NCBI GenBank assembly: GCA_027485995.1
Contig: JAIXPW010000183.1
Coordinates: forward strand, 1-64,000
Source: Verrucomicrobiaceae bacterium
Lineage (GTDB): Bacteria; Verrucomicrobiota; Verrucomicrobiia; Verrucomicrobiales; Akkermansiaceae
DNA length: 64,000 nt
Direction of reading: 5' to 3'
Shown: positions 1 through 64,000 of the stretch, one piece after another
How the letters are laid out: the number at the start of each line of letters is the position of its first letter
How positions within the stretch are numbered: the stretch's first letter is position 1
Notes under the pieces: generated by a model
Seen by the model: the letters and a program-made list of their open reading frames with translations, nothing else
Told to the model about the DNA's origin: nothing
Databases searched by the model: none
Position numbers and translations under genes: made by a program

Positions 1-203
1 ACCTGCAGGGCCTTGTGGCGGAATTCACGGACCCACTGCGGGTCGTTCTTCACGTCGCAGATGTAGTCGATCGTCTTCTCGTTGAGCCCGCGTCCGGCAT
101 CGAACTTGTGGCGCTCCGGGAAATGGAAATCGCCCTTGCTGCGGTCGATGTCGATCGCTTCGCGGGTTTCTGCGTCGATCGCGCTGGTGGCTTCGTAGGA
201 CAT
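1..203 (-). CDS. sufB: SufB Fe-S cluster assembly protein, N-terminal part (cut by window edge)
   Basis: Reading leftwards from an ATG at 203 gives about 67 residues before the window ends. The segment contains a stretch of the type EKTIDYICDVKND followed by WVREFRHKAL, which matches the start of SufB, the scaffold subunit of the SufBCD complex that builds Fe-S clusters in the cytoplasm. It lies 53 bp downstream of sufC and on the same strand, the expected suf order. The catalytic core is outside the window, so completeness cannot be judged. The leader carries a short repeat also present in front of sufC. Identification rests on motif resemblance plus the sufC neighbour. Confidence 0.85.
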   Translation of the reverse strand, partial: MSYEATSAIDAETREAIDIDRSKGDFHFPERHKFDAGRGLNEKTIDYICDVKNDPQWVREFRHKALQ

Positions 204-210
204 GGGATGG

Positions 211-246
211 AGAAATGACGAATGACGAATGCTCGAATGACTAAAC
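211..246. repeat. Formulaic ATGACGAATGACGAA repeat, copy 1 (sufB leader)
   Basis: About 35 bp built from the word ATGACGAA repeated with small changes and ending in GAATGACTAAA. It begins 8 bp upstream of the sufB start codon. A near-identical copy lies at 1021-1055, 6 bp upstream of sufC. The placement at both junctions of one operon suggests a dispersed intergenic repeat rather than coding sequence. Confidence 0.75.
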
Positions 247-256
247 TGGAGACGAA

Positions 257-1015
257 TCAGGCTGGGGCTAGGGCGTCTTCCTTGAGGAATTCGTAGCCGT
301 CCTTTTCGAGTTCGAGGGCGAGCTCGGGGCCGCCGGAACGGACGATGCGTCCCTCGGCCATCACGTGGACATAGTCCGGCTTGATGTAGTCGAGCAGGCG
401 CTGGTAGTGGGTGATGAGGAGGAAGCCGCGATCGGGAGAACGCATGGCGTTGACGCCCTTGGCGACGATCTTCAGCGCGTCGATGTCGAGGCCGGAGTCG
501 GTCTCGTCAAGGATGCCATACTTCGGCTGGAGCATGAGCATCTGGAGGATCTCGTTGCGCTTCTTTTCTCCACCGGAGAAGCCTTCGTTGACCGAGCGGG
601 CGGTGAACTTGCGGTCCATTTCAAGCAGGTCCATCTGGGCGTAGAGCTGCTTGTAGTAGGCCACGGCATCGAGCTCCTCGCCCTTCGGCAGACGCGACTG
701 GAGGGCGGCGCGGATGAAGTTGGCGTTGGAGACGCCGGGGACTTCGGAGGGATACTGGAAGGCCAGGAAAATGCCGGCCCGCGAGCGCTCGTCGATCGAC
801 ATTTCAAAGATGTCCTCGCCGTCGAGGGTGACACTGCCGCTGGTGACGACGTAGCCTTCGTGGCCGGCGATGACCTTCGAAAGGGTGGACTTGCCGGAAC
901 CGTTCGGGCCCATGATCGCATGGACTTCGCCGGCCGGAATCTCAAGGGTGACGCCCTTGAGGATTTCAGTGCCGTTTTCGAGGGTGGCGTGGAGGTCGGT
1001 GATGAGGAGGCTCAT
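257..1015 (-). CDS. sufC: SufC, ATPase of the Suf Fe-S cluster assembly complex
   Basis: A 252-residue ABC-type ATPase of the usual SufC length. Visible motifs are Walker [10 protein letters not shown] (about residues 36-44), the signature [11 protein letters not shown] near residue 145, and a Walker B/D-loop region [11 protein letters not shown]. The SufC-typical EKKRNE variant of the signature separates it from transport ABC ATPases. In the family SufC drives conformational change of SufB-SufD during cluster assembly in the cytoplasm. It lies between a Fur-family regulator and sufB on the same strand, so the three probably form one operon. The ATG at 1015 is preceded by a repeat rather than an obvious Shine-Dalgarno sequence. 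Confidence 0.95.
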
Positions 1016-1020
1016 GGTGG

Positions 1021-1055
1021 AGAAATGACGAATGACGAAATCCGAATGACTAAAT
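1021..1055. repeat. Formulaic ATGACGAATGACGAA repeat, copy 2 (sufC leader)
   Basis: Near-identical to 211-246. It fills the short gap between the Fur-family gene and sufC and includes the stop codon of the upstream gene (CTA on the plus strand at 1050-1052). It therefore became part of a coding end as well as a translation leader. Confidence 0.75.
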
Positions 1056-1478
1056 GGAACCCAACTGGCCGCGGAGGGTGAGCTCGATGTCGGTGACGAC
1101 GGCTCCTGCGGGGAGTTCGAGGAAATCGGAGAGGTTGACGCCGGGCTTGAAGGTGATGTCGTGGATCACGCCGGTGCTGCGGTCGTGGAAATGGCCGTGT
1201 TCGGCGACGTTCGGGCAGAAGCGCGAGGACTCGCGCTCGAAGTTCACCTGGCGGACAATGCCGTGCTGCACCAGGGCCTCGAGGCAGTTGTAAACCGTTG
1301 CCAGCGAGATACTTGGCAGGGCGTCCTTGACGCGGAGAAAGACGTCATTGGCCGTCGGGTGATCGCGATCCTGCAAAAGAATCCGGTACACCTCGCGGCG
1401 CTGGCGCGTCATGCGAAGGCCGGAAATTTCCTCCGGGATCTCGGTTTCAGGGCTCGGAACTGTCAGGTTATCGACCAT
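1050..1478 (-). CDS. Fur-family transcriptional regulator, first gene of the suf operon
   Basis: 142 residues with the Fur winged-helix pattern: [25 protein letters not shown] and [20 protein letters not shown], followed by a short dimerisation part with the metal-ligand-like [15 protein letters not shown]. The CxxC pairs that hold structural zinc in Fur and PerR are absent; only two cysteines are visible. The ATG at 1478 is preferred over the upstream candidate at 1517 because the Fur fold begins just after it and the candidate operator would otherwise be coding. Placement directly ahead of sufC-sufB suggests it senses iron, peroxide or cluster status and controls the operon. That role is inference; the family assignment is firm. 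Confidence 0.85.
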
Positions 1479-1513
1479 CTTGGGGCGGCAACCTAGGGTC
1501 CGAACGACCAATA

Positions 1514-1530
1514 TCAAGAACTATTCTAAA
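1514..1530. promoter_or_regulatory. Candidate Fur/PerR-type operator upstream of the suf operon
   Basis: AT-rich stretch with the perfect inverted core AGAA-CTA-TTCT (1517-1527), flanked by ATC and AAA. It resembles half-matches to PerR/Fur boxes and lies 36 bp upstream of the regulator's ATG, where an autoregulatory site would be expected. It is a single short palindrome, so confidence is modest. Confidence 0.35.
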
Positions 1531-1559
1531 TTGGTTTCGGTAAAATGTTCACCTGTCGT

Positions 1560-1735
1560 TCAGCCTTTAAGGTGAAACTCCGCACGGATGGCCAGAGAGG
1601 CGCGGAGGAAACAGAGACTGCGGAGGATGCTGGAGCCAAGGAGGGGAGCAAGGAAGGATTCCGAATCCGTTCCCCCTTCTGCGACCTCCTCAATCTCCGT
1701 GTTCTCAGCGGTTTCAGGACTGCCCGAACCACCAA
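1560..1735. repeat. Imperfect palindromic CGGAG/GAGAC-rich intergenic repeat
   Basis: The gap 1479-1792 holds no convincing gene. Its middle has a left part rich in GAGGCGCGGAGGAAACAGAG and a right part CCTCCTCAATCTCCGTGTTC that reads as a similar text on the opposite strand, an imperfect inverted repeat about 140 bp long. The style matches other formulaic repeats in this window, but no second copy is present here. Confidence 0.45.
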
Positions 1736-1792
1736 TGGACCGGCGTAAGGACCGAAAGCCCGATTTTCGAGGGATGAGAACCTGAGCGCTGG

Positions 1793-3700
1793 TTACTCGG
1801 CCTCCCGGGAGCTGGCGCTGCTGCTGTCCTTGGGGAGGATTTCCTTCACCGAACGCTTCACCCCTTCTTCGGCGAACTTGCTCTGCGGGAAGATGTTGCG
1901 GGCCTTGAGATACCAGGAAAGAGCGCTGCCGGTCTGCTTGGGAGTGCGTTCCTCGAACTGCCGGGCACGCTCCAGAGCCATGGTGAAATTGGCGACGTTC
2001 GGGGCCAGCAATTCCAGCTCGCGGCCCAGTTTCGGATCGTCAGGGAAGGTCGTCCGCAGCTCCGCCAACTGTTCGTAGGCGGCGTACTTCTGGCCCATCT
2101 TGCTGAACTCGGCCGCTTTTCCGAGCGAGGCCTCGATTTTGGTCAAGTTGCTGATGACCTGCTTGAATGCATCCTCGCGGCCCGCATCGCCCTGGATGGC
2201 TGGGGCCAGTTCGTACTGGCGCTTGAAGATTTCCCGATAGTTGCCCTCGGCGATCAGGCGGTCGAAGTCATTCCGGGCCACCACCATCGGGCCGGCGTTG
2301 CTGATCATTTTCCGGAACTCGTCGAGCTTCGGATTCGTCGGCCAGATCTCCGTTGCGGCCTTGATTTTCTCGGAGGCCTTGTCGTTGTTCTTGGAAAGAA
2401 GGTGGGCCTTGGCCTCCTCGATCGCGAGATCGGAGGCGAGAGAGTAGCCAGCGATGGCGCTATCGACCTTCGACGACGGGAAATCCCGAGCGTTGGTTTT
2501 CAGGCGGGTGGCGAGTTCCTTGGCCTTGGTATAATCGCGAGCCTGGAGCGTGCCGTAGAGTTCGTGGAGATCGCGGACGTAAGCAGCGACGCGCTGCTTC
2601 TTATCGAGGGAAAGCGTCGCGACAGGCTCGAGATACTCGCCGAGGGCGTAGGCCTCCATCAGCCGCTGCGAGGCGGAGTGCAGTTCATTGCGGGAAAGCA
2701 TCAGATCGAACGCGTCGATGTACTTGTCCACCTCACGGATTGCTTCGTTGGAAAGCGAGTCGAGCGAGGAAACGGTTGGGTTCACGCCGACGGACTGCGA
2801 AAACAACTTGGCCACATCGGAGTTCTTGTCGATGCGCAGGGTGGAGTCGCCGTCCTTCCAGATCTGGTTGTAGAACCGGGCGGCCATCAGCACGTGCTCG
2901 TAGCGGCGCTGGACGAACCACTGGATCATGTTGACCTGGTACTGGGCCTTGGTCTGGACGGTCTGGACCTCGGTGCGGGCGATGTTGGCCTTTTTCAGAG
3001 CCTCGATTTCGGCGATGCGGCGGAGGGTGTTGGCATACTGGAGCGACTGGGTGCCGGCACCCGGGTTTTCCGCGGGCTTGTTCTGAGGAGCCTGTTGACC
3101 TGGTTTTCCCTGGCCGCCCTGGGGTTTGGCGTCTCCCAAGCTCTTGTCGGTCTCATGGCGGGCGGCCCAGTCGCCTTCCTTCATGATCCGCTGCTTCTCC
3201 TGCTCGATCGAGTCGTTGAGGAGTTTGAGGCCGTTGACGTCCTTCTTGGCCAGCATGGCGACGTAGATCGCCTCGGCGAGGGAGCCGCAGATGTTGGCGT
3301 CGCCGGGATAGGTCCCGGCACTTGGGAGCTTTTTGAAAGCCTGGACAAGATTGGGGCCTTCCTGGCGAAGGGGGGAAATGGTGGCGAGGATCTCCTTGAT
3401 GTTCGCCCGATACTCGGAGGCGGCTCCGGTGTCCTCGGGAGGCTGACTGAGATACTTTTCAAAGCGCGCCTTGAGGATCCGGTTGTCGCCGAGAGGGATG
3501 GTGACGCCACCGATCGTGATGGTCTCTGCCGAGGGATCGAGCATCGGGATCTCCTCGCCATAGGGGCTCTTGGCTTTTTCCTCCTTGGGGCGCTCCATGG
3601 TGGTGTCCGGCGCGGCCTTCGGGGCCACCGGGGCTGGAGGGGTGTAAACCTGGGCCGAGGCGATTCCGGTCAGCAGGAAGAGAGTGGAAAGGGCTTTCAT
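1793..3700 (-). CDS. Secreted protein of unknown function, helical repeat-rich
   Basis: 635 residues opening with a clear signal peptide (MKALSTLFLLTGIASAQ). A proline-rich linker follows, then a short hydrophobic beta-like block near residues 60-75 (ETITIGGVTIPLGDNR), then a long mostly helical body with TPR-like spacing of A, Y and L residues. A Gln/Gly/Pro-rich low-complexity linker sits around residues 195-215. I do not recognise a named domain. It starts 19 bp downstream of a one-helix membrane protein, so the two are probably co-transcribed and may act together in the periplasm. The product is probably exported; the function is unknown. Confidence 0.7.
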   Translation of the reverse strand: MKALSTLFLLTGIASAQVYTPPAPVAPKAAPDTTMERPKEEKAKSPYGEEIPMLDPSAETITIGGVTIPLGDNRILKARFEKYLSQPPEDTGAASEYRANIKEILATISPLRQEGPNLVQAFKKLPSAGTYPGDANICGSLAEAIYVAMLAKKDVNGLKLLNDSIEQEKQRIMKEGDWAARHETDKSLGDAKPQGGQGKPGQQAPQNKPAENPGAGTQSLQYANTLRRIAEIEALKKANIARTEVQTVQTKAQYQVNMIQWFVQRRYEHVLMAARFYNQIWKDGDSTLRIDKNSDVAKLFSQSVGVNPTVSSLDSLSNEAIREVDKYIDAFDLMLSRNELHSASQRLMEAYALGEYLEPVATLSLDKKQRVAAYVRDLHELYGTLQARDYTKAKELATRLKTNARDFPSSKVDSAIAGYSLASDLAIEEAKAHLLSKNNDKASEKIKAATEIWPTNPKLDEFRKMISNAGPMVVARNDFDRLIAEGNYREIFKRQYELAPAIQGDAGREDAFKQVISNLTKIEASLGKAAEFSKMGQKYAAYEQLAELRTTFPDDPKLGRELELLAPNVANFTMALERARQFEERTPKQTGSALSWYLKARNIFPQSKFAEEGVKRSVKEILPKDSSSASSREAE

Positions 3701-3719
3701 GACGTCGAGGGCTGGGGCT

Positions 3720-4130
3720 TCAGAGGCGGCGGATGTCGTTGGCGACGGCGATGCCGCCCTGACGGAATTTCACACGAAAAGAGTAACGCTGCTCGCGCTC
3801 GATGTTGAGGCTCTTGAGTTCCGGCGGGATCTCGATGCCGAGGAACTCCGAGCTGCCGGAGGACTCGACCTGCAGGCTGACCACGCGGGTGCCGTCCCGC
3901 GACTCATCGCTGCCTAGGATGCTGTCGATCTTGCCGTCCACGACGTATTCATTGCCGCGGAGGCTGTTGGCGTTTTCGAGGACTTCCGTCATGGTCAGCT
4001 TGGGCATGCTGCCGAAGCCCGGCTGCTTCTTGCTGAACATCGATTTGCCCACGAAAAACAGCGCGGCGATGGCAACGACGATGCCGATGATCATGCCGGG
4101 ATGGAGACTGGAGCTGGCGCGTCGGGACAT
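3720..4130 (-). CDS. Small membrane-anchored protein, possible OB-like domain
   Basis: 136 residues with a single N-terminal transmembrane helix (GMIIGIVVAIAALFFVGKSM) after a short basic segment, then a soluble region with alternating beta pattern (NEYVVDGKIDSILGS, TRVVSLQVES, YSFRVKFRQGG). The pattern is compatible with a small OB-like barrel, but this is only a visual impression. It precedes the 635-aa secreted protein by 19 bp on the same strand. The hydrophobic helix and following acidic region suggest an anchor with the C-terminal domain outside the cytoplasmic membrane. Confidence 0.65.
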   Translation of the reverse strand: MSRRASSSLHPGMIIGIVVAIAALFFVGKSMFSKKQPGFGSMPKLTMTEVLENANSLRGNEYVVDGKIDSILGSDESRDGTRVVSLQVESSGSSEFLGIEIPPELKSLNIEREQRYSFRVKFRQGGIAVANDIRRL

Positions 4131-4213
4131 GGGGGTGAGGAAGGGTTTCAGGGAATCTGGGAAAACTGTCCGATCAATCTAGCATGCAAAAAGTGCCTAT
4201 GGAATGCGGAACT

Positions 4214-5962
4214 TCAGTCCCACTGATGGCGGCGGGCACCGGCCCAGGCGGCCAGCAGGCCGACTCCAATGTGGGCGCAGAGCGTGTAGGTGCAGGCCTG
4301 ACTGGCGGAGAGCGAGGTATCGATGACCGATTTCACCGCATCGTGGACCTGGGTCTGGAGTCCCTCCACGCTGCCGGACCAGCCCCAGTAGGCGGAAATG
4401 AATGGCCGGGTGAAGGACTCGATGTTCTCCGGAAGGGCGAGCACGGCGCCCGAGAGCGGAAGCTGGAAACCGACGAGATAGATCGAAAGCAGGGACGCCT
4501 GCTCGGAGGTGCGCATCAGCGCCGAGATGGCCAGGCACACTGACGTCATCGCGCCGTTCACCAGCAGCAGGAACATCGCATGCTGGACGAAGTCGCCACG
4601 GAACGGCCCGAACCAGTTCACGAAAAACGCCATCCACAGCGACTGCGCGATCACCAGACAGGAAAGGAACGCGATCTTGCTGGAAAGGTAGGCGAAGGGG
4701 CGCACCCCGCCGAATTTCTCCTTCTCGTAAATCAGCCGCTCGCCCGCGATTTCGCGCGCCGAGTTGTTCGAGCCCATCAGCGATAGCAGCACCACCTGGA
4801 ACATGATGATCCCGGAAATCGCCGAACCGACCCTGATTTGATCGGCCTGGACGCTGGCTTGCTCCTCGATATCTGCCCTGATGTCGGTTTGCCGAGTATC
4901 TGAAAATCTCTTGATCGGATCCTTCGCCTTGTCGCTGAAAAGAGTCACCAACAGCGGGAAACAGATCAGGATCGCCAGTTGCAGCAGCACCTGACCCCGA
5001 TCCCGGAAAAAGATCCGCCAGCGCCGTGAAAGCAAGGTGCCGAACTGGCTGAAGAAGCCCGGAATCTTCGTCCCCTCCTCCTCGACCTTATCCCCCTCCG
5101 CCGCCTGCTCAGGCGAGGAGGTCGGCAGGATCAGGGCACCGGATTTCACCAGCTTCTCGCGGTTCGCCTCCAACATGCCGTTGTAGGCCACGCTGTGCTT
5201 TTCCCAGGACGACTTCCAGCGCTCGGAGGTCTGGGTCGCCAGTCGAGGATAGACCTCCTCGGTGTCCTTGACGGAAAAGTAATGCGTCAACTGCTCCGGC
5301 GGCCCGTGGTAGGCCACGCGGCCCTCGTGCAGGACCAGGATCGAGTCGTAAAGCTCCAGATGCGCCAGCGAGTGGGTCACCGAAAGCACGATCCGGCCAT
5401 CCTTGCGGGAAAGATCGTGCAGCAGCCTGACAATTTCCCGCTCGGAACGTGGATCGAGGCCGCTCGTGACCTCGTCGCAAAGCAGCAGCTTCGGATCGGA
5501 CACCAGCTCCATCGCCAGCCCCAGCCGGCGCTTCTGACCGCCGGAAAGCACCTTCACCGGCCGGTCCGCAATCGGCGTCAGGCCGGTTTCCTCCAGCACC
5601 CGATCGATCCGACCGTCCAGCTCGGCATTGTTCTTCGAGCGCACCCGCAGCCGCGTGGCCGCCTCGACCGATTCGTCCACGGTGAGCGGATCATAGGCGA
5701 TCGAGAACTGCGGTACGTAGCCGATTTCCGACGGGGAAAAGTCGCCCTCTTTCGAAAGATCCCGCCCGTCCCAGATCAGCGCTCCGGCGGACTCCGGGTT
5801 CAGCCCGGCGATGGTCTTCAGCAGGGTGGTTTTTCCGCAGCCGGAAGGTCCGACGATCGCCATGAAGTGCCCCTTGGGAATCCGGATCGAGACATGATCC
5901 ACGAGGTTGGCATCCTCGCCGTCTTTGCGGATGGTGAAACAAACGTCCTTGAGTTCGAGCAC
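4214..5962 (-). CDS. ABCG-type ABC transporter, ATPase fused to membrane domain
   Basis: 582 residues. The N-terminal ATPase has Walker A GPSGCGKTT (38-46), signature LSGGQKRRLGLAMEL and Walker B LLLCDEVTSGLDP, followed by the H-loop VTHSL. From about residue 310 an ABC-2 type membrane domain begins (FGTLLSRRWRIFFRDRGQ, then about six hydrophobic segments). One nucleotide-binding domain fused ahead of one membrane domain on one chain is the ABCG half-transporter arrangement, which works as a dimer. In bacteria such proteins export lipids or other hydrophobic compounds; the substrate cannot be read from sequence. Neighbouring genes give no clear hint. Confidence 0.88.
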   Translation of the reverse strand: MLELKDVCFTIRKDGEDANLVDHVSIRIPKGHFMAIVGPSGCGKTTLLKTIAGLNPESAGALIWDGRDLSKEGDFSPSEIGYVPQFSIAYDPLTVDESVEAATRLRVRSKNNAELDGRIDRVLEETGLTPIADRPVKVLSGGQKRRLGLAMELVSDPKLLLCDEVTSGLDPRSEREIVRLLHDLSRKDGRIVLSVTHSLAHLELYDSILVLHEGRVAYHGPPEQLTHYFSVKDTEEVYPRLATQTSERWKSSWEKHSVAYNGMLEANREKLVKSGALILPTSSPEQAAEGDKVEEEGTKIPGFFSQFGTLLSRRWRIFFRDRGQVLLQLAILICFPLLVTLFSDKAKDPIKRFSDTRQTDIRADIEEQASVQADQIRVGSAISGIIMFQVVLLSLMGSNNSAREIAGERLIYEKEKFGGVRPFAYLSSKIAFLSCLVIAQSLWMAFFVNWFGPFRGDFVQHAMFLLLVNGAMTSVCLAISALMRTSEQASLLSIYLVGFQLPLSGAVLALPENIESFTRPFISAYWGWSGSVEGLQTQVHDAVKSVIDTSLSASQACTYTLCAHIGVGLLAAWAGARRHQWD

Positions 5963-6041
5963 GGGGAGAGCGGGTTTAAGAAGGCTATAGACGCTCGGGC
6001 AGGGGATTCTCTATCCGGAGTTTGAAAGAAACTCCGGCGGC

Positions 6042-6518
6042 TCAGGAAGGTTGCGCATCTTCCAGCGGCACGATCCGGATCTTTCCGGAGGGCTTCGCGA
6101 AGCCAGCGGACAGGGTCGGGGCGGTATCCTCGGCCGGCGTGGACTCGGTTCCCTGGCCGAGGGCGCTGCGCAGCGCGCCTTCCACCAGCTGCCCGCAGTG
6201 GATTTTCATCGGCGGCAACGGTCCCAGCTCACCCGTCAGATCGGAGGCGGAAAGTTTCCCGGCCTCCTCGGCGGTTTTTCCTTTCAGCAGCTCGGTCGCC
6301 ATCGAGGCCACCGCGATCGCTGTCTGGCAGCCAAAGGCCTGGAACGAGGCGCGGTCGATCACCCGCTTGCCGTCCTTTTCGGTGAATTTCAGCCACATCC
6401 GGAGCATGTCGCCGCAGTCGGGCGAGCCCACGGTTCCCACCGCATCGGCATCGCTCAGCTCGCCCTGGTTCTTTGGGTTGGCCAGGGCCTCGCGCACCTT
6501 TGATTCGAAATCGTCCAT
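6042..6518 (-). CDS. IscU/NifU-type Fe-S cluster scaffold protein
   Basis: 158 residues. The three cluster-binding cysteines of the IscU fold are visible in context: GSPDCGDML (Cys35, with the conserved Asp37), AFGCQTAIA (Cys64) and KIHCGQLVE (Cys108). These scaffolds receive sulfur from a cysteine desulfurase and iron, and assemble a [2Fe-2S] cluster. A C-terminal tail of about 45 residues rich in Pro, Ala and Glu extends beyond the usual end. The gene is 6 kb from sufBC rather than inside that operon, and 51 bp downstream of a GspF-like gene. SufU-type zinc proteins are an alternative, but the C-terminal motif fits IscU/NifU better. Confidence 0.85.
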   Translation of the reverse strand: MDDFESKVREALANPKNQGELSDADAVGTVGSPDCGDMLRMWLKFTEKDGKRVIDRASFQAFGCQTAIAVASMATELLKGKTAEEAGKLSASDLTGELGPLPPMKIHCGQLVEGALRSALGQGTESTPAEDTAPTLSAGFAKPSGKIRIVPLEDAQPS

Positions 6519-6569
6519 GTCCGGAACGATGGCGGGCTGCGGATCGGTTGCAAGCCTGCGGACCGGGGC

Positions 6570-7559
6570 TCATTCCCCGAGCTGTTCGAGGCCGGCGTAG
6601 TAGCCTTGGTAGAATCCGAGGATTTTCCAAATCACGAAGGCCACCACCAGTCCGTAGAAGATCTTGGGGATCGCGGCCGACACGCGTTTCGCGCCGCGCA
6701 GGGCATCCTGTTGGAAAAGCTCGGCCCAGCGTGCGAGGTCCTGGTCGAGCATCCCGGATTCCTCGGCCGTGGCATAGGAGCGGGCGAAGGCTTTCGGAAA
6801 GGCGCGGCTGGAGAGAAAAACCGGCCCGAGCTTGTCGCCGGTCTTCAAGGTGTCGATCAGCGAGGCTCCCGCTGCGGCGATCCTTCCACTCTGCGCGGCG
6901 GTGGTGGCGCTGGTTACGGTTTCCTGCATCGAGAGCCCGGCGAGCAGGCAGGTGTGATAGACCCGCGTGAAACGAGCCATCGCCAGATCACGGCGCGCTT
7001 TTCCGATCAGGGGAATGCCGCCGAGAAATCCATCCACGCCGGCGTGGGTCGGGGCCGCTTTGAGCAGCGACCGCGAAACCATCACGATCACGAAGCCCAC
7101 CGGGTAGGCGATCGCCAGTTGGATCGCGATGCCTGTTAGAACCGACTGGGTGGACTCGCCATTCAGGATCGCTCCGGGCAGACCTCCGAGAAGAATGCCG
7201 AGATGGAGCAGCACCGTCGGATAAATCATGGCCTTGATCGCCTCGGCGCGAGTGCTGGCAAGCAGTTCGAAATAGTCGGCCAGATGCCGGAAGGCCTGCG
7301 CGAGGCGGCCACCGCGTTCGCCCGCACCGATGATGCTGCACTCGAGTGGAGACACGACGCCTGGATCGGCCGCGAAGGATTCCGCGATGCTTTTTCCCTG
7401 CTCCAAGCCCGTTTGCATCAACTTGAGCAAGGACTGCTGTGGTCCTGGCAGATGCGTGTCCTGAAGCACCCGTCCCGCCTCGCGGATGCCGAATCCCGCC
7501 GTCACGAGCTTGGCCAGTTCGGCATAAAACAAATACTTGTGATGGGCGTTGGATGACAT
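6570..7559 (-). CDS. GspF/PilC-like type II secretion F-domain protein
   Basis: 329 residues. Two T2SF domains can be seen, roughly residues 10-130 and 190-310. Each has a helical cytoplasmic bundle with the GERGGRLAQAF / AEESGMLDQDL type motif followed by hydrophobic segments (AMIYPTVLLHLGILLGGLP, AIAYPVGFVIVMVS, FYGLVVAFVIWKILGFY). F proteins form the inner-membrane platform of type II secretion or type IV pilus machines. At 329 residues it is somewhat shorter than canonical GspF of about 400. No other secretion genes are adjacent. Its codons include one CTA-ACA pair inside the recurrent TCTAACAG octamer (plus-strand 7133-7140). Confidence 0.85.
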   Translation of the reverse strand: MSSNAHHKYLFYAELAKLVTAGFGIREAGRVLQDTHLPGPQQSLLKLMQTGLEQGKSIAESFAADPGVVSPLECSIIGAGERGGRLAQAFRHLADYFELLASTRAEAIKAMIYPTVLLHLGILLGGLPGAILNGESTQSVLTGIAIQLAIAYPVGFVIVMVSRSLLKAAPTHAGVDGFLGGIPLIGKARRDLAMARFTRVYHTCLLAGLSMQETVTSATTAAQSGRIAAAGASLIDTLKTGDKLGPVFLSSRAFPKAFARSYATAEESGMLDQDLARWAELFQQDALRGAKRVSAAIPKIFYGLVVAFVIWKILGFYQGYYAGLEQLGE

Positions 7560-7754
7560 GTCTGCATTTGCATGTTAGCCGCTGCAACGAGCAACGCCAA
7601 GATCCATCTGGTCCGATCGCCAGATGCCGTTTGCTGACCATATGGTTACCCGACCATCTCGTTACCGCAGGCCCTTTGACGATGATCCAACGACGGACGC
7701 AAGGTCGCGACAGATGGCATCCCCGCTGTCTGAAGAACCCAAGTCTCCCATCGC

Positions 7755-10700
7755 ATGAAAAAGATCCAATCATCCCACTGGGCCGCAGCCCTCGCCGCCA
7801 GCGCGATACTGGCCCTCGCCCCGGGCGAATCCAGGGCGAGCATCGCTTACGGCAGCATCAACAACTTCGACACGGTCAACGACACCGGGCACGAGTGCCA
7901 TGGTTTCGAAATCGAGCTTGAGGACTGTCACAGCACCGACATCACCTACACCTTCGACTACAACCACTACGGCACCTCGAAGATCACCGAGGACAATTCC
8001 ATCCCCGGCCATCCGAAGACCACCATCCGCTGGGCCGCCAAGCGCAATCCGGACGGCACCTGGTCCGCCTACACCGCCGTGCCGAGCGGCCCGATCTCGC
8101 CGACCAACGGCCACATGTTCACCAATCCCTCGATCAACTTCGGTGGCGAGCATTTCGGCGTCGGCTACTACGTTCCAGTCTCCGTGGTGCGCTACCGCTG
8201 GCTGATCGATGATGGAGCGGGCAACCTCATCAATGGCGGCGATGTCCAGGTCTCCACGCCGACCTTCACCTACTACCCACCCCAGGTCTTTGCCAATCCG
8301 CTGCCCCAGGTGCAGGCCGAGATCCAGCCGCCACCTGCGCCCGAGGTCGAGCCACTCGAGTTCGGGAAAGCCGTCTGGGTTAAGGAAATCCGCACCACTT
8401 CCCACAACAACAAGGAGGTGAAACTGCGCGACTTGCTTTCCGATGATCCCGATCGCCCCGACGACAAGAACTGGAAAAATGGCGAGGCCGACGAGGTGGA
8501 AACCGAGTGGCAGATCCTACAGAAAGATTACGGCAAGGCCGACGGCGGCGTGAACGGCAAGAAGCCAGCCCAGGCCGAAGACCTTCCCGATGGCGACGAG
8601 GTCGTGACCCGACGTTACGAGTTTTACAAATACATCGGACCAATCGATGCCGAAAGCGGCGAGGCCATGGGCGATGCGGTCGATGCGGACGGAGTGCACG
8701 GATCTGGAATCAAGATCATCAATGGCGTCGAGGTGGATCTTTCCACGGTCGAGGTCGTGGGCGAATACACCGGAGCCCAGATGGCTGCGGTGGATGTCGA
8801 CGCGCCGGTCGGGCTCATCGATCACGTGAGCGAGGGCGAGGTCGGCGTGGAATTCGCAGGCCGCCGGCTCGTCATTGAAGGTGCCATGCCCGCCTATTGC
8901 GTGCTCGATGGCGTGCTGCCGGAAGGCATGAGCTTCGATGACATCAATGGCATCCTTTCCGGCACTCCCACGGAAGCGGGTGAGTTCATCTTCACGGTCA
9001 CCGCCACCGACACGGTCAACCCGGACGTTGCCAAGACCTACACCCTGCGGATCGCCGACGTGGGTGCCGCTCTTGCCCCGGCCAGCATCGCCGACACCAC
9101 CGCCAACCCGGTCGGCTCCGGCACCACGACGGGCGACGGCGCCTATCTGCCCGGCGACTCCGTGACGGTCACCGCCACGCCTCTTCCCGGCTACCGCTTC
9201 TTGAACTGGACCGACAACAGCATCGTCGTCAGCACCCAGGCCACCCACACCTTCACGATCGACATCAACCACTCGCTCATCGCGAACTTCGTGCCGGACC
9301 TGCCGCAGTGGACCATTTCCTCCTCGGCCTCACCGATCGCCGGAGGATCGACCAGTGGCGACGGCACACTCGATGAAGGTGCGAACGCGACCCTCACCGC
9401 CACCCCATCGGCAGGTTATGTCTTCACCAACTGGACCGAAGGCGGAACGGTGGCCAGCACCAGCGCCAGTTATACCTTTGTGGTCATGGCTGATCGCACT
9501 CTTGTGGCGAACTTCACAGCGCTGCCAACCTATGCCATCAGCACCAGCTCCACTCCCTCCATCGGCGGCACCACCACCGGAGCAGGCAGCTATCTCAGTG
9601 GTTCCAGCGCGACCCTCGTGGCCACTGCCAACCCCGGTTACATCTTCACGAAATGGACCACTGGCAACAACCAGGTGAGCACCTCGCCGAGTTACACCTT
9701 CAACGTCGGCGGAGCGAAAACCTACGTCGCCAACTTCATCCTCGCAGGCGTCCAACAGACGATCAACGCCAGCGCGAGCCCCTCGTTGGGAGGCTCCGTT
9801 TCAGGAACCGGAAGTTACGCCTCGGGAAGCAGTGCCACCCTCACCGCCACCGCGAATCCCGGCTACGTGTTCTCGAAATGGATGGAAGGCTCCACCACCG
9901 TCAGCACCTCGCCGAGTTATGTCTTCACCGTGACTGCGAACCGCACCTTGAGCGCGAAATTCATCGAGGCCTTCGAGATTTCCACCAGCTCCTCACCGGA
10001 GATCGGCGGGACCACGGAAATGGATAGCCTCACCTACAAAAGCAACGAGACCGCCAAAGCAAAGGCCGTCCCCGCAGCCGGATATGTCTTCGCGAACTGG
10101 ACCGAGAATGGCACCGTGGTCAGCTCCGATGCCACCTACTCCTTCAAGGTCTCGCGCAACCGCACGCTCGTCGCCCATTTCGTCAACCCGAACCTGGTCG
10201 TGGTGAATGCCTCCTGTTCGCCACCCGACTCCGGGGACATCGGTGGAGAAGGCGAATACGAGGTCGAGAACGAGGTCATGGTGACCGCTTCCGCCCGCCC
10301 GGGTTATGCCTTCGTGAACTGGACGCAGAACGGAGCCGTCGTCAGTGCCGCTCCAAGCTTCGCCTTCGCGGCTGCGGGAAATGTCGCCCTCGTCGCGAAC
10401 TTCGTGGCCCCGGTGACGATCACCGCCTTGGCCTCGAACGACCTCGGCGGCACTGTCAGCGGCGGTGGCGACTTCCTGCCCGGTTCACCAGTCACGCTTT
10501 CCGCCGTGGTGAACTCCGGCTTCGCCTTCACCGGCTGGACTGAGAATGGAGCCGTCGTCGCCACGACTCCCGACTACACCTTCATCTCTAACAGCCCTCG
10601 CAGCCTGGTGGCGACCTTCCTGGAAATCCCCACCCTCGCCATGGCGGCCGCCGGCCCGGGAACCAATCAACTGATTCTCCGCTGGCCCTCCAATGCCGCC

Positions 10701-10838
10701 GGCTGGACGCTGCAGGAAAGCACCGACCTCAAGATCTGGACGCCCTCCACCCTCCAGATCAGCACGGTCGGCCAGGAAAACACCTGCACCATCATCCCGA
10801 GCGGCCCCAGCCGTTACTTCCGCCTCAGCCATCCCTGA
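7755..10838 (+). CDS. Large secreted protein with seven InlB-type B repeats
   Basis: 1027 residues with a signal peptide (MKKIQSSHWAAALAASAILA, cut probably after SRA). Residues 30-350 form an unrecognised domain with acidic linkers. A putative Ig-like segment follows (LPEGMSFDDINGILSGTPTE). Residues 440-955 hold seven repeats of about 73 residues with the core GYxFxxWTExGxxVSxxxxY and ending LVANF, the divergent InlB B-repeat pattern known from cell-surface proteins. The C-terminus has the layout common in verrucomicrobial exoproteins (LRWPSNAAGWTLQESTDLKIW ... RYFRLSHP), with no PEP-CTERM anchor. A role in adhesion or substrate binding is likely from the family; the ligand is unknown. Confidence 0.8.
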   Translation: MKKIQSSHWAAALAASAILALAPGESRASIAYGSINNFDTVNDTGHECHGFEIELEDCHSTDITYTFDYNHYGTSKITEDNSIPGHPKTTIRWAAKRNPDGTWSAYTAVPSGPISPTNGHMFTNPSINFGGEHFGVGYYVPVSVVRYRWLIDDGAGNLINGGDVQVSTPTFTYYPPQVFANPLPQVQAEIQPPPAPEVEPLEFGKAVWVKEIRTTSHNNKEVKLRDLLSDDPDRPDDKNWKNGEADEVETEWQILQKDYGKADGGVNGKKPAQAEDLPDGDEVVTRRYEFYKYIGPIDAESGEAMGDAVDADGVHGSGIKIINGVEVDLSTVEVVGEYTGAQMAAVDVDAPVGLIDHVSEGEVGVEFAGRRLVIEGAMPAYCVLDGVLPEGMSFDDINGILSGTPTEAGEFIFTVTATDTVNPDVAKTYTLRIADVGAALAPASIADTTANPVGSGTTTGDGAYLPGDSVTVTATPLPGYRFLNWTDNSIVVSTQATHTFTIDINHSLIANFVPDLPQWTISSSASPIAGGSTSGDGTLDEGANATLTATPSAGYVFTNWTEGGTVASTSASYTFVVMADRTLVANFTALPTYAISTSSTPSIGGTTTGAGSYLSGSSATLVATANPGYIFTKWTTGNNQVSTSPSYTFNVGGAKTYVANFILAGVQQTINASASPSLGGSVSGTGSYASGSSATLTATANPGYVFSKWMEGSTTVSTSPSYVFTVTANRTLSAKFIEAFEISTSSSPEIGGTTEMDSLTYKSNETAKAKAVPAAGYVFANWTENGTVVSSDATYSFKVSRNRTLVAHFVNPNLVVVNASCSPPDSGDIGGEGEYEVENEVMVTASARPGYAFVNWTQNGAVVSAAPSFAFAAAGNVALVANFVAPVTITALASNDLGGTVSGGGDFLPGSPVTLSAVVNSGFAFTGWTENGAVVATTPDYTFISNSPRSLVATFLEIPTLAMAAAGPGTNQLILRWPSNAAGWTLQESTDLKIWTPSTLQISTVGQENTCTIIPSGPSRYFRLSHP

Positions 10839-10868
10839 AGACCGCAGAGTTTCTGTTAGCCTCAAGAA

Positions 10869-11030
10869 GAAAATGGGAAACCACTAATGTCACGAAAAGC
10901 ACGACAGCAGAACCAATCGTCGCCATCTTCGCAGGCACCTGACGAATGAGTCTCAAGCGTTTCCGAACCGCCCGATTTTCGTGATGTTTCGTGCAATTCG
11001 TGGTTTGTATCTCAGGATCCAGGTTTAGTC
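10869..11030. repeat. 160-bp dispersed repeat with imperfect terminal inverted ends, copy 1
   Basis: Starts AAATGGGAAACCAC and ends ATTCGTGGTTTGTATCTCAG, so its ends are imperfect inverted repeats built from CACGAAA words. A homologous copy lies at 33499-33655, roughly 85 percent identical by eye over its whole length. Most of the gene-free gap 10839-11168 is this element plus the terminator-like hairpin after it. No open reading frame is plausible inside. Confidence 0.8.
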
Positions 11031-11041
11031 CGCCTGGAGGA

Positions 11042-11072
11042 GCGGCCGTCTGAAAAGGCGGCCGTTCTTTTA
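11042..11072. terminator. Hairpin plus T-rich tail
   Basis: AGCGGCCG and CGGCCGTT pair into an eight-base stem with one G-T wobble and a ten-base loop, followed by TTCTTTTA. The shape is a Rho-independent terminator on the plus strand, about 200 bp after the InlB-repeat gene and before the sulfotransferase. The next bases contain one TCTAACAG octamer (11073-11080). Confidence 0.55.
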
Positions 11073-11168
11073 TCTAACAGCAGGCATCCCGTGGATCCCA
11101 TGGTTCGGCAGTCGAAAGACTGCGCTTGAAGCGAAGGAATCACCGCCGCAGATTCATCGGCGAACCAC

Positions 11169-12344
11169 GTGGCGACCCCAGAACCGAATCAACCTCCGGC
11201 GCAGAAAGCCTCGTTCCGCGAGCGCTGGCGGGAGCGTCAGGTTCTGTTTGATGCCCCGTATTTCCATGCCGGGAGCCTTTTCAGGGTCTGGACCATCGAG
11301 GTGTTTCGGAACTGGTCGCGGGTTCACTGGCGCTGCTGGCTGTCGGTCCCCTTGATCTGCCTGCTCACCGCTCTGGGCAGCGCACTGCATTGGCTCAGCA
11401 GACTCTGCTTTTCCCGGAGAATCGGGCGTCGGCCGATGACGGGGGCGCCCCTGTTCGTGCTTGGCCATTGGAGGACCGGCACGACCCTGCTCCACGAGCT
11501 GCTGACCCTCGATCAGCGCTTTGCCTGCCCGACGTTCTACGAGTGTTCCTTCCCGCATCATTTTCTTCTCACCGAGACCCTGATGACCCGCCTGACCAGT
11601 CGCTTCTTTCCCATCAAGCGGGCTCAGGACGACATGATGGTCACTCTTTCATCTCCCGGCGAAGATGAGATTGGCCTTTCCTGCCTCGGGGCCGGATCGA
11701 TTTATCAGGCTTCGATGTTTCCAAGCAGGACCCAGGAAAAGGTGGCCTACCTTGACCTTCTGGATCTCCCGCCCGCAAAGCTCGACCGTTGGAAGCGGGT
11801 CTTTCTGCGTTATCTTCGAGAACTGGATTACCGCCACGGCAAGCCCCTGGTCTTGAAATCTCCTCCCCACACGGCCCGTGTGAAGACTCTCGTGTCGATC
11901 TTTCCCGAGGCCAAGTTCGTGAACATCGTCCGCGATCCGAGAGTGGTGTTCTCCTCGACGCTGAAGATGTGGAACAACCTGACCCGCATGCTCAGTCTGG
12001 AGCTGATCGGTGACTGGAACGTCGAGGACCCGCTGATCGACAACTACCGCAAGATGCATGAGCGTCTTCGTGAAGCCCGACCGCTGGTGCCGGCGGGACA
12101 TTTCAGCGATGTCCGCTACGAGGATCTCGTGCGCGATCCCATTGGGGAAATGGAGCGGATCTATCGGGAGCTTGAGCTGGGCGGATTTGATGAGGTGCGT
12201 CCGGCGATCGAGGCCTATTTCGCCAGAAATCGCGAAGTGCGAGGGGGCAGATACGAGCTCACTCCCGATCAAAAATTGAAGGTCGAGCGAGGCCTGGCTG
12301 AGGTCATCGAGGAAACCGGATACGGAGCCCGGGGCTTGTCGTGA
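11169..12344 (+). CDS. Sulfotransferase family protein
   Basis: 391 residues starting at a GTG. The 5'-phosphosulfate-binding loop of PAPS-dependent sulfotransferases is visible as VLGHWRTGTTLLHELL (about residues 98-113), and the 3'-phosphate-binding motif as IVRDPRVVFSSTLKMW near residue 255. A hydrophobic stretch around residues 58-75 may associate with the membrane. The enzyme would move a sulfuryl group from PAPS to a hydroxyl or amine of a glycan, lipid or peptide; the acceptor is unknown. No sulfate-activation genes are adjacent. The start is uncertain: there is no in-frame ATG nearby and GTG fits the beginning of the homologous region. Confidence 0.85.
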   Translation: MATPEPNQPPAQKASFRERWRERQVLFDAPYFHAGSLFRVWTIEVFRNWSRVHWRCWLSVPLICLLTALGSALHWLSRLCFSRRIGRRPMTGAPLFVLGHWRTGTTLLHELLTLDQRFACPTFYECSFPHHFLLTETLMTRLTSRFFPIKRAQDDMMVTLSSPGEDEIGLSCLGAGSIYQASMFPSRTQEKVAYLDLLDLPPAKLDRWKRVFLRYLRELDYRHGKPLVLKSPPHTARVKTLVSIFPEAKFVNIVRDPRVVFSSTLKMWNNLTRMLSLELIGDWNVEDPLIDNYRKMHERLREARPLVPAGHFSDVRYEDLVRDPIGEMERIYRELELGGFDEVRPAIEAYFARNREVRGGRYELTPDQKLKVERGLAEVIEETGYGARGLS

Positions 12345-12429
12345 TATCTCCTGCAAGCGGCTCTGATCCATCTGGCTCAATTGTTGCTGGAACTCGTGGA
12401 TGAGCGGCCTTACATCCAGCGCACCCTCC

Positions 12430-13833
12430 ATGAGCGCCGAAGAACTCGATACCCACCAGAAAGCCCTGCGCATCAACCTCGATCCGCGCTGGTATGGCAC
12501 GTTCGCCGAAATTGGTGCCGGCCAGGAGGTCGTCCGCTGGTTCTTCCGGGTCGGCGCGGCCGCCGGCACCGTGGCGAAAAGCATCTCCGCTTATGACATG
12601 ACCGTCAGCGATGCCATCTACGGCTCGGGCGACCGCTACGTCTCCCGCACCCGGCTTCAGGCGATGCTTGACCGCGAGTTTTCCCTCAATGTCGAGCGCC
12701 TCAGCGAACGCCGCGGCGATCAGACCGCCTTCTTTGCTTTCGCCGACACCGTCGTCGCCCGCAGCTACAAGGGCGGCAACGAATGTCACGGCTGGATGGG
12801 GGTGAAATTCCAGTCCCGCCCGCATGATGAGCCCAGCCAGATCCTGATCCATGTCCGCATGCTCGACACCGAGGCCTCGCTCCAGCAGGAAGCCCTCGGT
12901 GTGGTTGGCGTGAACCTCCTCTACGGTGCCTTCTTTTTCCATCACGACCCCGAAGCCCTCCTCGAAAGCCTCCTCGACAAGCTCACCACCGGCCGCATCG
13001 AGATCGATGTCATCGAGTTCCGCGGCATCGAGTTCCGCTCGGTGGACAACCGCCTCATCAGCCTCAAGCTCGTCCAGCTCGGCCTCAGCGGCGTCGCCAT
13101 GTTCGGCCCGAACCACGAGGTCCTGCAACCCTCCGAGGCCCTCTACAAGAAGGCCGTCCTAGTCGAGCGCGGCAGCTTCCGCCCACCCACGCATGTCAAC
13201 TTCGACATGCTCGAGTGCGCGCTGGAGAAATTCAAGGCCGACCCCGCCGTCGAGGGCAAGGAGGTCCTCCCGCTTTTCGAGCTCACGATGCGCAACCTCC
13301 TCGCCGGAGGAAACGACATCGACCGCCGCGACTTCCTCGCCCGCGCCGACCTCCTCGCCGCCTGCGGCATGACGGTGCTGATCTCCGACTACTTCGAATA
13401 CTACCGCCTCGCCGCCTACCTCGCCTGGCGCACCAAGGAGCGCATCGGCATCGTCCTCGGCGTCCCCAGCCTCACCGAACTCTTCGAGGAAAAGTACTAC
13501 ACTCAACTTCCCGGTGGCATCCTCGAGTCCTTCGGCCGACTCTTCAAAAACGACCTCAAGCTCTACGTCTATCCGCTGCGCGACGCGGCCACCGGGAAGC
13601 TCACCACCGTCGAGAACCTCGACGTCTCCCCCGAACTCCGCAAACTCTACGGCTACCTCGCCGACCGCGGCAGCTTCGTCGAGCTCGACAACTACCACCC
13701 CGAGTATCTGAAAATCTTCTCCCGCGACGTCCTCAAGAAGATCGCCGCCGGCGACGAAGCCTGGCAGGACATGGTCCCCGCTGGCGTCTCGGATCTCATC
13801 CGGAAACGAAAGTTCTTCGGCTGCAAAGGCTGA
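12430..13833 (+). CDS. Conserved protein of unknown function
   Basis: 467 residues from the ATG at 12430; an in-frame ATG at 12400 would add ten residues. The protein has no signal peptide or membrane helix and a mixed alpha/beta composition. Notable stretches are AGQEVVRWFFRVGAAAGTVAKSIS, SDAIYGSGDRYVSRTRLQ, GVNLLYGAFFFHHDPEALLESLL and RDFLARADLLAACGMTVLISDYFEYYRLAAYL. The last is organised like a Rossmann-type strand and helix. I cannot assign a family with confidence. The sulfotransferase upstream is 85 bp away, so co-transcription is possible. A perfect hairpin follows within 6 bp of the stop codon. Confidence 0.75.
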   Translation: MSAEELDTHQKALRINLDPRWYGTFAEIGAGQEVVRWFFRVGAAAGTVAKSISAYDMTVSDAIYGSGDRYVSRTRLQAMLDREFSLNVERLSERRGDQTAFFAFADTVVARSYKGGNECHGWMGVKFQSRPHDEPSQILIHVRMLDTEASLQQEALGVVGVNLLYGAFFFHHDPEALLESLLDKLTTGRIEIDVIEFRGIEFRSVDNRLISLKLVQLGLSGVAMFGPNHEVLQPSEALYKKAVLVERGSFRPPTHVNFDMLECALEKFKADPAVEGKEVLPLFELTMRNLLAGGNDIDRRDFLARADLLAACGMTVLISDYFEYYRLAAYLAWRTKERIGIVLGVPSLTELFEEKYYTQLPGGILESFGRLFKNDLKLYVYPLRDAATGKLTTVENLDVSPELRKLYGYLADRGSFVELDNYHPEYLKIFSRDVLKKIAAGDEAWQDMVPAGVSDLIRKRKFFGCKG

Positions 13834-13838
13834 GAAGC

Positions 13839-13856
13839 GGCGACATTCCTGTCGCC
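13839..13856. terminator. Perfect 7-bp hairpin after the conserved unknown gene
   Basis: GGCGACA-TTCC-TGTCGCC begins 5 bp after the stop codon. No T tract follows, so it may be an RNA end stabiliser or part of a dispersed repeat rather than a terminator. The rest of the gap to 14120 contains no convincing gene. Confidence 0.4.
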
Positions 13857-14120
13857 CGCAACCTCGCGCAGAAGACCCAGTCTCATCGCTTGGTCCGGGC
13901 CTTCGGCTTCGGATACCGGATCCGCTTCTCCGTTTTCCCACCAAGCTTGCGGTAGGTCTCTGAAGACAACCTTTCCGTAACCAGCTTCGGGATTGCCGAG
14001 GTCACGGAAAACAGTCGTCATCTGAAAGAGATCCGCTAGCCTGTGGGCGAATTCGCTTTTTGTTTCTGATGACCAGTCGCCGGAAGAGCCGGTGGGCTGG
14101 CTGTTCCTTTGATTCCGATC

Positions 14121-17100
14121 ATGAATGCTCTCAAACCCACCCGCGCCTTTTTGAAGCTTGCCGCCGCCTGGTTTTTCCCGGGACTGGCACTCGCCCAGTA
14201 CAACTACTTCAATGTTCCGAGCAATTCGGACTGCATCATGCAGGACTACCGCTCGCCGAATGTGCCGGGCGGGATCTATGATGCGATGCATCAGGATTAT
14301 GTGAGCAGTTCGGACGGTGGCACCGGTTATTTCTACGGCGGCTACACCCACCAGAACAACGGCGGGACCAACACCCTGGTGCAGTATGTCTGCTGGCCCG
14401 CGAGTGGTGGGTTCGCCCCGTATTCGCAGCAGATCCCGACCTTTGCCGGAACCAACATGGTCGGCTACGCCCAGATCGGCGAGGGCAGCAGTTGCGCGAT
14501 CAAGGGCTACTGGCCGCAGTTCAGCTCGAACCTCTGGACCCGCGAGGTGGTCCGCTACTGGCAACCGGCGGATGGCACGCCGCACGTCGGCTATCAGGGC
14601 ATGTGGATGAAGGATCCGACGACCGGATTCTGGCACCATCTCGGCACCTTCATGTATCCCTTCGCGGTCACCGGGGTGAACGGGATTGGCGGCTGGCAGG
14701 AAAATTTCACCGGATACACCGGCGACTACAAGGTCGCCCGCGCCGGCGGCTACTACCACAAGAGCGGCGCCTGGCAGCGCGCCAACCAGATCAGTTTCAC
14801 GTCGAACGGAAAGACCTACTCCACCACGGATGCCACCTATCCGACCAGCTTCGCCCAGTCCGATGTCGGCCCGAGTTTCTCGGCTCAGTACAACAACCCC
14901 AACACCGTCACGCTGACGGATCAGCCCGCCCTGCCGACCTTTGATCCGATCGTGATCAACAGCCCGACGGCGACCGTCAGCGGTTCGCAGCTTCTCGTGC
15001 AGTGGCAGATGCCGCTGACCAGTTCGCCGCAACTCAGCTACAAGATCGAGGTCTTCAACAACTCCGCCTACACGGGCGCGGCGGCGATCACCTTCACCGA
15101 CAATGAGCCGGACACCCGACAGAAACTCCTGAACATCTCCGGCGTCGCCACGCCCTATGTGCGGCTGACCATCACCGATATCTTTTATAACAACAGCACG
15201 CCAGTCCTCATCACCCCGACTACCGCCACCCTCAGTCCGGCGGCCTCGGTCACCGGCGCGGTCGCGGGATTGAACTACAAGTACTACCAGGCCGCCTCCG
15301 GCACCTGGACCGTGCTGCCGGATTTCACCGCTCTGACCGCCACCCGTCAGGGTGCGGTGAACTTCCCGGATGTGACACCGCGGCTGCGGCGCACGAATTA
15401 TGGGTTCACCTACACCGGTTACTTCAACGCCGCCACCAGCGGTCTTTATGCGTTCACCCTGCGATCCGGGGATGGCAGTGCGCTGGTCATCGATGGAACG
15501 ACGGTCATCGACTTCGACGGCCTTCATGACTCCACCCAGTTCAAGAGCGGTGGCATCGCCCTGGCCGCCGGACCCCACACCCTCACGCTGAGATATTTCA
15601 GGGGCAATCCTCCCGGAGTGAACACCACCGTTTACAATGACGGCATCGGCCTTTCCTATGAAGGTCCGGGAATCAACGCCGCCGATGTGCCCGCCTCCGC
15701 CTTCACGCGGGTGGCCGCCGGCAGCGAGCCGAGCGTCGCTCTAACAGCTCCGGCGAATAACGCGTCGGTGGTCAACTCCAGCACCGGCGTCAGTGCCGCG
15801 GTCACCGCCAACGGGGCCACGATCAACAGCGTCCAGTATTTCCTGACCGACAACTACTCCTACTACCCAAGGCCCAACAAGGCACCGGATTACTATGTGG
15901 GCCAGGATGCCACGGCTCCCTACGACCTGACCTCGATGGTCTGGACGTCGGCCAGCAACCCGATCCGCGCCCGCGTGGTTTATAACGGCACGAACACCAT
16001 CGACTCGCCTGCCATTTCCATCACCACCACGAACCCCTCCCTGGGCGACTGGATCTGGAATCCCCTGGAAATGCACAACTATCCATCCGGAGCGAGCGTG
16101 CAGGGCAACAAGGTCTCCATGATCGGTGACGGCATGAACCTGATGAGCCGCCAGGTCACCGGCGATTGCACCTTGATCGGCCACCTCGCCGACATCACTC
16201 CGAACACGGCCGGGCCCGACGGCATTTTACCGGAAGGCGATTGGCGCGGAGGGATCATCCTCCGCAGCAATGCCAACACGACGATCGGCGAGCCACTCGG
16301 CAACGGCAGCGGCACCCGTTTCGTGGCGCTCTTCAGCTCGGTGGACGGCGGCACCTATTTCCAGGATGACTCGATGACCAACGGCAACGGCGATGCCAAC
16401 CGCTGGTCCTCGAATCTCGGCGGCAGCAACAAGTGGTACAAGATCCAGCGGGTGGGAAACCTGTTCACCAGTTATGTGTCGGCGGACGGCGTAACCTGGA
16501 ATGCGGTCAACAGCATCACGATCGCGAACTTCGGTGCCACGATCCACGCCGGTGTCTTCATCCACGCGGTGCAGTCCTTCAACCCCAACCTCCATCGCGC
16601 CAGCTTCGATGGCTTCAGCCTGACGGGCGCGGGAGTGGTCGGGCCGGCCAGTGTCTCCATCAGTCCGCAATCCACGGCCGTGGTGAAAGGCATGCCGGTC
16701 ACCTTCTCGGCCTCGGTCATCGGCCCGGTGCCGACAGGCTATCAATGGAAGTTCAACGGCACCGACATTCCCGGTGCCACATCCTCCACCTACACGATCC
16801 CGTCCGTCGCCGCCGCGAATGCCGGCAGCTACTCGGTCGTGGCCAATGCCGTGACCAGCTCCGCCGCAGACCTGACGATCAGCACTCCGCCTGGATCCGG
16901 TGTGTGGACCAATGCCTCCGGCGGACCCTGGACAACGACCGGAAACTGGAGCGGCAACTCCATCGCCAGTGGCACGGATGCGGTGGCCGATTTCAGCACC
17001 CTGAGCCTCGCGGCCAATGCCGCCGTCACCCTCAACGGTGCGAGGACCGTCGGCGCGATGGTGTTTGATGACCTCGATGCCACGAAGAACACTTGGACGG

Positions 17101-20100
17101 TCAGCCAGAACACAAGCGGATCCCTGACCCTCGCCACGAGCAGCGGAACGCCCGCGATCTCGACCAATGTTCCCACCACGATCAGTGCGGTGGTCGCCGG
17201 AACCCAGGGGATGTTCAAGAATGGAACGGGAGCGCTGACGCTTTCCGGAGCAAGCACGATTACCGGAACCGTGCAGGTGACGGGAGGCACCCTGGAGGTC
17301 TCCAACAAGTCCGGCGACTGTCCCTACAGCGTGAGTTCTGGGGCGACCCTCAGGATCGGATACAACACCGGTGGTGGATACGCGAACACCAACCTGGTGA
17401 TCAACGGCGACGGGGTGGCGGCGACCACGGGCTTCTACCTCGCGGGTGGAAGGACCTACAATGCCAGCGGCCAGATCATCCTCCAGGCCGCGCCGACGAC
17501 GATCCGTCAATACGGCAGCGGACTGGCAAAGATCGGCACCTTTGATGTCAACGGCAACGGGCTCTGGTGCACCGCCAACGCCTCGGGTTCCGTCATCGAT
17601 GCCAACGTCCAGATCGTCAGTTCGGGATTCGGCATGTCGATGGACATCGATCCCGGTGCAAGCACACTGTCCGGTGACCTCACGATCAACGGATCCCTGA
17701 ACATTGGAAGCCTTGGCTTTTACAAGCGTGGACCCGGTTCCGTCCTCTTGAAAGGCGCGGCAACCACCAGCAATACGGCTGTCAGGGCGCTGGAAGGAAC
17801 CGTGCTCTGCGGAGCCACCAACTGCCTGGGAACCGCGGCCGCAGTCCCGGTCTCCTCCGGTGCGAAGCTTTCCTTGAACGGCTACAGCCAGACCGTGGCC
17901 TCGGTCACCGGTTCGGCGGGCGGAACGATCTCGTTCGATGGCGCGAACACCCTCACCGCCACCACGGCGACCCTCGGCGGAGCCCTTCAGATGACGGTCA
18001 ACAAAGGCGCAACGCCAAGCAGCAGTCGTCTGGTCAGCACCAATGCCCTCGCGTATGCGGGAACACTTTCGATTGCAATCCAAGGGGCCACTCCCCTCGC
18101 TCAGGGCGACTCCTTCCAGCTCTTCAGCGCCCCGAGTTACAGCGGATCATTCACCAGCATCGCCCTGCCCAATCTGCCGGTTGGTCTCGCGTGGGACACC
18201 AGCGCGATCGCGACCACCGGGTCGATCAGCATCATTTCCGCAGGAAACAGCCAGTGGAATGGCGGCGGAGCGGACACCAACTGGAGCAGCGCCCTGAACT
18301 GGAATGGGGTGGCACCCGCCAACAACCAGGTGCTGACCTTTGCCGGAACCACCCGTCCGACTTCGGTCAACAACCTCCTGACCTCCGTGGGCCGGATTGT
18401 GTTCAGCAACGGCGGCTTCTCTCTTTCAGGCACGGCGGTCACGCTTCAATGGGGCATCGGCCACCAGGCGGGAAACAACACCTGGGGAGTGCCCACAACG
18501 TTGCTCGCCCCGCAGTCCTACACCAGCGACGCAGGCACCCTGACCATCAGCGGAACCACCGCGAACGGCGGATTCGATCTCACCCTGGATGGAGCAGGAA
18601 ATCATGCGGTCTCGGGCGTGATCTCGGGCACGGGCGGTCTGGTGAAAAGCGGCACCGGCACGGCGGCGCTCTCCGCCAAGAACACCTACACCGGCCTCAC
18701 CACGATCAACGGCGGCGTCCTCAATCTAACAGGCAATGGCGGCAGCACCGGCACCATCCGCGGCACCGCCACCGCCAACTCCGGAGCAACCCTTCGTCTC
18801 AGCACCGGTGACGCCACCGGCTACAGCGGGGGATCCGCGGCGCTGACCGTGATCAATCTAACAGGTGGCACGCTCAACGTGAACACCACCTCCAACCAGA
18901 CGCTCGGCAGCGCCGTCATCAACATGACCGGCGGCACCATCAGCGGACTCAGTGGCGGCAACATCGACTTCTTCGGCGGCGGTTCGGCCCTCAACACCTT
19001 TGCCTCCAGCACCACCTCGGTCATCAGCGGCGTCCAGCTTTCGCCCCTGCGCCAGGGCAGCACGACCTTCAACGTGGCCGCCGGGACCACGGCCTCGGGC
19101 ATTGATCTCGACATCTCCTCCGTCCTGAAAGGCGCGGCCGCCGGCGATGCGGTCGGGGGCGTGCTGTTCAAGGATGGAGCCGGAACAATGAGGCTTTCCG
19201 GTGCCAATACCTACGCGCGGGCCACGACGGTCAGCGCCGGAACCCTTCTCGTGAACGGATCACTCGCGGCGGGCAGCACGGTGACGGTCTCGTCAGGCGC
19301 CACCTTGGGCGGAAGCGGCACGATCAATGGCCCGACCACCGTGTCCAGCGGCGGAGTCATCGCCCCGGGAAGCCTCGGAGTCGGCACCCTGACCCTCAAC
19401 AACACGCTTTCGCTTTCCGGAACAGCAAGAATGGAGATCGGCAAGACCGGAGCCACCCTCACCACCGACCGGATCAGCGGACTGACCACCGTGACTTATG
19501 GCGGCACCCTTGAGGTGACGAAAACCGGAACCACCGATCTGGTGGCGGGGGATTCGTTCCAGTTGTTCAGCGCGACCACCCGGACGGGTTCCTTTTCAAC
19601 CATCAGTCTCCCGGTTCTGACCACAGGACTGGTCTGGGACACCACCGCGCTTTCCACCACCGGGACCATCTTGGTGGCGAAGGGCCCCCAGACCATCACC
19701 TTTGATGCCCTCGCCGGGAAAACGTTTGGCGATGCGGCTTTCATCCTGACCGCCACGGCCAACTCCGGACTCCCCGTTAGCTATTCGAGTTCCGACACCT
19801 CGGTCGCCACAGTTTCTGGAAGTACGGTGACAATCGTAGGTGCGGGCTCGACGACGATCACCGCCTCGCAGTCGGGCAATGCAAATTACCTGGCCGCCAC
19901 AAGTGTCCTGCAGACCCTCACGGTCGGGAAGGCCGCGCAGACCCTCAGTTTCGGAACCCTGGCGGCAAAGACTTTCGGCAATGCGGCCTTCAGCCTCACT
20001 GGGACCTCAAGCTCTGGTCTTTCCGTCAGCTATTCGAGTTCGAACACGGCCGTCGCGACCGTTTCCGGAAGTACGGTGACCATCGTCGGTGCGGGCTCGA

Positions 20101-22397
20101 CCACCATCACCGCCTCCCAGTCCGGCAACACCAACTACCTCGCCGCGACGAGTGTTCCCCAGACGCTCAGCGTGGGACAGGCAGCCCAGACGATCAACTT
20201 CGGAACCCTCGCATCGAAGACCTTTGGCGACTCCACCTTCAGTCTCGGCGCGACGGCGACCTCCGCTCTCCCAATCACCTATGTGAGTTCGAATCCTGCG
20301 GTCGCGACGATTTCGGGAAATACGGTAACTCTCGTAAGTGCGGGCTCGACCACCATTACCGCCTCACAGCCCGGCAACACCAACTACCTCGCGGCGACGA
20401 GCGTGCCGCAAACCCTGACCGTCAATCAGGCCTCACAGACGATCAACTTCGGGGCGCTCGCATCGAAGACATTCGGCGATGCTTCTTTCAGTCTGGGCGC
20501 GACGGCGACCTCTGCGTTGCCCATTACCTACTCGAGTTCCAACACAAGCGTCGCGACCGTTTCCGGAAGTACGGTGACCATCGTCGGTGCGGGCTCGACC
20601 ACCATCACCGCCTCACAGCCCGGCAACACCAACTACCTTGCCGCAACCAGTGTTCCCCAGACGCTGACGGTTGGTCAGGCCTCACAGACGATTAACTTCG
20701 GAGTCCTGGCCTCAAAGACCTACGGCGATACCTCCTTCAGCCTTGGTGCCACCGCCAGCTCCGGTTTGCCCGTCAGCTACGCGAGCTCCAACACCAGCGT
20801 CGCGACCGTTTCGGGAAGTACGGTGACCATCGTCGGTGCGGGCTCGACCACGATCACTGCCTCACAGCCCGGCAACACCAATTACCTCGCGGCAACCAGT
20901 GTTCCTCAGACGCTGACGGTCGGTCAGGCCTCGCAGATCATCACCTTCGGGACGCTCGCTTCAAAGAACTTCGGCGATGCCGCCTTCAGCCTTGGAGCAA
21001 CCTCGACCTCTGCACTGACAATCTCCTATGCCAGCTCAGACCCTACCGTTGCCACGGTCACCGGCAACACTGTCACGATCGTCGGCGCAGGCTCAACGAC
21101 CCTCACCGCCTCACAGCCCGGCAACATCAACTACCTCGCGGCAACCAGTGTTCCCCAGACGCTGACGGTCGGTCAGGCCTCACAGACGATCAGCTTCGGG
21201 GCGCTCGCATCGAAGAACTTCGGAGATGCCGCCTTCAGCCTTGGCGCAACCTCGACCTCTGCACTGACGATTTCCTATGCCAGCTCAGATCCAACCGTTG
21301 CCACGGTCACCGGCAACACCGTCACGATCGTCGGTGCAGGCTCAACGACCCTCACCGCCTCACAGCCTGGCAACACCAATTACCTCGCGGCAACCAGTGT
21401 TCCTCAGACTCTGACGGTCGGTCAGGCAACACAGACGATCAACTTCGGAGCACTCGCATCTAAGACCTTTGGCGACGCCACGTTCAGTCTCGGCGCGACG
21501 GCGACCTCCGCTCTCCCAATCACCTATGTGAGTTCGAATCCTGCGGTCGCGACGATTTCGGGAAATACGGTAACTCTCGTAAGTGCGGGCTCGACCACGA
21601 TCACCGCCTCACAGTCCGGCAACACCAACTACTTCGCAGCGTCCAGTGTTCCCCAGACGCTCACGGTGAATCCGGCCAGCGCCCTCGTCAGTCTCGGCAA
21701 TCTCACCGCCAACTACGATGGAAGCGCCAAGCCGGTGTCCGTCACCACCACTCCAGCCGGCCTATCCGTGGCAGTGACCTACAACGGCTCCTCAACCGTT
21801 CCGATCAACGCGGGCAGCTACGCGGTGTCCGCCGTGGTCACCGATCCCAATTACCTCGGCAGCGCTTCCGACACCCTGGTGATCGTCAATGTCCTCACCG
21901 TGGTCGGAAATGAAACCCGCACCCTTGCCAATCAAACAACTTCCTTCCAGAGCCTTCTCAATGATGGCACCCTCGTCATCAACGGCGGCTCGATCCAGAT
22001 CGACGGAAATGCCGCAAATCACGGCGTCCTGCGCCTGACCGGCAACGCGACCCTCAACGTGACCGGCTCCTTCACCAACACCGGAGTGATCGACATCATC
22101 AACTGGTCCGGCACCCTGCCACCGGAGCTCATGAACTCCGGAACCATCCTCGATCGTTCGTTGATCCGGGTCCTTTCCTCCCAGGCCACGGGCGGTCAGT
22201 TCACCCTCACGGTTCCGGGCTTTGCGGGTCATCTCTATCAGCTCGAGTCCCGCCCATCCCTCGACGTGCCCTGGGCTGCGCTCGGATCGCCCCAGCCAGG
22301 AACCGGAACCACGATCCATCCGCCCTCCATCACCTTCAATCCCTCCATGGATGGGCCGCGGCGATTCTACCGCGTCGTGGTGACGCCTTCCCCTTGA
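14121..22397 (+). CDS. Giant secreted protein: DUF3472, PA14, autotransporter-type strands and eight 83-aa repeats
   Basis: 2758 residues from the ATG at 14121, opening with a signal peptide ([17 protein letters not shown]). Domains in order: a DUF3472-like module (about 25-260); PA14 (about 380-525, with [17 protein letters not shown]); an Ig-like segment; a laminin-G/DUF1349-like sandwich (about 640-840); an Ig domain; a long stretch of autotransporter-associated strand repeats (about 930-1855, e.g. [21 protein letters not shown]); eight 83-residue repeats (about 1856-2519); an MBG-like domain; and a C-terminus [16 protein letters not shown] ... RRFYRVVV. No outer-membrane barrel or sorting signal is visible. 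It is likely exported and carbohydrate-binding or adhesive. Its export route beyond Sec is unclear. Confidence 0.8.
19688..21679 (+). repeat. Eight tandem 249-bp coding repeats
   Basis: Eight units of exactly 83 codons inside the 2758-aa protein, each beginning near [15 protein letters not shown] and ending QTLTVGQA. The period was checked between unit 3 (20187) and unit 4 (20436): 249 bp. Units 3 and 8 share an identical block of 116 bp (20238-20353 and 21483-21598, 1245 bp or five periods apart). This points to recent unequal exchange or gene conversion. Confidence 0.9.
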
Positions 22398-22412
22398 GGT
22401 TGCATTTCCAAG

Positions 22413-22431
22413 TCGGGTTTACCCGATTTTT
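22413..22431 (+). terminator. Rho-independent terminator after the giant secreted protein
   Basis: TCGGGT-TT-ACCCGA followed directly by TTTTTAC, starting 16 bp after the stop codon at 22397. The stem is perfect and the T tract is immediate. It separates the giant gene from the TPR/PqqD cluster that follows. Confidence 0.8.
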
Positions 22432-22505
22432 ACAATAAACCTGCTGGACGAACATACTGGCTTTACAGGTGGAATGGAGCTTGGCTTCACAAGCTTCAAG
22501 CTGCC

Positions 22506-23141
22506 ATGAAACGAACCCTGCTCCTTCTGCTTCCCGTCATCGCCATCGCCGTCGCCGCCCCGGAGGCTGGCCAGAAATCAAAGGAGGAGGCGATCGGCCT
22601 TCTCTGGCAGGAATCGGTCACGGCCGAGACCAACGGCGACTCCGCCCTCGCGCTGGAGAAACTGATGGCCTACGCCAAGAACGGCGGCGACACCTACCTC
22701 GCCAACCTCCGCGCAGGATGGTTGAACTACAGCGAAAAGAAGTACGACGACGCCGGAAGATACTACGCCACGGCGGCGAAGCTCCAGACCAACGCTCTAA
22801 ACCCGCGCCTCGGGCTGCTGAACGTCGCCCAGGCCAAGGCCGATGTGGCCACGGCCACCGCAGCGGCGGATGCGGTGCTGAAGATCGAGCCGACCAACTA
22901 CCGCGCGCTGATGGCCTATGCCTGGGGGTGCTTTCAGGCGAAGGACCATCGCCGGGCCGGCACCGCCTATCAGCGGGTTCTGTCGATGTATCCGGAGGAT
23001 CAGGACGCCATCAGTGGGGCCGCCTGGTGCTCGCTCTACATCGGCCAGAAGCGCGAGGCGATCGATGGCTTCCGCCGCCTGATGAGCCTGAATCCCGAAT
23101 ACGCCAATCTCCGCCAAGGGTTGGAGATGGCCACGAAATGA
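22506..23141 (+). CDS. Secreted TPR-type protein, first gene of the PqqD/ATP-grasp cluster
   Basis: 211 residues with a signal peptide (MKRTLLLLLPVIAIAVAAPE). The rest is helical with TPR spacing, for example LANLRAGWLNYSEKKYDDAGRYY, NYRALMAYAWGCFQAKDHRRAGTAY and DAISGAAWCSLYIGQKREAI, about four repeat units. TPR proteins act as binding scaffolds. It is 18 bp upstream of the PqqD-like gene, so it probably belongs to the same transcript and could hold a periplasmic partner or product of the cluster. The AT-rich stretch at 22427-22450 just upstream, beyond the preceding terminator, is the likely promoter region. Confidence 0.75.
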   Translation: MKRTLLLLLPVIAIAVAAPEAGQKSKEEAIGLLWQESVTAETNGDSALALEKLMAYAKNGGDTYLANLRAGWLNYSEKKYDDAGRYYATAAKLQTNALNPRLGLLNVAQAKADVATATAAADAVLKIEPTNYRALMAYAWGCFQAKDHRRAGTAYQRVLSMYPEDQDAISGAAWCSLYIGQKREAIDGFRRLMSLNPEYANLRQGLEMATK

Positions 23142-23159
23142 CCTTCATCCCGCGCCGTC

Positions 23160-23423
23160 ATGAATCCACTTCCATCCTCCGAGCCTCCTTCAAGGCTGAC
23201 CGACCTGATGCTGAACGACCGGGGCTTCGCCTTCGATCCCAACACTGGTGAAAGCTATCAGCTCAGCACCACCGGACTCACCTGCCTGCGCGGCTTGCAG
23301 CAGGGAGCCTCGGTCGACGAACTGGTCGATCGCATCACCGCGCGGTGGGAGGTGGACCCGATCGCCGCACGCTGTGATGTCGACGCCTTTCTCTGGGACC
23401 TCCAACAACTTTCATGGCTGTGA
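23160..23423 (+). CDS. PqqD-like small protein (possible peptide-recognition chaperone)
   Basis: 87 residues with the PqqD pattern: a short strand pair around GFAFDPNTGESYQLSTTG, then LTCLRGLQQGASVDELVDRITARWEVDP and a final helix VDAFLWDLQQLSWL. PqqD domains bind precursor peptides of ribosomally made natural products (RiPP recognition elements). PqqD-like proteins also occur in systems with HPr-kinase-related proteins. The gene overlaps the next one, an ATP-grasp enzyme, by 10 bp, which implies translational coupling. No precursor peptide candidate or radical SAM enzyme is adjacent. The family call is by pattern and neighbourhood; the ligand is unknown. Confidence 0.7.
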   Translation: MNPLPSSEPPSRLTDLMLNDRGFAFDPNTGESYQLSTTGLTCLRGLQQGASVDELVDRITARWEVDPIAARCDVDAFLWDLQQLSWL

Positions 23424-24487
23424 ATCGCATCCGAATCGCAGTCACCGGCATGCATCGCGGCGAGAACCCGCAGCCGGGCTCGTCGATCGTGGCCGCCATC
23501 CGCCGCCGCTGGCCGGAAGCCTTCATCGTCGGCCTCGTCTATGATGCCTATGAAAGTGGGATTTATGCGGAGGAGGGTCCCGATGTCTGCCACACGATGC
23601 CTTATCCGACCGCTGGTCTAACAGCCTGGCTTTCCAGACTTGGGGAAATCAGCTCCCTCGATCCCTTCGATCTGCTGATTCCGACCCTCGACGCCGAGAT
23701 TGCGCTGCTGGTCGGTGCCATCGGAAAACTGGAGTCGCTCGGCATCCGGGCGAGGCTGCCCGAGGAGAAAACGCTGCTCCGTTGCAGCAAGTCAAAGCTG
23801 CCCGCTCTGGCGGAATCCTGCGGCCTTCGAGTGCCTGCCACCGCGGTGGCCCGCGACGTTTCCGAGGCGCTCGAACAGGCAGAGGAGCTTGGCTTCCCGG
23901 TCTTCGTGAAAGGCCAGTTCTATGACGCCACGCGGGTCTCCACACCCGCTGCTTTGGCGGCGGCAGGTTCCTCGATTCTGGCCGACTGGGGACCGCCTCT
24001 CATCCTGCAGGAGCCGGTGCAGGGAAATGAGTTCAATGTCCTGGGCCTCGGCGATGGCCAGGGTGGCTGCCTCGGGCACTGTGCTGTTAGAAAAATGATC
24101 CTCAGCGACAAGGGCAAGGGCAACGGCTCGGTGATCGTGCGCGATCCCAGGCTCGATGAGATCACCCGGCGCGTGATGGCGGAAACGAAATGGCATGGAC
24201 CGTTTGAACTCGAGTTCATCCGTGACCGCCGCGATGACGACTACCGCCTGATCGAGATCAACCCGCGCTTCCCGGCCTGGGTTGGATTTCCCGCCCAACT
24301 CGGCGCGAACTTTCCGGCCGCCTGGGTGGAGTGGATGATCACCGGCAAGCGTCAGTCGCTGCCGGACCTGCCTCCCGGGAAATTTTTCATGCGTCATCAG
24401 ATCGAGGTCACCGGAGACATGGGCGAATTGTCCGCCGTGCTCGGAGCCTCAATGGAATCCTCACCCCGCATCTCACTCGTGTCATGA
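23414..24487 (+). CDS. ATP-grasp ligase
   Basis: 357 residues. The N-terminal third is a Rossmann-like pre-ATP-grasp part (RIRIAVTGMHRGENPQPGSS). The ATP-grasp core shows FPVFVKGQFYDATRV for nucleotide binding, LILQEPVQGNEFNVLGLGD, and the metal-binding end FELEFIRDRRDDDYRLIEINPRF, with its E, E, N and R in the expected order. ATP-grasp enzymes join a carboxylate to an amine or thiol through an acyl-phosphate. The start overlaps the PqqD-like gene by 10 bp and the stop overlaps the next gene as ATGA. It therefore acts with both. The substrate is unknown; a link to peptide or amino-acid conjugation is inferred from the neighbours. Confidence 0.85.
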   Translation: MAVNRIRIAVTGMHRGENPQPGSSIVAAIRRRWPEAFIVGLVYDAYESGIYAEEGPDVCHTMPYPTAGLTAWLSRLGEISSLDPFDLLIPTLDAEIALLVGAIGKLESLGIRARLPEEKTLLRCSKSKLPALAESCGLRVPATAVARDVSEALEQAEELGFPVFVKGQFYDATRVSTPAALAAAGSSILADWGPPLILQEPVQGNEFNVLGLGDGQGGCLGHCAVRKMILSDKGKGNGSVIVRDPRLDEITRRVMAETKWHGPFELEFIRDRRDDDYRLIEINPRFPAWVGFPAQLGANFPAAWVEWMITGKRQSLPDLPPGKFFMRHQIEVTGDMGELSAVLGASMESSPRISLVS

Positions 24488-25956
24488 ACAAGGAACCTTA
24501 TACTCCGCCCAGCATCCGCCGCGTATCCCAGGGCAGCGCCAATCCACAACGGCTCGGCCGGGTGCCGGTGATGGACTCGATCGATGGCGTGTTCGTCTCC
24601 GACCTGATCCGCCAGCACGGCAGCCCGCTGTTCGTGTTTTCGGAAAGCAACCTGCGCGACAAGATCCGCGAGGCCCGCGAGGCCTTCGAGTCGGTCTATC
24701 CGGAGGTCCAGTTCGCCTGGTCCTACAAGACGAACTACCTCAATGCAATCTGTCGGCTTTTCCACCAGGAGGGCTCGATCGCCGAGGTGGTCTCGGGCTT
24801 CGAGTACGAGAAAGCCCGTAGCAACGGCATGCCGGGAGACAAGATCATCTTCAACGGCCCTTGGAAGGACCCGAAGTCGCTGCGCCGCGCCGTGGAGGAG
24901 GGCGCGATGATCCAGATCGACAACCGCGATGAAATGCTGGCCCTGGCCAGGATCGCGGACGAAAGGAAGGCCGACCTCCAGGTGGGTGTGCGCATCCATG
25001 TCGATACCGGCACGCATGCGGTGTGGTCGAAGTTCGGCTTCAGCGTCGAAGACGGCGAGGCCCTGCGGGTGATCCGCTGGATGCGCGACCACACACGCCT
25101 GAAGGTCCGCGGCATCCACTGCCATGCAGGAACTTTCCTGCTGGATGCGAATGCCTACGTGATCGCCACCGAGAAGGTGGTCGAGCTGGCGGTTTCCTCG
25201 GAGGAGTCAGGAGCCGGTGTGATCGAGTATCTCAATCTCGGCGGCGGCTTTGCCTCCCATGCCCGGCTTCATGGCCAGTATCTGCCTCCCGAGCAGGCCA
25301 CGCCCTCCTTCGATTCCTATGCCGAGGCCATCTGCGGCACGATCAAGCGCCGCTGGCCGAGTGGCCACAAGCTGCCGAAGCTGTTCCTCGAAACCGGTCG
25401 CGCGATGGTCGATGAGGCCGGCTATCTCATTTCCAGCGTCGTCGCGGTGAAGCAACGCTCGATGGACCCTGGTGCATCCTCGCTCGCCGCCTATGGCAAG
25501 GGTGCGGTGACGCCTGGCAACGTCCTCGGGGCCTACGGCAAGGGTGCGGTGCCCGCCGCCGTCGGCACGCAACGCAATGCAGTGGTGCTCGATGCCGGGA
25601 TCAACATCCTCTACACCAGCGCCTGGTATCAGCCCACGATCCATCCGGCCTCGACGCCAGCCTCCGCCGCGCAGCCGACGACGGTTTACGGTTGCCTCTG
25701 CATGAACATCGATGTCATCCGCGAGGAGGCCTCTCTTCCTGATTTGAAGGCCGGTGATCCCGTCGTCCTCCATCCGGTGGGCGCCTACAACCTCACCCAG
25801 TCGATGCAGTTCATCACCTATCGTCCAGCGGTCGTGATGATCGACCCTGATTGCGGCGTGCATCTCATCCGCCGTCGCGAGGTGCTGGAGGACGTGCAGG
25901 GGCCGGAGGAAATCCCAGATCACCTGATGGAGAAAATTCTAAGCACGAAATTCTAA
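24484..25956 (+). CDS. Fold-type III PLP decarboxylase (diaminopimelate/ornithine decarboxylase-like)
   Basis: 490 residues from the ATG at 24484, which overlaps the preceding stop as ATGA. The PLP lysine sits in FAWSYKTNY (Lys82). HCHAGTF, LNLGGGFASH and FLETGRAMVDEAGYL are phosphate- and cofactor-binding motifs. GCLCMNIDVI carries the active-site cysteine, and HPVGAYNLTQSMQFI is the C-terminal barrel motif. Relatives decarboxylate amino acids such as meso-diaminopimelate, ornithine or lysine. An unusual insertion around residues 335-360 contains the word AYGKGAV twice, 14 residues apart. The last five residues and the stop are encoded by the arm of an intergenic palindrome (25941-25970). 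Confidence 0.85.
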   Translation: MNKEPYTPPSIRRVSQGSANPQRLGRVPVMDSIDGVFVSDLIRQHGSPLFVFSESNLRDKIREAREAFESVYPEVQFAWSYKTNYLNAICRLFHQEGSIAEVVSGFEYEKARSNGMPGDKIIFNGPWKDPKSLRRAVEEGAMIQIDNRDEMLALARIADERKADLQVGVRIHVDTGTHAVWSKFGFSVEDGEALRVIRWMRDHTRLKVRGIHCHAGTFLLDANAYVIATEKVVELAVSSEESGAGVIEYLNLGGGFASHARLHGQYLPPEQATPSFDSYAEAICGTIKRRWPSGHKLPKLFLETGRAMVDEAGYLISSVVAVKQRSMDPGASSLAAYGKGAVTPGNVLGAYGKGAVPAAVGTQRNAVVLDAGINILYTSAWYQPTIHPASTPASAAQPTTVYGCLCMNIDVIREEASLPDLKAGDPVVLHPVGAYNLTQSMQFITYRPAVVMIDPDCGVHLIRRREVLEDVQGPEEIPDHLMEKILSTKF

Positions 25957-26100
25957 ATTCGAAACGAAGAGGTGGCAGGAAAAGAAATCCAACCACGGAT
26001 GGACACGGATAAACACGGATGAGAAAAATGAAGAGCGTTTCAACAAGAACAGTCAGGCTGGGTCTTCGTTTCGGATTTAGGATTTAGAATTTCGTGCTTT
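25941..26100. repeat. Nested palindromic element at the end of the decarboxylase gene
   Basis: Outer arms AAGCACGAAATTCTAAATTC (25941 onward) and its near reverse complement ending at 26100 enclose a central AACCACGGATGGACACGGAT stretch (25994-26023). The central words belong to a different formulaic family (see 41688-41792). The left arm overlaps the coding end of the decarboxylase gene. A related half-arm is at 43799-43830. Confidence 0.75.
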
Positions 26101-26107
26101 CTCCCAA

Positions 26108-28282
26108 ATGATTCCCTTTCCCCAGAGCGCCCACCGGGTCTCCGATGAAAGCTCGCTGGCGAAGTCGATCCTGGCGGCGATCCCGAGGGCGTATGCGGTG
26201 GTGTTTTATTCCACCGATGTGCGCTTCGGCTGGGCGCTGCTCGCGTTGAGCCTGCTGGTGCCGCAGGTGGGCCTCGCCGGTTTGCTGGGGGTGCTGCTTG
26301 CCGCGTTGACCGCGTGGCTTCTCGGCATCGACCGTTCGATGATCCGCAGCGGCTTCCTGTTGTTCAATCCACTGCTCTCATGCAGCGCGCTGATGCTGAT
26401 GGCGTCGAACTCCGGCTGGTCCCACAGCGGCACCGTGCTGGTTCTGGCGGCTGCCTCGGTGGGGTCGATGATGCTGACCTTCGGGCTTCAGGGATGGATC
26501 GGCTCCAGGGTCGGCCTTTCCGTGCAGAGCCTGCCTTCGGTGATCGTGACCGGCCTGCTGCACTACGCCGGCCTGGCCGCGATGGGCACCGGTTGGAGTC
26601 TTCCCGAACCGATGTGGACCCAGGTCGATCTACGATGGATGCCGGAGTTCCTCAGAGCGTTCTTCCATGCCTTCTCGGCGATGGTGTTCCAGTCGTCCGA
26701 CCTGGTCGGAGTCATGATCTATGTTGCCTTTGTGCTGGGTTCTCCACTCGGTGGAATGATGGCCACGATCGGCTATGCGGTCGGGGCCATGACGCTGCAC
26801 CTGCTGGGCCTGCCGACCGATGTGAATGGAATCTCCTGGTGCGGCTACAACTTCCTCCTCACCGGTGTGGCGCTCGGTGCGGGTTATCATGTGCCGAACC
26901 GCGCCAGCCTGTTGCTCGCGGTCGCGGCCTCGGTGGTGACGGCACTGGTGGCGGTGGCCCTGAGCGTGATGCTCTCCCGCCTCGCCCTTGCTCCTGGTGC
27001 CCTGCCTTACAATCTCGTCGTGCTCACCACGATGGCCGCCCTGCGCCTGGTGCCAAATCCCGGCAGCCTGCTGACCTCGCCCTGGACCACCCTCCAGCCC
27101 GAGGGGGTGGCGCGACTGGTGCAGATCAACCGCCTGCGCTTTCCGGATTTCCATAAGCCCGCCCTGTTCCTGCCCTGTGCCGGTGAAACGGTCATCACCC
27201 AGGGCTTCGATGGAACCCTCACGCATCAGGGACCCTGGCGTCATGCCCTCGACTTCGAGGTGCCTGGCGGCTCTGGTTCATGGGATCTGGGCGACGGGCT
27301 GCTTCAAAGTTTCAGGATCTTCGGTGCCCCGATCCATGCCCCGATCGATGGCACGGTGGTGGCGGTCGAGCGACTCGTTCCGGACAACCTTCCGGGACAC
27401 AACAACCCGGAAAGCAACTGGGGCAATCATGTCATCCTGCGCAGCACACACGGCTTCCACGTGATGCTCTCCCATTTTCTGCGGGACTCGATCCTCGTGG
27501 CTCCGGGCCAGCTCGTGAAGGCGGGTACGGTCCTCGGATCCTGCGGAAACTCGGGGCGGTCGCCGGTTCCCCACCTTCATGTCCATGCCCAGGCGGGACC
27601 CCATGTCGGAGCACCCACGCTGCCCTTCGTGCTCAAGCACTACGTCGAGCGTACTTCCCCCGAAAGCCCGCCGATCTATCATCTGTCCGGTGTCCCGAAG
27701 GCCGGATCGATCCTGCGCCCGGCCAATCCTTCGGCTGCGCTGCATGCCTGTTTCACCGGCTGGCTGCCCGGACTTTATCACTACCAGAACGGCGACAGCA
27801 CCGAGGTGATCCAGCTCGACTTCGATGAAAGCGGCCGCTTCCGACTCGAATCCGCTGCCCACAATGAGCGGCTGAGCCTTCATCTAACAGAAGGAGTTCT
27901 CTATGCCACGCCCTTCGAAGGCCACTCCAGCGGAGTCTTGTCCCTGCTCGCGATCGCCCTGGCCCGCGTGCCCTGCATCGAGGATCCCCAGGTGAGCTGG
28001 CAGGACGTCGTGCCCGCTGCGCCCTTTCTTCGTGGCCACCGGCGGCTTTTCCACGATGTCTGCGATCCCTTCCTGAACGTCGCCGTGCTTTCCTATCGCT
28101 ACTCGGTTTCCTCCCTTGCCGACGGCTTCCAGATCACGGCGGACCTCGAAGACAGCAAGTGGCAGGACCACGACACTCCGAAGCAACTCATCGCCGAAAT
28201 CCGCGGACGCCACGCCATCGTCAGCCTCCAAGGCGAGACCTGCGGAGGCCGGAAGATTGGCGTGAAGCTTGTTCGGTATTAG
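26108..28282 (+). CDS. Urea-transporter-type channel fused to an M23 metallopeptidase-like domain
   Basis: 724 residues. The first 340 are polytopic and resemble bacterial urea transporters, with two related halves (RSGFLLFNPLLSC and SWCGYNFLLTGVALG) and LPYNLVVLTTMAAL. Residues about 350-500 form an M23/LytM domain: HALDFEV (first metal ligands H and D), HVMLSHF and the closing PHLHVHAQ. The residual 220 residues are beta-rich and unrecognised. The metal ligands look intact, so peptidoglycan or peptide cleavage outside the membrane is possible, as is a non-catalytic fold. It follows the decarboxylase after a repeat-filled 151 bp gap on the same strand. The substrate of the channel is unknown. 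Confidence 0.8.
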   Translation: MIPFPQSAHRVSDESSLAKSILAAIPRAYAVVFYSTDVRFGWALLALSLLVPQVGLAGLLGVLLAALTAWLLGIDRSMIRSGFLLFNPLLSCSALMLMASNSGWSHSGTVLVLAAASVGSMMLTFGLQGWIGSRVGLSVQSLPSVIVTGLLHYAGLAAMGTGWSLPEPMWTQVDLRWMPEFLRAFFHAFSAMVFQSSDLVGVMIYVAFVLGSPLGGMMATIGYAVGAMTLHLLGLPTDVNGISWCGYNFLLTGVALGAGYHVPNRASLLLAVAASVVTALVAVALSVMLSRLALAPGALPYNLVVLTTMAALRLVPNPGSLLTSPWTTLQPEGVARLVQINRLRFPDFHKPALFLPCAGETVITQGFDGTLTHQGPWRHALDFEVPGGSGSWDLGDGLLQSFRIFGAPIHAPIDGTVVAVERLVPDNLPGHNNPESNWGNHVILRSTHGFHVMLSHFLRDSILVAPGQLVKAGTVLGSCGNSGRSPVPHLHVHAQAGPHVGAPTLPFVLKHYVERTSPESPPIYHLSGVPKAGSILRPANPSAALHACFTGWLPGLYHYQNGDSTEVIQLDFDESGRFRLESAAHNERLSLHLTEGVLYATPFEGHSSGVLSLLAIALARVPCIEDPQVSWQDVVPAAPFLRGHRRLFHDVCDPFLNVAVLSYRYSVSSLADGFQITADLEDSKWQDHDTPKQLIAEIRGRHAIVSLQGETCGGRKIGVKLVRY

Positions 28283-28287
28283 ACTTC

Positions 28288-28403
28288 ATGATGAACATCG
28301 AACTTCCAACATTGAACATCGAAGTGAAGAGATAGAAGAAGTTCTGCGCCTTCAACCTCTTCCTTCAATGTTGAACGTTCAATGTTCGATGTTCGACGTT
28401 CAA
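28288..28403. repeat. Palindromic GAACATCGAAC repeat overlapping a gene end
   Basis: Left part contains TGAACATCGAACTTCCAACA and right part TTCGATGTTCGACGTTC, inverted relative to each other with a central GAAGTTCTGCGCC stretch. Its right arm includes the stop codon of the minus-strand phosphoesterase gene (28400-28402). Related copies are at 31100-31135 and 55441-55473. Confidence 0.75.
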
Positions 28404-31039
28404 TCCTCCTCCTCCTCCTCTCCTTCCTCAACCCCATTCGGATCCAGCTTCAGTCCGAGCGCCTTCAGTCCTTTTCCATGTGGGCCGAAGTAGGTGGCGG
28501 GAAAGGGTTCGTCGCCATGGGTGGTGGACCAGACCCAGCGGCTGAAGACGAGGGCCTCGTCGTCGATGCGGTCCGGGGCGGAGAAATCGAGATCAAAGGT
28601 CTTCGGAGCCAGCATCGACTGCGCCTTGGTGGGCGCGTCCTTGGGGTCCGGGTTGGTTTCGTTCAAGGCCACATCAGACGTGCGGCAGGTGAAGGGGGTG
28701 TAGTCCGGTTGCTCCTGGAAGCACTCCGACATGACTGGTGACAGCGCGACGAGCTGGTTCATCGGCGGCACGCCGAAGATGCGGCAGATGGTGTGCAGCA
28801 CCGAGGACTGGTTGTAGAAGCGGCTGATCACCTGGCCTCCTCGCTTGGCATAGGGGCTTGCGATCAGGCAGAACGAGCGATGGCCATCGACATGATCGGC
28901 TCCGGTCTGCGGGTCATCCTGGATCGAGAAGATTGCCATATCTTTCCAGAACGGGCTCTTGGTCAGGCCCTCCATCACCCGTCCAAGCGCGAGGTCGTTG
29001 TCGGCAACATAGGCGCGGGGAGTCGGCCAGCCCTTGCGGGCATGGTTGGTGTGGTCGTTGGGAAGATAGAGGATGGTGAACTCGGGCATGGTGCCGGCTT
29101 TCTCGAACTCCCCGAGGGCTTTCAGAAAGGCGTCGGCACGGAGTTGGTCGGGGATCGCCATTTCCCATCCGGGATAGCGGAGATCGCTGTACTTCCGCAG
29201 GCTTTCGAGTTTGTATTCGTAAACATACTCCGGCCCCGGCTTCTTCTCGGACCATGGATTGTAGAAATCCTGCCACAGCGGCTTCACGGGCTTCTTGAGG
29301 TTACCCATCTCACCGAAGTTGCGGAATGAAATGCCCTTGCGCAGCAGGTGGTCCCAGATGAATCCGCAGCCAGCATAGGAGAGGGGATCATTGCCGAAAT
29401 CATAGGGTGAGCGCGCGTTGTTCCAGTCCTTCTCGCGATAGGGAGTGGTCAGGCCCTGGACCGTCCACTGGTGGCCCACGCTGGAGAGCACGCCGCTGCA
29501 GTAGTAGTTGTCCAGCAGCACGAACTCATCGACCAGCGCGTGCGTGTTCGGCGTCGTCGCCCGGGGGAACTCACACAACTTCGGATCCGAGTTGCCTCGA
29601 CCGATGTCTCCCAGCACCGGATCGTACTTCTTGTTCTCCTTGATGATATAAACAACGTGCTTGATCGGCGAAGGCTCGCCCACCCGCTCAGGGATGGCCT
29701 TCGGCGCCGCTCCGGTCATCGCCTTGATCTGCGAGCGGACGATTTCCGAGAAACGGAAGCCCTTGCGCGCCTCGTCGCTCAGTTTCGTCAGCTCCGCGGC
29801 ATCGGCTGGAAGCGTGATCTTCTGGAGATTTCCCTGATAGCCGTAGATGTTCCCGACAAAGACGTCCTGGCCCTTAACACAGATGGCTCCAGGATAGCCG
29901 CCCGCGGAAAGAAAGGCGTAGGGCTTCTCCGGCTTTGCGGGGTCGATCATGGCAACCGCGTTGTTTCCCGCGTTCACCGTGAAGACCGTGATGTCGTTCA
30001 CGGCGACTCCGTTGGCCAGACTGCCGTAGGGAAGCGTCGGCTCGGGCTTCACGCCGAGGTGCTTCACGATCTTCCGCGTGGCGATGTCGATGACCGAAAC
30101 GGCATCACCGCTTTCATCGACCACCAGCACCTGCTTGCCGTCCGGAGAAAGCATCATCTCCTCCGGATGGATGCCGGTGGTGATGGTCGCGATGACTTCA
30201 CCGGCCTTGAGATTGATCACGGATACGGTTCCACGCAGGGCCACGCTGCGCTCATCGACCGCGATGTCGGTTCCGGCCACGGTTTCGGTGCGGTCGTTTT
30301 CCTTCGCACGCCGACCGCCGAAATTGCTCACAAAGGCCGTCTTGCCATCGCGGCTCAGCACCACGCCATAGGGGCAGACGCCGACCGGGATGCGATTCGT
30401 GACTTCGCGCGTGGCGAGATCGACGATGGCCACCTCGTTCGCCACGGAAAGCGCGACCACCGCCCGCTTGCCGTTCGGCGTGAAGGCGACACCAAGCGGG
30501 TTCGCGGTCTTGGTCTTGGGTCCGAGCTGGATCGGAGCCTCGAAAGTCAGATGGCCTGCCTCGTCGAGTGTGGCGGGATGCAGTAGCCGGAGATTGCCGG
30601 TGAAAAGGATCCGCGTGCCATCCGGTGACACGGCGATGCCGTGCATCGAGCCCCGGTCGGCCTTGCCATCCGCGTCATTGGGAAAGGGGACCTGCTCGAT
30701 GGCATGGAAGGTCTCGGTATCCACCACACTGAGATGCGTGTTCGATTTCACCACGAGGAACTTCCCGCCGCGCGCCAGGGCCATGCTCATGATGCGACCG
30801 CCCACGCGGATCGAAAGTCCGGCCGGCTTGATCTTATGGCCGGTCTCCGCGAGGTCCGGATGATCCTTGTCATGCACCTTCATCAGCGACCAATCCAGGT
30901 CCTGCCCTTCGACGGCCTGTGACGGATCGACTTGCGTCGTCTTGTCCGGCGACTCCACCGGGCCACGGGTGGGATCGGTCTGGGCGAACAGGGAAGACGC
31001 GGCGACGGCCAGGGCAGCGATGAAAAACCTCGGTTTCAT
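28400..31039 (-). CDS. Secreted YVTN-type beta-propeller phosphoesterase
   Basis: 879 residues from the ATG at 31039, chosen because a clean signal peptide follows (MKPRFFIAALAVAASSLFAQ). Residues about 60-430 are a propeller of repeats such as GVAFTPNGKRAVVALSVANEV and TVSVINLKAGEVIATITTG. From about 455 an alkaline-phosphatase-superfamily phosphoesterase begins (IKHVVYIIKENKKYDPVLGD), with YLPNDHTNH, IFSIQDDPQTGADHVDGHR and SPYAKRGG as metal and catalytic-site motifs. It ends in a run of Glu residues. The family hydrolyses phosphate mono- or diesters such as phospholipid headgroups, outside the cytoplasm. Related repeats flank both ends of the gene. Confidence 0.85.
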   Translation of the reverse strand: MKPRFFIAALAVAASSLFAQTDPTRGPVESPDKTTQVDPSQAVEGQDLDWSLMKVHDKDHPDLAETGHKIKPAGLSIRVGGRIMSMALARGGKFLVVKSNTHLSVVDTETFHAIEQVPFPNDADGKADRGSMHGIAVSPDGTRILFTGNLRLLHPATLDEAGHLTFEAPIQLGPKTKTANPLGVAFTPNGKRAVVALSVANEVAIVDLATREVTNRIPVGVCPYGVVLSRDGKTAFVSNFGGRRAKENDRTETVAGTDIAVDERSVALRGTVSVINLKAGEVIATITTGIHPEEMMLSPDGKQVLVVDESGDAVSVIDIATRKIVKHLGVKPEPTLPYGSLANGVAVNDITVFTVNAGNNAVAMIDPAKPEKPYAFLSAGGYPGAICVKGQDVFVGNIYGYQGNLQKITLPADAAELTKLSDEARKGFRFSEIVRSQIKAMTGAAPKAIPERVGEPSPIKHVVYIIKENKKYDPVLGDIGRGNSDPKLCEFPRATTPNTHALVDEFVLLDNYYCSGVLSSVGHQWTVQGLTTPYREKDWNNARSPYDFGNDPLSYAGCGFIWDHLLRKGISFRNFGEMGNLKKPVKPLWQDFYNPWSEKKPGPEYVYEYKLESLRKYSDLRYPGWEMAIPDQLRADAFLKALGEFEKAGTMPEFTILYLPNDHTNHARKGWPTPRAYVADNDLALGRVMEGLTKSPFWKDMAIFSIQDDPQTGADHVDGHRSFCLIASPYAKRGGQVISRFYNQSSVLHTICRIFGVPPMNQLVALSPVMSECFQEQPDYTPFTCRTSDVALNETNPDPKDAPTKAQSMLAPKTFDLDFSAPDRIDDEALVFSRWVWSTTHGDEPFPATYFGPHGKGLKALGLKLDPNGVEEGEEEEED

Positions 31040-31099
31040 AAGGAGCGGTGAAAGCATGTCGGGAAACTGCAGGGAGTCGAGGAGAAGCGCGGGGGAGAG

Positions 31100-31135
31100 T
31101 TGAACATCGAACATCGAACGTCCAACATCGAAGGA
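31100..31135. repeat. GAACATCGAAC repeat, single arm
   Basis: Reads TGAACATCGAACATCGAACG and continues with TCCAACATCGAAGG. Same family as 28288-28403, so the phosphoesterase gene has a copy at both ends. Confidence 0.7.
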
Positions 31136-31147
31136 AGAGTGCTCCGT

Positions 31148-31558
31148 TCAAATCCCGATCCGGGTCTTGAGACGACGGATCTGCTGCCAGGAATCCTCGT
31201 CGAAGTCCGCACGCGCCAGCTCGAAGTGCTGGACCTCCTCGTTCCGGAAAAATCGGATGACCACCTTGTTCGCGAGGTTCACCACGGCCTCGATCTCGCC
31301 AATCAGGATGACCATTTCCTTCCCGCTCTTGTAGTCGATCACGAGCCGGTCCACATCCAGGAGGATGGTGGAGATACGACGGGTACCACTCAGCCGAGGC
31401 TGGTTCAGCCAGATCAACGAGTTGCAGGCGCACATGATCGCAAGGAACCACCAATGCTTGAACCCGCTGAAGACTGCAATCGCCAGAATCAGGACACTCG
31501 GCACGACCCTGCGCCACATCGGCCAATCCTGTTTCCGGTTCTCGATTCTGACGTACAT
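31148..31558 (-). CDS. Two-helix membrane protein of unknown function
   Basis: 136 residues. Two hydrophobic helices lie at about residues 18-33 (RVVPSVLILAIAVFSG) and 36-50 (HWWFLAIMCACNSLIW), followed by a soluble region with strands (ISTILLDVDRLVIDYKSGKEMVILIGEIEAVVNL) that could be a PH-like domain. A resemblance to bacterial PH-domain membrane proteins is only an impression. It is transcribed away from neither toxin-antitoxin gene, lying 30 bp downstream of VapC on the same strand. Function unknown. Confidence 0.6.
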   Translation of the reverse strand: MYVRIENRKQDWPMWRRVVPSVLILAIAVFSGFKHWWFLAIMCACNSLIWLNQPRLSGTRRISTILLDVDRLVIDYKSGKEMVILIGEIEAVVNLANKVVIRFFRNEEVQHFELARADFDEDSWQQIRRLKTRIGI

Positions 31559-31588
31559 GGATTTGCAATCGGTTGCTGAATCAACTCT

Positions 31589-31999
31589 TCACTCACCTTC
31601 AAACCAGCTCTCGATTCGCAGGCCGGGGATTCTGTCGAAATGGCGGAGGTTTCTTGTGACCAAGGTGAGCCGATGCTCAAGTGCGGTGGCGGCGATCCAA
31701 CAGTCCTCGCTCCCGATGCGTTCTCCGCGACGATCGAGATCCGCTGCCAGATCCGCAGCACGCAGTTGGACCGCCCGGTCCACCGGGAGCCATTGGACGG
31801 CCGGAATGAGCTCACGCTGAAGACGCGCCCAGAAAGACTCCGCATCGTCACGACGCATCGCGCCATATCGGAGTTCGAACAAGGTCACCTCGCTGGCAAA
31901 GACCGCGCTTTGATCCAGTTGTCTCACTGCCGCCATCACGCCCGAATCCGGGGATTTCCGGATCAGTTCGCTGAGAACGTTCGTGTCGAGGAGATACAC
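31589..31999 (-). CDS. vapC: VapC-type PIN-domain toxin
   Basis: 136 residues. The PIN active site is visible: LLDTNVLSEL (Asp5), FELRYG (Glu42), RIGSEDCWIAATAL (Glu98/Asp99) and LVTRNLRHFDRI (Asn117, Asp122). VapC toxins are Mg-dependent RNases that cut tRNA or rRNA when the antitoxin is lost. The gene starts 3 bp after the antitoxin stop, the usual operon form. All acidic residues are present, so it is probably active. The gene lies beside an acyltransferase that is transcribed in the opposite direction. Confidence 0.9.
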   Translation of the reverse strand: MYLLDTNVLSELIRKSPDSGVMAAVRQLDQSAVFASEVTLFELRYGAMRRDDAESFWARLQRELIPAVQWLPVDRAVQLRAADLAADLDRRGERIGSEDCWIAATALEHRLTLVTRNLRHFDRIPGLRIESWFEGE

Positions 32000-32002
32000 G
32001 GC

Positions 32003-32263
32003 TCAGGAATCGGAGAAAGGATCGGTGCGCCGCGAGCCAGCGGACTGCTCGCGGCGATGGTCGAGGGACTGGGAAAAGGTATCGTCCTCGAGCCAGCCGA
32101 CGATGTCGGACAGCCGTTTGGGTTGGGTCGATTCCGCATACGCCACCAGTCGCGCCACCGGTAGGTTGCGCCGACAGACCACAACCTCCTGCCCGGACTC
32201 CGCCATTTCCACGAACTCGGACAATCGCGCCTTCAGATCGGCGATGTTGATCGTTTGGCTCAT
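32003..32263 (-). CDS. Phd/YefM-type antitoxin partner of VapC
   Basis: 86 residues from ATG 32263. The N-terminal Phd/YefM fold is clear: MSQTINIADLKARLSEFVEM, then AESGQEVVVCRRNLPVARLV. The C-terminal half (KRLSDIVGWLEDDTFSQSL) is the toxin-binding part. Such antitoxins repress their own promoter together with the toxin. The upstream open frame to 32710 is not used because the antitoxin fold starts at this methionine and a good promoter lies just before it. Confidence 0.88.
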   Translation of the reverse strand: MSQTINIADLKARLSEFVEMAESGQEVVVCRRNLPVARLVAYAESTQPKRLSDIVGWLEDDTFSQSLDHRREQSAGSRRTDPFSDS

Positions 32264-32269
32264 GGTCAG

Positions 32270-32298
32270 ATAGTTGGTCAGGTCGTTGGCTCTGTCAA
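32270..32298 (-). promoter_or_regulatory. Promoter of the VapC/Phd operon with direct repeat
   Basis: On the minus strand TTGACA (32293-32298), a 17 bp spacer and AACTAT (32270-32275), ending 6 bp before the antitoxin ATG. The spacer and -10 are overlapped by two copies of CTGACC, a possible operator for autoregulation. The -35 box is perfect; the -10 is weak. Confidence 0.5.
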
Positions 32299-32356
32299 TT
32301 CTGCAAAGCCCATTCCCTGCTCGCCTCGTTTCCAATTCGTGTGGATTCTCGGACCC

Positions 32357-33427
32357 ATGGCAGGCCGTGCGACGCAGATCGATGGACTCCGGGCCTTTGC
32401 GATGCTCGGGGTGGCGTGTGTCCATTGGCTGCCGCGTGATCTGCGCGGGCCATTTCCTTTCGAGCTCGGGTTGTTCTATTTCCTGGTGCTCACCGGCTAT
32501 CTGATCACCGGCGCGCTGCTGCGGGATCGCGATCGTGGCGAGGCCAGCGGCCAGCCGTGGAAAGGTGCGGCGATGAAGCAGTTCCAGCTCCGTCGCGGCC
32601 TGCGGATCCTCGCACCGTATTACGCGGCGGTGTTGTTCGCCGTGCTGATGGGCGCACAGGACGTTCGGTCGGCGTTGCCGTGGTATCTGTTTCAAGGCTC
32701 CAACCTCCACATGGCTCTAACAGGGTGGCCGGACTTCACCGCACACTTCTGGTCGCTGGCGGCGCAACATCAGTTCTATGTGCTGTGGCCCTTCGTGATC
32801 TGGTGGCTGCCGAAACGCTGGCTCCCCGGCGCGATGCTCGCCTTCGTGGCCCTCGCGCCGATCTCGCGGTCCTTTTCGCCGATGCTGAAGACCTGGCTCG
32901 TGATGCCGGACCTCCTGCCCACCAATGCCTGCGATTATCTCGGCCTCGGAGGTCTGCTGGCCCTCGCGGTGCATCGCGGTCTGGCCTTTGATCACCCCGG
33001 GCTTCGTCGCGCGGCCTGGCGCTGCTTCTTCGCGTATGCGGTTCTCTATGGGCTCAATGAAGCGGGGCATTCGATTCCCGGCCTCGACATCTTCCAGCAG
33101 ACCTTCCTTTCCATCGCCTGCTGCGGCCTGATCGCGGCGGCCAGTCGGGGCTTCAGTGGCTGGCGTGGAGCGGTCCTCGATCACCCGGCCATCCAGCACC
33201 TCGGGAGACTTTCCTACGGCCTCTATCTCTTCCACAACCTCGCGCCACTGCTCGCCGGAAAGATCCTGCCCTGGCTGTGGTGGACTCCGTGGTTCGATCA
33301 CGGCCTTGGCTTCGCCATTCGCATCGGCGTCTTCGCCCTGCTCTCGTGGCTGCTCGGGTGGCTCTGCTGGCGCTTCATCGAACTCCCCATGCAGGGTGTG
33401 AAATCCAGGCTCGGCAGCCGGGGATGA
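32357..33427 (+). CDS. Acyltransferase family 3 (OafA-like) membrane protein
   Basis: 356 residues from ATG 32357. The start IDGLRAFAMLGVACVHW contains the conserved catalytic-type His, followed by LFYFLVLTGYLITGALL, RRGLRILAPYYAAVL and about nine more hydrophobic segments, ending SYGLYLFHN and WLGWLCWRFIELP. The family transfers acyl groups to sugars of lipopolysaccharide, exopolysaccharide or lipids in the inner membrane. The usual SLAVEEQFYLLWP motif is here SLAAQHQFYVLWP, with the acidic residue replaced. An earlier start (32255) would overlap the antitoxin promoter and is rejected. One TCTAACAG octamer lies in the gene. Confidence 0.85.
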   Translation: MAGRATQIDGLRAFAMLGVACVHWLPRDLRGPFPFELGLFYFLVLTGYLITGALLRDRDRGEASGQPWKGAAMKQFQLRRGLRILAPYYAAVLFAVLMGAQDVRSALPWYLFQGSNLHMALTGWPDFTAHFWSLAAQHQFYVLWPFVIWWLPKRWLPGAMLAFVALAPISRSFSPMLKTWLVMPDLLPTNACDYLGLGGLLALAVHRGLAFDHPGLRRAAWRCFFAYAVLYGLNEAGHSIPGLDIFQQTFLSIACCGLIAAASRGFSGWRGAVLDHPAIQHLGRLSYGLYLFHNLAPLLAGKILPWLWWTPWFDHGLGFAIRIGVFALLSWLLGWLCWRFIELPMQGVKSRLGSRG

Positions 33428-33498
33428 GAGGCTTGGGGACTCCGGGGGGCCAGGGCGGCTGGATCCAGAGCCAGGTCGGCGATGTCTGATCCTTAACA

Positions 33499-33655
33499 GG
33501 AAAATGGAAAACCACTGAAGTCACGAAAAGCACGAAAGCAGAGGCAAATTGTCGCCATCTTCGCACTCACCTGATGAATGAGTCTGAAGCGTTTCGGAAC
33601 TGCCTGAGTTTCGTGATGGTTCGTGAATCTCGTGGTTTGTATTTCAGGATTTAAG
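33499..33655. repeat. 160-bp dispersed repeat with imperfect terminal inverted ends, copy 2
   Basis: AAAATGGAAAACCACTGAAG at the left end and CGTGGTTTGTATTTCAGGA at the right. Homologous along its length to 10869-11030. It lies in the gene-poor gap 33428-33861, at the border between the core genes and the accessory block. Confidence 0.8.
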
Positions 33656-33660
33656 CTGAT

Positions 33661-33837
33661 TCATCGACCCGGGATGAGGCCCTGCAGAAAGTCCTTCGCA
33701 TCAGGAAAGTTGGGGCGGTCGATCCCGGAGACGCGTTCAGGAAGCGCGATCTGGAAAAGGCAGTCGATGGTACCAGTTCCAAAAGCCAGGGAAGCCACTT
33801 CAAAGTGGCGGAGATTGGGAGTGTGGGAAGCGGTCAC
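33661..33837 (-). other. Short open frame, possibly a remnant
   Basis: 58 codons from a GTG, ending IALPERVSGIDRPNFPDAK and a stop. The same frame is also open up to the stop codon of the next gene upstream. The residue mix looks protein-like, with no similarity I recognise. It could be a decayed gene end, a small protein or part of a repeat; no ribosome-binding site is visible. Confidence 0.25.
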
Positions 33838-33861
33838 GCCCCCATGTCCTGTCCAAGCTCC

Positions 33862-34221
33862 TCAGTTCAGCAGTTCGTAGGTGATATCAACGTGGTAATC
33901 TCCCACCTCGCAACTCAGGACTGAAACAAGGTAGGCGTCGATCCACTCCGCAAGGGACCCAATCTCCCACTCCGGCAAATCAAGCGTCACGAACTTCCGC
34001 GCCTCCCATCCGGTGACTCGAATCCCTGAAATCCCAGGGAGTCTTTTCAATCTTGATCCGGGATCGTCCGCATGAGGGTAGGCTGCGTTGATCGTGTGAT
34101 CGACAACCTGCAGCCATTTCTCTGGATCGGCCTCCACTTCGATTGTGACACAACAATCGGGCGCTCCTTCGATGACTTCTCGTAAAGCGGGCCTAATCTC
34201 GGCAATCTGATCGGCATTCAT
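33862..34221 (-). CDS. Small protein of unknown function (accessory block)
   Basis: 119 residues, alpha/beta mix without signal or membrane helix. Features are CCVTIEVEADPEKWLQVVDHTINAAYPHADD, then GIRVTGWEARKFVTLDLPEWEIGSLAEWIDAYLV and an end YHVDITYELLN. The pattern resembles small partner or immunity-like proteins that occur beside toxins, but I cannot assign a family. It is the last gene in transcription order of the accessory block. A 58-bp palindrome with CCCGAAC/GTTCGGG ends lies about 60 bp upstream of its start (34279-34336). Confidence 0.6.
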   Translation of the reverse strand: MNADQIAEIRPALREVIEGAPDCCVTIEVEADPEKWLQVVDHTINAAYPHADDPGSRLKRLPGISGIRVTGWEARKFVTLDLPEWEIGSLAEWIDAYLVSVLSCEVGDYHVDITYELLN

Positions 34222-34278
34222 CGGACAATGTTGAATCGAACCATGAGATCCGCGCCGCCGAAATCAAGTTCCGATCAA

Positions 34279-34336
34279 CCCGAACGACGCTTGCCTCCCA
34301 CGGCTTCGCACCACCGGCTCCGCATCACGGTTCGGG
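34279..34336. repeat. 58-bp imperfect palindrome, cassette-junction candidate
   Basis: Ends are CCCGAAC (34279-34285) and GTTCGGG (34330-34336), a perfect seven-base inverted pair 44 bp apart; the interior is only weakly complementary. It lies between two accessory genes. Length and AAC/GTT ends recall integron attC sites, but the core is not the canonical GTTRRRY. Confidence 0.4.
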
Positions 34337-34372
34337 CAAGGAAGCGTCACGAGGGAATCCTGTTCAGATTGG

Positions 34373-34747
34373 TCAATCCGACTCGTCGAGCCATTCCATC
34401 CATTGCTTGAAGCGCTCAGCCCCGAACTCCTTCTCGACAAGCAACGCCATCGAACCCAGCGGCAGGAGACCAAGGGCTTCCTGCATCGCCGTCCTGTTGG
34501 CTCCGTCAACGGTTGAAAGCCACTGCTCCAATCGTTCGACCGCCTGGTTTGTTGAGTGTCGGGCCACCAACTCCGGACTCTCGAGCTTGCCTTGCTTCTC
34601 CAGAACCCGCGCAAGACGAAGGGTGAAACAGTCTGCGAGCGTTCGAACGAAGATCGAAGAGGAACCGTAGTGCTCCATGAAGATCGGGGCGAAGATGGGC
34701 AGAAACCCATCATGGACGTTGACCGATACCAGATGATCCTGACTCAT
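34373..34747 (-). CDS. Small helical protein of unknown function (accessory block)
   Basis: 124 residues, largely helical. It starts MSQDHLVSVNVHDGFLPIFA and continues SSSIFVRTLADCFTLRLARVLEKQGKLE, ending FGAERFKQWMEWLDESD. No signal peptide, transmembrane helix or motif I can name. It stands alone between two junction palindromes, so it could be a single-gene cassette. Confidence 0.6.
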   Translation of the reverse strand: MSQDHLVSVNVHDGFLPIFAPIFMEHYGSSSIFVRTLADCFTLRLARVLEKQGKLESPELVARHSTNQAVERLEQWLSTVDGANRTAMQEALGLLPLGSMALLVEKEFGAERFKQWMEWLDESD

Positions 34748-34788
34748 GCGTTACGAACCACGAGATACATCAATAACCCACCCATGCA

Positions 34789-34840
34789 CCAACCGAACGA
34801 GAACCTAATGGGGGCTGTTTTCACGAATGGTTCTCGTTGG
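34789..34840. repeat. 52-bp palindrome with twelve-base arms and a 3-base bulge
   Basis: Plus strand CCAAC-CGA-ACGAGAACC pairs with GGTTCTCGTTGG across a loop of about 23 bases, leaving CGA unpaired. Two arms broken by extrahelical bases is the structural mark of integron attC sites. It lies between accessory genes, 41 bp upstream of the 34747 start. Confidence 0.5.
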
Positions 34841-34919
34841 TAGGTGAGTGTTGGCAGCGCCGGGATCAAGCTCCAATGAAACAGGGGACGATCCCACCGG
34901 TTGCCAGGGATGACTTGAG

Positions 34920-35345
34920 CTACGATGTCTTCTGAAGAGTGACTGCGGTTCCCGACGCGCAGACCATCATCATGGATTGGCCGACCGTCTCGTAATCGAC
35001 ATCGACCCCGATGATTGCATCTGCTCCAATCGCCCTGGCTTCCTGCATCATCTCAGTCAGCGCAACATCACGGCCTTCCCGCAGCTTGGATTCATAGGCC
35101 CCAGACCGACCTCCCACAATATCTCGAACCCCGGCAAGGAGGTCTCGGAAAATGTTCGCTCCGAGAATCGCTTCACCAAACACCAAGCCCTTGGACTCAA
35201 GGACGAGGCGTCCGGGGATCTCCATCGTTGTGGAGCATGGAATCTCCACCGGATCGGGTCCGAACCGCGGTTTCTTGCACTTCCAACAGGCTCGGTGGGC
35301 AATCGAGTCGTTCAGTTCGCCGCATTTCTCGCATTTCCAGCTCAT
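34920..35345 (-). CDS. YbjQ-family protein with an N-terminal zinc ribbon
   Basis: 141 residues from ATG 35345. The first 25 residues hold a zinc ribbon ([10 protein letters not shown] ... ACWKCKK; Cys5, Cys8, Cys20, Cys23). The rest is a YbjQ/UPF0145 domain, recognised by [53 protein letters not shown] and the final ASGTAVTL. The family forms pentamers and has been suggested to bind metals; its role is unknown. A start at 35486 would place the first 47 residues across a junction repeat, and it is rejected. Confidence 0.8.
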
Positions 35346-35370
35346 GCTCTTCGGAGTGGCTAGATCATCC

Positions 35371-35424
35371 TTGGTGGGAATGGAAGCCCGAAAGCAAACA
35401 GAAGGGTTGCCTGTCGTTGAATGG
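35371..35424. repeat. 54-bp junction repeat, member c
   Basis: Plus strand GGTGGGAATGGAAGCCCGAA, ending CGTTGAATGG. It aligns without gaps to members at 37577-37630 and 38875-38927 around the common GAAGCCCGAA core and a final CGTTGRATG. The minus-strand start ATTCAAC matches RYYYAAC. Confidence 0.55.
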
Positions 35425-35624
35425 AACATCCTCGGCTTTATCCATGCTCTGAAACCCACCCGAAGTCGTTTGAACTCCATCTTCAACTCCGTCTTCAGAT
35501 ACTGCGCGAATGGAGCCCTAACCGCAAGAGCGCACGCCGATCATGGGCTCGACGTTGCAGTCACGGAGAATCATCGAGACAGGAAGACGGGCAGCGCTTG
35601 TCATGAGGAGGCTTGATCCGCTTC

Positions 35625-36038
35625 TCATCTCTTCTGATATCCTTGGGTGCCCAGGAAGGCGATGAAATGTGGCAGGTCCCTGACGGCATCTTCTTTCAGC
35701 GACCCATAGAATCCTTCAATGCCGCAGTAATTCCTTGTGGCGTAAAACTCCTGTCCGTCCGAGGTTCGGACCGCAACGGCGTCGAACCCGGCTCCGCTGC
35801 AGCAATCATGTTCGAGAATCACTGCAGCCGTTTCACCAGACTTCAGACCTATCACTGACACTGGCTCGGAACCCTGTCCGAGGCTCAATTGGACGAACGC
35901 ACGTTCCAGAAACTGACGCTCCCGACTCCCATGGTTGTAGATCGAGACGCCAACGGCCGCGATCATCATGACAGCAATGACAGCAATGACAGCAATGACA
36001 GCAATGACAGCAATGACAGAAAGGATCTTTCGCTTCAT
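35625..36038 (-). CDS. Single-helix exported or membrane protein with tandem-repeat membrane segment
   Basis: 137 residues. The N-terminus is MKRKILS followed by a run of VIA triplets (residues 8-22), then MMIAAVGVSIYNHG, so the membrane helix is encoded by a 9-bp tandem repeat. The external part is polar, with ETAAVILEHDCCSGAGFDAVAVRTSDGQEFYATRNYCGIEGF containing three cysteines. No family recognised. Copy number changes of the repeat would lengthen or shorten the helix by three residues without a frameshift. Confidence 0.65.
   Translation of the reverse strand: MKRKILSVIAVIAVIAVIAVIAVMMIAAVGVSIYNHGSRERQFLERAFVQLSLGQGSEPVSVIGLKSGETAAVILEHDCCSGAGFDAVAVRTSDGQEFYATRNYCGIEGFYGSLKEDAVRDLPHFIAFLGTQGYQKR
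35968..36019. repeat. 9-bp tandem repeat, 5.7 copies
   Basis: The unit ACAGCAATG (plus strand) occurs five full times from 35971 and partially on both sides. It encodes VIA repeats on the minus strand. Confidence 0.9.
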
Positions 36039-36070
36039 CGGGACCTGATCGGTTTGGACAACGTTTAGCC

Positions 36071-36130
36071 CCTCCTCGTCAGGGAGGGAAGCTCGAACTC
36101 AAAGCAGGAAGCTATCCTACGTCGCCTCCC
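36071..36130. repeat. Junction repeat, member d (diverged)
   Basis: Contains GGGAAGCTCGAACTCAAAGC, aligned to the GAAGCCCGAAATCAAAG core of the other members. It overlaps the stop codon of the 79-aa gene and has a local CCTCC/GGAGG hairpin. Confidence 0.4.
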
Positions 36131-36351
36131 ACGCCGTCTTCGGCATCAGACTTTGATCGGGGTTGATCCGCATCCTCCTTGTTCCATAACGAGAGGACGC
36201 AGTGCTCTCCATACTCCTGAATGGCCTGCCTCCTGGCATCGTCTCCATCGGCAGCAAAACAGATGGCACGAACGGCCATCGCCTCTGCCTCCGGACCCCA
36301 GATGATCGCTTGGTAGGGTCGTAAGGGTAGGGTGTCATTCTCGGAGTCCAT
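36112..36351 (-). CDS. Small acidic protein of unknown function (accessory block)
   Basis: 79 residues, strongly acidic at the C-terminus (DQPRSKSDAEDGVGGDVG). The N-terminal half reads PYQAIIWGPEAEAMAVRAICFAADGDDARRQAIQEYGEHCVLS, compatible with a small ferredoxin-like fold. It has no recognised domain. The ATG at 36351 is 13 bp downstream of a GTTCGG motif that recurs upstream of other genes in this block. Confidence 0.55.
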   Translation of the reverse strand: MDSENDTLPLRPYQAIIWGPEAEAMAVRAICFAADGDDARRQAIQEYGEHCVLSLWNKEDADQPRSKSDAEDGVGGDVG

Positions 36352-36517
36352 GGGCTCTTCAATATCCGCCGAACAAAGAGCGCGTGCAACCCTGCCAGAT
36401 GGGGCGAGCGTCGATCACGGGGTTAAGGTTGAAACCACGAATCAGCATGAAAACGGGGTGATTGATAGGGGTTGCTGCGTCTCGACCCGTTCAGATTCTT
36501 GGATAGGGCTCCTGGCA

Positions 36518-37057
36518 TCATGGAAACCATACTGGTGAAGGCAACGTGGCGAGGATCTCGGGGGCAATGCTTGCCCGGATAAGCTGTGTGAACAATGGGT
36601 CCGCCTCGCGGAATTCGAAGATGCCAACAACGAAATCTGGGTGCAAGACAGTGTCACGAAAGACTCCGTGTCGGGAACGCGCGGCGCTGGTTATCTGCCT
36701 GCACACGCGAGCCAATCCGGAAAAATGCTCTTCGATAGCCATGTCCCAATCTGACTCCGGTCTGCCAGATAGGTTTTGCGAAAGCGCCTCATAGTGCGGC
36801 TGCATCGCCTCAATGGTGCAGCCTACGCAATCAAACTCCCAATCTGCGGGAGACCATCGCAAATCATCCCCATCCGCAGCACTCCGCTTCTCTGTGTTCA
36901 GTGCGAAACATGGAGTGCCGAACACAGTGTGATCCACATAGCACAGCCAGAATGAGCCAGCATAAAACATGTCATCGGGATAGCTCTGGACATGACTGAC
37001 AATCGCAGCAGACGCAGTGCGCAACCAAGCAACTTCGATGTCATGCATTAGACTCAT
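36518..37057 (-). CDS. DUF4303-like protein
   Basis: 179 residues from ATG 37057 (alternative ATG 37096 adds 13). The N-terminal half has the DUF4303 pattern: a helix EVAWLRTASAAIVSHVQSYP then DDMFYAGSFWLCYVDHTVFGTPCFALNTE. A later stretch is WSPADWEFDCVG. DUF4303 proteins are commonly found as immunity or partner proteins near polymorphic toxins; no toxin is seen here. The longer frame to 37330 overlaps the preceding gene and is rejected. No membrane segment. Confidence 0.6.
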   Translation of the reverse strand: MSLMHDIEVAWLRTASAAIVSHVQSYPDDMFYAGSFWLCYVDHTVFGTPCFALNTEKRSAADGDDLRWSPADWEFDCVGCTIEAMQPHYEALSQNLSGRPESDWDMAIEEHFSGLARVCRQITSAARSRHGVFRDTVLHPDFVVGIFEFREADPLFTQLIRASIAPEILATLPSPVWFP

Positions 37058-37125
37058 GGCGAAAGGTTCTGGTACTGGGCGGACATAGAAATCCATACAC
37101 CCGCTGCCGGGAACGCGGCTTCGAC

Positions 37126-37557
37126 TCAGGTTGAAGGTGGTAGTGATCCCGCAAAATCCGAGTCGGAGCGGGCAGCGGATTGTGGTGTGACGCCTTGTCG
37201 GGCTTGAATTTCTTGCCTTCGGAGAGACTTCTGCCAAACCAGCACTGAACCAAGGAAGAGACAACCGGAGTAGCCCAAAGAGAGGACTACGAGCGAGATT
37301 CGGAATATAGGGTGCCATGGGCCGACACACGAATACCGGTAATCCACCCTGGGCATCACATCGTTGACGAATAGGCAGGCAGGTTTCGCCAGTGGCCTAC
37401 CAATCTCAACAAGCGGACGGAAGCGGATCTCATCGGCGGTGATCGGAGGCCATCGTTCCGAATCGGTGACTCCCTTGAACCACGCGGCTAGAGGCAAGGC
37501 CGGAGCGGCCAAGCAAGCAACGATCAGAAAAATCATCCGTGCGAGCCTCATTATCAT
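37126..37557 (-). CDS. Two-helix membrane protein of unknown function
   Basis: 143 residues. The N-terminal hydrophobic segment (MIFLIVACLAAPALPLAAWF) and a second at about residues 85-110 (IFRISLVVLSLGYSGCLFLGSVLVW) bracket a soluble loop of about 55 residues with Cys, Tyr and Pro. The C-terminal tail is polar. No family recognised. It belongs to the accessory block. Confidence 0.55.
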   Translation of the reverse strand: MIMRLARMIFLIVACLAAPALPLAAWFKGVTDSERWPPITADEIRFRPLVEIGRPLAKPACLFVNDVMPRVDYRYSCVGPWHPIFRISLVVLSLGYSGCLFLGSVLVWQKSLRRQEIQARQGVTPQSAARSDSDFAGSLPPST

Positions 37558-37576
37558 CCGGAGGATATAGGCAATT

Positions 37577-37630
37577 CACGGCGGGGAGAAAAGCCCGAAT
37601 TCAAATTGGGACGTTAGCCGCCGTTGGAGG
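37577..37630. repeat. 54-bp junction repeat, member e
   Basis: Plus strand ACGGCGGGGAGAAAAGCCCG ... CCGCCGTTGGAGG. ACGGCGG and CCGCCGT form a perfect seven-base stem with an interior of about 35 bases. It lies in the gap between the 223-aa gene and the 143-aa membrane protein. Confidence 0.55.
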
Positions 37631-37669
37631 CGCTGGCTTCTTCTGCCATTGTCCGAGCGTGATGGCAGG

Positions 37670-38341
37670 TCATTCTCGGTGAAGTGCGATAACAAAAACT
37701 CGGAGGAATCCAAAAGGCTCCATCCGTGGCCAATCGAGCGATAGAAGTGTGGATGAGGCGCGCTCATGAATTTCCCCGTCCACTCGAACTTCTGCGACAT
37801 CAGGCCCGCCGAAGAAGATCTTGATGGCGTGTGGCAAGTCATCCGAAAGATCGGACAAAGATGCCGAAATAGCCGGTAAAACAGTCTGCTTCGATATCCA
37901 CCAATCCTGAAGCGCCGCTCCACTCCCTCCGGTGCCGTATCCCATCACAGCACCACATATACAATGCCAGCCAGTCAATCCGTTCAGTTCATGGCCGTGA
38001 AAGTGGTCAGCAAAATGACCGCTACGAGAGTACTTGAGTTCCAGCAATGCAGGAGCGCTCGTAGCGCCCCAAAGATGGGCTGCTGAAGATGCACAGTCAG
38101 CAATCGTCTCGCCGAAACCACTCACGCAGTCCCAGAGTCTCAAACCATGAGGGTCAGAGTCCCTGAAACCAAATGAGACATCCATGTGACCATCGGAATC
38201 AGCGCAGTGTTCTTCGGAAAATCGAATCACGACATCATCAGGACCCATGACTGCTTCGTCTGCGACAGACCAGCCTGGCATCAAGTGATTCAGCGCCCCA
38301 CAAAACGCGTGAGCAAAATGACTGGCTTTCGTCTGAGTCAT
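37670..38341 (-). CDS. DUF6348-like protein of unknown function
   Basis: 223 residues from ATG 38341 (the longer frame to 38500 overlaps the lipoprotein gene and is rejected). The start MTQTKASHFAHAFCGALNHL leads to MPGWSVADEAVMGPDDVVIRFSEEHCADSDGHMDVSFGFRDSD. A central GHELNGLTGWHCICGAVMGYGTG follows. The layout resembles DUF6348, a family seen beside polymorphic toxins, but this is a tentative resemblance. No signal or membrane helix. Confidence 0.5.
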   Translation of the reverse strand: MTQTKASHFAHAFCGALNHLMPGWSVADEAVMGPDDVVIRFSEEHCADSDGHMDVSFGFRDSDPHGLRLWDCVSGFGETIADCASSAAHLWGATSAPALLELKYSRSGHFADHFHGHELNGLTGWHCICGAVMGYGTGGSGAALQDWWISKQTVLPAISASLSDLSDDLPHAIKIFFGGPDVAEVRVDGEIHERASSTLLSLDWPRMEPFGFLRVFVIALHRE

Positions 38342-38384
38342 GTTGGGGCGTAAAAGGTGAGGCGGCGGCGCGCAAGACTCCGGT

Positions 38385-38840
38385 TCAATTTGACGGCTTG
38401 TCGCCGTCGCCTTGACCGCTTTGTTCCGCTTGTTGTCTTTTGTTAAGGAGAAAGACGCCGGTGTAACGGTGCTTCCTGAGCGCGTCTTCCCTGTATTCAT
38501 CTTGTTCCCTTAGAAAATCCGGTGAAGGCTCGACTGGATCGGCAAAAGACCCTGAGACACGAGGCGACACGATCACCTGGACAGCTTGGTGTTCATTAGG
38601 GTCGGGATCAGACACGATTATCGAACTCTCATCGACACTGGGAAACCTTGGACACCCGGGCAAAACACCATCGGAAATCTTCAAACCCGCCAAATCGATC
38701 TCTTGATTCAATTCTGGTGACTTCACCCGCTTGAGCGCATGTCGATAGAAATTGATCAAAGGGCGATTTGAATCTGTAGTAGAGCTCGCACATCCCACTA
38801 CGCAAAGGAAGCATGCAATGATCGCAAGGGTTTTTCTCAT
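38385..38840 (-). CDS. Small lipoprotein of unknown function
   Basis: 151 residues from ATG 38840. The signal peptide MRKTLAIIACFLCVVGCASS has a lipobox (CVVGC), so the mature protein would be lipid-anchored at Cys17. The remainder is polar with an FYRHALKRVKSPELN helix and a C-terminal charged segment rich in Gln and Lys. No domain recognised. An upstream ATG at 38900 is rejected because it would bury the signal peptide. Confidence 0.6.
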   Translation of the reverse strand: MRKTLAIIACFLCVVGCASSTTDSNRPLINFYRHALKRVKSPELNQEIDLAGLKISDGVLPGCPRFPSVDESSIIVSDPDPNEHQAVQVIVSPRVSGSFADPVEPSPDFLREQDEYREDALRKHRYTGVFLLNKRQQAEQSGQGDGDKPSN

Positions 38841-38874
38841 GTCTTCGATTCTTGCAGGACTGTAGAATGCATGC

Positions 38875-38927
38875 ACGGCGAAATGGAAGCCCGAAATCAA
38901 AGAAGGACGTTACCCGCCGTTGGATGC
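38875..38927. repeat. 53-bp junction repeat, member f
   Basis: ACGGCGAAATGGAAGCCCGA ... CCGCCGTTGGATG. The stem GCATGCACGGCG/CGCCGTTGGATGC has one mismatch and one bulged base. Its GTTGGAT fits GTTRRRY, and ATCCAAC on the minus strand fits RYYYAAC, both integron core motifs. It overlaps the end of the 130-aa gene. Confidence 0.6.
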
Positions 38928-39302
38928 AGCGGCTTTTGCTTGATTGGTTGCTTTAGCTGACAGTTCCTCACTAGATCCGCAAGATTTTAGAACCAGGCAT
39001 CTTGTCGCTAGCACCATTGAAATGATCTGAAACAGTGCGGCCGGCAGTAGCAATGTCACGTTCTGACCGAATGAGACGATTCCTGGTGAGATCAGGGCAT
39101 CCTTGTCACGGCTTACTTGGATATCCTCGGGTATTGGGACTCGTGCATCGCGCAGTTCCTGAATGAGTTGTTGTCGCCCGATCTCCTGCCCTTGCCTGAT
39201 GAGTGCTGGCTCCAGTTCCTCGCGAACTGAGTCGAAGAAGAGAATCCCGAACAACAAGGCAATCGATTGGGCTACGAGCAACCAGCTAATGGTCTTCTTC
39301 AT
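38910..39302 (-). CDS. Two-helix membrane protein of unknown function
   Basis: 130 residues from ATG 39302. Two hydrophobic helices, TISWLLVAQSIALLFGILFF and ALFQIISMVLATRCLVLK, separated by a soluble, coiled-coil-prone segment (REELEPALIRQGQEIGRQQLIQELR). It ends ASNGG, and the stop overlaps a junction repeat. The upstream frame to 39428 runs through an unrelated gap and is rejected. Function unknown. Confidence 0.55.
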   Translation of the reverse strand: MKKTISWLLVAQSIALLFGILFFDSVREELEPALIRQGQEIGRQQLIQELRDARVPIPEDIQVSRDKDALISPGIVSFGQNVTLLLPAALFQIISMVLATRCLVLKSCGSSEELSAKATNQAKAAASNGG

Positions 39303-39412
39303 TTTTCTGCAGAACGATTTATGTGATGTCACTGCGTCATTGCGGTGAACATGGATTGATATTGAAAAGCTGTTGTGCGGCTGATATCTATGACTTGTCT
39401 GGATTCTTGCGT

Positions 39413-39841
39413 TTAGTCGAGATCCCATCGCACCGCAGAAGGCATCTCTGTTGTGAATAGGAATTGGCGAATGGCATCGAGCGCTTGGTCTTCGGAAATA
39501 CAGAATTGGACCGGAACTTCGCCGTGGTGCCCCAAGAGGTAATAGGTCAGTAACTCGGGACTCTCGGGGAGCGACTCACGATCCGGAGAATGGTCATCAG
39601 CTAAGGTATGATATGATCCTAGGCCATCATACCCGACGGGGAACCAATCAAGGCACCATGCCTCACCAGCTATGATGATCGTCATCTCTTGATCAGTCGC
39701 CTTGCGTAGAAAAACACCAATGCCGTCGTCCGCCGATGTGTCCGTAGCAATGTCCTTCAATCGAGCCACCAACTCGGCTTCCGTAGCAATGAGTGCGGCA
39801 TTCCCGTCTCTAAGCCATTCCATTGTTGCCAGGTGACTCAT
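39413..39841 (-). CDS. Imm1-like immunity-type protein
   Basis: 142 residues. The C-terminal half fits the Imm1 pattern: GSYHTLADDHSPDRESLPES, then the strand VPVQFCISEDQALDAIRQFLFTTEMPSAVRWDLD. The N-terminal part is TMEWLRDGNAALIATEAELV. Imm1 proteins neutralise deaminase-type polymorphic toxins; no cognate toxin lies nearby. The start ATG 39841 is 13 bp downstream of a GTTCGG motif. Family assignment is tentative. Confidence 0.55.
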   Translation of the reverse strand: MSHLATMEWLRDGNAALIATEAELVARLKDIATDTSADDGIGVFLRKATDQEMTIIIAGEAWCLDWFPVGYDGLGSYHTLADDHSPDRESLPESPELLTYYLLGHHGEVPVQFCISEDQALDAIRQFLFTTEMPSAVRWDLD

Positions 39842-39980
39842 GAGTTATTGTATCCGAACGACTCGGATCAGGCGACGGCGAGCGGGAGGCGTCGATGACA
39901 CGACAGATAGCCTTCGAGCCGTTGCTTGCATCCGTTTTGTTCGCCTTGGGTTGTTGGTCGTTGGTCATGGCTTTGGATAT

Positions 39981-40385
39981 TCATGACTTCCCTCGAATCC
40001 ACCAACGAATGGTGTCGAGTGACCTCTGCTCTCGTGAATCTGACGGATAGTCTGCCATGAGGCGAGAGGATACGCCAGCAACCTCTTCGGCACCGAAGAT
40101 GTCAGCAAGAAAGAACGGCAACTGCTCAACAGAAACGTTCCAAGTCGGAAGCACTGCCCGAATAATCTCATCAAGCGGCTGCTGAGGAGATGGCCGCAAC
40201 TCCACTAGCAATCTCCCGGCATACTCCTGATCACCAAAAGCGTCCTGTGCTCGGGAACCGTCAGCGAATATTCGAATGAGAACGCAGAATCGTTCAGACG
40301 AGGGCAACGCCTCAAGCTTCCTTCGGAGTTGGGGAAGTGTGTGCTTTCGGCTATGCACGGCAGAGATGAACTCGTCTTGTGTCAC
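39981..40385 (-). CDS. Small protein of unknown function (first gene of accessory block)
   Basis: 134 residues from a GTG at 40385. The mostly helical sequence has MTQDEFISAVHSRKHTLPQL, EALPSSERFCVLIRIFADGSRAQDAFGDQEYAGRLLVELRP and a final REQRSLDTIRWWIRGKS. It has no membrane segment. It is the first gene in transcription order of the accessory block. Nothing upstream looks like an integrase. Confidence 0.6.
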   Translation of the reverse strand: MTQDEFISAVHSRKHTLPQLRRKLEALPSSERFCVLIRIFADGSRAQDAFGDQEYAGRLLVELRPSPQQPLDEIIRAVLPTWNVSVEQLPFFLADIFGAEEVAGVSSRLMADYPSDSREQRSLDTIRWWIRGKS

Positions 40386-40435
40386 GGCGTGCGGAGTTAA
40401 GGCGAAAAGTATTTATTCGTAGGATCTGGCCGCTT

Positions 40436-40810
40436 GATATCGCTTCAGTCCCGTTTGGGTTCAGGATAGCTGGAATCCTTGATTTGACAACGATTTTCTT
40501 GTGGCAAGGTGGTGATATCAGGGCCTTCGGGGGGCGGCCCGCCCCGTCGACCTGCCGGGGCTGATATCAGGAGGAATTGGGGATTGGGGATTGGGGCGGT
40601 TTTCGAATCAAGGACCTCTGCCTGGCCCCTGGATCCTGACCACTGGCCACTCTCTTCGATAAAGAGGTCCCTGAAGAGAGTGACAACGAACAGCGAAGAT
40701 TGAAGAGGGAAATGCCATCTTTGAGAGGAGTACAAGCGCGGCTGATGGAGACGCCCCGATGTCTTCCATTCAAAAATCAACAATCGTCAATCAACAATCG
40801 TCAATGATTC
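40436..40810. repeat. Gene-free patchwork of formulaic repeats
   Basis: The gap 40386-40932 holds no convincing gene. It contains a GC-rich hairpin (GGGGCGG/CCCGCCCC near 40531), flanked by two copies of TGATATCAGG, a triple ATTGGGG run (40575-40596), a CTGGCCCCTGGATCCTGACC text, and a direct repeat of AATCAACAATCGTC (40775-40802). All resemble intergenic formula repeats elsewhere in the window. Confidence 0.55.
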
Positions 40811-40932
40811 ATCCCCTTCCTGGGAAAGCCGCGGCGTCCATCCGTTCCGAGTGTTTCTCATAGGGCTTGTCGCTGGATCGAGCGAAAGAATCCGTCGGGG
40901 TTCTGCTTATAGACGACGATCTTCTCACACGC

Positions 40933-41652
40933 ATGCTGAACATTCTTGCCTTCCTTTTCGTCACGGGGTTGATCTGCACTCTCGCGTCAGCCGAGGAGAG
41001 CCCGGTCTTTCGTGAACTCTTCAATGGCCGTGACCTTTCCGGCTGGGTGGATGTGAACACCAGTCCACAGACCTGGAGCGTGAAGGACGGACTGCTGGTG
41101 TGCAGTGGCAAGCCGGTCGGCGTGATGCGTTCGGAGCGGCAGTATGAGAACTTCATCCTCGAGGTCGAATGGAGGCACATGCAGGCTGGAGGAAACTCAG
41201 GCGTCTTTGTCTGGTGCGATGGGAAACCACCTTCCACCGGCCCTTTGCCGAAAGGCATGGAGGTGCAGATGCTGGAGCTCGAGTGGCCGAAGTTGAATCC
41301 GGAAGCCGATGGTCAGCCCCGTCATCCGGGCTTCGTGTCCGGCGAACTTTTCGGAGCCAACGGCCTTACTGCCACGCCCGATCACCCGCGCGGCGAGCGC
41401 AGCATGTCGAGTGAGATGCGATGCAAGGGGAAGGGTGAGTGGAATACTTATGTCGTCGTCTGCGTGGATGGAGTGATCAAGCTTTCAATCAACGGCAAGT
41501 TCGTGAACGGCATGCGGGATGCCAGTATCAGGAAGGGCTATCTCTGCCTCGAATCGGAAGGGTCTGAGATCCATTTCCGCAAGATCCGGCTGCTGGAGCT
41601 GCCGGGTGGGAATCCCACGGCGGAGCAAACGGCTCCGGTGGTGGAGAAGTGA
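40933..41652 (+). CDS. Secreted DUF1080 (3-keto-disaccharide hydrolase-type) protein
   Basis: 239 residues from ATG 40933 with a signal peptide ([20 protein letters not shown]). The DUF1080 fold is visible: [64 protein letters not shown] and a final [22 protein letters not shown]. The family, abundant in Verrucomicrobiota and Planctomycetota, is a concanavalin-like glycoside-processing domain acting outside the cytoplasm. It has no operon partner: the next gene runs toward it. A start at 40867 would precede the signal peptide by 22 residues and is rejected. Confidence 0.9.
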
Positions 41653-41687
41653 TCCCGGAGGCCACCTGAAGGGTTCCAAGATTCTTC

Positions 41688-41792
41688 AACCACAGATGGA
41701 CAGGATGAACACAGATGGAAGATCCGGACTGAATTCATACGCCAGGAGAGATTAGCTTCTTAAATCTGCGTTCATCCCGTTCATCTGTGGTT
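41688..41792. repeat. AACCACAGATG palindromic element
   Basis: Left arm AACCACAGATGGACAGGATG (41688 on) and right arm GTTCATCTGTGGTT (ending 41792) are inverted copies separated by about 45 bp. It fills the space between two convergent genes and could fold into a long hairpin in either transcript. The same formula occurs inside 25994-26023. Confidence 0.8.
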
Positions 41793-41822
41793 CCAGCCAA
41801 AGTTCGTCTCGAGGTAGGTTCT

Positions 41823-43787
41823 TCAAGCCCCAATCTCCCATACCGCCAGGAAGGCCTGAGCGGATTGTGGGTCGTTGAGCAGGACCTTGCCACCGTCGAG
41901 ACTGCCCGAGCGGAACTCATCAAGCTCGGCGGATGAAACCTTGTTCACCCGGTGAATCCGGAAACGCCCGCTGCGCTGCGGGGTGGATTTTTTCAAGAGC
42001 TCCAGCGCGATCCGGCCCATCGTCAGGCGGACGTTGAGCTCGACGACATGCTTGAGCGCGAGGCTGCCATCGGGGCGACGATGGACCATCAGGTCGAGGC
42101 CGAGAGGCCCGATGTAACCGGGCAGTAGATCTGTTAGAGCAGCGGGCACACGGCTTTCGACGAAGTCGAGGATGCCCTGCTTGAACAGAAAGGCAGCGAC
42201 CTCCGGCTCCAGCAGCGAACCCCATTTCGGGCCGACGCGATTTCCGAGGAAACGGCCGGCGGCATCGTTCTCCATGACGGTGAGGCCGATCAGGTTCGCA
42301 TTCCCGGCGGCGTCCATTTCATACAGCGCGGAGAAATCGGCGACGCGATCGAGCCAGGGTTCGACGACGACGGCATGATGCGAGGCGAGAGTGCGTTCGA
42401 GCCACAAGCGGGTATCGGCTTCCTTGCTCTCGTGGTTCACCCGCAGATGCCCGCGACCAGCGCAGGCGTGCACGGCCTTGACGAGGGCCTGGCCGGATTC
42501 GAGATGACGGGTGATTTCCTGCATCGCGTGATCGACAGTTCGGCAGACCGCTCCGCTCTCTCCTTCGAGACCGAGCCGCTTTTCCAACTCGATGCCGATT
42601 TCCTTGGAAAACCAGAGAGAGGGGAGGGGATCGTGCCATTGCCAGGGGACATTGGGCGAGACGTCGGAGGCGAGCGGCTTGAGTTGCTGACAGGCATCCG
42701 GCGACCAGGCCCAGGGACGCAGGCCACCGAGCTTGCGGTCGCGCAGGGCCTCACGGGTGGTGATTTCCGGAAGATCGAAGCCAGCGCGTTTCAGATAAGC
42801 GAGGTGCTCGTTGGAAGGCGGGCGGCGCATCAGTAGGGCATCGTCGCGACGACACACCGCGAGCATCAGCAGCTCCAGATCCTCTTCCAGGGCGAGGCCC
42901 ATCTTGTTGGGCTGAAAGGGCTTTCCGCTCACGGCGGCCATTACCTGGTCCTCGGCCCCGGGATTGAACCAGTGAACGACCGGGGTGCGACCGCGTGACT
43001 GCTCGCAGACTTCCAGATGGTGGATGAAGTCTTCGTCGAGTCCGGCGAGACGTCGGCCATCAGCATTGAAGGGAGCGAGCCCCTTCGCCTTGGCGGGAGC
43101 GAGTGGGAAGTTCAGCGATTTCCCAAAGGCCTGCCAGTCGGTGGAGCCCTGATCTTTCCAGCGACGGAACCATTTCAAGCCGTGGCCGACGTGGCCGATC
43201 TCGTCCTGATAGATTTTTTCCAACACCGCTGCCGTGGAGGTATCGCCCACCTCGCGGAACAGCCCGGCGTAGTGTTTCGAGAAATCCAGGTTCGCCTGCT
43301 CGAAGGTCAGGTTCAGCCGTGTCACGAAGTCCATCGGCGTTTCCATCGGCGCGATGAGCCGCCAGAAGTAGTCGTTCAGCGGGAGCTCTCCGAAGGCGAT
43401 GCCGCATTCCTTCATCCGCCGCACATACATCAGCGTGTGCATCTGCTCCTCGCGCATCGCGGCATAGACTCCGGCACGGTATTCCTTCGGGGCATCGGGA
43501 AATTTCAGCAGCACCAGCGCCATCAGCTCGGAGGCCAGCAGTTCGTGATTCGCCAGGAAATGCAGCATCGTGCCGCGCTCGCGGTCGTCGTCGAGCCGGT
43601 GGATTCCGGGAAACTCCACGCGCACGCCTTTCTCGCAGATCCGAAGTTCATCCGGCCTGCCTGGGGAAGGCGGAGTCAGGATCGCCTTGCCGGGTGCATC
43701 GTCCGAAGCCAGCGCCGGGGCAAGCAGCAGCTTCTCCTCTAGCGTCTCCGCAAAGAGGATGCGTTCGGCGGCCTCGCGCATCTGCAT
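41823..43787 (-). CDS. DUF455 ferritin-like domain fused to an ATP-grasp-like C-terminal half
   Basis: 654 residues. Residues about 40-260 match DUF455: a ferritin-like helical bundle with ANHELLASELMALVLLKFP, AAMREEQMHTLMYVRRM (EExxH) and EKIYQDEIGHVGHGLKWFRRW, all diiron-type ligands. From about residue 280 the sequence changes to an ATP-grasp-like part, with QALVKAVHACAGRGHLRV, AVVVEPWLDRVADFSALYE, LGLDLMVHRRPDG and HVVELNVRLTMGRIALEL (the N and R of a metal and ATP site). Such a fusion suggests an oxygenase or radical chemistry step coupled to amide or ester bond formation. The substrate is unknown. Confidence 0.75.
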   Translation of the reverse strand: MQMREAAERILFAETLEEKLLLAPALASDDAPGKAILTPPSPGRPDELRICEKGVRVEFPGIHRLDDDRERGTMLHFLANHELLASELMALVLLKFPDAPKEYRAGVYAAMREEQMHTLMYVRRMKECGIAFGELPLNDYFWRLIAPMETPMDFVTRLNLTFEQANLDFSKHYAGLFREVGDTSTAAVLEKIYQDEIGHVGHGLKWFRRWKDQGSTDWQAFGKSLNFPLAPAKAKGLAPFNADGRRLAGLDEDFIHHLEVCEQSRGRTPVVHWFNPGAEDQVMAAVSGKPFQPNKMGLALEEDLELLMLAVCRRDDALLMRRPPSNEHLAYLKRAGFDLPEITTREALRDRKLGGLRPWAWSPDACQQLKPLASDVSPNVPWQWHDPLPSLWFSKEIGIELEKRLGLEGESGAVCRTVDHAMQEITRHLESGQALVKAVHACAGRGHLRVNHESKEADTRLWLERTLASHHAVVVEPWLDRVADFSALYEMDAAGNANLIGLTVMENDAAGRFLGNRVGPKWGSLLEPEVAAFLFKQGILDFVESRVPAALTDLLPGYIGPLGLDLMVHRRPDGSLALKHVVELNVRLTMGRIALELLKKSTPQRSGRFRIHRVNKVSSAELDEFRSGSLDGGKVLLNDPQSAQAFLAVWEIGA

Positions 43788-43798
43788 GGGGGAGAGAA

Positions 43799-43830
43799 AG
43801 CACGAAATTCGAAATCTGAAATTCGAAAGG
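43799..43830. repeat. AAGCACGAAATTC half-element
   Basis: AAGCACGAAATTCGAAATCT and then GAAATTCGAAAGG, the same text as one arm of the palindrome at 25941-26100. It begins 12 bp upstream of the DUF455-fusion start codon. The rest of the gap 43831-44066 shows no feature I can support. Confidence 0.6.
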
Positions 43831-44066
43831 TGAGGAAAGGTGGGAATCCGGTAGTCGAACGCCGGAAGTCACGCGCCATGCACAAGGGAGCCATCAGGAA
43901 TGAGACAATTCCCGCACGGAGGATTGGCAGGCCAAACATTGATGTCTCCGAGCCCTTGGGAACTCATCCAGGATCATGCATCGCGGCGGCCGAGATTTTC
44001 TCGTCATGCCGCATGAAATGGATACCTTCATCGGCATTCGATGAACGTTTGACCCTTTCTGAGGCC

Positions 44067-45419
44067 ATGATGAGGAAGCTTCCCTTGCTGATCGCAGTCG
44101 CCCTTCTTCTTGAGAAGGGAACTCCGTGCCTCCATGCCGATCAGGCTTCCGATAGGGAGCTTCCTGGTCAATCCGTTACGGACGAACTCCAACAACCCGT
44201 CGACGAGAAGGCGCTTGCGGAGAAGATCGGCTTGCGAATGAACGATGAGATGGACGCGTGGTTTCAGCGGCCTCCGGAGTCGCGCCGACCCTATGCGTCG
44301 ATGCTGCAGAAGGTCGTCGATTCATTGAGCGATGAGGAGATCCCCCTGATTGGTCGATTTCAAGCCGACGACGCTTTCAACCAGATGGTGTTCCGAAGGT
44401 GGGCGACGAAGGACCACGCAGCGGCCCTGAGCGAGGCCCGGAAAGTCGAGGATGCGAACGCGGCCGAGATCAGCCTGACGGGAACCGGCCTCGAGGGAGG
44501 GCCTGGAGAAGCCGTTTGCGGTTACGTGTTCGAAATGTATCTGGGGGCTGTCGAGGGATGGTCACAGGTCGATCCCAAGGCCGCTTGGGACTCGTTCAAG
44601 AAGCTGGAAGGGCCCTTTTCCAAGTCCAAGGTGGTCGAGGAATTTTCATCCAATTTTGATCGAGCCATCCTGTTGAGCCTCGCAAAGCTCGACCCCGATT
44701 TCGCCTTCAAGGAAATGATGGCCAGAGGAGATGACGAATTCCTGATGGGCCGGATGCTTGAAGGGTATTTGCGGGGCGCTCCAGATCATCGGGACTGGAA
44801 GAAGGATGTCGATCGGCTGCTCGAAAGGAAGTGGGACCGCGAATGGGTTTACGAGGAAATCCGCTGCACCCTGATGGGCCGATGGCTGGAGGATGATCCG
44901 GAAGCCGCCGAAAAGTGGTTTCGTGAAGGTCAGGTGGAGGGACTGCATTGGTTTTGCAATCGTCTCCTCAATGACGTAGGCGACCCCTTTGACACAAAAT
45001 CCGCCGCTGAGGAGAAGCCACCAGCTCCAATCGAAAAGAAGCGTTATGACCTGAGCTATGCAGTTGGCTTCTGGGCGGCGCGTGACTTTGCGGGTGCTTT
45101 GCGATGGTTGAAATCGCATGATGGAAAGCTGGAGGATGGCTTCGAGAATGGAATGCTTCAGGGGGCGGAAAGGTGCTTGGGCGACCAAAAGGAGGCACTA
45201 CCCCACCTCATGGAGCAACTTGGCAAGATAGAGAACCAGAAGGATCGTGATTTTTTCGTCCTCTTGATCGCGAAAGTCCTCTGGAAATTTGATGAGACCA
45301 ACCCTTTCGGGACCCATCTGCCGAACAAGGATGAGTGGTTGATGAAGATCCGGCAGCGACTCTCGAAGCTCCAGCTCAGTCCCGAGGTCGAAAAGGGCTT
45401 TCTTGAGAAACTGAAGTGA
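44067..45419 (+). CDS. Secreted helical protein of unknown function
   Basis: 450 residues from ATG 44067 with a signal peptide (MMRKLPLLIAVALLLEKGTPCLHA). The mature part is all-helical, with repeated W-containing units such as RWATKDHAAALSEARK, GWSQVDPKAAWDSFKK, GRWLEDDPEAAEKWFREG and GFWAARDFAGALRWLKSHD. The spacing suggests Sel1/TPR-like solenoid repeats. Related helical exoproteins are common in Verrucomicrobiota. It is 115 bp upstream of the WxD/FtsK module on the same strand; a functional link is possible but unproven. The frame from 43830 upstream of the signal peptide is rejected. Confidence 0.7.
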   Translation: MMRKLPLLIAVALLLEKGTPCLHADQASDRELPGQSVTDELQQPVDEKALAEKIGLRMNDEMDAWFQRPPESRRPYASMLQKVVDSLSDEEIPLIGRFQADDAFNQMVFRRWATKDHAAALSEARKVEDANAAEISLTGTGLEGGPGEAVCGYVFEMYLGAVEGWSQVDPKAAWDSFKKLEGPFSKSKVVEEFSSNFDRAILLSLAKLDPDFAFKEMMARGDDEFLMGRMLEGYLRGAPDHRDWKKDVDRLLERKWDREWVYEEIRCTLMGRWLEDDPEAAEKWFREGQVEGLHWFCNRLLNDVGDPFDTKSAAEEKPPAPIEKKRYDLSYAVGFWAARDFAGALRWLKSHDGKLEDGFENGMLQGAERCLGDQKEALPHLMEQLGKIENQKDRDFFVLLIAKVLWKFDETNPFGTHLPNKDEWLMKIRQRLSKLQLSPEVEKGFLEKLK

Positions 45420-45534
45420 GAATGCCTGATTCCGGTAGCTTCACGTCTGGAGAACCGCGACTCCTCTCCCAAAAGAAGAAACTGGCACCTTGCGGCATCT
45501 TGGAATTGAATGCAGCTACAGTATCCGTCGCCCT

Positions 45535-45807
45535 ATGTCCCAAGCCATCATCGATCCCGAGGAGGTCCGCCGCTTTGCTGCGGAGCTAAAGCGCTTCAAT
45601 GGCGATCTGCGCGAACGCAGCGCCTCGCTGATGGCCCGCTTCACCGCTTTGGGGGATACGTGGCAGGATCAGGAACAGGAAAAGTTCGCGGCGGAGTTCA
45701 CTCAGATGATGAAGACCCTGAAATCCTTCGTGGAGCTGTCCGACCGCCACACGCCGTACCTGCTGCGGAAGGCCGAGCGGATCCAACAGTATCTCGACCA
45801 GCGCTGA
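45535..45807 (+). CDS. WXG100-like small helical protein of the FtsK module
   Basis: 90 residues, predicted helical hairpin. It begins MSQAIIDPEEVRRFAAELKR, has the turn region FTALGDTWQDQEQEKFAAEF and ends HTPYLLRKAERIQQYLDQR. WXG100 proteins are about 100 residues with a central W-x-G at the hairpin turn; here it is W-Q-D, then a conserved F six residues later. In type VII secretion these are secreted substrates or partners of the EccC/EssC ATPase. It is the first of four tightly packed genes ending with such an ATPase. No signal peptide. Confidence 0.8.
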   Translation: MSQAIIDPEEVRRFAAELKRFNGDLRERSASLMARFTALGDTWQDQEQEKFAAEFTQMMKTLKSFVELSDRHTPYLLRKAERIQQYLDQR

Positions 45808-45834
45808 GACGACCTCTGCTTTTTTCAACTCGTC

Positions 45835-46359
45835 ATGTCGGACCAAGCCCGGATTTCCTCGATCGACTCCCTCGAACGTTTTCGCGGGCATTTGATCCAG
45901 TACATCGGTCATGCCGGATCCGCGTTGGAGGAAATGGTGAGCGAGGTGCGCCATACCCGGACCTGGCTGGACACCGACCGGGTGCAGCACTGGGGCAATC
46001 AGTTCAAGAAGTGCAAGAAGCAACTGGAGCAGGCTGAGCAGGAGCTTTACAGCGCCACCCTGACCGATCCGAAGGCCAGTCATGCCCTCCAGAAAATGGC
46101 GGTGCTGAAGGCCGAGCGTGCGATGGTGGAGGTTGAGGAAAAACTGCGCGCCTTGAAGCAGTGGCGGCTTCAATTCGACCAACGCACGCAACCGCTCGTC
46201 CAACAGCTCGACCGGATGTTTTCCCACCTCGGCCAGCAACTGCCGCGCGGCGTGCAATCCCTCGGTGAATCCATCAAGGCCCTGCAGGACTACGCCGAAT
46301 CCCAGCGGCCGATGACAAAGGCCCCTGAGCCCAGCCCCGGACCGGACCCCGCACCATGA
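45835..46359 (+). CDS. Helical coiled-coil protein of the FtsK module
   Basis: 174 residues, no signal peptide or membrane helix, strongly helical with heptad-like spacing. It contains VRHTRTWLDTDRVQHWGNQFKKCKKQLEQ, so it too carries W-x-D with an aromatic residue later, as in the 90- and 70-aa neighbours. The C-terminal 18 residues are Pro-rich (APEPSPGPDPAP). It lies 27 bp downstream of the first gene and overlaps the third by 4 bp (ATGA). A role as a longer substrate, chaperone or structural rod is conceivable; no family recognised. Confidence 0.7.
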   Translation: MSDQARISSIDSLERFRGHLIQYIGHAGSALEEMVSEVRHTRTWLDTDRVQHWGNQFKKCKKQLEQAEQELYSATLTDPKASHALQKMAVLKAERAMVEVEEKLRALKQWRLQFDQRTQPLVQQLDRMFSHLGQQLPRGVQSLGESIKALQDYAESQRPMTKAPEPSPGPDPAP

Positions 46360-46568
46360 GCATTTCCGACAGCAAGGGGCTTCTAACAGGTGCCACCCGC
46401 CAGCTCCAGGAACACTGGCAGGAAACCCTCTCGTCCTGGCGCGACCGCAAGGCGGAGGACTTTGAAAAACTCTATCTCGCGGATCTCGCGACCGCCGTGA
46501 ACTCGGCCGTCCGGGCCATCGAGGAACTCGAACGACTGCTCCACAAAGTCCATGCCGACTGCGACTGA
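46356..46568 (+). CDS. Small WXG-like helical protein of the FtsK module
   Basis: 70 residues, helical, with LQEHWQETLSSWRDRKAEDFEKLYL in the middle. W-R-D followed by F six residues on is the same spacing as W-Q-D ... F in the 90-aa protein. It overlaps the preceding gene by 4 bp and the following ATPase gene by 17 bp, so translation is probably coupled. It contains one CTA-ACA pair in the recurrent TCTAACAG octamer. Function by analogy: second WXG100-like partner. It is shorter than the usual 90-100 residues. Confidence 0.7.
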   Translation: MSISDSKGLLTGATRQLQEHWQETLSSWRDRKAEDFEKLYLADLATAVNSAVRAIEELERLLHKVHADCD

Positions 46569-49500
46569 ATCCATCGACCCCGGCCAGATGCTGGGAGATC
46601 TCGAACGCCTGAAAGATGGCCTGGCCACCGCCCTTTCCCGCGAGGAGGAGCTGGATCGCGTTCGCGAGCAGGAGCGGGTGCAGCGTTCCCGCGAGATCAC
46701 GGCACAGGAGAAACGGGATGCCGAAATCCTCGAAGCCCGTGTGGCGGAGCAGGTGGTGATTCAAAATGATATCATCGGCCAGCAACAAGTGGCCTATGAA
46801 CTTCGCCTCGCCAGGATCCGGCAGGCCTATCATTCCAGCCGCAGCACGCTGGCGGAGCGGATGCAGGCATTGAAGGAAACGCGAATCCGCTCCGGACATG
46901 GTTCGCTGGTGGCCAGTCGCCAAAGACGCGCCCAGGAGCTGGCTGAAGCGGGGGAGGCTCATCAGGCATTCAAGGCCTTGCTCGCCGCCGATCTGGAAAG
47001 CCGGACCACTTTGCGGAATTCAGCACGCAGCGCCTTGCGTTCTTATCGTGCCTTGCTGCTTCGCGAGATGGATCGGTCCGACAAGTCGATCCCGACCGAC
47101 GACCTCAGCCCGGAGGAATTGCGCACCCGCCTTCAAGCCGATCTCAAGGCGGCGGATGAGGCTGTGAACGCCGCGCGAGGCCAGCCACTGGCGAAGCTGT
47201 TCCGTTTCCTGTCGCTCTCGGGGCTGGTCGCTGTGATCGGTGCCGCAATGATCTGGCAAGCCTCGCACTCACCGGGTGGCCTTGCATCTGGCTGGCCAAA
47301 GATCGCGATTGCGCAAGGCGCGCTGCTGTTTTTCTGGCTCGTCGGGCTCGTGATGGCCCTGCCTTCGGGAAAGGAAATCAACCGCTCGCTGCGAAGCGCC
47401 CTCACTCATGCGCAGGCCGCACGCAAGGCCTCCAGCGCCCGCCTCTCCGCCTTGCAGGCGAAGTTTGATCAGGATGAAAAGGAGCAGAGTCAGGAGATCA
47501 CCGGTCTCTTCAACGAGGCCGACACCGAGTTGAAATCCCTGATGGCCCAGGGCCTGAAGAAGCTGGAGCAGCAGCAGGCACGACTTCCAGGAAAGCTCGA
47601 GAAGCTCCATCAGCGGAAGCTTTCCCAACTGAACGAGATCCATTCTCAGGCGGTCGATGCCATCCGGGCCGAGGCCGATTCGATCGCGGAAATGCGTCAG
47701 CAGGCACGAAGGCAGGCGGACCTCGACACGCATGCGGTGATGGATGCGGCGCTTGAATCATTTCAAGGCCCGTGGCAGTCGGAGATGGCTCCGATTCACG
47801 AGCGCTTGATGAAACTGGATGCGAGGGCTGCGGCGCTCTTTCCTTCCTGGACTCATGATATCTGTGCCTCTTGGAGCCCGCCGCAGGAAGCCCCGCAGTC
47901 GGTGAGGATCGGCGAACTGGAGGTCGAACTTTCCGCGATGCATGGCAGCCTGCCGAGGGATCGACGACTGAACTTGCCTGATCCCTCGCGTTTCACGGTG
48001 CCACTCGCCTTGGGCTTTCCGGAGCGTGGTTCATTGCTGATCGAGACCACCGATGATTCCTCCGCTGCGGTCGATGCGCTGAACGGTATCGCTCTCCGGC
48101 TGCTCGCCAGTTTCCCGCCGGGCCGCGCGTCGTTTGTGTTCATCGATCCGGTCGGGCTCGGTCGTGGCTTCGCCGGGCTGATGCATCTTTCCGATTACGA
48201 GGAAACGCTGATCACGAACCGCATCTGGACCCAGACGACGCACATCGAGGAACGACTCGCCGAGCTAAGCGACCACATCGAGAAGGTGATCCAGATGTAT
48301 CTCCGAAACGAGTATGCCACGATCGCCGACTATAACGAGCAGGCCGGCAGCGTGGCCGAGAAATACCGCTTCCTGGTGATCGCCGGCTTCCCCTCTGCGT
48401 TCAGTGAAAGCGCGGCGAAACGCCTGCTTTCGATCGCTTCCAGCGGCGCGCGCTGCGGAGTGCATCTGCTGATCCAGTGCGATGCGAGGCAGTCCGTGAT
48501 CGATCACGCGCTTTACGATGAACTCCGCCGTGCCTGTCTCAAGGTGACCTTCGACAAGGGAATCTTTCATCTAACAGAAGCACCGCAGGGAGCATCGACG
48601 ATCCGTTTCGATCAAGCGCCGCACGATGACGATGCCTCCGTGCTGATCCATCGCATCGGTCGGGCCAGCACCGACTCCAATCGCGTGGAGGTGCCGTTTT
48701 CCCACATCGCGCCGCCAGCCGGTGATCGTTGGACCTCCGACACCTCGGACGAGCTGCGCGTGCCGATCGGTCGCGCCGGAGCGAAGAAACTGCAGATGCT
48801 CGCACTCGGCAAGGGCACCCGCCAGCACATGCTCGTGGCGGGCAAGACCGGCTCCGGAAAATCGACGCTCTTTCATGTCATCATCACCAATCTCGCGCTG
48901 TGGTGCAGCCCGGAGCAGGTCGAGTTCTACCTGGTCGATTTCAAGAAGGGCGTAGAGTTCAAGTGCTATGCCTCGAAGCAACTGCCGCATGCCCGCGTGG
49001 TGGCGATCGAGAGCGATCGCGAGTTTGCGCTCAGCGTGCTCCAGCAGGTCGATGCCGAGTTGAAGCGTCGTGGTGAACTTTTCCGCCGTGCGGGATCGCA
49101 GGATCTTCCCTCCTACAACCGCAGCGCGGAAAAGCGGATGCCGCGCACCTTGTTGCTGATCGATGAGTTCCAGGAGTTCTTCACCGAAGATGATTCGGTC
49201 GCGCAGGAGGCCTCCCTGCTGTTGGACCGCATCGTCCGACAGGGTCGCGCCTTCGGCATTCATGTCATCCTCGGCTCGCAGACCCTCGGCGGGGCCTACA
49301 CGCTCGCCCGCGCCACGCTCGGCCAGATGGTCATCCGCGTGGCGCTCCAGTGCAACGAGGCCGATGCCCACCTCATCATGGACGAGGACAACCCGGCCCC
49401 GCGCCTGCTGACGCGGCCTGGCGAAGGCATCTACAACGACCAGGCTGGCGCGCTCGCCGCGAACAGCCCGTTCCAGATCGTCTGGCTGCCCGAACAGGAA

Positions 49501-50421
49501 CGCGATGCGATCCTCGATGACGTTGCTATCCTTGCGAGTGCCGGAGGAAAGACCGCGCCGGTGCCGGTCGTGTTCGAGGGAAATGCCCCGGCGGAAATCC
49601 GCGAGAACGTCGAGCTGGCTGCCTTCATTGGAAAGACTCCGGCCACCCGACCTGCCAGTGCCCGCGCCTGGCTCGGAGCCCCGAACTCAATCAAGGGGCC
49701 GACCGCCGCCGTGTTCCAGCGACAGAGCGGCAGCCATCTTCTAACCGTCGGCCAGTCTTCGGAGCGCACCGCTTCACTGCTGCTTGTGTCGATTCTTTCC
49801 CTCGCCGCGCAGTATGCTCCGGATCAGGCCGAGTTCGTCATCCTCGATCCTCATACCGCCGATGAATCCGCCGACAGCCCGTTCCGGAAACTCAGTTCGT
49901 TGCTGCCGCATCGGGTAAGGATCGGTGGTCCCTCGGATGTGTCCGATCTCATGTCCGATCTTTCCACCACCATGGAAGCCCGCAATTTCGGCGCTTCATC
50001 TGGAGCGGAAATCTTCCTCCTCATTCACGACCTCCAACGCTTCAAGTCGCTACGGCCGGACGATGATTTCCGTTTCTCGCTTGATGACGATTCCTCCGCG
50101 CCGAAGCCCTCGCAGGCCTTCGCCAACCTCCTCAACGAAGGCGGCCCTGTCGGCATGCACCTGCTTGCCTCGACCGACACCTGGAACAACGTCAGCCGCT
50201 GGATTCCACGCAAGCTGCTGGCGGAATTCGAGATGCGGGTCCTGTTCCAGATGAGCGCCAACGACTCCGCCAACCTCATCGACTCGCCCGCCGCCGCCAA
50301 CCTCGGTCTGCATCGCGCGCTCTTCCACAACGAGCATCTCGGCAGCGCCGAAACCTTCCGGCCTTATGCGATGCCGGATGAGACATGGGTGGGGGAGATG
50401 GCGGGGAGGCTGAAAGCGTGA
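46552..50421 (+). CDS. FtsK/SpoIIIE-type ATPase (EssC/EccC-like)
   Basis: 1289 residues. Order: a coiled coil (about 25-200); two membrane helices (about 217-235 and 255-272); a second coiled coil (about 280-430); a degenerate ATPase-like domain (about 470-700); an intact FtsK domain with Walker A AGKTGSGKSTLF (near 764) and Walker B TLLLIDEFQEFF (near 868); and a last ATPase-like domain (about 1010-1289) lacking a P loop (VGQSSERTASLL in its place). Two membrane helices and chained ATPase domains, of which only one looks active, are the EssC/EccC plan. In type VII secretion this motor drives WXG100 export. No EccB, EccD, EsaA or mycosin gene is adjacent. Confidence 0.85.
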   Translation: MPTATESIDPGQMLGDLERLKDGLATALSREEELDRVREQERVQRSREITAQEKRDAEILEARVAEQVVIQNDIIGQQQVAYELRLARIRQAYHSSRSTLAERMQALKETRIRSGHGSLVASRQRRAQELAEAGEAHQAFKALLAADLESRTTLRNSARSALRSYRALLLREMDRSDKSIPTDDLSPEELRTRLQADLKAADEAVNAARGQPLAKLFRFLSLSGLVAVIGAAMIWQASHSPGGLASGWPKIAIAQGALLFFWLVGLVMALPSGKEINRSLRSALTHAQAARKASSARLSALQAKFDQDEKEQSQEITGLFNEADTELKSLMAQGLKKLEQQQARLPGKLEKLHQRKLSQLNEIHSQAVDAIRAEADSIAEMRQQARRQADLDTHAVMDAALESFQGPWQSEMAPIHERLMKLDARAAALFPSWTHDICASWSPPQEAPQSVRIGELEVELSAMHGSLPRDRRLNLPDPSRFTVPLALGFPERGSLLIETTDDSSAAVDALNGIALRLLASFPPGRASFVFIDPVGLGRGFAGLMHLSDYEETLITNRIWTQTTHIEERLAELSDHIEKVIQMYLRNEYATIADYNEQAGSVAEKYRFLVIAGFPSAFSESAAKRLLSIASSGARCGVHLLIQCDARQSVIDHALYDELRRACLKVTFDKGIFHLTEAPQGASTIRFDQAPHDDDASVLIHRIGRASTDSNRVEVPFSHIAPPAGDRWTSDTSDELRVPIGRAGAKKLQMLALGKGTRQHMLVAGKTGSGKSTLFHVIITNLALWCSPEQVEFYLVDFKKGVEFKCYASKQLPHARVVAIESDREFALSVLQQVDAELKRRGELFRRAGSQDLPSYNRSAEKRMPRTLLLIDEFQEFFTEDDSVAQEASLLLDRIVRQGRAFGIHVILGSQTLGGAYTLARATLGQMVIRVALQCNEADAHLIMDEDNPAPRLLTRPGEGIYNDQAGALAANSPFQIVWLPEQERDAILDDVAILASAGGKTAPVPVVFEGNAPAEIRENVELAAFIGKTPATRPASARAWLGAPNSIKGPTAAVFQRQSGSHLLTVGQSSERTASLLLVSILSLAAQYAPDQAEFVILDPHTADESADSPFRKLSSLLPHRVRIGGPSDVSDLMSDLSTTMEARNFGASSGAEIFLLIHDLQRFKSLRPDDDFRFSLDDDSSAPKPSQAFANLLNEGGPVGMHLLASTDTWNNVSRWIPRKLLAEFEMRVLFQMSANDSANLIDSPAAANLGLHRALFHNEHLGSAETFRPYAMPDETWVGEMAGRLKA

Positions 50422-50475
50422 TGAGCCTTTTCCCCATATGATGTGGAAGCCGGATGGTTCAATCCAACTTCAGAC

Positions 50476-53046
50476 TCAGCACACTCTCCGCCTCCTGAGC
50501 AGGGCCACCGTGCTGCCGGTGATGATCAGCAGCCAGGTTGAAGGCTCTGGGATGTTTGGAATCGATGGAACCGAATCCGGATTCACCGGTTCCAAACCGG
50601 CCTTCTGATATTGCTCCGCCGTCTCCAGCACGACGGCCCCTGAGGTCGGGGTCACCAGTTGATAGCGGGCCTTGATCCCATCCTTGTCCTCCGGCAGGGA
50701 CGCCGCCCAGAATCTCGCCAGTTGGTCCCAAACCTTCCGGCCAGTCAGGCCTTCCGGGCCCGCCGAGCGCGACCATTCCCATTGGGTCATCGAAACTTCC
50801 CCGCTCTTGAAGGATTTGAGGAACGCAGGGAAATCCTTCGCCGGATCGATCAGCGTCGGGCCACGCAGCAGGGAGCCGCTTCGGTAAATCTGTTCCGCCA
50901 GGCGATTGGGTCCCGACTTCGCCTCGATCTCCATGATCATCGGACGTCGGCTGCCGCGCTCCATTCGCTGCAACAGCGCCTCCGGACGGGAGAGCTTCAC
51001 GGCCTGAGGTCCATGAATCCACAGGATCGGTGAGGAAGGCTCATTTCGCGCAGCCAACTCGACTGCCTCACGAAGGGCGGCTTCGTTGTCGCGGCCTCCC
51101 GAGAAACGGTAATCCGCCAAGCCCTGAAGCTCGATCCGCCGGGCCTGGTCGTCCGCCAGGATCAGGGTGCAAGCGCCGTCCGCATACTCCGATTTCAGAC
51201 CTGCCAGAATCCAATCCTTCGCCTCCTTCAATCCCGCCGATCCATCCACCACGATCACCGGCGGTCCGAAATTCTTCCGCACTCCCGCCATCGGCTTGCG
51301 GGTCAAAACCCGTTCCTCAGGCTTGGCAAAAGGGTCCTCACACCACACCTCGCCAGCTGGACTCTCCAACCCGTCAAAGCGCACCGCCATGGTCTTTTCA
51401 TCCTCACGGGTGCCTGGCAGTGAGACCGAGAGCGATTGTCCCGGACCGTCCATATTCGACCTGGGTGCTCCCATGCCTCCCTCTAACAGGAATGGCTGAT
51501 CTCCCTGGAGCCACACGGAATGCTCCAGCCCGGACTGAAGACCGAAGTTCTGTTCCACAATCTTCGGCAGCTCCCAACGACCTGAGTCCGTGAGTGGAGC
51601 CGTGATGCCCAGGCGGATCTTCATCCGACCATTCCCCGGCACGGGAAAGCATTGGACCATCACCGTATCCGGACCGCACATCGTGACCAGCACCGGATCG
51701 CGGCTCTGCCTGACCGCGACTTCCTGATAGGCGGCCTTCACCTTTGCCACCGTGCTGAAGGCGGCCTCACGCGGTTCGCCATTCACCCACAAGGTCAGGC
51801 GCGACACCCGTCCATCGCGCGGCAAGCGGACCTGGCAGCGGGCCTCCCGCGCCCTGGGGTCGCCGTTGGCGAAGACCATTGTCCACTCTGCATAGCCCAG
51901 TTGCGAGGCCGCATCGAAGTGGCCGTCGAGTCGCGACTCCGCGAGGTCCAGGTTCTTCAGGCGCACCGCCACCTGGTCGGACCCCACATAGTCGTCGAAC
52001 TGGAGTTGCTCCATGTCCCCGCGTCCCCGACCTCCGTCACGCAGCGCGGACTTCGGTGGCCTGACCGTGTTGAAGCCCTTGCCGGTCACCCGAAAGAAAA
52101 GTTCCCTCGCAAGCTCGGAGTCGTGCGGCTGTGGGTTGGCCCCGCCGAACATCATCACGGGAATCCGCCAGCCCTGCATCATCCATCCGGAAATGTCGGT
52201 GGCCATCTGCGTACCACGATTCCCCTCGTAGCAGGTTTTCAGCAGGGTGCTTTCCGAATGGAAGGCCCGCAGCCGGTCGATCGCCTTCTGGCTGGGCTCC
52301 TTGCCTATGGCGAGATCGACATTCAATCTTGTCCACAGTCCCGGGCCTTCCAGCAGCACCAGCACCAGGGTGGTCAGGATCAGTGAGATCTTCCGCGCCT
52401 GGCGGAATCCCTTTTCATGATCAGCTGTGATGTGTCGCGAGAGCCTCCACGACACCAGCGCGGCCAGGAGCGGGGTGAGGGAAAGCAGGCCCATTCCAAA
52501 GGCAATCAACGCGATCACCGAGGCAGGCAGCAGCGGCAGGAAAAGCAGAGCGTAGAAGACCGAGATCACCAGAACGCTCCCGGTCAGCGCCCCGACCCAG
52601 CTTGCGGCCCTCTGACCCGCCTTGATGAGAAGATAAGCGTTTCCAAATGGCACCAGGGCCAGCAGCAGGACATGCCAGATCGTAGGCACTGGATCAAAGA
52701 AGACCCCGCCACAGAAGCCGGATCCGATCTCGAACACGGTTACGCCCAACGGGAACACCACGCCGAACGTCCAGTTGAAGAAGCGCTTGAAGCCCGCCCA
52801 CTTCGAGGTCGGCAAGGCCCTTGCCTCCTTGGCTGGCCGATAGCCGCCATCGAGCCGCTGCAGGATTCCCTCCAGCGCCATCAACCCCAGGCTGTCTCCC
52901 GGCTCGCGTTCCGCCTCCTCATGAATGTGGCAGCGCAGGTCCGCCTTGAACTCCTCCGCCTCGTCTCCAGCGAAACCTTCCCGTGTGGCCCTCCCGTCGA
53001 GATACTCCACCAATCGACGCTCTGCCTGTGTGGTCCAAGTCTTCAT
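50476..53046 (-). CDS. Polytopic VIT-domain protein with PEP-CTERM signal
   Basis: 856 residues. The N-terminal 65 residues form a helical module of the type seen beside PadR regulators. Several membrane helices follow (about 85-260). From about 330 the chain is soluble, with a VIT-like part near 430-500 (RLTLWVNGEPREAAF, AKVKAAYQEVAVRQSRDPVLV) and a later vWA-like region (PPVIVVDGSAGLKEAKDWIL). The C-terminus IPEPSTWLLIITGSTVALL followed by RRRR is a PEP-CTERM sorting signal, which exosortase would cut at the outer face. An exosortase gene is not in the window. The PadR gene lies 60 bp upstream. Confidence 0.75.
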   Translation of the reverse strand: MKTWTTQAERRLVEYLDGRATREGFAGDEAEEFKADLRCHIHEEAEREPGDSLGLMALEGILQRLDGGYRPAKEARALPTSKWAGFKRFFNWTFGVVFPLGVTVFEIGSGFCGGVFFDPVPTIWHVLLLALVPFGNAYLLIKAGQRAASWVGALTGSVLVISVFYALLFLPLLPASVIALIAFGMGLLSLTPLLAALVSWRLSRHITADHEKGFRQARKISLILTTLVLVLLEGPGLWTRLNVDLAIGKEPSQKAIDRLRAFHSESTLLKTCYEGNRGTQMATDISGWMMQGWRIPVMMFGGANPQPHDSELARELFFRVTGKGFNTVRPPKSALRDGGRGRGDMEQLQFDDYVGSDQVAVRLKNLDLAESRLDGHFDAASQLGYAEWTMVFANGDPRAREARCQVRLPRDGRVSRLTLWVNGEPREAAFSTVAKVKAAYQEVAVRQSRDPVLVTMCGPDTVMVQCFPVPGNGRMKIRLGITAPLTDSGRWELPKIVEQNFGLQSGLEHSVWLQGDQPFLLEGGMGAPRSNMDGPGQSLSVSLPGTREDEKTMAVRFDGLESPAGEVWCEDPFAKPEERVLTRKPMAGVRKNFGPPVIVVDGSAGLKEAKDWILAGLKSEYADGACTLILADDQARRIELQGLADYRFSGGRDNEAALREAVELAARNEPSSPILWIHGPQAVKLSRPEALLQRMERGSRRPMIMEIEAKSGPNRLAEQIYRSGSLLRGPTLIDPAKDFPAFLKSFKSGEVSMTQWEWSRSAGPEGLTGRKVWDQLARFWAASLPEDKDGIKARYQLVTPTSGAVVLETAEQYQKAGLEPVNPDSVPSIPNIPEPSTWLLIITGSTVALLRRRRVC

Positions 53047-53106
53047 CTTGCTGCTGTTGAAAATCCTCCGTTAGGTTCTGGAAAAGTTGTCTGCGGGTGC
53101 GAGATA

Positions 53107-53493
53107 TCACATCGAGTGAGGCGGGGATTCGCCATGAAATCCGATCGACTCCACCCCTCGCGCCATTTCCTGGAAATAGCCTGTCATCTCCTCCGCCAGC
53201 TCGCGCCCGGCATCGGTCAGTTGATAGTATTTTCGGGCCGGGCCACCACTGGACTCCTCAAGCCGGGTCGTCACCAACTGCTGCTTCTTGAGCCGCGCCA
53301 ACAGGGGGTAGATCGACCCTTCCGCCACCCCGACTCCCGGCAGGGCCACGAGCGCCTTCACCAGGGCATAGCCATACCACTCGCCACCGGAAAGGGCTTT
53401 CAGGATGCACAATTCCAGAACGCCCTTGCGCATCTGGATCGTCCAGTTCGCAAACCCGCCGTCGCTTTCTCGTCCTGAATCCGCCTCGCTCAC
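53107..53493 (-). CDS. PadR-family transcriptional regulator
   Basis: 128 residues with the PadR winged helix: MRKGVLELCILKALSGGEWYGYALVKAL, then GVAEGSIYPLLARLKKQQLV and GPARKYYQLTDAGRELAEEM, plus a C-terminal dimerisation helix. PadR proteins repress neighbouring genes and respond to small molecules or stress; the downstream membrane protein begins with a helical module typical of PadR partners. The gap between them is 60 bp, so it is probably a two-gene operon. Confidence 0.92.
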   Translation of the reverse strand: MSEADSGRESDGGFANWTIQMRKGVLELCILKALSGGEWYGYALVKALVALPGVGVAEGSIYPLLARLKKQQLVTTRLEESSGGPARKYYQLTDAGRELAEEMTGYFQEMARGVESIGFHGESPPHSM

Positions 53494-53539
53494 AAGAGTC
53501 CATTACCTTGCGATGCAAGGTAATGGCAAGGAGGATTTT

Positions 53540-53955
53540 TCAGTCGGGATGAAATGACGGATGTTGGGGAGCAGGATGGAAACCTCCCCATTGCTCCATT
53601 CTGGGATTCGAGGGCCACAGGCCTGTCAAGATACCAGCATGGGGCATCGCCCCATGAACCGGGACTGCAAGATCCCCAAGGGCTGAAGGCCCGTTCCATT
53701 CTTTGCGCGTTTGACGTCCGATCCACCCATCCAAATGGATCAGGCCTTCAGCCCTCGATTCATCATGGAGATGGAACCCAGGCCGCTGGCCTGGGCTGGT
53801 ATGGATTCTGGCCGTTGGCCCTGAAGACTCAAGATGTGGGTTACGGAAAGATGGATATCCCAGCCCTACCACAACGAGCACCTCGGTAGGGCCGAAACCT
53901 CCCTCCCTGCGCAGTGCAGGATGAAGGGTGGGTGAAGCCGCTGGCGGGTAGGCTG
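53540..53955. repeat. Gene-free block of GGGCTGAAGGCCC-type palindromes
   Basis: The gap 53494-53959 has no convincing gene. It contains several short inverted words: GGGGCATCGCCCC, GGGCTGAAGGCCC, CCAGGCCGCTGGCCTGG and CAGGCCTTCAGCCC. The spacing is irregular. These are formulaic REP-like repeats, perhaps spliced from several copies. Confidence 0.55.
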
Positions 53956-53959
53956 GCAG

Positions 53960-54223
53960 TCACTCGTAGTGACTCCACATCCGGATCACCTTGACGGTGC
54001 GTTCGGCCTCATAGACCTGATAGACCAAGCGATGCTGAATGTTGATTCGGCGTGAACAGGCTCCCGCCAGATCCCCGACCAGCTTTTCGTAGGGCGGCGG
54101 ATTCTGAAATGGATTCTCCGCGATGACATCGAGTAGGCGCTGGACCTGCGGTCTGAGATTGGACGCCGCGATTTTCTTCGCGTCCTTCTGGGCCTGTTTC
54201 GTGAAAACAACCGACCAGCTCAC
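53960..54223 (-). CDS. yoeB: YoeB/Txe-type toxin
   Basis: 87 residues from a GTG at 54223 that overlaps the antitoxin stop (GTGA). The YoeB pattern is intact: SWSVVFTKQAQKDAKKI, ENPFQNPPPYEKLVGDLAGACSRRINIQHRLVYQV and the closing RMWSHYE, with catalytic-type Glu46, Arg65, His85 and Tyr86. These RelE-family toxins cut mRNA at the ribosome. The longer frame to 54334 is rejected because it overlaps the antitoxin coding region. Confidence 0.9.
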   Translation of the reverse strand: MSWSVVFTKQAQKDAKKIAASNLRPQVQRLLDVIAENPFQNPPPYEKLVGDLAGACSRRINIQHRLVYQVYEAERTVKVIRMWSHYE

Positions 54224-54462
54224 CAACCGGGTTTGGTGGAGGTTTTGCCAAGCGGTTCCGCCATGCCCTTGAGAATGGATTCGCGCATCCCGGGAATCGA
54301 GACGAGGTAGAGCGTCTCCTGGATGCTGCGCCAATCATCCTCTGAAATGAGAACGGCGTTGGAACGCTTCCCAGTGATCTGGATGGGCTCGTGGGAATCG
54401 GCCGCCTCGTCAAGAAGTTGATAAAGCCTGGAACGGGCTTGGGTGACAGGCAAGGAGGTCAT
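54220..54462 (-). CDS. yefM: YefM-type antitoxin
   Basis: 80 residues with the Phd/YefM fold: TSLPVTQARSRLYQLLDEAADSHEPIQITGKRSNAVLISEDDWRSIQETLYL, then a C-terminal toxin-binding tail. It overlaps the YoeB start. A palindrome and a TTGACA box lie just upstream (54479-54497), fitting autoregulation. Confidence 0.9.
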   Translation of the reverse strand: MTSLPVTQARSRLYQLLDEAADSHEPIQITGKRSNAVLISEDDWRSIQETLYLVSIPGMRESILKGMAEPLGKTSTKPGW

Positions 54463-54478
54463 GGAAATAGCGTCCGTT

Positions 54479-54497
54479 AAAGCGTGCGCTTTGTCAA
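54479..54497 (-). promoter_or_regulatory. YefM/YoeB operator palindrome with -35 box
   Basis: AAAGCG-TG-CGCTTT (54479-54492) is a perfect six-base inverted repeat, 16 bp upstream of the antitoxin ATG. TTGACA on the minus strand (54492-54497) overlaps its edge. A -10 box at standard spacing is not clear. Confidence 0.45.
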
Positions 54498-54609
54498 GTT
54501 GCTGGGCGGACTGAAATCGCCACCTGCTGCTTGGTCGCCGGGATGAAACATCCGCAACAGGCGCAATGCCAATTGAAGGCTGGTTGAAGGATTAGAGACA
54601 TCCATTCCC

Positions 54610-55341
54610 TCACCACCCGATCACCAGTGGCGGAACGATGATCCGGGTGTTCCCACCCTTCTGGCGGTTCTCGCTCTCCTCGACTGCGCTGACGAGGCCG
54701 TTTTCAAACTCCACCGCCGTCTTGCCCTTTTCGATCTGGGTGGTGCTGATGAGCCGACGGAAAAGCTGGCCGGTCGATGGATCGCGCTCCGTGACGTAGT
54801 TGTTCACCTCCTCGTAATCGATGAACTCCCAGCGGCCACTCTGGCCTTCGCCGGTCTTGCGCATGGTGGTTTTTGTGGGCTTGCCGAGCGATTTCAACAC
54901 CTCGTCGGGCGTCAGGCCGACGGCCACCTGATGGGCGGCGATGAGCTTCTGGACCTGGATGTTGCGGGCGTAGAGGAGCTTGAGGTTTTCGACGAACTTC
55001 GGATCCTTCGAGGAAAACGCCCAGGGCGGGACCCAGCCGGAAATGCCATTGCTGGTGCCCTGGCCACGGACCTTGTAGGCGCGGTCGGTCATGGCTTCGA
55101 GCCGCACCGTCTGATTGGCCTTCAGGTAGCCGAGCTTCACCTTGCCCTCCTTGTCGGAAAACACCGGGGCTTCCTTGATCACGCCGAGCATGACGGGCTT
55201 CTTGGAGTCCTCCTCGAAGTAAACGACGTCCGGATCACGTTCGAGGAGGGATTTCCGCTCCGTGCGGTCGCGTCGTCCGGCTTGGCCGAAGGCGGGAATG
55301 GCGAGGAGGATCGACAACGCGAAAGTGAGCCAGCGTTTCAT
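54610..55341 (-). CDS. Secreted SH3-like protein of unknown function
   Basis: 243 residues with a signal peptide (MKRWLTFALSILLAIPAFGQ). Residues about 45-110 look like an SH3-type fold (VMLGVIKEAPVFSDKEGKVKLGYLKANQTVRLEAMTDRAYKV). The second half contains GLTPDEVLKSLGKPTKTTMRKTGEGQSGRWEF, a pattern of SmpA/BamE-type small periplasmic domains. The exact role is unknown. It is transcribed away from hemL. Confidence 0.65.
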   Translation of the reverse strand: MKRWLTFALSILLAIPAFGQAGRRDRTERKSLLERDPDVVYFEEDSKKPVMLGVIKEAPVFSDKEGKVKLGYLKANQTVRLEAMTDRAYKVRGQGTSNGISGWVPPWAFSSKDPKFVENLKLLYARNIQVQKLIAAHQVAVGLTPDEVLKSLGKPTKTTMRKTGEGQSGRWEFIDYEEVNNYVTERDPSTGQLFRRLISTTQIEKGKTAVEFENGLVSAVEESENRQKGGNTRIIVPPLVIGW

Positions 55342-55440
55342 TGGGGCAGGTTAGCAGGGATTTCGGGCATGGAAAGCCCGGAACTCGGACGGGGTCCAGG
55401 GGCTCCCTATTCATCCGTTTTTTGGAAAACTTCGGATCTT

Positions 55441-55473
55441 CGAGGTTGGACGTTGGAACTTCGGCGTTCACCT
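55441..55473. repeat. GAACATCGAAC-family repeat, third locus
   Basis: CGAGGTTGGACGTTGGAACT and TCGGCGTTCACC, which on the minus strand gives a text close to GAACGCCGAAGTTCCAACGT. Same style as 28288-28403 and 31100-31135; it lies 8 bp before hemL. Confidence 0.5.
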
Positions 55474-55480
55474 TCCCCGC

Positions 55481-56764
55481 ATGTCCACGAGCATTTCGTC
55501 CAAGCTCTTCGCCGCCGCCAAGGAACTCATCCCCGGAGGCGTGAACTCGCCGGTCCGCGCCTTCCGCAATGTCGGGGGCGAGCCGTTCTTCGTCCGCCGC
55601 GCCAAGGGCAGCCGGATCGAGGACGTCGATGGCAAGACCTACATCGACTACATCGGCTCCTGGGGCCCGAACATCCTCGGCCACGCGCCGACGGTCATCA
55701 CCAACACGATCCACGAGGTCGCCAAGGACGGCATTTCCTTCGGCATCCCGAACCCCTACGAGGTCGAGATGGCCCGCACGATCACCGACTGGGTGCCATC
55801 GGTCCAGAAGGTGCGCATGTGCTCGTCCGGCACCGAGGCGACCATGTCCGCCATCCGCCTGGCGCGCGGGTTCACGAAGCGCGACTACATCGTGAAATTC
55901 GACGGCTGCTATCATGGTCACAGCGATTCCCTGCTCGTCGCCGCCGGGTCCGGAGCGCTGACCCATGGCGAGCCCGACTCCGCCGGCGTACCGAAGGCCT
56001 TTGCGGAAAAGACCATCGTCCTCTCCTACAATGACCCCGAGGCACTGGAGCAACTCTTTGCCGCACAGGGCGAACAGATCGCCGCCATCATCGTCGAGTC
56101 CTACCCGGCGAACGCCGGTCTGGTGTTTCCGAAACCCGGCTATCTGGACCTGCTTTCCTCGATCACGAAGCAATACGGCGCGCTGCTGATCTTCGACGAA
56201 GTCATGACCGGCTTCCGACTCGGCAAGGCGGGCGTGCAGGGCCTTGAAAACCTCACCCCCGACCTGAGCTGCTTCGGCAAGGTCATCGGCGGCGGACTTC
56301 CCGTCGGCGCGTTCGGCGGTCGCGCCGATGTCATGGACCTGCTCGCCCCGATCGGCCCGGTCTATCAGGCCGGCACGCTTTCCGGCAACCCGCTCGCCAT
56401 GGCCGCCGGACTCGCGCAGTTGAAGGAACTCTCGAAGCCCTCCGGCTTTCCCCGCCTCGAACAGCTCGGCGCCCACTTCGAAGCCGGCCTGCGCCAGCTC
56501 CTCGCGGAAAAGGGCGTGCCGCACCGCTTCAACCGCATCGGCTCGATGTTCTGCCTGTTCTTCACCGACCGCGAGATCGTGAACGTGGACGACGTGATGA
56601 AGCAGGACCTGGAGTTCTTCAAAAAGTTCTTCTGGGGTTGCCTCGACAAGGGCATCTACCTCGCCCCCTCGCCCTACGAAACCGGCTTCCTCAGCCTCGC
56701 CCACACCGAGGCGGATCTGGATGAGACCCTCGGCGTCTTCAGCGAGGTGCTCGGGAGGATTTGA
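55481..56764 (+). CDS. hemL: Glutamate-1-semialdehyde 2,1-aminomutase
   Basis: 427 residues, the usual HemL length. Visible are IPGGVNSPVRAF, GKTYIDYIGSWGPNILGH, MCSSGTEATMSAIRLARG, KFDGCYHGHSDSLLV, the cofactor region LLIFDEVMTGFRLG and the PLP lysine in CFGKVIGGGLPVGAFGG (Lys267). It converts glutamate-1-semialdehyde to 5-aminolevulinate in the C5 tetrapyrrole pathway. The C5 partner HemA is not adjacent. Its stop is 70 bp before the next gene's likely start on the same strand. Confidence 0.96.
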   Translation: MSTSISSKLFAAAKELIPGGVNSPVRAFRNVGGEPFFVRRAKGSRIEDVDGKTYIDYIGSWGPNILGHAPTVITNTIHEVAKDGISFGIPNPYEVEMARTITDWVPSVQKVRMCSSGTEATMSAIRLARGFTKRDYIVKFDGCYHGHSDSLLVAAGSGALTHGEPDSAGVPKAFAEKTIVLSYNDPEALEQLFAAQGEQIAAIIVESYPANAGLVFPKPGYLDLLSSITKQYGALLIFDEVMTGFRLGKAGVQGLENLTPDLSCFGKVIGGGLPVGAFGGRADVMDLLAPIGPVYQAGTLSGNPLAMAAGLAQLKELSKPSGFPRLEQLGAHFEAGLRQLLAEKGVPHRFNRIGSMFCLFFTDREIVNVDDVMKQDLEFFKKFFWGCLDKGIYLAPSPYETGFLSLAHTEADLDETLGVFSEVLGRI

Positions 56765-56832
56765 TCAAGGACGAGGGCACCAGGGGCCACGGTCATTTGG
56801 CGATTCTTTGGGATTCACTCGCTCGAGGATCC

Positions 56833-59800
56833 ATGAAAGACTCTCAGGTCAGTCGTCCCGCCATGATGCCCCACTCCACTTCTCCGTCACGGCAGCTTGT
56901 GTCGTGGTTCAGGTTTGTCCGCCGTGTTGCCCTCGTCCCACTGGCGATCGGATCGCTCGGGGCGGCCCCCGTGACGCTCTGGCAGATCGGAGAGGATGAG
57001 GATCCATTTGCCTCGGGCTATTCCCCCACCGACGAGTTTTCCCAGGAAAGCGGCTCCAGCAACCCCGCCCCCGGATTCGTCACGCGGCTCCCAGATGATC
57101 CGCTCTACCAGGAGGCCTCGAACCCGGAACGCGACAACCACTTTTACCTGGCGGGGACCTATCCGGCCGGTTTCAACAACCTCACCTCCGTCCTCGTCGT
57201 GCCGAAAGCCGAGCCGACCAGTGCCTTCGAGCGTGCCGTGACCAACACGGATCCGTCCCAGTTCATCCATTTCCCACTCACCGCCGCCCAGATCGGACCC
57301 CAGTCAAGATTGCGCCTCACCTTCGAACTGCATGGCGGCGGATCCTGGTCGGAAAGCACGGGGACTGGCGACAATTTCGGCACCCACAACCTGGAGGTCC
57401 GCTTCCGCACCGCCTCCTCCAATACCCCGATCCTGATCCGCAACGGCGTGAATCGCGACACCCGCTTCACCCTCGACTTCCCGGCCTCCGCCGTCTCGGC
57501 CGTCGCGGGTGCCAACTCGATCCAGATCACCCGCACCGGGCCAGCCTTGCCCAGCGGCAGCTACTCGTGGGTGCAGTTCGACTTTGTGAAGCTCGAGGTG
57601 GAGTCCGATGCCCTGGCCGATGGCGATGGCGACGGCCTGCCGCGCTGGTGGGAACAGGACAACCTGCTCAGTGACTCAAATTCCGCCGACGCCGCCCAGG
57701 ACCTTGACGGCGACGGGCTCACCAACCTTCAGGAGTTCAACGGTGGCGTGCTTTCCAGCGACCCACGCCGCAGCGACCCCGATGGCGATGGCCTGGCCGA
57801 TGCCGCCGAACGCAGCGCGGGCAGCAATCCCGTCCTCGCCGACAGCGATGGCGACGGCTTGTCGGACGCCACCGAACTCCGCTCACCTGCCTCATCCCCG
57901 ATCCTCGTGGACACCGATGCCGACGGTGCTCCGGATGGGCTGGAAAAGCAGGTCGGCTCGAACCCGGGCTCTGCCGCCAGCACCCCGCCCCCGCTCGCAG
58001 GTGCGATCGGACTGAACTTTGTCTGCGCCTACGATTCGAATGGCAGCGTGCCCTGGCCGTTGGCGGGTGGCGTCGTGCCGCAGATCCGCTGGAACAACAC
58101 CACTCCGCTGCGCGGCTACAACCGCCAGTCCGGAACTACGGCGGACATCGTATCTCCTGAGGCAGCGGTCCTGGTGAAGGCGAACGGCCAGACCGTGCCC
58201 GGCATGTCCGTCCAGTGGACCTGCGATCAGAACGACGCCACCTCGAACAACGGCGGGGCCGAACAGAAACTCCTGAATGGCTTCCTCCGGGCCAGCCAGT
58301 CGATGCCCGCCACCCTCACCGTCACAGGCATTCCATTCTCCTCCTACCACGTCATCGCCTACGTCGGCGGAAGCTACAATGGCCAGAAGGCCGCCGTGCG
58401 GCTCAATGACGAGATCGACACCCAGCGCCTCTTCATCACCGCCTCCACTCCGCCGACCCCGAGCCTCACGGAAATCCTTCCCTCCACCCCAGCGGTCCCC
58501 GTTCCCATTGGAAACTACGTCCGCTACCCGGATCGCACCGGCTCCTCCTTCAGCCTCACGGTTTCCAATCTCGACGGCTACTCGGTCGGCCTCCACGCCA
58601 TCCAGATCGTCGATGCCACCCTCGATGCCGACGCCTCGGGCATCCCTGACTGGTATGAAATGCAATATGGCTTGGAGCCCGCCGGTCCCGCCACGGCCGC
58701 CGCCGATCCGGATGGCGATGGCCTGACCAATCTCCAGGAGTTTGATAGGGGCTCGGATCCAAGAAAAGCCGACACCGATGGCGACGGCCTCGCGGACAAC
58801 GAGGAGCCCGCCGAGAACGTCACTAAGGTCGACAGCGATGGCGATGGACTCAGCGACTTCGCCGAGGTCAAGGCGGCCCTTCCCAGCAATCCCAACCTCG
58901 CCGACACCGACTCGGACGGCATTTCCGACAAGCTGGAAACCCAGGTCGGTCTCGATCCCGCCGTCAATCCTGCCCTCACCCCGGGCTTTCTCGGCTGGGT
59001 CCCGGTTTACACTTCGTCTCCAGCGTCATGGGAATGGAAACTCGATCCGGTCCAGATCGTCTGGGATCACGGCAACGGCGCCACCGGCGGAAACAACGGC
59101 TACGATGACACCCTGCTCTCCTTCCAGGTCGGAAACGTGGAGGCATCTTCCCGCAGAAGCATCGACATGCGGCTTGTCAGCGTGAACGGAGCCCTGACTT
59201 ATCAATTCGAGTCCTTCGCCGGCGAAGGTTTCAGCGCCTCCGGGAATCCCAGCGGAAACATCTATCTCGTCGAGGGAAACAATCCGCGCACCGACCTCAA
59301 GGCCGCGCTGGGTTTCAGCGGCTATGGGGCGAATGATATCTCCGACAAGCTGCGCTTCCGCCTCCTCGCCACCCGCGGCAGTGGCAACGTCTGGTCCCTC
59401 AACTTCCAGATCCTGAACCTGACGAAAAACACCACCGTCGTCTCCCGCGTCGTCAGTGTTTCCACCGCTGCAGCGAGCTTGGACGCAGGCACCACCACCT
59501 GGCAGGATTCCGACAACAATGTCGGATTCCCCACCATCGACGTCCACCAGGGCGTCCGGATTTTCCTGACCCCCACTGTCCTGGAAACCCTGCCCGTTTT
59601 CGCCAGTCATGCCGACAGCGACAACGATGGCATGCCCAATGTTTGGGAGGATGCGAACCTGTTGAACAAGAACTCCGCCGCCGACGCCACCCAGGATGCC
59701 GATGGAGATGGATTCAAGAACCGAGAGGAGTATCTCGCCGGGACGAATCCCCGTCTAACCGACACGGATGGCGATGGCGTGGATGACCGCATCGAGCGCA

Positions 59801-62010
59801 ACGAGGGCTCCAACCCCCTTGTCGCCGGACTCCGTCCGCTCTTCGCCAACATCACCGCCAGCGCCGGCACCGATCTCAACCAGAACGGCCTGCCGGATGC
59901 CTGGGAGGCGCGCTTCCAGGCCGTCGGACTCGCTCCGAATCTCGACAGCGATGGCGACGGTGCCAGCAATGCCAAGGAAGCCTCCTGGGGCACCGATCCC
60001 TTCGATCCCCGCTCGCGCATCGGCGTCTCGATCCAGCGCTCCGAAAATGACGCCCTGCTTGCCTGGACGCGCAATCCTTGGAAACGCCAGCGCCTGCAAC
60101 GCTCCACCAACCTCTCGACCTGGCAGTGGCTTTCGCTGCCCTCGGTCCAGAATGGAAATGAGGATACCGCCCGTGTCGTCGGCCAGTTCACCCAGCCCGG
60201 ATCGGCCTTCTTTTCCGTGGAAACCAAGGACCGCGATTCCGATGGCGACGGCGTGGCGGATTGGGACGAGGCCTTCGTGGGCAGTGATCCTTACTTTCGC
60301 GACAGCACCCGGGTCGGCTCGCTCACCCTCGATTCCGAAGGCAATGTCACCGGCAGTGTTTCCGGAGATTATGCCTCATTCATCGAGCGGTTCCGGGGAA
60401 CCCTGCCCGGTGGCGCAGCCTCTCAGGTCACCCGTGAACAGGCCGCCCGCTTCCTCCAGCAGGCCAGCTTCGGCCCGACCCTGGCGGAGCTGGATCGCGT
60501 GCAATCCCTCGGCATTTCCGCCTGGATCGACGACCAGATCAGCACCCAGCCACCGACCTATCAGCGCCCGGTGATCGAGGCCATGGTTCAGGACGTTCGC
60601 GGCCCCCGGGTGGATCTCAGCTACAGCTACAATGATCTCGACGTCGGCGACAACAACACCGCCACCGCCTTCGTCCGCGGCGCGGTCTGCGGTCCCGATC
60701 AACTGCGCCAACGCGTTGCCTTCGCCCTCAGCCAGATCCTGGTCACCTCGAAACGGGATGCGAATCTGGCAGGCCGACCGGTCGCCATGACCGATTACTA
60801 CGACCTCTTCCTGCGAAATGCCTTCGGCAGCTATCGCGACCTGCTGGGGGGCGTCACACGCCACGCCGCCATGGGCCGCTACCTCAGCCATGTGGGCAAC
60901 CAGAAGGCCCGTCCGGAGATCAACCAGTTCCCCGACGAGAACTACGCCCGCGAGATCATGCAGCTCTTCACCATCGGCCTCTGGGAGCTCAATCAGGACG
61001 GCACCCGCAAGACCGACGGCGGCGGAAACTTCATCCCCACTTACAGCAATGCCGACATCACCGAACTCGCCCGCGTCTTCACCGGCTATTGGTTCGGCGG
61101 CCAGAACTGGAACGGCGGCGGCTACCACGACGCCCAGCTCGCGGTGCCCATGACGATGTGGCCGGAAAAGCACGACTTCGAGGCCAAGTCCCTCCTCGGA
61201 GGCCTCTCCATCCCCGCACGCACCGCCAGCGCCGCCAATGGCGAGCGCGACGTCGATGATGCCCTTGATTTCCTCTGCAACCATCCCAACACCGCCCCCT
61301 TCGTCAGCCGCCAGCTCATCCAGTTCCTCGTCACCTCGAATCCCAGCCCGGCCTATGTCGGTCGCGTCGCCGCGAAGTTCGCCAACAACGGCAGCGGAAA
61401 ACGCGGCGACCTCGCGGCGGTCGTCCGGGCCATCCTCGTCGATGTCGAGGCGCGCGATGTCCGCTGGTCGAGGGGCTCCGCCACCTTCGGCCGCCTGAAG
61501 GATCCCGTGCAGCGCGCCATGACCCTGGCCCGTGCCGGGGGGCTCCAGCGCTATCCCTCGCTCCACTGGTGGGACTATGGCGACTTCTATGACAGCTCGC
61601 TCCAGTCGCCCTCGAACTCGCCGAGCGTCTTCAACTTCTACCGCCCGGACTACCGTTCCCCCGGACTCCTCACCGAGAACCAACTCGCCGGCCCGGCCTT
61701 CCAGATCGCCAACAGCTACACCAGCATCTCCTTCGTCAACCGCCTCTGGCAGAACACCGTTTACGGCCTCCGGCTCTACGACCGTTATGCCTTCCCGCCC
61801 GATTACCGGGAGCTCCTCGAGGTCGCGGGAAATACGGCACTCCTCGTCGATCGGGCGAACCTCCTGGTCTGCGGTGGCTCCATGAGCGCCACCACCCGGA
61901 CCACCATCCTCAACTCCCTCTCGCAGATCTCCGCCGCAGATCCCCTGCTGCGGGTCCAGCTCACCGTCTTCCTCGCCTCGGCCTGCCCCGAGGGTGCCGT
62001 GCAACGCTAA
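56833..62010 (+). CDS. Giant secreted DUF1800 protein with calcium-binding repeats
   Basis: 1725 residues from ATG 56833 (a TTG start at 56761 or ATGs at 56863/56866 are alternatives). A signal-like hydrophobic stretch follows (VRRVALVPLAIGSLGAAP). Clusters of thrombospondin type 3 motifs such as DGDGLTNLQEF and DSDGDGLSDATE lie at about 250-370, 605-700 and 920-1040; they bind calcium. The last 530 residues are DUF1800 (RFLQQASFGPTLAELDRVQSLG, FALSQILVTSKRD, LLGGVTRHAAMGRYL, NYAREIMQLFTIGLWELN). DUF1800 and DUF1501 proteins occur as neighbours in many Planctomycetota and Verrucomicrobiota. Their joint function is not known. Confidence 0.85.
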   Translation: MKDSQVSRPAMMPHSTSPSRQLVSWFRFVRRVALVPLAIGSLGAAPVTLWQIGEDEDPFASGYSPTDEFSQESGSSNPAPGFVTRLPDDPLYQEASNPERDNHFYLAGTYPAGFNNLTSVLVVPKAEPTSAFERAVTNTDPSQFIHFPLTAAQIGPQSRLRLTFELHGGGSWSESTGTGDNFGTHNLEVRFRTASSNTPILIRNGVNRDTRFTLDFPASAVSAVAGANSIQITRTGPALPSGSYSWVQFDFVKLEVESDALADGDGDGLPRWWEQDNLLSDSNSADAAQDLDGDGLTNLQEFNGGVLSSDPRRSDPDGDGLADAAERSAGSNPVLADSDGDGLSDATELRSPASSPILVDTDADGAPDGLEKQVGSNPGSAASTPPPLAGAIGLNFVCAYDSNGSVPWPLAGGVVPQIRWNNTTPLRGYNRQSGTTADIVSPEAAVLVKANGQTVPGMSVQWTCDQNDATSNNGGAEQKLLNGFLRASQSMPATLTVTGIPFSSYHVIAYVGGSYNGQKAAVRLNDEIDTQRLFITASTPPTPSLTEILPSTPAVPVPIGNYVRYPDRTGSSFSLTVSNLDGYSVGLHAIQIVDATLDADASGIPDWYEMQYGLEPAGPATAAADPDGDGLTNLQEFDRGSDPRKADTDGDGLADNEEPAENVTKVDSDGDGLSDFAEVKAALPSNPNLADTDSDGISDKLETQVGLDPAVNPALTPGFLGWVPVYTSSPASWEWKLDPVQIVWDHGNGATGGNNGYDDTLLSFQVGNVEASSRRSIDMRLVSVNGALTYQFESFAGEGFSASGNPSGNIYLVEGNNPRTDLKAALGFSGYGANDISDKLRFRLLATRGSGNVWSLNFQILNLTKNTTVVSRVVSVSTAAASLDAGTTTWQDSDNNVGFPTIDVHQGVRIFLTPTVLETLPVFASHADSDNDGMPNVWEDANLLNKNSAADATQDADGDGFKNREEYLAGTNPRLTDTDGDGVDDRIERNEGSNPLVAGLRPLFANITASAGTDLNQNGLPDAWEARFQAVGLAPNLDSDGDGASNAKEASWGTDPFDPRSRIGVSIQRSENDALLAWTRNPWKRQRLQRSTNLSTWQWLSLPSVQNGNEDTARVVGQFTQPGSAFFSVETKDRDSDGDGVADWDEAFVGSDPYFRDSTRVGSLTLDSEGNVTGSVSGDYASFIERFRGTLPGGAASQVTREQAARFLQQASFGPTLAELDRVQSLGISAWIDDQISTQPPTYQRPVIEAMVQDVRGPRVDLSYSYNDLDVGDNNTATAFVRGAVCGPDQLRQRVAFALSQILVTSKRDANLAGRPVAMTDYYDLFLRNAFGSYRDLLGGVTRHAAMGRYLSHVGNQKARPEINQFPDENYAREIMQLFTIGLWELNQDGTRKTDGGGNFIPTYSNADITELARVFTGYWFGGQNWNGGGYHDAQLAVPMTMWPEKHDFEAKSLLGGLSIPARTASAANGERDVDDALDFLCNHPNTAPFVSRQLIQFLVTSNPSPAYVGRVAAKFANNGSGKRGDLAAVVRAILVDVEARDVRWSRGSATFGRLKDPVQRAMTLARAGGLQRYPSLHWWDYGDFYDSSLQSPSNSPSVFNFYRPDYRSPGLLTENQLAGPAFQIANSYTSISFVNRLWQNTVYGLRLYDRYAFPPDYRELLEVAGNTALLVDRANLLVCGGSMSATTRTTILNSLSQISAADPLLRVQLTVFLASACPEGAVQR

Positions 62011-62024
62011 GCCCGCCGACCCCC

Positions 62025-63482
62025 ATGCCTCCCCAGCCCATTTCCCGCCGCAGCTTCCTCCGCCAGTTCAACTGCGCGGCCGTCAGCTCCTCCGCCATCC
62101 TCAACACCCTGCTCAACCTCAGGCTGGCCAACAACGCCGCCGCCGATGACCTCGGGGGCGGCACCGACGCCAAGGCCCTCGTCTGCATCTTCCTCAGCGG
62201 CGGCATCGACTCCTTCCAGATGCTCGTCCCCTGGGAGCAGTCGCGCTATGACTCCTACTCCGCCACCCGTGGAGCCTTCGGATCGGATGGCGGACTCGCC
62301 CTCGACCGCAACACCCTGCTCCGCCTCAACGGCACCTCGTCCGACTTCGCCTTCCATCCCTCCATGGCCGGCCTCCACCAGATGGCCACCGGCACCGGCG
62401 CCTTCGCCGGAAAGCAGCGCCTCGCCGCCATCGCCAACATCGGCACCCTGGTCCAGCCGATCACCAAGTCCCAGTACCAGGCCTGGGAAAATGGCTCGAA
62501 TGCCGCCTTGCCCATCCCTCGCGCCCTCTTTTCCCACAGCGACCAGATCGAGCAGTGGCAGACCGCCATCCCCCAGGGCATGCTCGAACTCACCGGCTGG
62601 GCCGGACGCGCGGCTGATCTCCTCAACTCCGCCTACAACACCGGGGCCACCTCGATGAGCATTTCCCTCAGCGGAAACAACGTGCTCCAGGTCGGCCGCG
62701 ACACCACCCAGTTCGTCATCACTCCGGGCGGCTCGCTCAGCTTCGAGAACTACAGCACCCCCCACCAACTCAAGAACCAGGCGCTCCGCAGCACCCTGGA
62801 ACAAAGCTACTCCAACCTCCTCGAACAAAGCTTCGCCACCCTCACCAAACAGAGCGACGACGCCCAGCTCCTCTTCCAGCAGCAGTTCGACTCCTCCACC
62901 GGCGATCTCGGCACGGCTTCCAGCCTTTTCCCCGAAAACAACTACCTCGCCACCATGCTCAGGGCCGTCCTGCGCTCGATCAAGATCCGCTCCGCCCTCG
63001 GCCTGCGCCGCCAGACCTTCTTCATCAATTGGGGCGGCTGGGACATGCACGGCGATCTCCTCCAGCCGCAGGCCTACCAGCTTGCCGACGTGGACGCCGC
63101 CCTCACCGCCTTCCAGCTCGGACTCGAACAACTCGGCTTCGCCAACGACGTCGTCACCTTCACCGCCTCCGACTTCGGCCGCACCCTCCGCTCCAATGGC
63201 CGCGGCACCGACCACGCCTGGGGCGGCAATGCCTTCGTCATGGGCGGCCCCGTTGATGGCGGGAAAATCTTCGGCAGCTACCCCGACCTCACCCTCGATG
63301 GACCCGATGACGTCGGCTACGGCGGCCGCCTCCTGCCCTCCACCTCGGCCGATGTTTACTTCGCGGAAATGCTCCGCTGGTTCGGCGTTCCTGCCACCAG
63401 CATGGCCACCGTCCTGCCCAACATCGCCAACTTCTGGAACCCGGTTTCCGGCACTCCACCCCTCGGCTTCATCAAATCCTGA
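62025..63482 (+). CDS. DUF1501 protein with Tat-type signal
   Basis: 485 residues. The N-terminus ISRRSFLRQFNCAAVSSSAIL has the twin-arginine pattern. The alkaline-phosphatase-like DUF1501 body shows ALVCIFLSGGIDSFQMLVPW, FAFHPSMAGLHQM, NWGGWDMHGDLL and FTASDFGRTLRSNGRGTDHAWGGNAFVMGGPV. The family probably has metal-dependent esterase-like folds, and it pairs with DUF1800. It starts 14 bp after the DUF1800 gene on the same strand, so the two form an operon. Confidence 0.93.
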   Translation: MPPQPISRRSFLRQFNCAAVSSSAILNTLLNLRLANNAAADDLGGGTDAKALVCIFLSGGIDSFQMLVPWEQSRYDSYSATRGAFGSDGGLALDRNTLLRLNGTSSDFAFHPSMAGLHQMATGTGAFAGKQRLAAIANIGTLVQPITKSQYQAWENGSNAALPIPRALFSHSDQIEQWQTAIPQGMLELTGWAGRAADLLNSAYNTGATSMSISLSGNNVLQVGRDTTQFVITPGGSLSFENYSTPHQLKNQALRSTLEQSYSNLLEQSFATLTKQSDDAQLLFQQQFDSSTGDLGTASSLFPENNYLATMLRAVLRSIKIRSALGLRRQTFFINWGGWDMHGDLLQPQAYQLADVDAALTAFQLGLEQLGFANDVVTFTASDFGRTLRSNGRGTDHAWGGNAFVMGGPVDGGKIFGSYPDLTLDGPDDVGYGGRLLPSTSADVYFAEMLRWFGVPATSMATVLPNIANFWNPVSGTPPLGFIKS

Positions 63483-63484
63483 TC

Positions 63485-64000
63485 ATGCCCCGCTGGACCC
63501 TCCTGGCCGCGACCTTGTGTCTGACAGGTTCCGCCATCCTGCTCTGGCAGCGCTCCCAGCCGGGCCCTGCGGCACACCCTGCGCCCGCCCCAGTGGAGGT
63601 CACGAGCGTGCAAACGGATGTGGTCCCCGCCGGCATCGTCGTCACCGAATCGAGCCCCGCCGTGCCGCCACCCGGCGACCAGCGGGCACCGGGCGACCGC
63701 CTTCTCGGCGACTATGCCGATCCCGCCCATCCTCCGGCGAACGACCTCACCCTGCTCGGCCGCGCCATTTCCAGCTTCCTGCTGATTGACAAGCAGGCGG
63801 CCGATCGCCCCCTCTCCGCCAACGAGGAATGGAGTGCCGCCCTGCGCGGCAAGCGCCCCGGCACCGAGCCCTGGCTCTCCGATCCATCGCCCCTCTTCGA
63901 TTCCCGGAAACGCCTCATCGACCGCTGGCAAACCCCGCTCATCTTCCACGCCCTCGGCGGCAAGCAATGGGAAATCCGCTCGGCAGGCCCGGACCGGAAA
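63485..64000 (+). CDS. Membrane-anchored protein, partial at window end
   Basis: 172 codons are open up to the window end, starting with ATG 63485, 2 bp after the DUF1501 stop. An N-terminal hydrophobic helix (WTLLAATLCLTGSAILLW) is followed by a Pro/Ala-rich linker. The visible end IFHALGGKQWEIRSAGPDRK resembles the surface loop of pseudopilin-like proteins. The C-terminus is missing; the domain cannot be assigned safely. It is the third gene of the DUF1800/DUF1501 operon. Confidence 0.7.
   Translation, partial: MPRWTLLAATLCLTGSAILLWQRSQPGPAAHPAPAPVEVTSVQTDVVPAGIVVTESSPAVPPPGDQRAPGDRLLGDYADPAHPPANDLTLLGRAISSFLLIDKQAADRPLSANEEWSAALRGKRPGTEPWLSDPSPLFDSRKRLIDRWQTPLIFHALGGKQWEIRSAGPDRK

Follow-up and report, generated by a model that had tools for sequence, protein, structure and literature searches.

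Where a PqqD-like protein, an ATP-grasp ligase, a PLP decarboxylase and a urea-transporter-fold (UT) domain fused to an M23 metallopeptidase are encoded side by side with a TPR protein, two questions arise: whether these genes form a single unit and, if so, what that unit makes, moves or senses. Such a group occurs in a 64,000-nucleotide stretch of a Verrucomicrobiaceae contig, the whole of which is called here the window. A preliminary description of this DNA had placed five genes on one strand and, in fact, all five open reading frames lie on the + strand at 22506-28282, as follows.

22506-23141, +: TPR protein (by Pfam) of 211 aa with an N-terminal signal-like MKRTLLLLLPVIAIAVAA; predicted periplasmic
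23160-23423, +: PqqD-like/RRE-fold small protein, 87 aa (PF05402, 4.8e-11)
23414-24487, +: ATP-grasp ligase, PRK12767-like, 357 aa
24484-25956, +: fold-III PLP decarboxylase, N-citrylornithine-decarboxylase-like, 490 aa (Pfam Orn_Arg_deC_N, 1.1e-34)
25957-26107, no strand: intergenic stretch of repeated elements between the decarboxylase and UT-M23 genes, outside the conserved system
26108-28282, +: UT-M23 fusion, whole ORF, 724 aa
26108-27067, +: UT membrane domain of the fusion, residues 1-320 (PF03253, 1.4e-36)
27125-28282, +: M23 metallopeptidase and C-terminal beta domain of the fusion, residues 340-724 (Pfam M23, 2.6e-12)

The translational coupling reported earlier is also present, as a 10-bp overlap between the PqqD and ATP-grasp genes and an ATGA overlap between the ATP-grasp and decarboxylase genes. 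The gap of about 150 bp that follows the decarboxylase gene consists of genome-repeated elements, parts of which match 50 listed sites in the organism's own genome, this one included; because this repeat-made stretch intervenes, the UT-M23 gene of the window is not overlapped by the decarboxylase gene, unlike the usual coupling in other loci.

Conservation of the operon

The preliminary description had proposed a search for the same gene order in other genomes, and this order proved to be widespread. PqqD, ATP-grasp, decarboxylase, UT and M23 occur together, nearly always in the same order, in 97 of 112 collected loci, and 13 of the remaining 15 are interrupted by contig ends; the PqqD-like protein itself is found in 108/112. 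Along PqqD, ligase, decarboxylase and UT-M23 the median intergenic gaps are 5, 0 and –3 nt, the last being counted to the model start. A search seeded with UT-M23 gave the same picture, with all 31 fetched loci fitting the whole cluster (28 complete and three cut by contig ends), so that the homologues are found together and not, as could have been the case, usually apart. The gene order recurs in at least seven phyla (Verrucomicrobiota, Planctomycetota, Pseudomonadota, Bacteroidota, Cloacimonadota, Myxococcota and Fibrobacterota), far above chance, and the distance matrices of the cluster proteins correlate at 0.71-0.91. Taken together, these data show common gene content, order and joint inheritance.

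A homologue of the TPR gene is present in 90/112 loci. Most Verrucomicrobiota and Planctomycetota have it 5′ of PqqD, whereas it stands 3′ of UT-M23 in Prosthecobacter, Cloacimonadota, Myxococcota and Bacteroidota; it was undetected in most alpha- and betaproteobacterial loci. TPR-barrel or barrel-like genes adjoin UT-M23 in Bacteroidota, Myxococcota, Cloacimonadota and Chitinispirillum. Regulators (NtrC-type response regulators and kinases) lie near some loci, and they were treated as background because their positions vary. Other settings were considered and set aside: no PADLOC match pointed to anti-phage defence, the operon was absent from viral contigs, and the sole plasmid match was one distant Streptomyces sequence.

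The five genes are a tightly kept, unnamed and previously undescribed operon. The earlier statement that no described pathway has this exact set agrees with our literature search, in which no published account was found among open-access papers; likewise, no database model names the operon. A unit of four to seven genes whose order is the same in phyla so far apart must have a worthwhile function.

Active sites of the decarboxylase and the ligase

The best PDB match of the decarboxylase is the N-citrylornithine decarboxylase 7kh2 (1e-71). Its assignment to the fold-III PLP decarboxylases is borne out by the PLP lysine K82, the stacking histidine H214 and the C406 loop with D410, all of which, together with M407 and W381, are present in 97/97 sequences; T/S378 and Y382 are found in 96/97 and 94/97, respectively. 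In FigC, the residues T327, Y331 and C354-M355 replace the Asp, Arg and Glu of ODC, ADC and DAPDC, fitting the enzyme to an N-acylated amino acid (PMC7857480). The specificity positions of the cluster enzyme match these, with a C406-M407 loop and a helix carrying T/S378 and Y382, and with W381 where FigC has T330. T/S378 and M407 thus stand in place of the specificity-helix Arg and the CES-loop Glu of DAPDC (LysA), whereas the genome's own separate LysA keeps the R and CES pattern. By its active-site residues the enzyme is of the FigC type and not of the DAP decarboxylase type, even though the NCBIfam lysA score of the window protein taken alone (226.7 bits) is slightly above that of FslC (206.0 bits). 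Decarboxylation of DAP for lysine was rejected because a true LysA exists in the genome and the specificity residues differ.

The ATP-grasp protein of the window falls just under the Pfam cut-off (PF15632, 1.2e-06, 28.8 vs 29.1 bits) and matches the PRK12767 ATP-grasps of NCBIfam (7.4e-15). Its AlphaFold model (pLDDT 92.5) has an ATP-grasp fold, for which Foldseek returned 2pn1 first and then the L-amino-acid ligases RizA (4wd3) and 3vot, and at least 95% of the sequences retain K166, E267, E281 and N283. It is not assigned to the graspetide maturases, having PRK12767-type NCBIfam matches and no maturase call, and no graspetide core peptide was found around the collected loci. In the Streptomyces plasmid protein an ATP-grasp and a fold-III decarboxylase are fused, and its decarboxylase part has the Cys-Met motif too. 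This fusion, the L-amino-acid-ligase-like fold and the FigC-type specificity positions support a ligation followed by a decarboxylation, and an amine-type conjugate as the outcome of the two enzymes would fit the active-site evidence. The earlier suggestion that the operon could make a conjugate gains from this, as does that of an amine-forming decarboxylase, once its LysA/DAPDC-like label is exchanged for a FigC-like one; the alternative of sensing found no support.

The PqqD-like protein and the UT-M23 fusion

Compared with the PDB, the PqqD profile is closest to the RiPP leader-binding lasso RREs TbiB1 (2.9e-12) and TfuB1 (4.3e-12), in line with the recognition fold proposed earlier; membership rests on fold and family, and peptide binding is predicted. 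The precursor, radical SAM enzyme and HPr-kinase-like gene that the preliminary description had not seen nearby were not found by us either, and its suggestion to look for small ORFs or conserved peptides beside the operon led to no cross-genus family: none lies within 2.5 kb in any collected locus, nor was a conserved precursor found upstream of PqqD in Proteobacteria, and just one small-ORF family was present at more than two loci, a stretch confined to the Prosthecobacter clade. No conserved precursor gene, classical carrier protein or scaffold peptide was found in or beside the operon in the collected loci. The C-terminus of PqqD was also considered as an amino-carrier tail of the LysW kind and was rejected, its last residues not being conserved.

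In the fusion, the UT half has the UT fold, but not the single-file urea filter of dvUT: the position of E187 is A/S/T in 86/97 sequences, that of T130 is Ser in 81 and that of T294 is Thr in only five. The fusion is the sole UT-domain protein in 15/16 cluster genomes, the sixteenth also having a UT-TPR protein. Urease alpha is absent in 13/21 cluster genomes. On these grounds the UT half differs from a normal urea channel, as which it had first been described, and a joint function with urease was discarded with the filter replaced and urease lacking in most hosts tested.

The M23 part (AlphaFold pLDDT 95.6) retrieves M23 folds with Foldseek, its C-terminal part being weakly LolA-like, and its zinc-ligand and catalytic-histidine set (H373, D382, H456, H489 and H491) is invariant in 73 sequences. 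Its location was judged on evidence of two kinds. The positive-inside pattern of the UT half (N-in/C-in) and a naturally split M23 homologue at one collected locus (L202), which has neither signal peptide nor TM, point to the cytoplasm, whereas the related folds are periplasmic. The M23 domain is probably on the cytoplasmic side, whereas the preliminary description had the fusion act at or outside the membrane.

A proposed route, its rivals and its precedents

We propose, with a probability of roughly 0.38, that the operon is a conserved biosynthesis-and-transport unit that ligates, decarboxylates, hydrolyses and exports. The ATP-grasp would form an amide between the carboxylate of a partner and an amino-acid side chain, leaving the alpha-amine and carboxylate free; the PqqD-like adaptor would present or recognise a peptide-like partner for it, and the FigC-like decarboxylase would strip the carboxylate from the conjugated amino acid. 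M23, held at the cytoplasmic face by UT, would then cut the conjugate, and the small released product would exit through the UT domain, which is no longer a standard urea channel; its passage across the envelope would involve the periplasmic TPR protein, joined in several phyla by a barrel-like protein of the outer membrane. The identities of amino acid, partner and product and the order of ligation, decarboxylation and hydrolysis are set out here as we infer them, as are the sharing of one molecule by ligase and decarboxylase in this organism and the outward direction of transport. Against this route, no conserved precursor, carrier peptide or classical carrier protein was found near the operon, so that PqqD lacks the partner it ought to present; a cytoplasmic M23 conflicts with the normally periplasmic place of M23 and LolA-like folds; and the envelope part is not universal, because alpha- and betaproteobacterial clusters are mostly without detected TPR and barrel genes.

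Several other explanations draw on the same observations. In a RiPP or carrier-peptide pathway the RRE would bind a remote or undetectably short or variable precursor, the ATP-grasp and decarboxylase would modify it, and M23 would release the product. Such a pathway would account for the likeness of PqqD to lasso RREs and for a peptidase with invariant catalytic residues, and would follow the logic of the pearlins, in which the membrane-bound protease TmoG frees the product from a carrier peptide (PMC9303977). We nevertheless hold it to be rather unlikely, given the failure to find small ORFs shared between genera beside the operon, the ATP-grasp that is not called a peptide maturase and the lack of other RiPP enzymes among the recurrent neighbours. 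An envelope role is unlikely too: here a periplasmic M23 would cut wall peptides, UT would import the fragments, and ligase and decarboxylase would process diaminopimelate peptides. M23 relatives are indeed wall endopeptidases, standalone relatives of this M23 domain are secreted or membrane-anchored, and TPR and barrel-like genes adjoin UT-M23, but the topology and the signal-less split homologue point to a cytoplasmic domain, the decarboxylase is without the DAP-binding Arg and Glu, and no further wall genes recur among the neighbours.

A rhizoferrin-related metallophore or siderophore, made by conjugating an amino acid, decarboxylating it in the manner of FigC and exporting it across both membranes, is suggested by the best solved relative of the decarboxylase, the rhizoferrin enzyme (PMC7857480), by SBP_bac_5 proteins (a peptide/nickel-binding family) that recur beside proteobacterial operons and by a HupE/UreJ-like gene read by eye 3′ of the operon at one locus (L075). 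It appears improbable, however, since the recurrent neighbours included no recognisable NIS synthetase, the partner of FigC-type enzymes, and likewise no recognisable TonB receptor, MFS exporter or metal regulator. Import of urea or of some small amide as a nitrogen source is hardly tenable: it would explain the UT Pfam match, but the positions of dvUT E187 and T294 are replaced in nearly all sequences, urease genes were seen in none of the operon neighbourhoods, and the other enzymes would be left unexplained.

If the proposed biosynthesis-and-transport reading is true, an RRE would act without an adjoining ribosomal precursor, a peptidase-channel fusion would work on the cytoplasmic face with the UT fold used for non-urea cargo, and several hundred ATP-grasp relatives would form a family for which a type of reaction can be predicted and tested. 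A doubtful but possible extension is that the operon represents a new, ancient trans-envelope biosynthetic class, spread over at least seven phyla and composed of an RRE adaptor, an ATP-grasp, an N-acyl-amino-acid decarboxylase and a cytoplasmic M23 with a repurposed UT exporter.

Parts of this scheme have precedents. The lasso-peptide RREs TbiB1 and TfuB1 (B1 proteins) are, like the cluster PqqD, stand-alone PqqD-fold proteins; lasso clusters also encode an asparagine-synthetase-like cyclase and a B2 protease besides the precursor, and no counterpart of these three was found at the operon. In butirosin biosynthesis, BtrJ is an ATP-grasp ligase that loads the amino acid. The fold-III decarboxylase BtrK follows and acts on a substrate tethered to the small carrier BtrI (PMC7857480), which resembles the route proposed here, although in butirosin a thioester ties the substrate to an acyl carrier protein and UT-M23 has no counterpart, whereas the operon offers an RRE-fold small partner. 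In the pearlins 3-thiaglutamate and 3-thiahomoleucine (TmoA-TmoG), an amino acid is similarly added to a carrier, modified and released by a protease (PMC9303977), but the addition is made by an aminoacyl-tRNA-dependent PEARL, the gene cluster itself codes for the carrier peptide, and neither such a decarboxylase nor a UT is present. A carrier-tethered chemistry of the butirosin or pearlin kind would thus be an analogy for the operon. The rhizoferrin route of Francisella (FigA/FigC, or FslA/FslC; PDB 7KH2) shares the fold-III decarboxylase with its Cys-Met catalytic loop and Thr/Tyr helix, which acts after a ligase has acylated an amino-acid side chain, as may be the case here (PMC7857480); that ligase is a NIS synthetase instead of an ATP-grasp, export is by an MFS protein, and PqqD, UT, M23 and TPR are absent. 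Finally, one half of the fusion has the fold of the bacterial and mammalian UT urea channels (dvUT, UT-B) and the other that of M23 endopeptidases (LytM, DipM), with the M23 catalytic residues intact; unlike these proteins, the fusion has a mostly replaced urea filter and an M23 domain predicted to be cytoplasmic, and its halves are joined within what may be a biosynthetic operon.

Gene arrangement and distribution of the operon

The five genes that the preliminary description had placed together on one strand do lie there, and the translational coupling that it proposed is visible in the sequence itself as a 10 bp overlap and an ATGA overlap:

22506-23141, + strand, TPR gene
23160-23423, + strand, PqqD gene
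23414-24487, + strand, ATP-grasp gene
24484-25956, + strand, decarboxylase gene
26108-28282, + strand, UT-M23 gene (urea-transporter-fold membrane domain fused to an M23 metallopeptidase domain)

Families were assigned with Pfam and NCBIfam, and in NCBIfam none of the five proteins scores above the cut-off of any model. The host genome comprises 5.7 Mb in 269 contigs and is 84% complete; the closest named records are pond Verrucomicrobiaceae bins, with the ATP-grasp 94-95% identical.

The same gene order was sought in other genomes, and it recurs. Scanning one genome per GTDB species gave 515 ATP-grasp relatives; the best 80 of these 515 loci, 31 independent loci reached via UT-M23 in Myxococcota and Bacteroidota, and the window make up 112 loci, 97 of which hold PqqD, ATP-grasp, decarboxylase, UT and M23. 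Among the 15 incomplete loci, 13 end at contig ends and just two (L053 and L082) lack parts despite ample sequence. UT and M23 form a single ORF in 96 of the 97 complete loci, and gene order is constant with the sole exception of the Chitinispirillum locus (L116), where UT-M23 lies upstream. All 31 fetched loci of the search started from UT-M23 are consistent with the full gene set; full-length fusions occur in 19/237 Myxococcota and about 26/296 Bacteroidota genomes. Within the host order the ATP-grasp is found in 24/289 genomes and the cluster in all nine fetched g1, g5, g22 and g21 genomes, while two g36 genomes (L036, L037) carry, without the cluster, a solo ATP-grasp relative (45% identity) near carB. 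The distribution is patchy, with for example 2/251 genomes in the Hydrogenophaga family. Pairwise distances of the operon parts correlate at r = 0.71-0.91. In the ATP-grasp tree, sequences cluster according to phylum, needing 8 label changes against a possible minimum of 6, so the operon looks old, with limited transfer.

Several additions are lineage-specific. A secreted barrel-like or TPR-plus-barrel-like protein adjoins UT-M23 and TPR in Bacteroidota, Myxococcota, Cloacimonadota and Chitinispirillum, the barrel being read from sequence and Pfam detecting TPRs only. Prosthecobacter-type loci and one Planctomycetota genome have a second UT protein near the operon, with TPRs between its two UT halves (L055:14718-16187, plus relatives); a PaaK-like adenylating enzyme is present in Prosthecobacter loci, and an SBP_bac_5 protein and a secreted DLH-type hydrolase in proteobacterial ones.

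In the window, the gap between decarboxylase and UT-M23 (25940-26100) consists of short repeated elements, with TTCTAAATTCGAAACGAAG-like ends and CACGGATGGACACGGATAAACACGGAT. Since at least 50 matches occur in the same genome, the stretch itself included, the operon was apparently split at this point by an insertion-like element. Immediately before the TPR gene, 14109-22397 encodes a secreted 2762-aa repeat protein, absent from relatives, whose repeats were judged by eye to be Ig-like and autotransporter-associated-type. On the - strand, 28400-31114 encodes a fusion of a YncE-type beta-propeller with a phosphoesterase domain (PF04185, 3.5e-17), a gene found downstream of the operon also in locus L039, and 31589-32164, judged from sequence, resembles a VapC PIN toxin gene preceded by one for a Phd/VapB-type antitoxin.

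Decarboxylase, ligase and PqqD-like protein

Among solved structures the decarboxylase is closest to FigC, the N-citrylornithine decarboxylase (7KH2, 1e-71), and matches DAP decarboxylase less well (1TWI, 9e-55). In the latter, the distal end of DAP is bound by the Glu following the catalytic cysteine and two Arg (PMC8277567), whereas FigC has T327, T330 and Y331 in place of the specificity-helix Asp/Arg and M355 in place of the acidic residue (PMC7857480). The equivalent positions of the cluster enzyme are T/S378 (96/97), W381 (97/97), Y382 (94/97) and M407 (97/97), with K82, H214, C406 and D410 invariant; the host's own LysA (L001), in contrast, retains DAGMNDLIRPALY and CESGD. By this FigC-like pattern, the enzyme probably acts on an amino acid acylated at its side-chain end. 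A short tandem duplication at 25476-25560 (AAYGKGAVTPGNVLGAYGKGAV in the window) is shared with L028 and missing from the other five aligned relatives.

The AlphaFold model of the ATP-grasp (pLDDT 92.5) is nearest to 2pn1, followed by the L-amino-acid ligases RizA (4wd3) and 3vot. Independent evidence that ligase and decarboxylase belong together comes from a Streptomyces zaomyceticus plasmid (L208:11998-14274), where a 758-aa protein combines an ATP-grasp part (30% identity, 4e-23) with a fold-III decarboxylase that has a CMEND loop at its end. The genes that follow encode an unnamed 195-aa protein and a fatty-acid desaturase; this may be a related pathway in Actinomycetota without UT-M23.

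The PqqD family profile matches the lasso RREs TbiB1 (2.9e-12) and TfuB1 (4.3e-12) and, more weakly, the PqqD of PQQ (0.024). Its C-terminus is not conserved, and no conserved small ORF was found beside it around the collected loci.

The UT-M23 fusion

The M23 residues H373, D382, H456, H489 and H491 show no variation across 73 sequences, and in the model (pLDDT 95.6) the M23 fold precedes a beta domain weakly matching LolA-like proteins. Loop net charge places the UT termini inside and the middle loop outside, an orientation that fits the TPRs inserted in that loop elsewhere and the secretion of the TPR protein. L202 encodes M23 as a protein of its own (393 aa), with an ATGA overlap and lacking both signal peptide and TM segment; secretion or anchoring is the rule for M23 relatives that lie outside the cluster, so the cytoplasmic location is predicted only tentatively. 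Myxococcota also have, away from the operon, a family (L203-L206) of ~320-410 aa whose members carry about three TM stretches at the N-terminus and an M23 domain belonging to the UT-M23 subfamily.

A role in urea nutrition is unlikely. The filter residues of the bacterial urea channel dvUT (E187, T294, T130; PMC4357013), mapped by HMM alignments, are replaced by A/S/T in 86/97 at E187 and by Ser in 81/97 at T130, with Thr retained at T294 in only 5 of 97. Moreover, the fusion is the only UT-domain protein in 16 cluster genomes, apart from UT-TPR in one, and urease alpha is missing from 13/21 cluster genomes.

A putative pathway and its precedents

The most economical account of the operon would be ligation, decarboxylation, hydrolysis and export: the ligase would acylate an amino acid side chain, the FigC-type decarboxylase would then act, and the conjugate would be hydrolysed and its product exported. 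Of this mechanism, the analysis shows the parts and their coupling only. No description of a PqqD/ATP-grasp/UT/M23 operon was found in the open-access literature searched, and decarboxylase, M23 and urea are all absent from the main text of a 2025 RRE survey; an earlier description may exist elsewhere. Steps of the scheme have precedents: in rhizoferrin synthesis a side-chain-acylating ligase is followed by a FigC-type decarboxylase, butirosin provides an example of tethered decarboxylation, and in pearlins a membrane-bound protease releases the product (PMC9303977).

What the first reader, a model, noticed from the sequence alone, without database searches (positions are those of the whole stretch)
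45535..50421. Compact type VII-like module: three W-x-D helical proteins and an EssC-like FtsK ATPase in a diderm
Four genes with gaps or overlaps of +27, -4 and -17 bp encode a 90-aa, a 174-aa and a 70-aa helical protein plus a 1289-aa ATPase with two membrane helices and one intact FtsK P loop. All three small proteins carry W-x-D near their centre (WQDQEQEKF, WLDTDRVQHW, WRDRKAEDF), in two of them with F six residues on. This resembles WXG100 substrates with their EccC/EssC motor, but without EccB, EccD, EsaA or mycosin partners. Known type VII systems are best studied in Actinomycetota and Bacillota. A minimal version in a diderm, or one for a different substrate class, would be new.
Basis: partly seen in the sequence, partly recalled or inferred. 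Interest (0 to 1): 0.85.

Follow-up and report, generated by a model that had tools for sequence, protein, structure and literature searches.

The report
Four-gene type VII-like export cassette
A four-gene cassette in this outer-membrane-bearing bacterium encodes a WXG100 protein, two helical partners and an EccC/EssC-like membrane motor, so it is probably a stripped-down relative of the type VII secretion machine; the kind was noted in 2012, but I found no paper describing this membrane-anchored, toxin-less form or its wide spread in Verrucomicrobiota and Planctomycetota.

Summary
In detail: four co-directional genes (45535-50421), junctions +27, -4, -17 bp. Gene 1 is a true WXG100 protein (Pfam 2e-11). 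Gene 4 is an EccC/EssC-type motor: two TM segments, EccC DUF-like domain, one intact FtsK ATPase domain, degenerate last domain. Gene 3 is a half-length WXG100 relative. Gene 2 is a long helical hairpin; its W-x-D is chance (5 of 30 relatives).

The gene order recurs in 36 Verrucomicrobiota loci and 45 others, mostly Planctomycetota, with unrelated flanks. Gene 2 is homologous to the coiled-coil half of a coiled-coil-nuclease protein in TM-less relatives; a few gene 2 proteins carry extra C-terminal domains. It is the likely cargo.

Best reading: a minimal, inner-membrane-anchored type VII-like exporter in a diderm. Export is untested, the outer-membrane step unknown, and the TM-less relatives weaken the inference.

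Not categorically new: a 2012 table footnote and a 2024 CoCoNuT paper already note WXG100 plus middle-active EssC-like ATPase operons, and HP0062 (W-R-D, FtsK neighbour) was known. Added here: the four-gene core, the TM anchor, the nature of genes 2 and 3, and the breadth.

The parts
45535..45807 (+). gene 1 (s1): 90-aa WXG100 protein, W43-x-D45
   Evidence: Pfam WXG100 E=2e-11 over cut-off; W43 and D45 invariant in 31 relatives; PDB HP0062 1.7e-17, EsxB about 1e-9; the only PF06013 match in the genome
45835..46359 (+). gene 2 (s2): 174-aa long two-helix hairpin with a Pro-rich tail; likely cargo or carrier domain
   Evidence: AF2 pLDDT 90.9, helices 2-77 and 84-156; homologous to the N-terminal part of the 436-aa PD-(D/E)xK-like protein of TM-less relatives (hhalign 92.6%, 4.5e-7); single copy per genome
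46356..46568 (+). gene 3 (s3): 70-aa half-length WXG100 relative, W28-x-D30, F36
   Evidence: W28, D30, F36 invariant in 27 relatives; hhalign with the s1 family 87.9% and 92.2%, 5.8e-7, on larger sets
46552..50421 (+). gene 4: 1289-aa EccC/EssC-like FtsK-family motor
   Evidence: TIGR03925/03924/03928 2.5e-34 to 3e-27, all under their curated cut-offs; PDB EccC 3.7e-34; Foldseek EccC 2.0e-37
47188..47358 (+). two TM-like segments of gene 4 (residues 213-231 and 251-269)
   Evidence: hydropathy scan: two segments in most compact relatives, none in most of the TM-less type
47842..48681 (+). EccC DUF-like degenerate first domain (about residues 431-710)
   Evidence: model residues 2-321 align to EccC stalk plus DUF of ESX-3 (6umm, Z 15.2) and ESX-5 (7b9f, Z 15.1); no P loop
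48745..49566 (+). active FtsK/SpoIIIE domain (about residues 732-1005), P loop 48841-48864, Walker B DE 49162-49167
   Evidence: PF01580 1.1e-34; motif residues invariant
49567..50418 (+). degenerate D3-like last domain (about residues 1006-1289)
   Evidence: model residues 616-884 align to EssC D3 6tv1, Z 18.4; no P loop in the sequence

Best explanation
A minimal type VII-like protein export unit. Gene 4 sits in the inner membrane by its TM hairpin and, like EccC/EssC, oligomerises and uses its single active FtsK domain to move protein (inferred from homology and predicted fold). The WXG100 protein (gene 1), the short WXG relative (gene 3) and the long hairpin (gene 2) form a helical pre-secretion complex; gene 2 is the cargo, gene 1 and probably gene 3 are the WXG-type targeting partners recognised by the motor (inferred). 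In the window and in most relatives gene 2 is a carrier with only a disordered tail, so the export product would be gene 2 with gene 1 rather than a toxin; in a few relatives gene 2 carries extra C-terminal domains. Shown: homology, conserved four-gene order, single-copy genes, TM-like segments, predicted fold of gene 2 and of the motor. Not shown: export, complex formation, outer-membrane passage.
For: WXG100 match over cut-off and solved WXG100 relatives. Motor nearest to EccC/EssC by profile and fold, including the EccC DUF and EssC D3 domains. Gene order s1-s2-s3-motor in 21 of 21, 15 more Verrucomicrobiota and 45 more loci, with unrelated flanks. TM hairpin in most compact motors. s2 homologous to the carrier half of a nuclease-tipped protein; extended s2 proteins: L148/L169 Imm33-like over cut-off, L136 weak ParB-like, L117 DxK-nuclease-like tail read by eye. 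In Helicobacter and Campylobacter relatives a colicin-DNase/WHH toxin and a SUKH-type partner lie between the WXG100 gene and the motor, as expected of a machine that handles effectors. s2 has a weak, sub-cut-off match to DUF3958 (1.9e-4), the Lap2 targeting-factor family of T7SSb (PMC9600955).
Against: No export was or could be tested. The TM-less relatives show that WXG100 plus this kind of motor can exist without a membrane anchor, so export is not a necessary reading. YukD is absent in 7 of 8 genomes and EccB was not found (no positive control). Most s2 proteins have no effector domain and each genome tested has one s2, so no dedicated toxin was found. No route across the outer membrane was seen. 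The Helicobacter toxin N-terminus is not detectably related to s2, so that link is positional.
Confidence: 0.58

Rival explanations
1. A non-secretory conflict or stress module: the WXG100/EssC-like ATPase complex works inside the cell, and the helical proteins are regulators or scaffolds of the motor, as could hold for the TM-less versions built into CoCoNuT/TerY-P defence islands.
For: TM-less relatives lie with VWA, Card1-like, PP2C, kinase and AAA genes on a Caballeronia plasmid, and the same ATPase kind is described inside Type III-A CoCoNuT operons (PMC11090510). Patchy distribution.
Against: The compact form shows no recurrent neighbours of that kind in 66 loci checked and has a TM hairpin; its tree mostly follows host groups rather than rapid transfer, with exceptions.
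Confidence: 0.22
2. A delivery system for antibacterial effectors, in which s2 variants or unlinked proteins are toxins and the window copy has no toxin domain of its own.
For: Toxin and SUKH-type genes in the same slot in Helicobacter/Campylobacter; extra C-terminal domains on some s2 proteins; PMC3482391 files such ATPases under toxin trafficking.
Against: None of the 36 Verrucomicrobiota s2 proteins is longer than 193 aa, and no second s2-like protein is confirmed in 15 genomes. Imm33-like is an immunity-type, not a toxin, domain.
Confidence: 0.15
3. A DNA translocase with accessory helical proteins.
For: The active domain also matches FtsK motor structures (Z about 31); an SMC-like ORF lies 2-7 kb downstream in 6 of 45 loci.
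Against: Whole-model best Foldseek match is EccC, with EccC DUF and EssC D3 folds in the other domains; the same genomes hold a second, distant FtsK-type ORF of about 830-1050 aa, presumably the housekeeping FtsK; constant WXG partners; no FtsK gamma domain in the Pfam scan.
Confidence: 0.05

Closest known systems
Stand-alone 'mobile' WXG / YueA-like ATPase systems (PMC3482391, Table 1 footnote 6; Anantharaman et al. 2012 as cited in PMC11090510)
   Same: WXG proteins with a distinct ATPase of three FtsK/HerA domains, only the middle one active; verrucomicrobia and planctomycetes named
   Different: Only a footnote there: no gene 2 or gene 3, no TM hairpin, no cassette described. Here the tree follows host groups in most places, so 'mobile' is doubtful for the compact form
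[quoted passage not shown]
   Same: Middle-active EssC-like ATPase with N-terminal coiled coil; a WXG100 protein plus a second WXG100-like one; a coiled-coil protein that (in the loci I take to be this type) is homologous to gene 2 over its N-terminal half
   Different: Those ATPases lack TM helices and the coiled coil carries a D-ExK nuclease, next to VWA/TerY-P/CoCoNuT genes; the window cassette stands alone, has TM segments and no nuclease
Type VII secretion systems (ESX / T7SSb)
   Same: WXG100 protein and EccC/EssC motor with TM hairpin, DUF and FtsK domains; small helical partners beside the cargo gene, as with Lap1/Lap2-LXG
   Different: One active plus one degenerate ATPase domain after the DUF instead of three; N-terminal 200-residue coiled coil; no EccB or YukD found; no YxxxD/E signal in the small proteins
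HP0062 and its FtsK-neighbour cluster in Helicobacter pylori (PDB 3FX7; PMC3397514)
   Same: Closest solved relative of gene 1 (1.7e-17); W-R-D at the hairpin bend, FtsK/SpoIIIE gene in the cluster, in a diderm
   Different: Related Helicobacter/Campylobacter loci seen here carry toxin and immunity-type genes and a shorter motor without a TM hairpin

Membership tests
WXG100 (PF06013), gene 1 | profile match over the curated cut-off, about 100 residues, W-x-G/D at the bend | tested here: met
   44.4 bits against 27.3; W43-x-D45 invariant. NCBI TIGR03930 is below its cut-off (32.4 against 44.85)
WXG100 (PF06013), gene 2 | profile match and conserved W-x-G/D | tested here: not met
   no PF06013 hit; W-x-D in 5 of 30 relatives; hhalign with s1 13.8% and 31.5%
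WXG100 superfamily, gene 3 | homology to WXG100 proteins and conserved W-x-D | tested here: met
   hhalign to s1 92.2%, 5.8e-7, reversed control 1.7%; W28, D30, F36 invariant; but no PF06013 hit and only 70 aa
Type VII secretion system | EccC/EssC-type membrane ATPase | tested here: met
   with one ATPase domain fewer than EccC, and full-length NCBI equivalog cut-offs not reached
Type VII secretion system | YukD/EsaB or EccD ubiquitin-like component (PF08817) | tested here: not met
   none in the window's genome (84% complete) and in 7 of 8 genomes; one unlinked match in G132; control rang in B. subtilis
Type VII secretion system | EccB (PF05108) | tested here: inconclusive
   0 of 8, but no control genome rang
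Type VII secretion system | YxxxD/E export signal at a substrate C-terminus | tested here: not met
   direct reading of the C-termini of genes 1-3; relatives not tallied
Type VII secretion system | motor-dependent secretion of the WXG100 protein | not testable with these tools
   needs an experiment
WXG100/EssC-like CoCoNuT-type operon | three ATPase-type domains, only the middle one active; N-terminal coiled coil | tested here: met
   coiled coil judged from the sequence of residues 1-210
WXG100/EssC-like CoCoNuT-type operon | no TM helices; coiled-coil protein fused to a D-ExK nuclease; VWA flanks | tested here: not met
   two TM segments; gene 2 ends after its hairpin and tail; unrelated flanks
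Polymorphic toxin system | toxin domain with an adjacent immunity gene | tested here: not met
   no such gene in the window cassette, and no conserved gene besides the four in 21 loci

The most novel reading that the evidence does not exclude
A complete one-motor type VII-like exporter of diderm Verrucomicrobiota and Planctomycetota, made of only four genes and dedicated to exporting its own toxin-less helical carrier (gene 2 with gene 1), that is, a non-weapon, surface or envelope use of the type VII principle, with the TM anchor present here and absent in its defence-island cousins.
Probability: 0.35. Interest if true: 0.75.

Novelty: new variant of a known kind. Interest (0 to 1): 0.52.

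Why it matters
Type VII systems are studied in Actinomycetota and Bacillota and need several membrane subunits. A four-gene version with a single active ATPase domain in diderms would show the smallest set that works, give a simple model of WXG100-motor coupling, and link secretion-type and defence-type uses of one ATPase family.

Tried and rejected
DNA translocase reading: rejected because the whole motor model matches EccC best by Foldseek and carries EccC DUF and EssC D3 folds, with constant WXG partners. Three W-x-D proteins: rejected for gene 2. Orphan effectors with an s2 N-terminus elsewhere in the genome: one s2 per genome in 15 genomes, apart from one non-significant second match in G011. 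Compact cassette on plasmids: no plasmid place covers 80% of the motor. Extra conserved partner genes: none in 21 Verrucomicrobiota loci; in 45 further loci only local synteny such as SMC or cytochrome genes. Fold search with the gene 2 model: only generic coiled coils, best E 9e-3, uninformative. s3 against the small protein before the motor in TM-less relatives: no detectable homology (1.5%). Helicobacter toxin N-terminus against s2: none by hhalign (1.3%). Literature searches gave no paper on this module. One attempted alignment failed on wrong coordinates.
Full report
Observation. The four genes, their lengths and junctions are as reported. Gene 1 matches Pfam WXG100 with E 2e-11, over the curated cut-off. 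Gene 4 matches FtsK_SpoIIIE (1.1e-34) and the T7SS models EccCb, EccCa and EssC (2.5e-34 to 3e-27), below their full-length cut-offs; its best solved relative is EccC (3.7e-34).

Conservation. A long relative of the motor is present in many, not all, genomes of the window's genus and order and in 20 of 387 genomes drawn over the phylum (this count includes distant, TM-less relatives). In 20 relatives plus the window the order s1-s2-s3-motor is constant, and outside these four genes almost nothing recurs. Fifteen more Verrucomicrobiota loci have all four. Some motors (for example L127, L129, L140, L165) have no detectable small partners in their flanks. The motor tree mostly follows host groups, which argues for long-term inheritance with loss rather than frequent transfer; a betaproteobacterial motor groups with Chloroflexota. 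Support came from a quick method and the deep joins are unsure.

The small proteins. Gene 1: W43 and D45 are invariant in 31 sequences, including Caballeronia, Helicobacter, Rhodococcus and Deinococcus relatives; its nearest solved relatives are HP0062 of Helicobacter pylori (1.7e-17) and EsxB/EsxA. Gene 3: W28, D30 and F36 invariant, homologous to gene 1 by profile comparison (92.2%, 5.8e-7; reversed control 1.7%), so it is a half-length WXG100 relative. Gene 2: predicted two-helix hairpin of about 75 residues per arm (pLDDT 90.9); its W-x-D is not conserved. There is one WXG100 gene per genome in 8 of 8 and one s2 per genome in 15 genomes.

What gene 2 is. In TM-less relatives (gamma- and betaproteobacteria, one Pirellulaceae, one Verrucomicrobiota) the slot after the WXG100 gene holds a 434-442-aa protein whose N-terminal half is coiled coil and whose C-terminal half carries a PD-(D/E)xK-like D...ExK motif (motif read by eye, no Pfam match). 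Profile comparison shows gene 2 is homologous to that N-terminal half over its whole length (92.6%, E 4.5e-7), while coiled-coil and reversed controls stay under 3%. A few compact-type gene 2 proteins are 350-393 aa: L148 and L169 end in an Imm33-like domain over cut-off, L136 in a weak ParB-like match (0.083), L117 in a stretch that looks like a nuclease by eye only. In Helicobacter and Campylobacter the slot holds a colicin-DNase/WHH toxin followed by a SUKH-type protein, a 76-77-aa protein and the motor; the toxin's N-terminus is not detectably related to gene 2. Together this puts gene 2 in the cargo or carrier position. This is inference from position and homology.

The motor. The predicted structure of residues 390-1289 (pLDDT 88.8) matches EccC as a whole (Foldseek E 2.0e-37). 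By part: residues 391-710 align to the EccC stalk and DUF of the ESX-3 and ESX-5 complexes (Z about 15), the middle to FtsK/EccC/EssC ATPase domains (Z about 28-32), the end to EssC D3 (Z 18.4). Only the middle domain has Walker A and B motifs, which are conserved throughout. Two TM-like segments at 213-231 and 251-269 are present in most compact motors and missing in the TM-less type. Compared with EccC one ATPase module is missing.

Setting. The host has Omp85 proteins (9e-60), so it is a diderm. YukD is absent from its genome and from 6 of 7 others; EccB was not found, but without a positive control.

Prior art. [quoted passage not shown] The 2024 CoCoNuT paper (PMC11090510) describes the TM-less version with two WXG100-type proteins and a coiled-coil-nuclease fusion, stresses that it lacks the TM helices of EssC, and cites Anantharaman et al. 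2012 for the stand-alone operon (the 2012 TerY-P paper itself was not read). HP0062 was linked to WXG100 through its W-R-D bend and FtsK neighbour (PMC3397514). T7SSb LXG cargo is targeted by small helical partners, Lap1 and Lap2 (PMC9600955), a useful functional parallel; gene 2 has only a sub-cut-off match to the Lap2 family.

Verdict. The finding is real and the type VII reading is broadly right, but the kind was already noted. What is added: a strictly conserved four-gene core, the membrane anchor, gene 2 as a toxin-less carrier related to the nuclease-tipped protein of the defence-island version, gene 3 as a half WXG100, and the breadth in Verrucomicrobiota and Planctomycetota. Export is inferred, not shown.

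Noticed in passing
L068 5657-19641 (Caballeronia plasmid pSBC2-5); L081; L100-L114: TM-less version of the module in an island with VWA, Card1-like CARF nuclease, PP2C, kinase and AAA genes; fits the Type III-A CoCoNuT extension of PMC11090510 and also occurs in a Verrucomicrobiota genome (G349) that holds the compact cassette as well.
   Followed up: partly
L070 6743-11145; L125 4873-10358; L166; L115: Helicobacter/Campylobacter loci with a colicin-DNase/WHH toxin and SUKH-type gene between the WXG100 gene and the motor; L125 has two toxin-like copies in tandem.
   Followed up: partly
L132, L143, L153, L156, L175, L177: An SMC-like ORF lies 2-7 kb downstream of the cassette in 6 of 45 loci, probably chromosomal synteny.
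   Followed up: no
L047 11970-12575: About 600 bp separate gene 3 from the motor here, breaking the otherwise common overlap.
   Followed up: no
G031:C51, G114:C61, G122:C177, G107:C79 and others: Several motor genes have one in-frame stop, so the cassette may be decaying in some lineages, or the assemblies have errors.
   Followed up: no
window 50476-53046 (-): 856-aa protein with a VIT domain and a PEP-CTERM tail, similar to XrtN-system VIT proteins; not part of the cassette.
   Followed up: no
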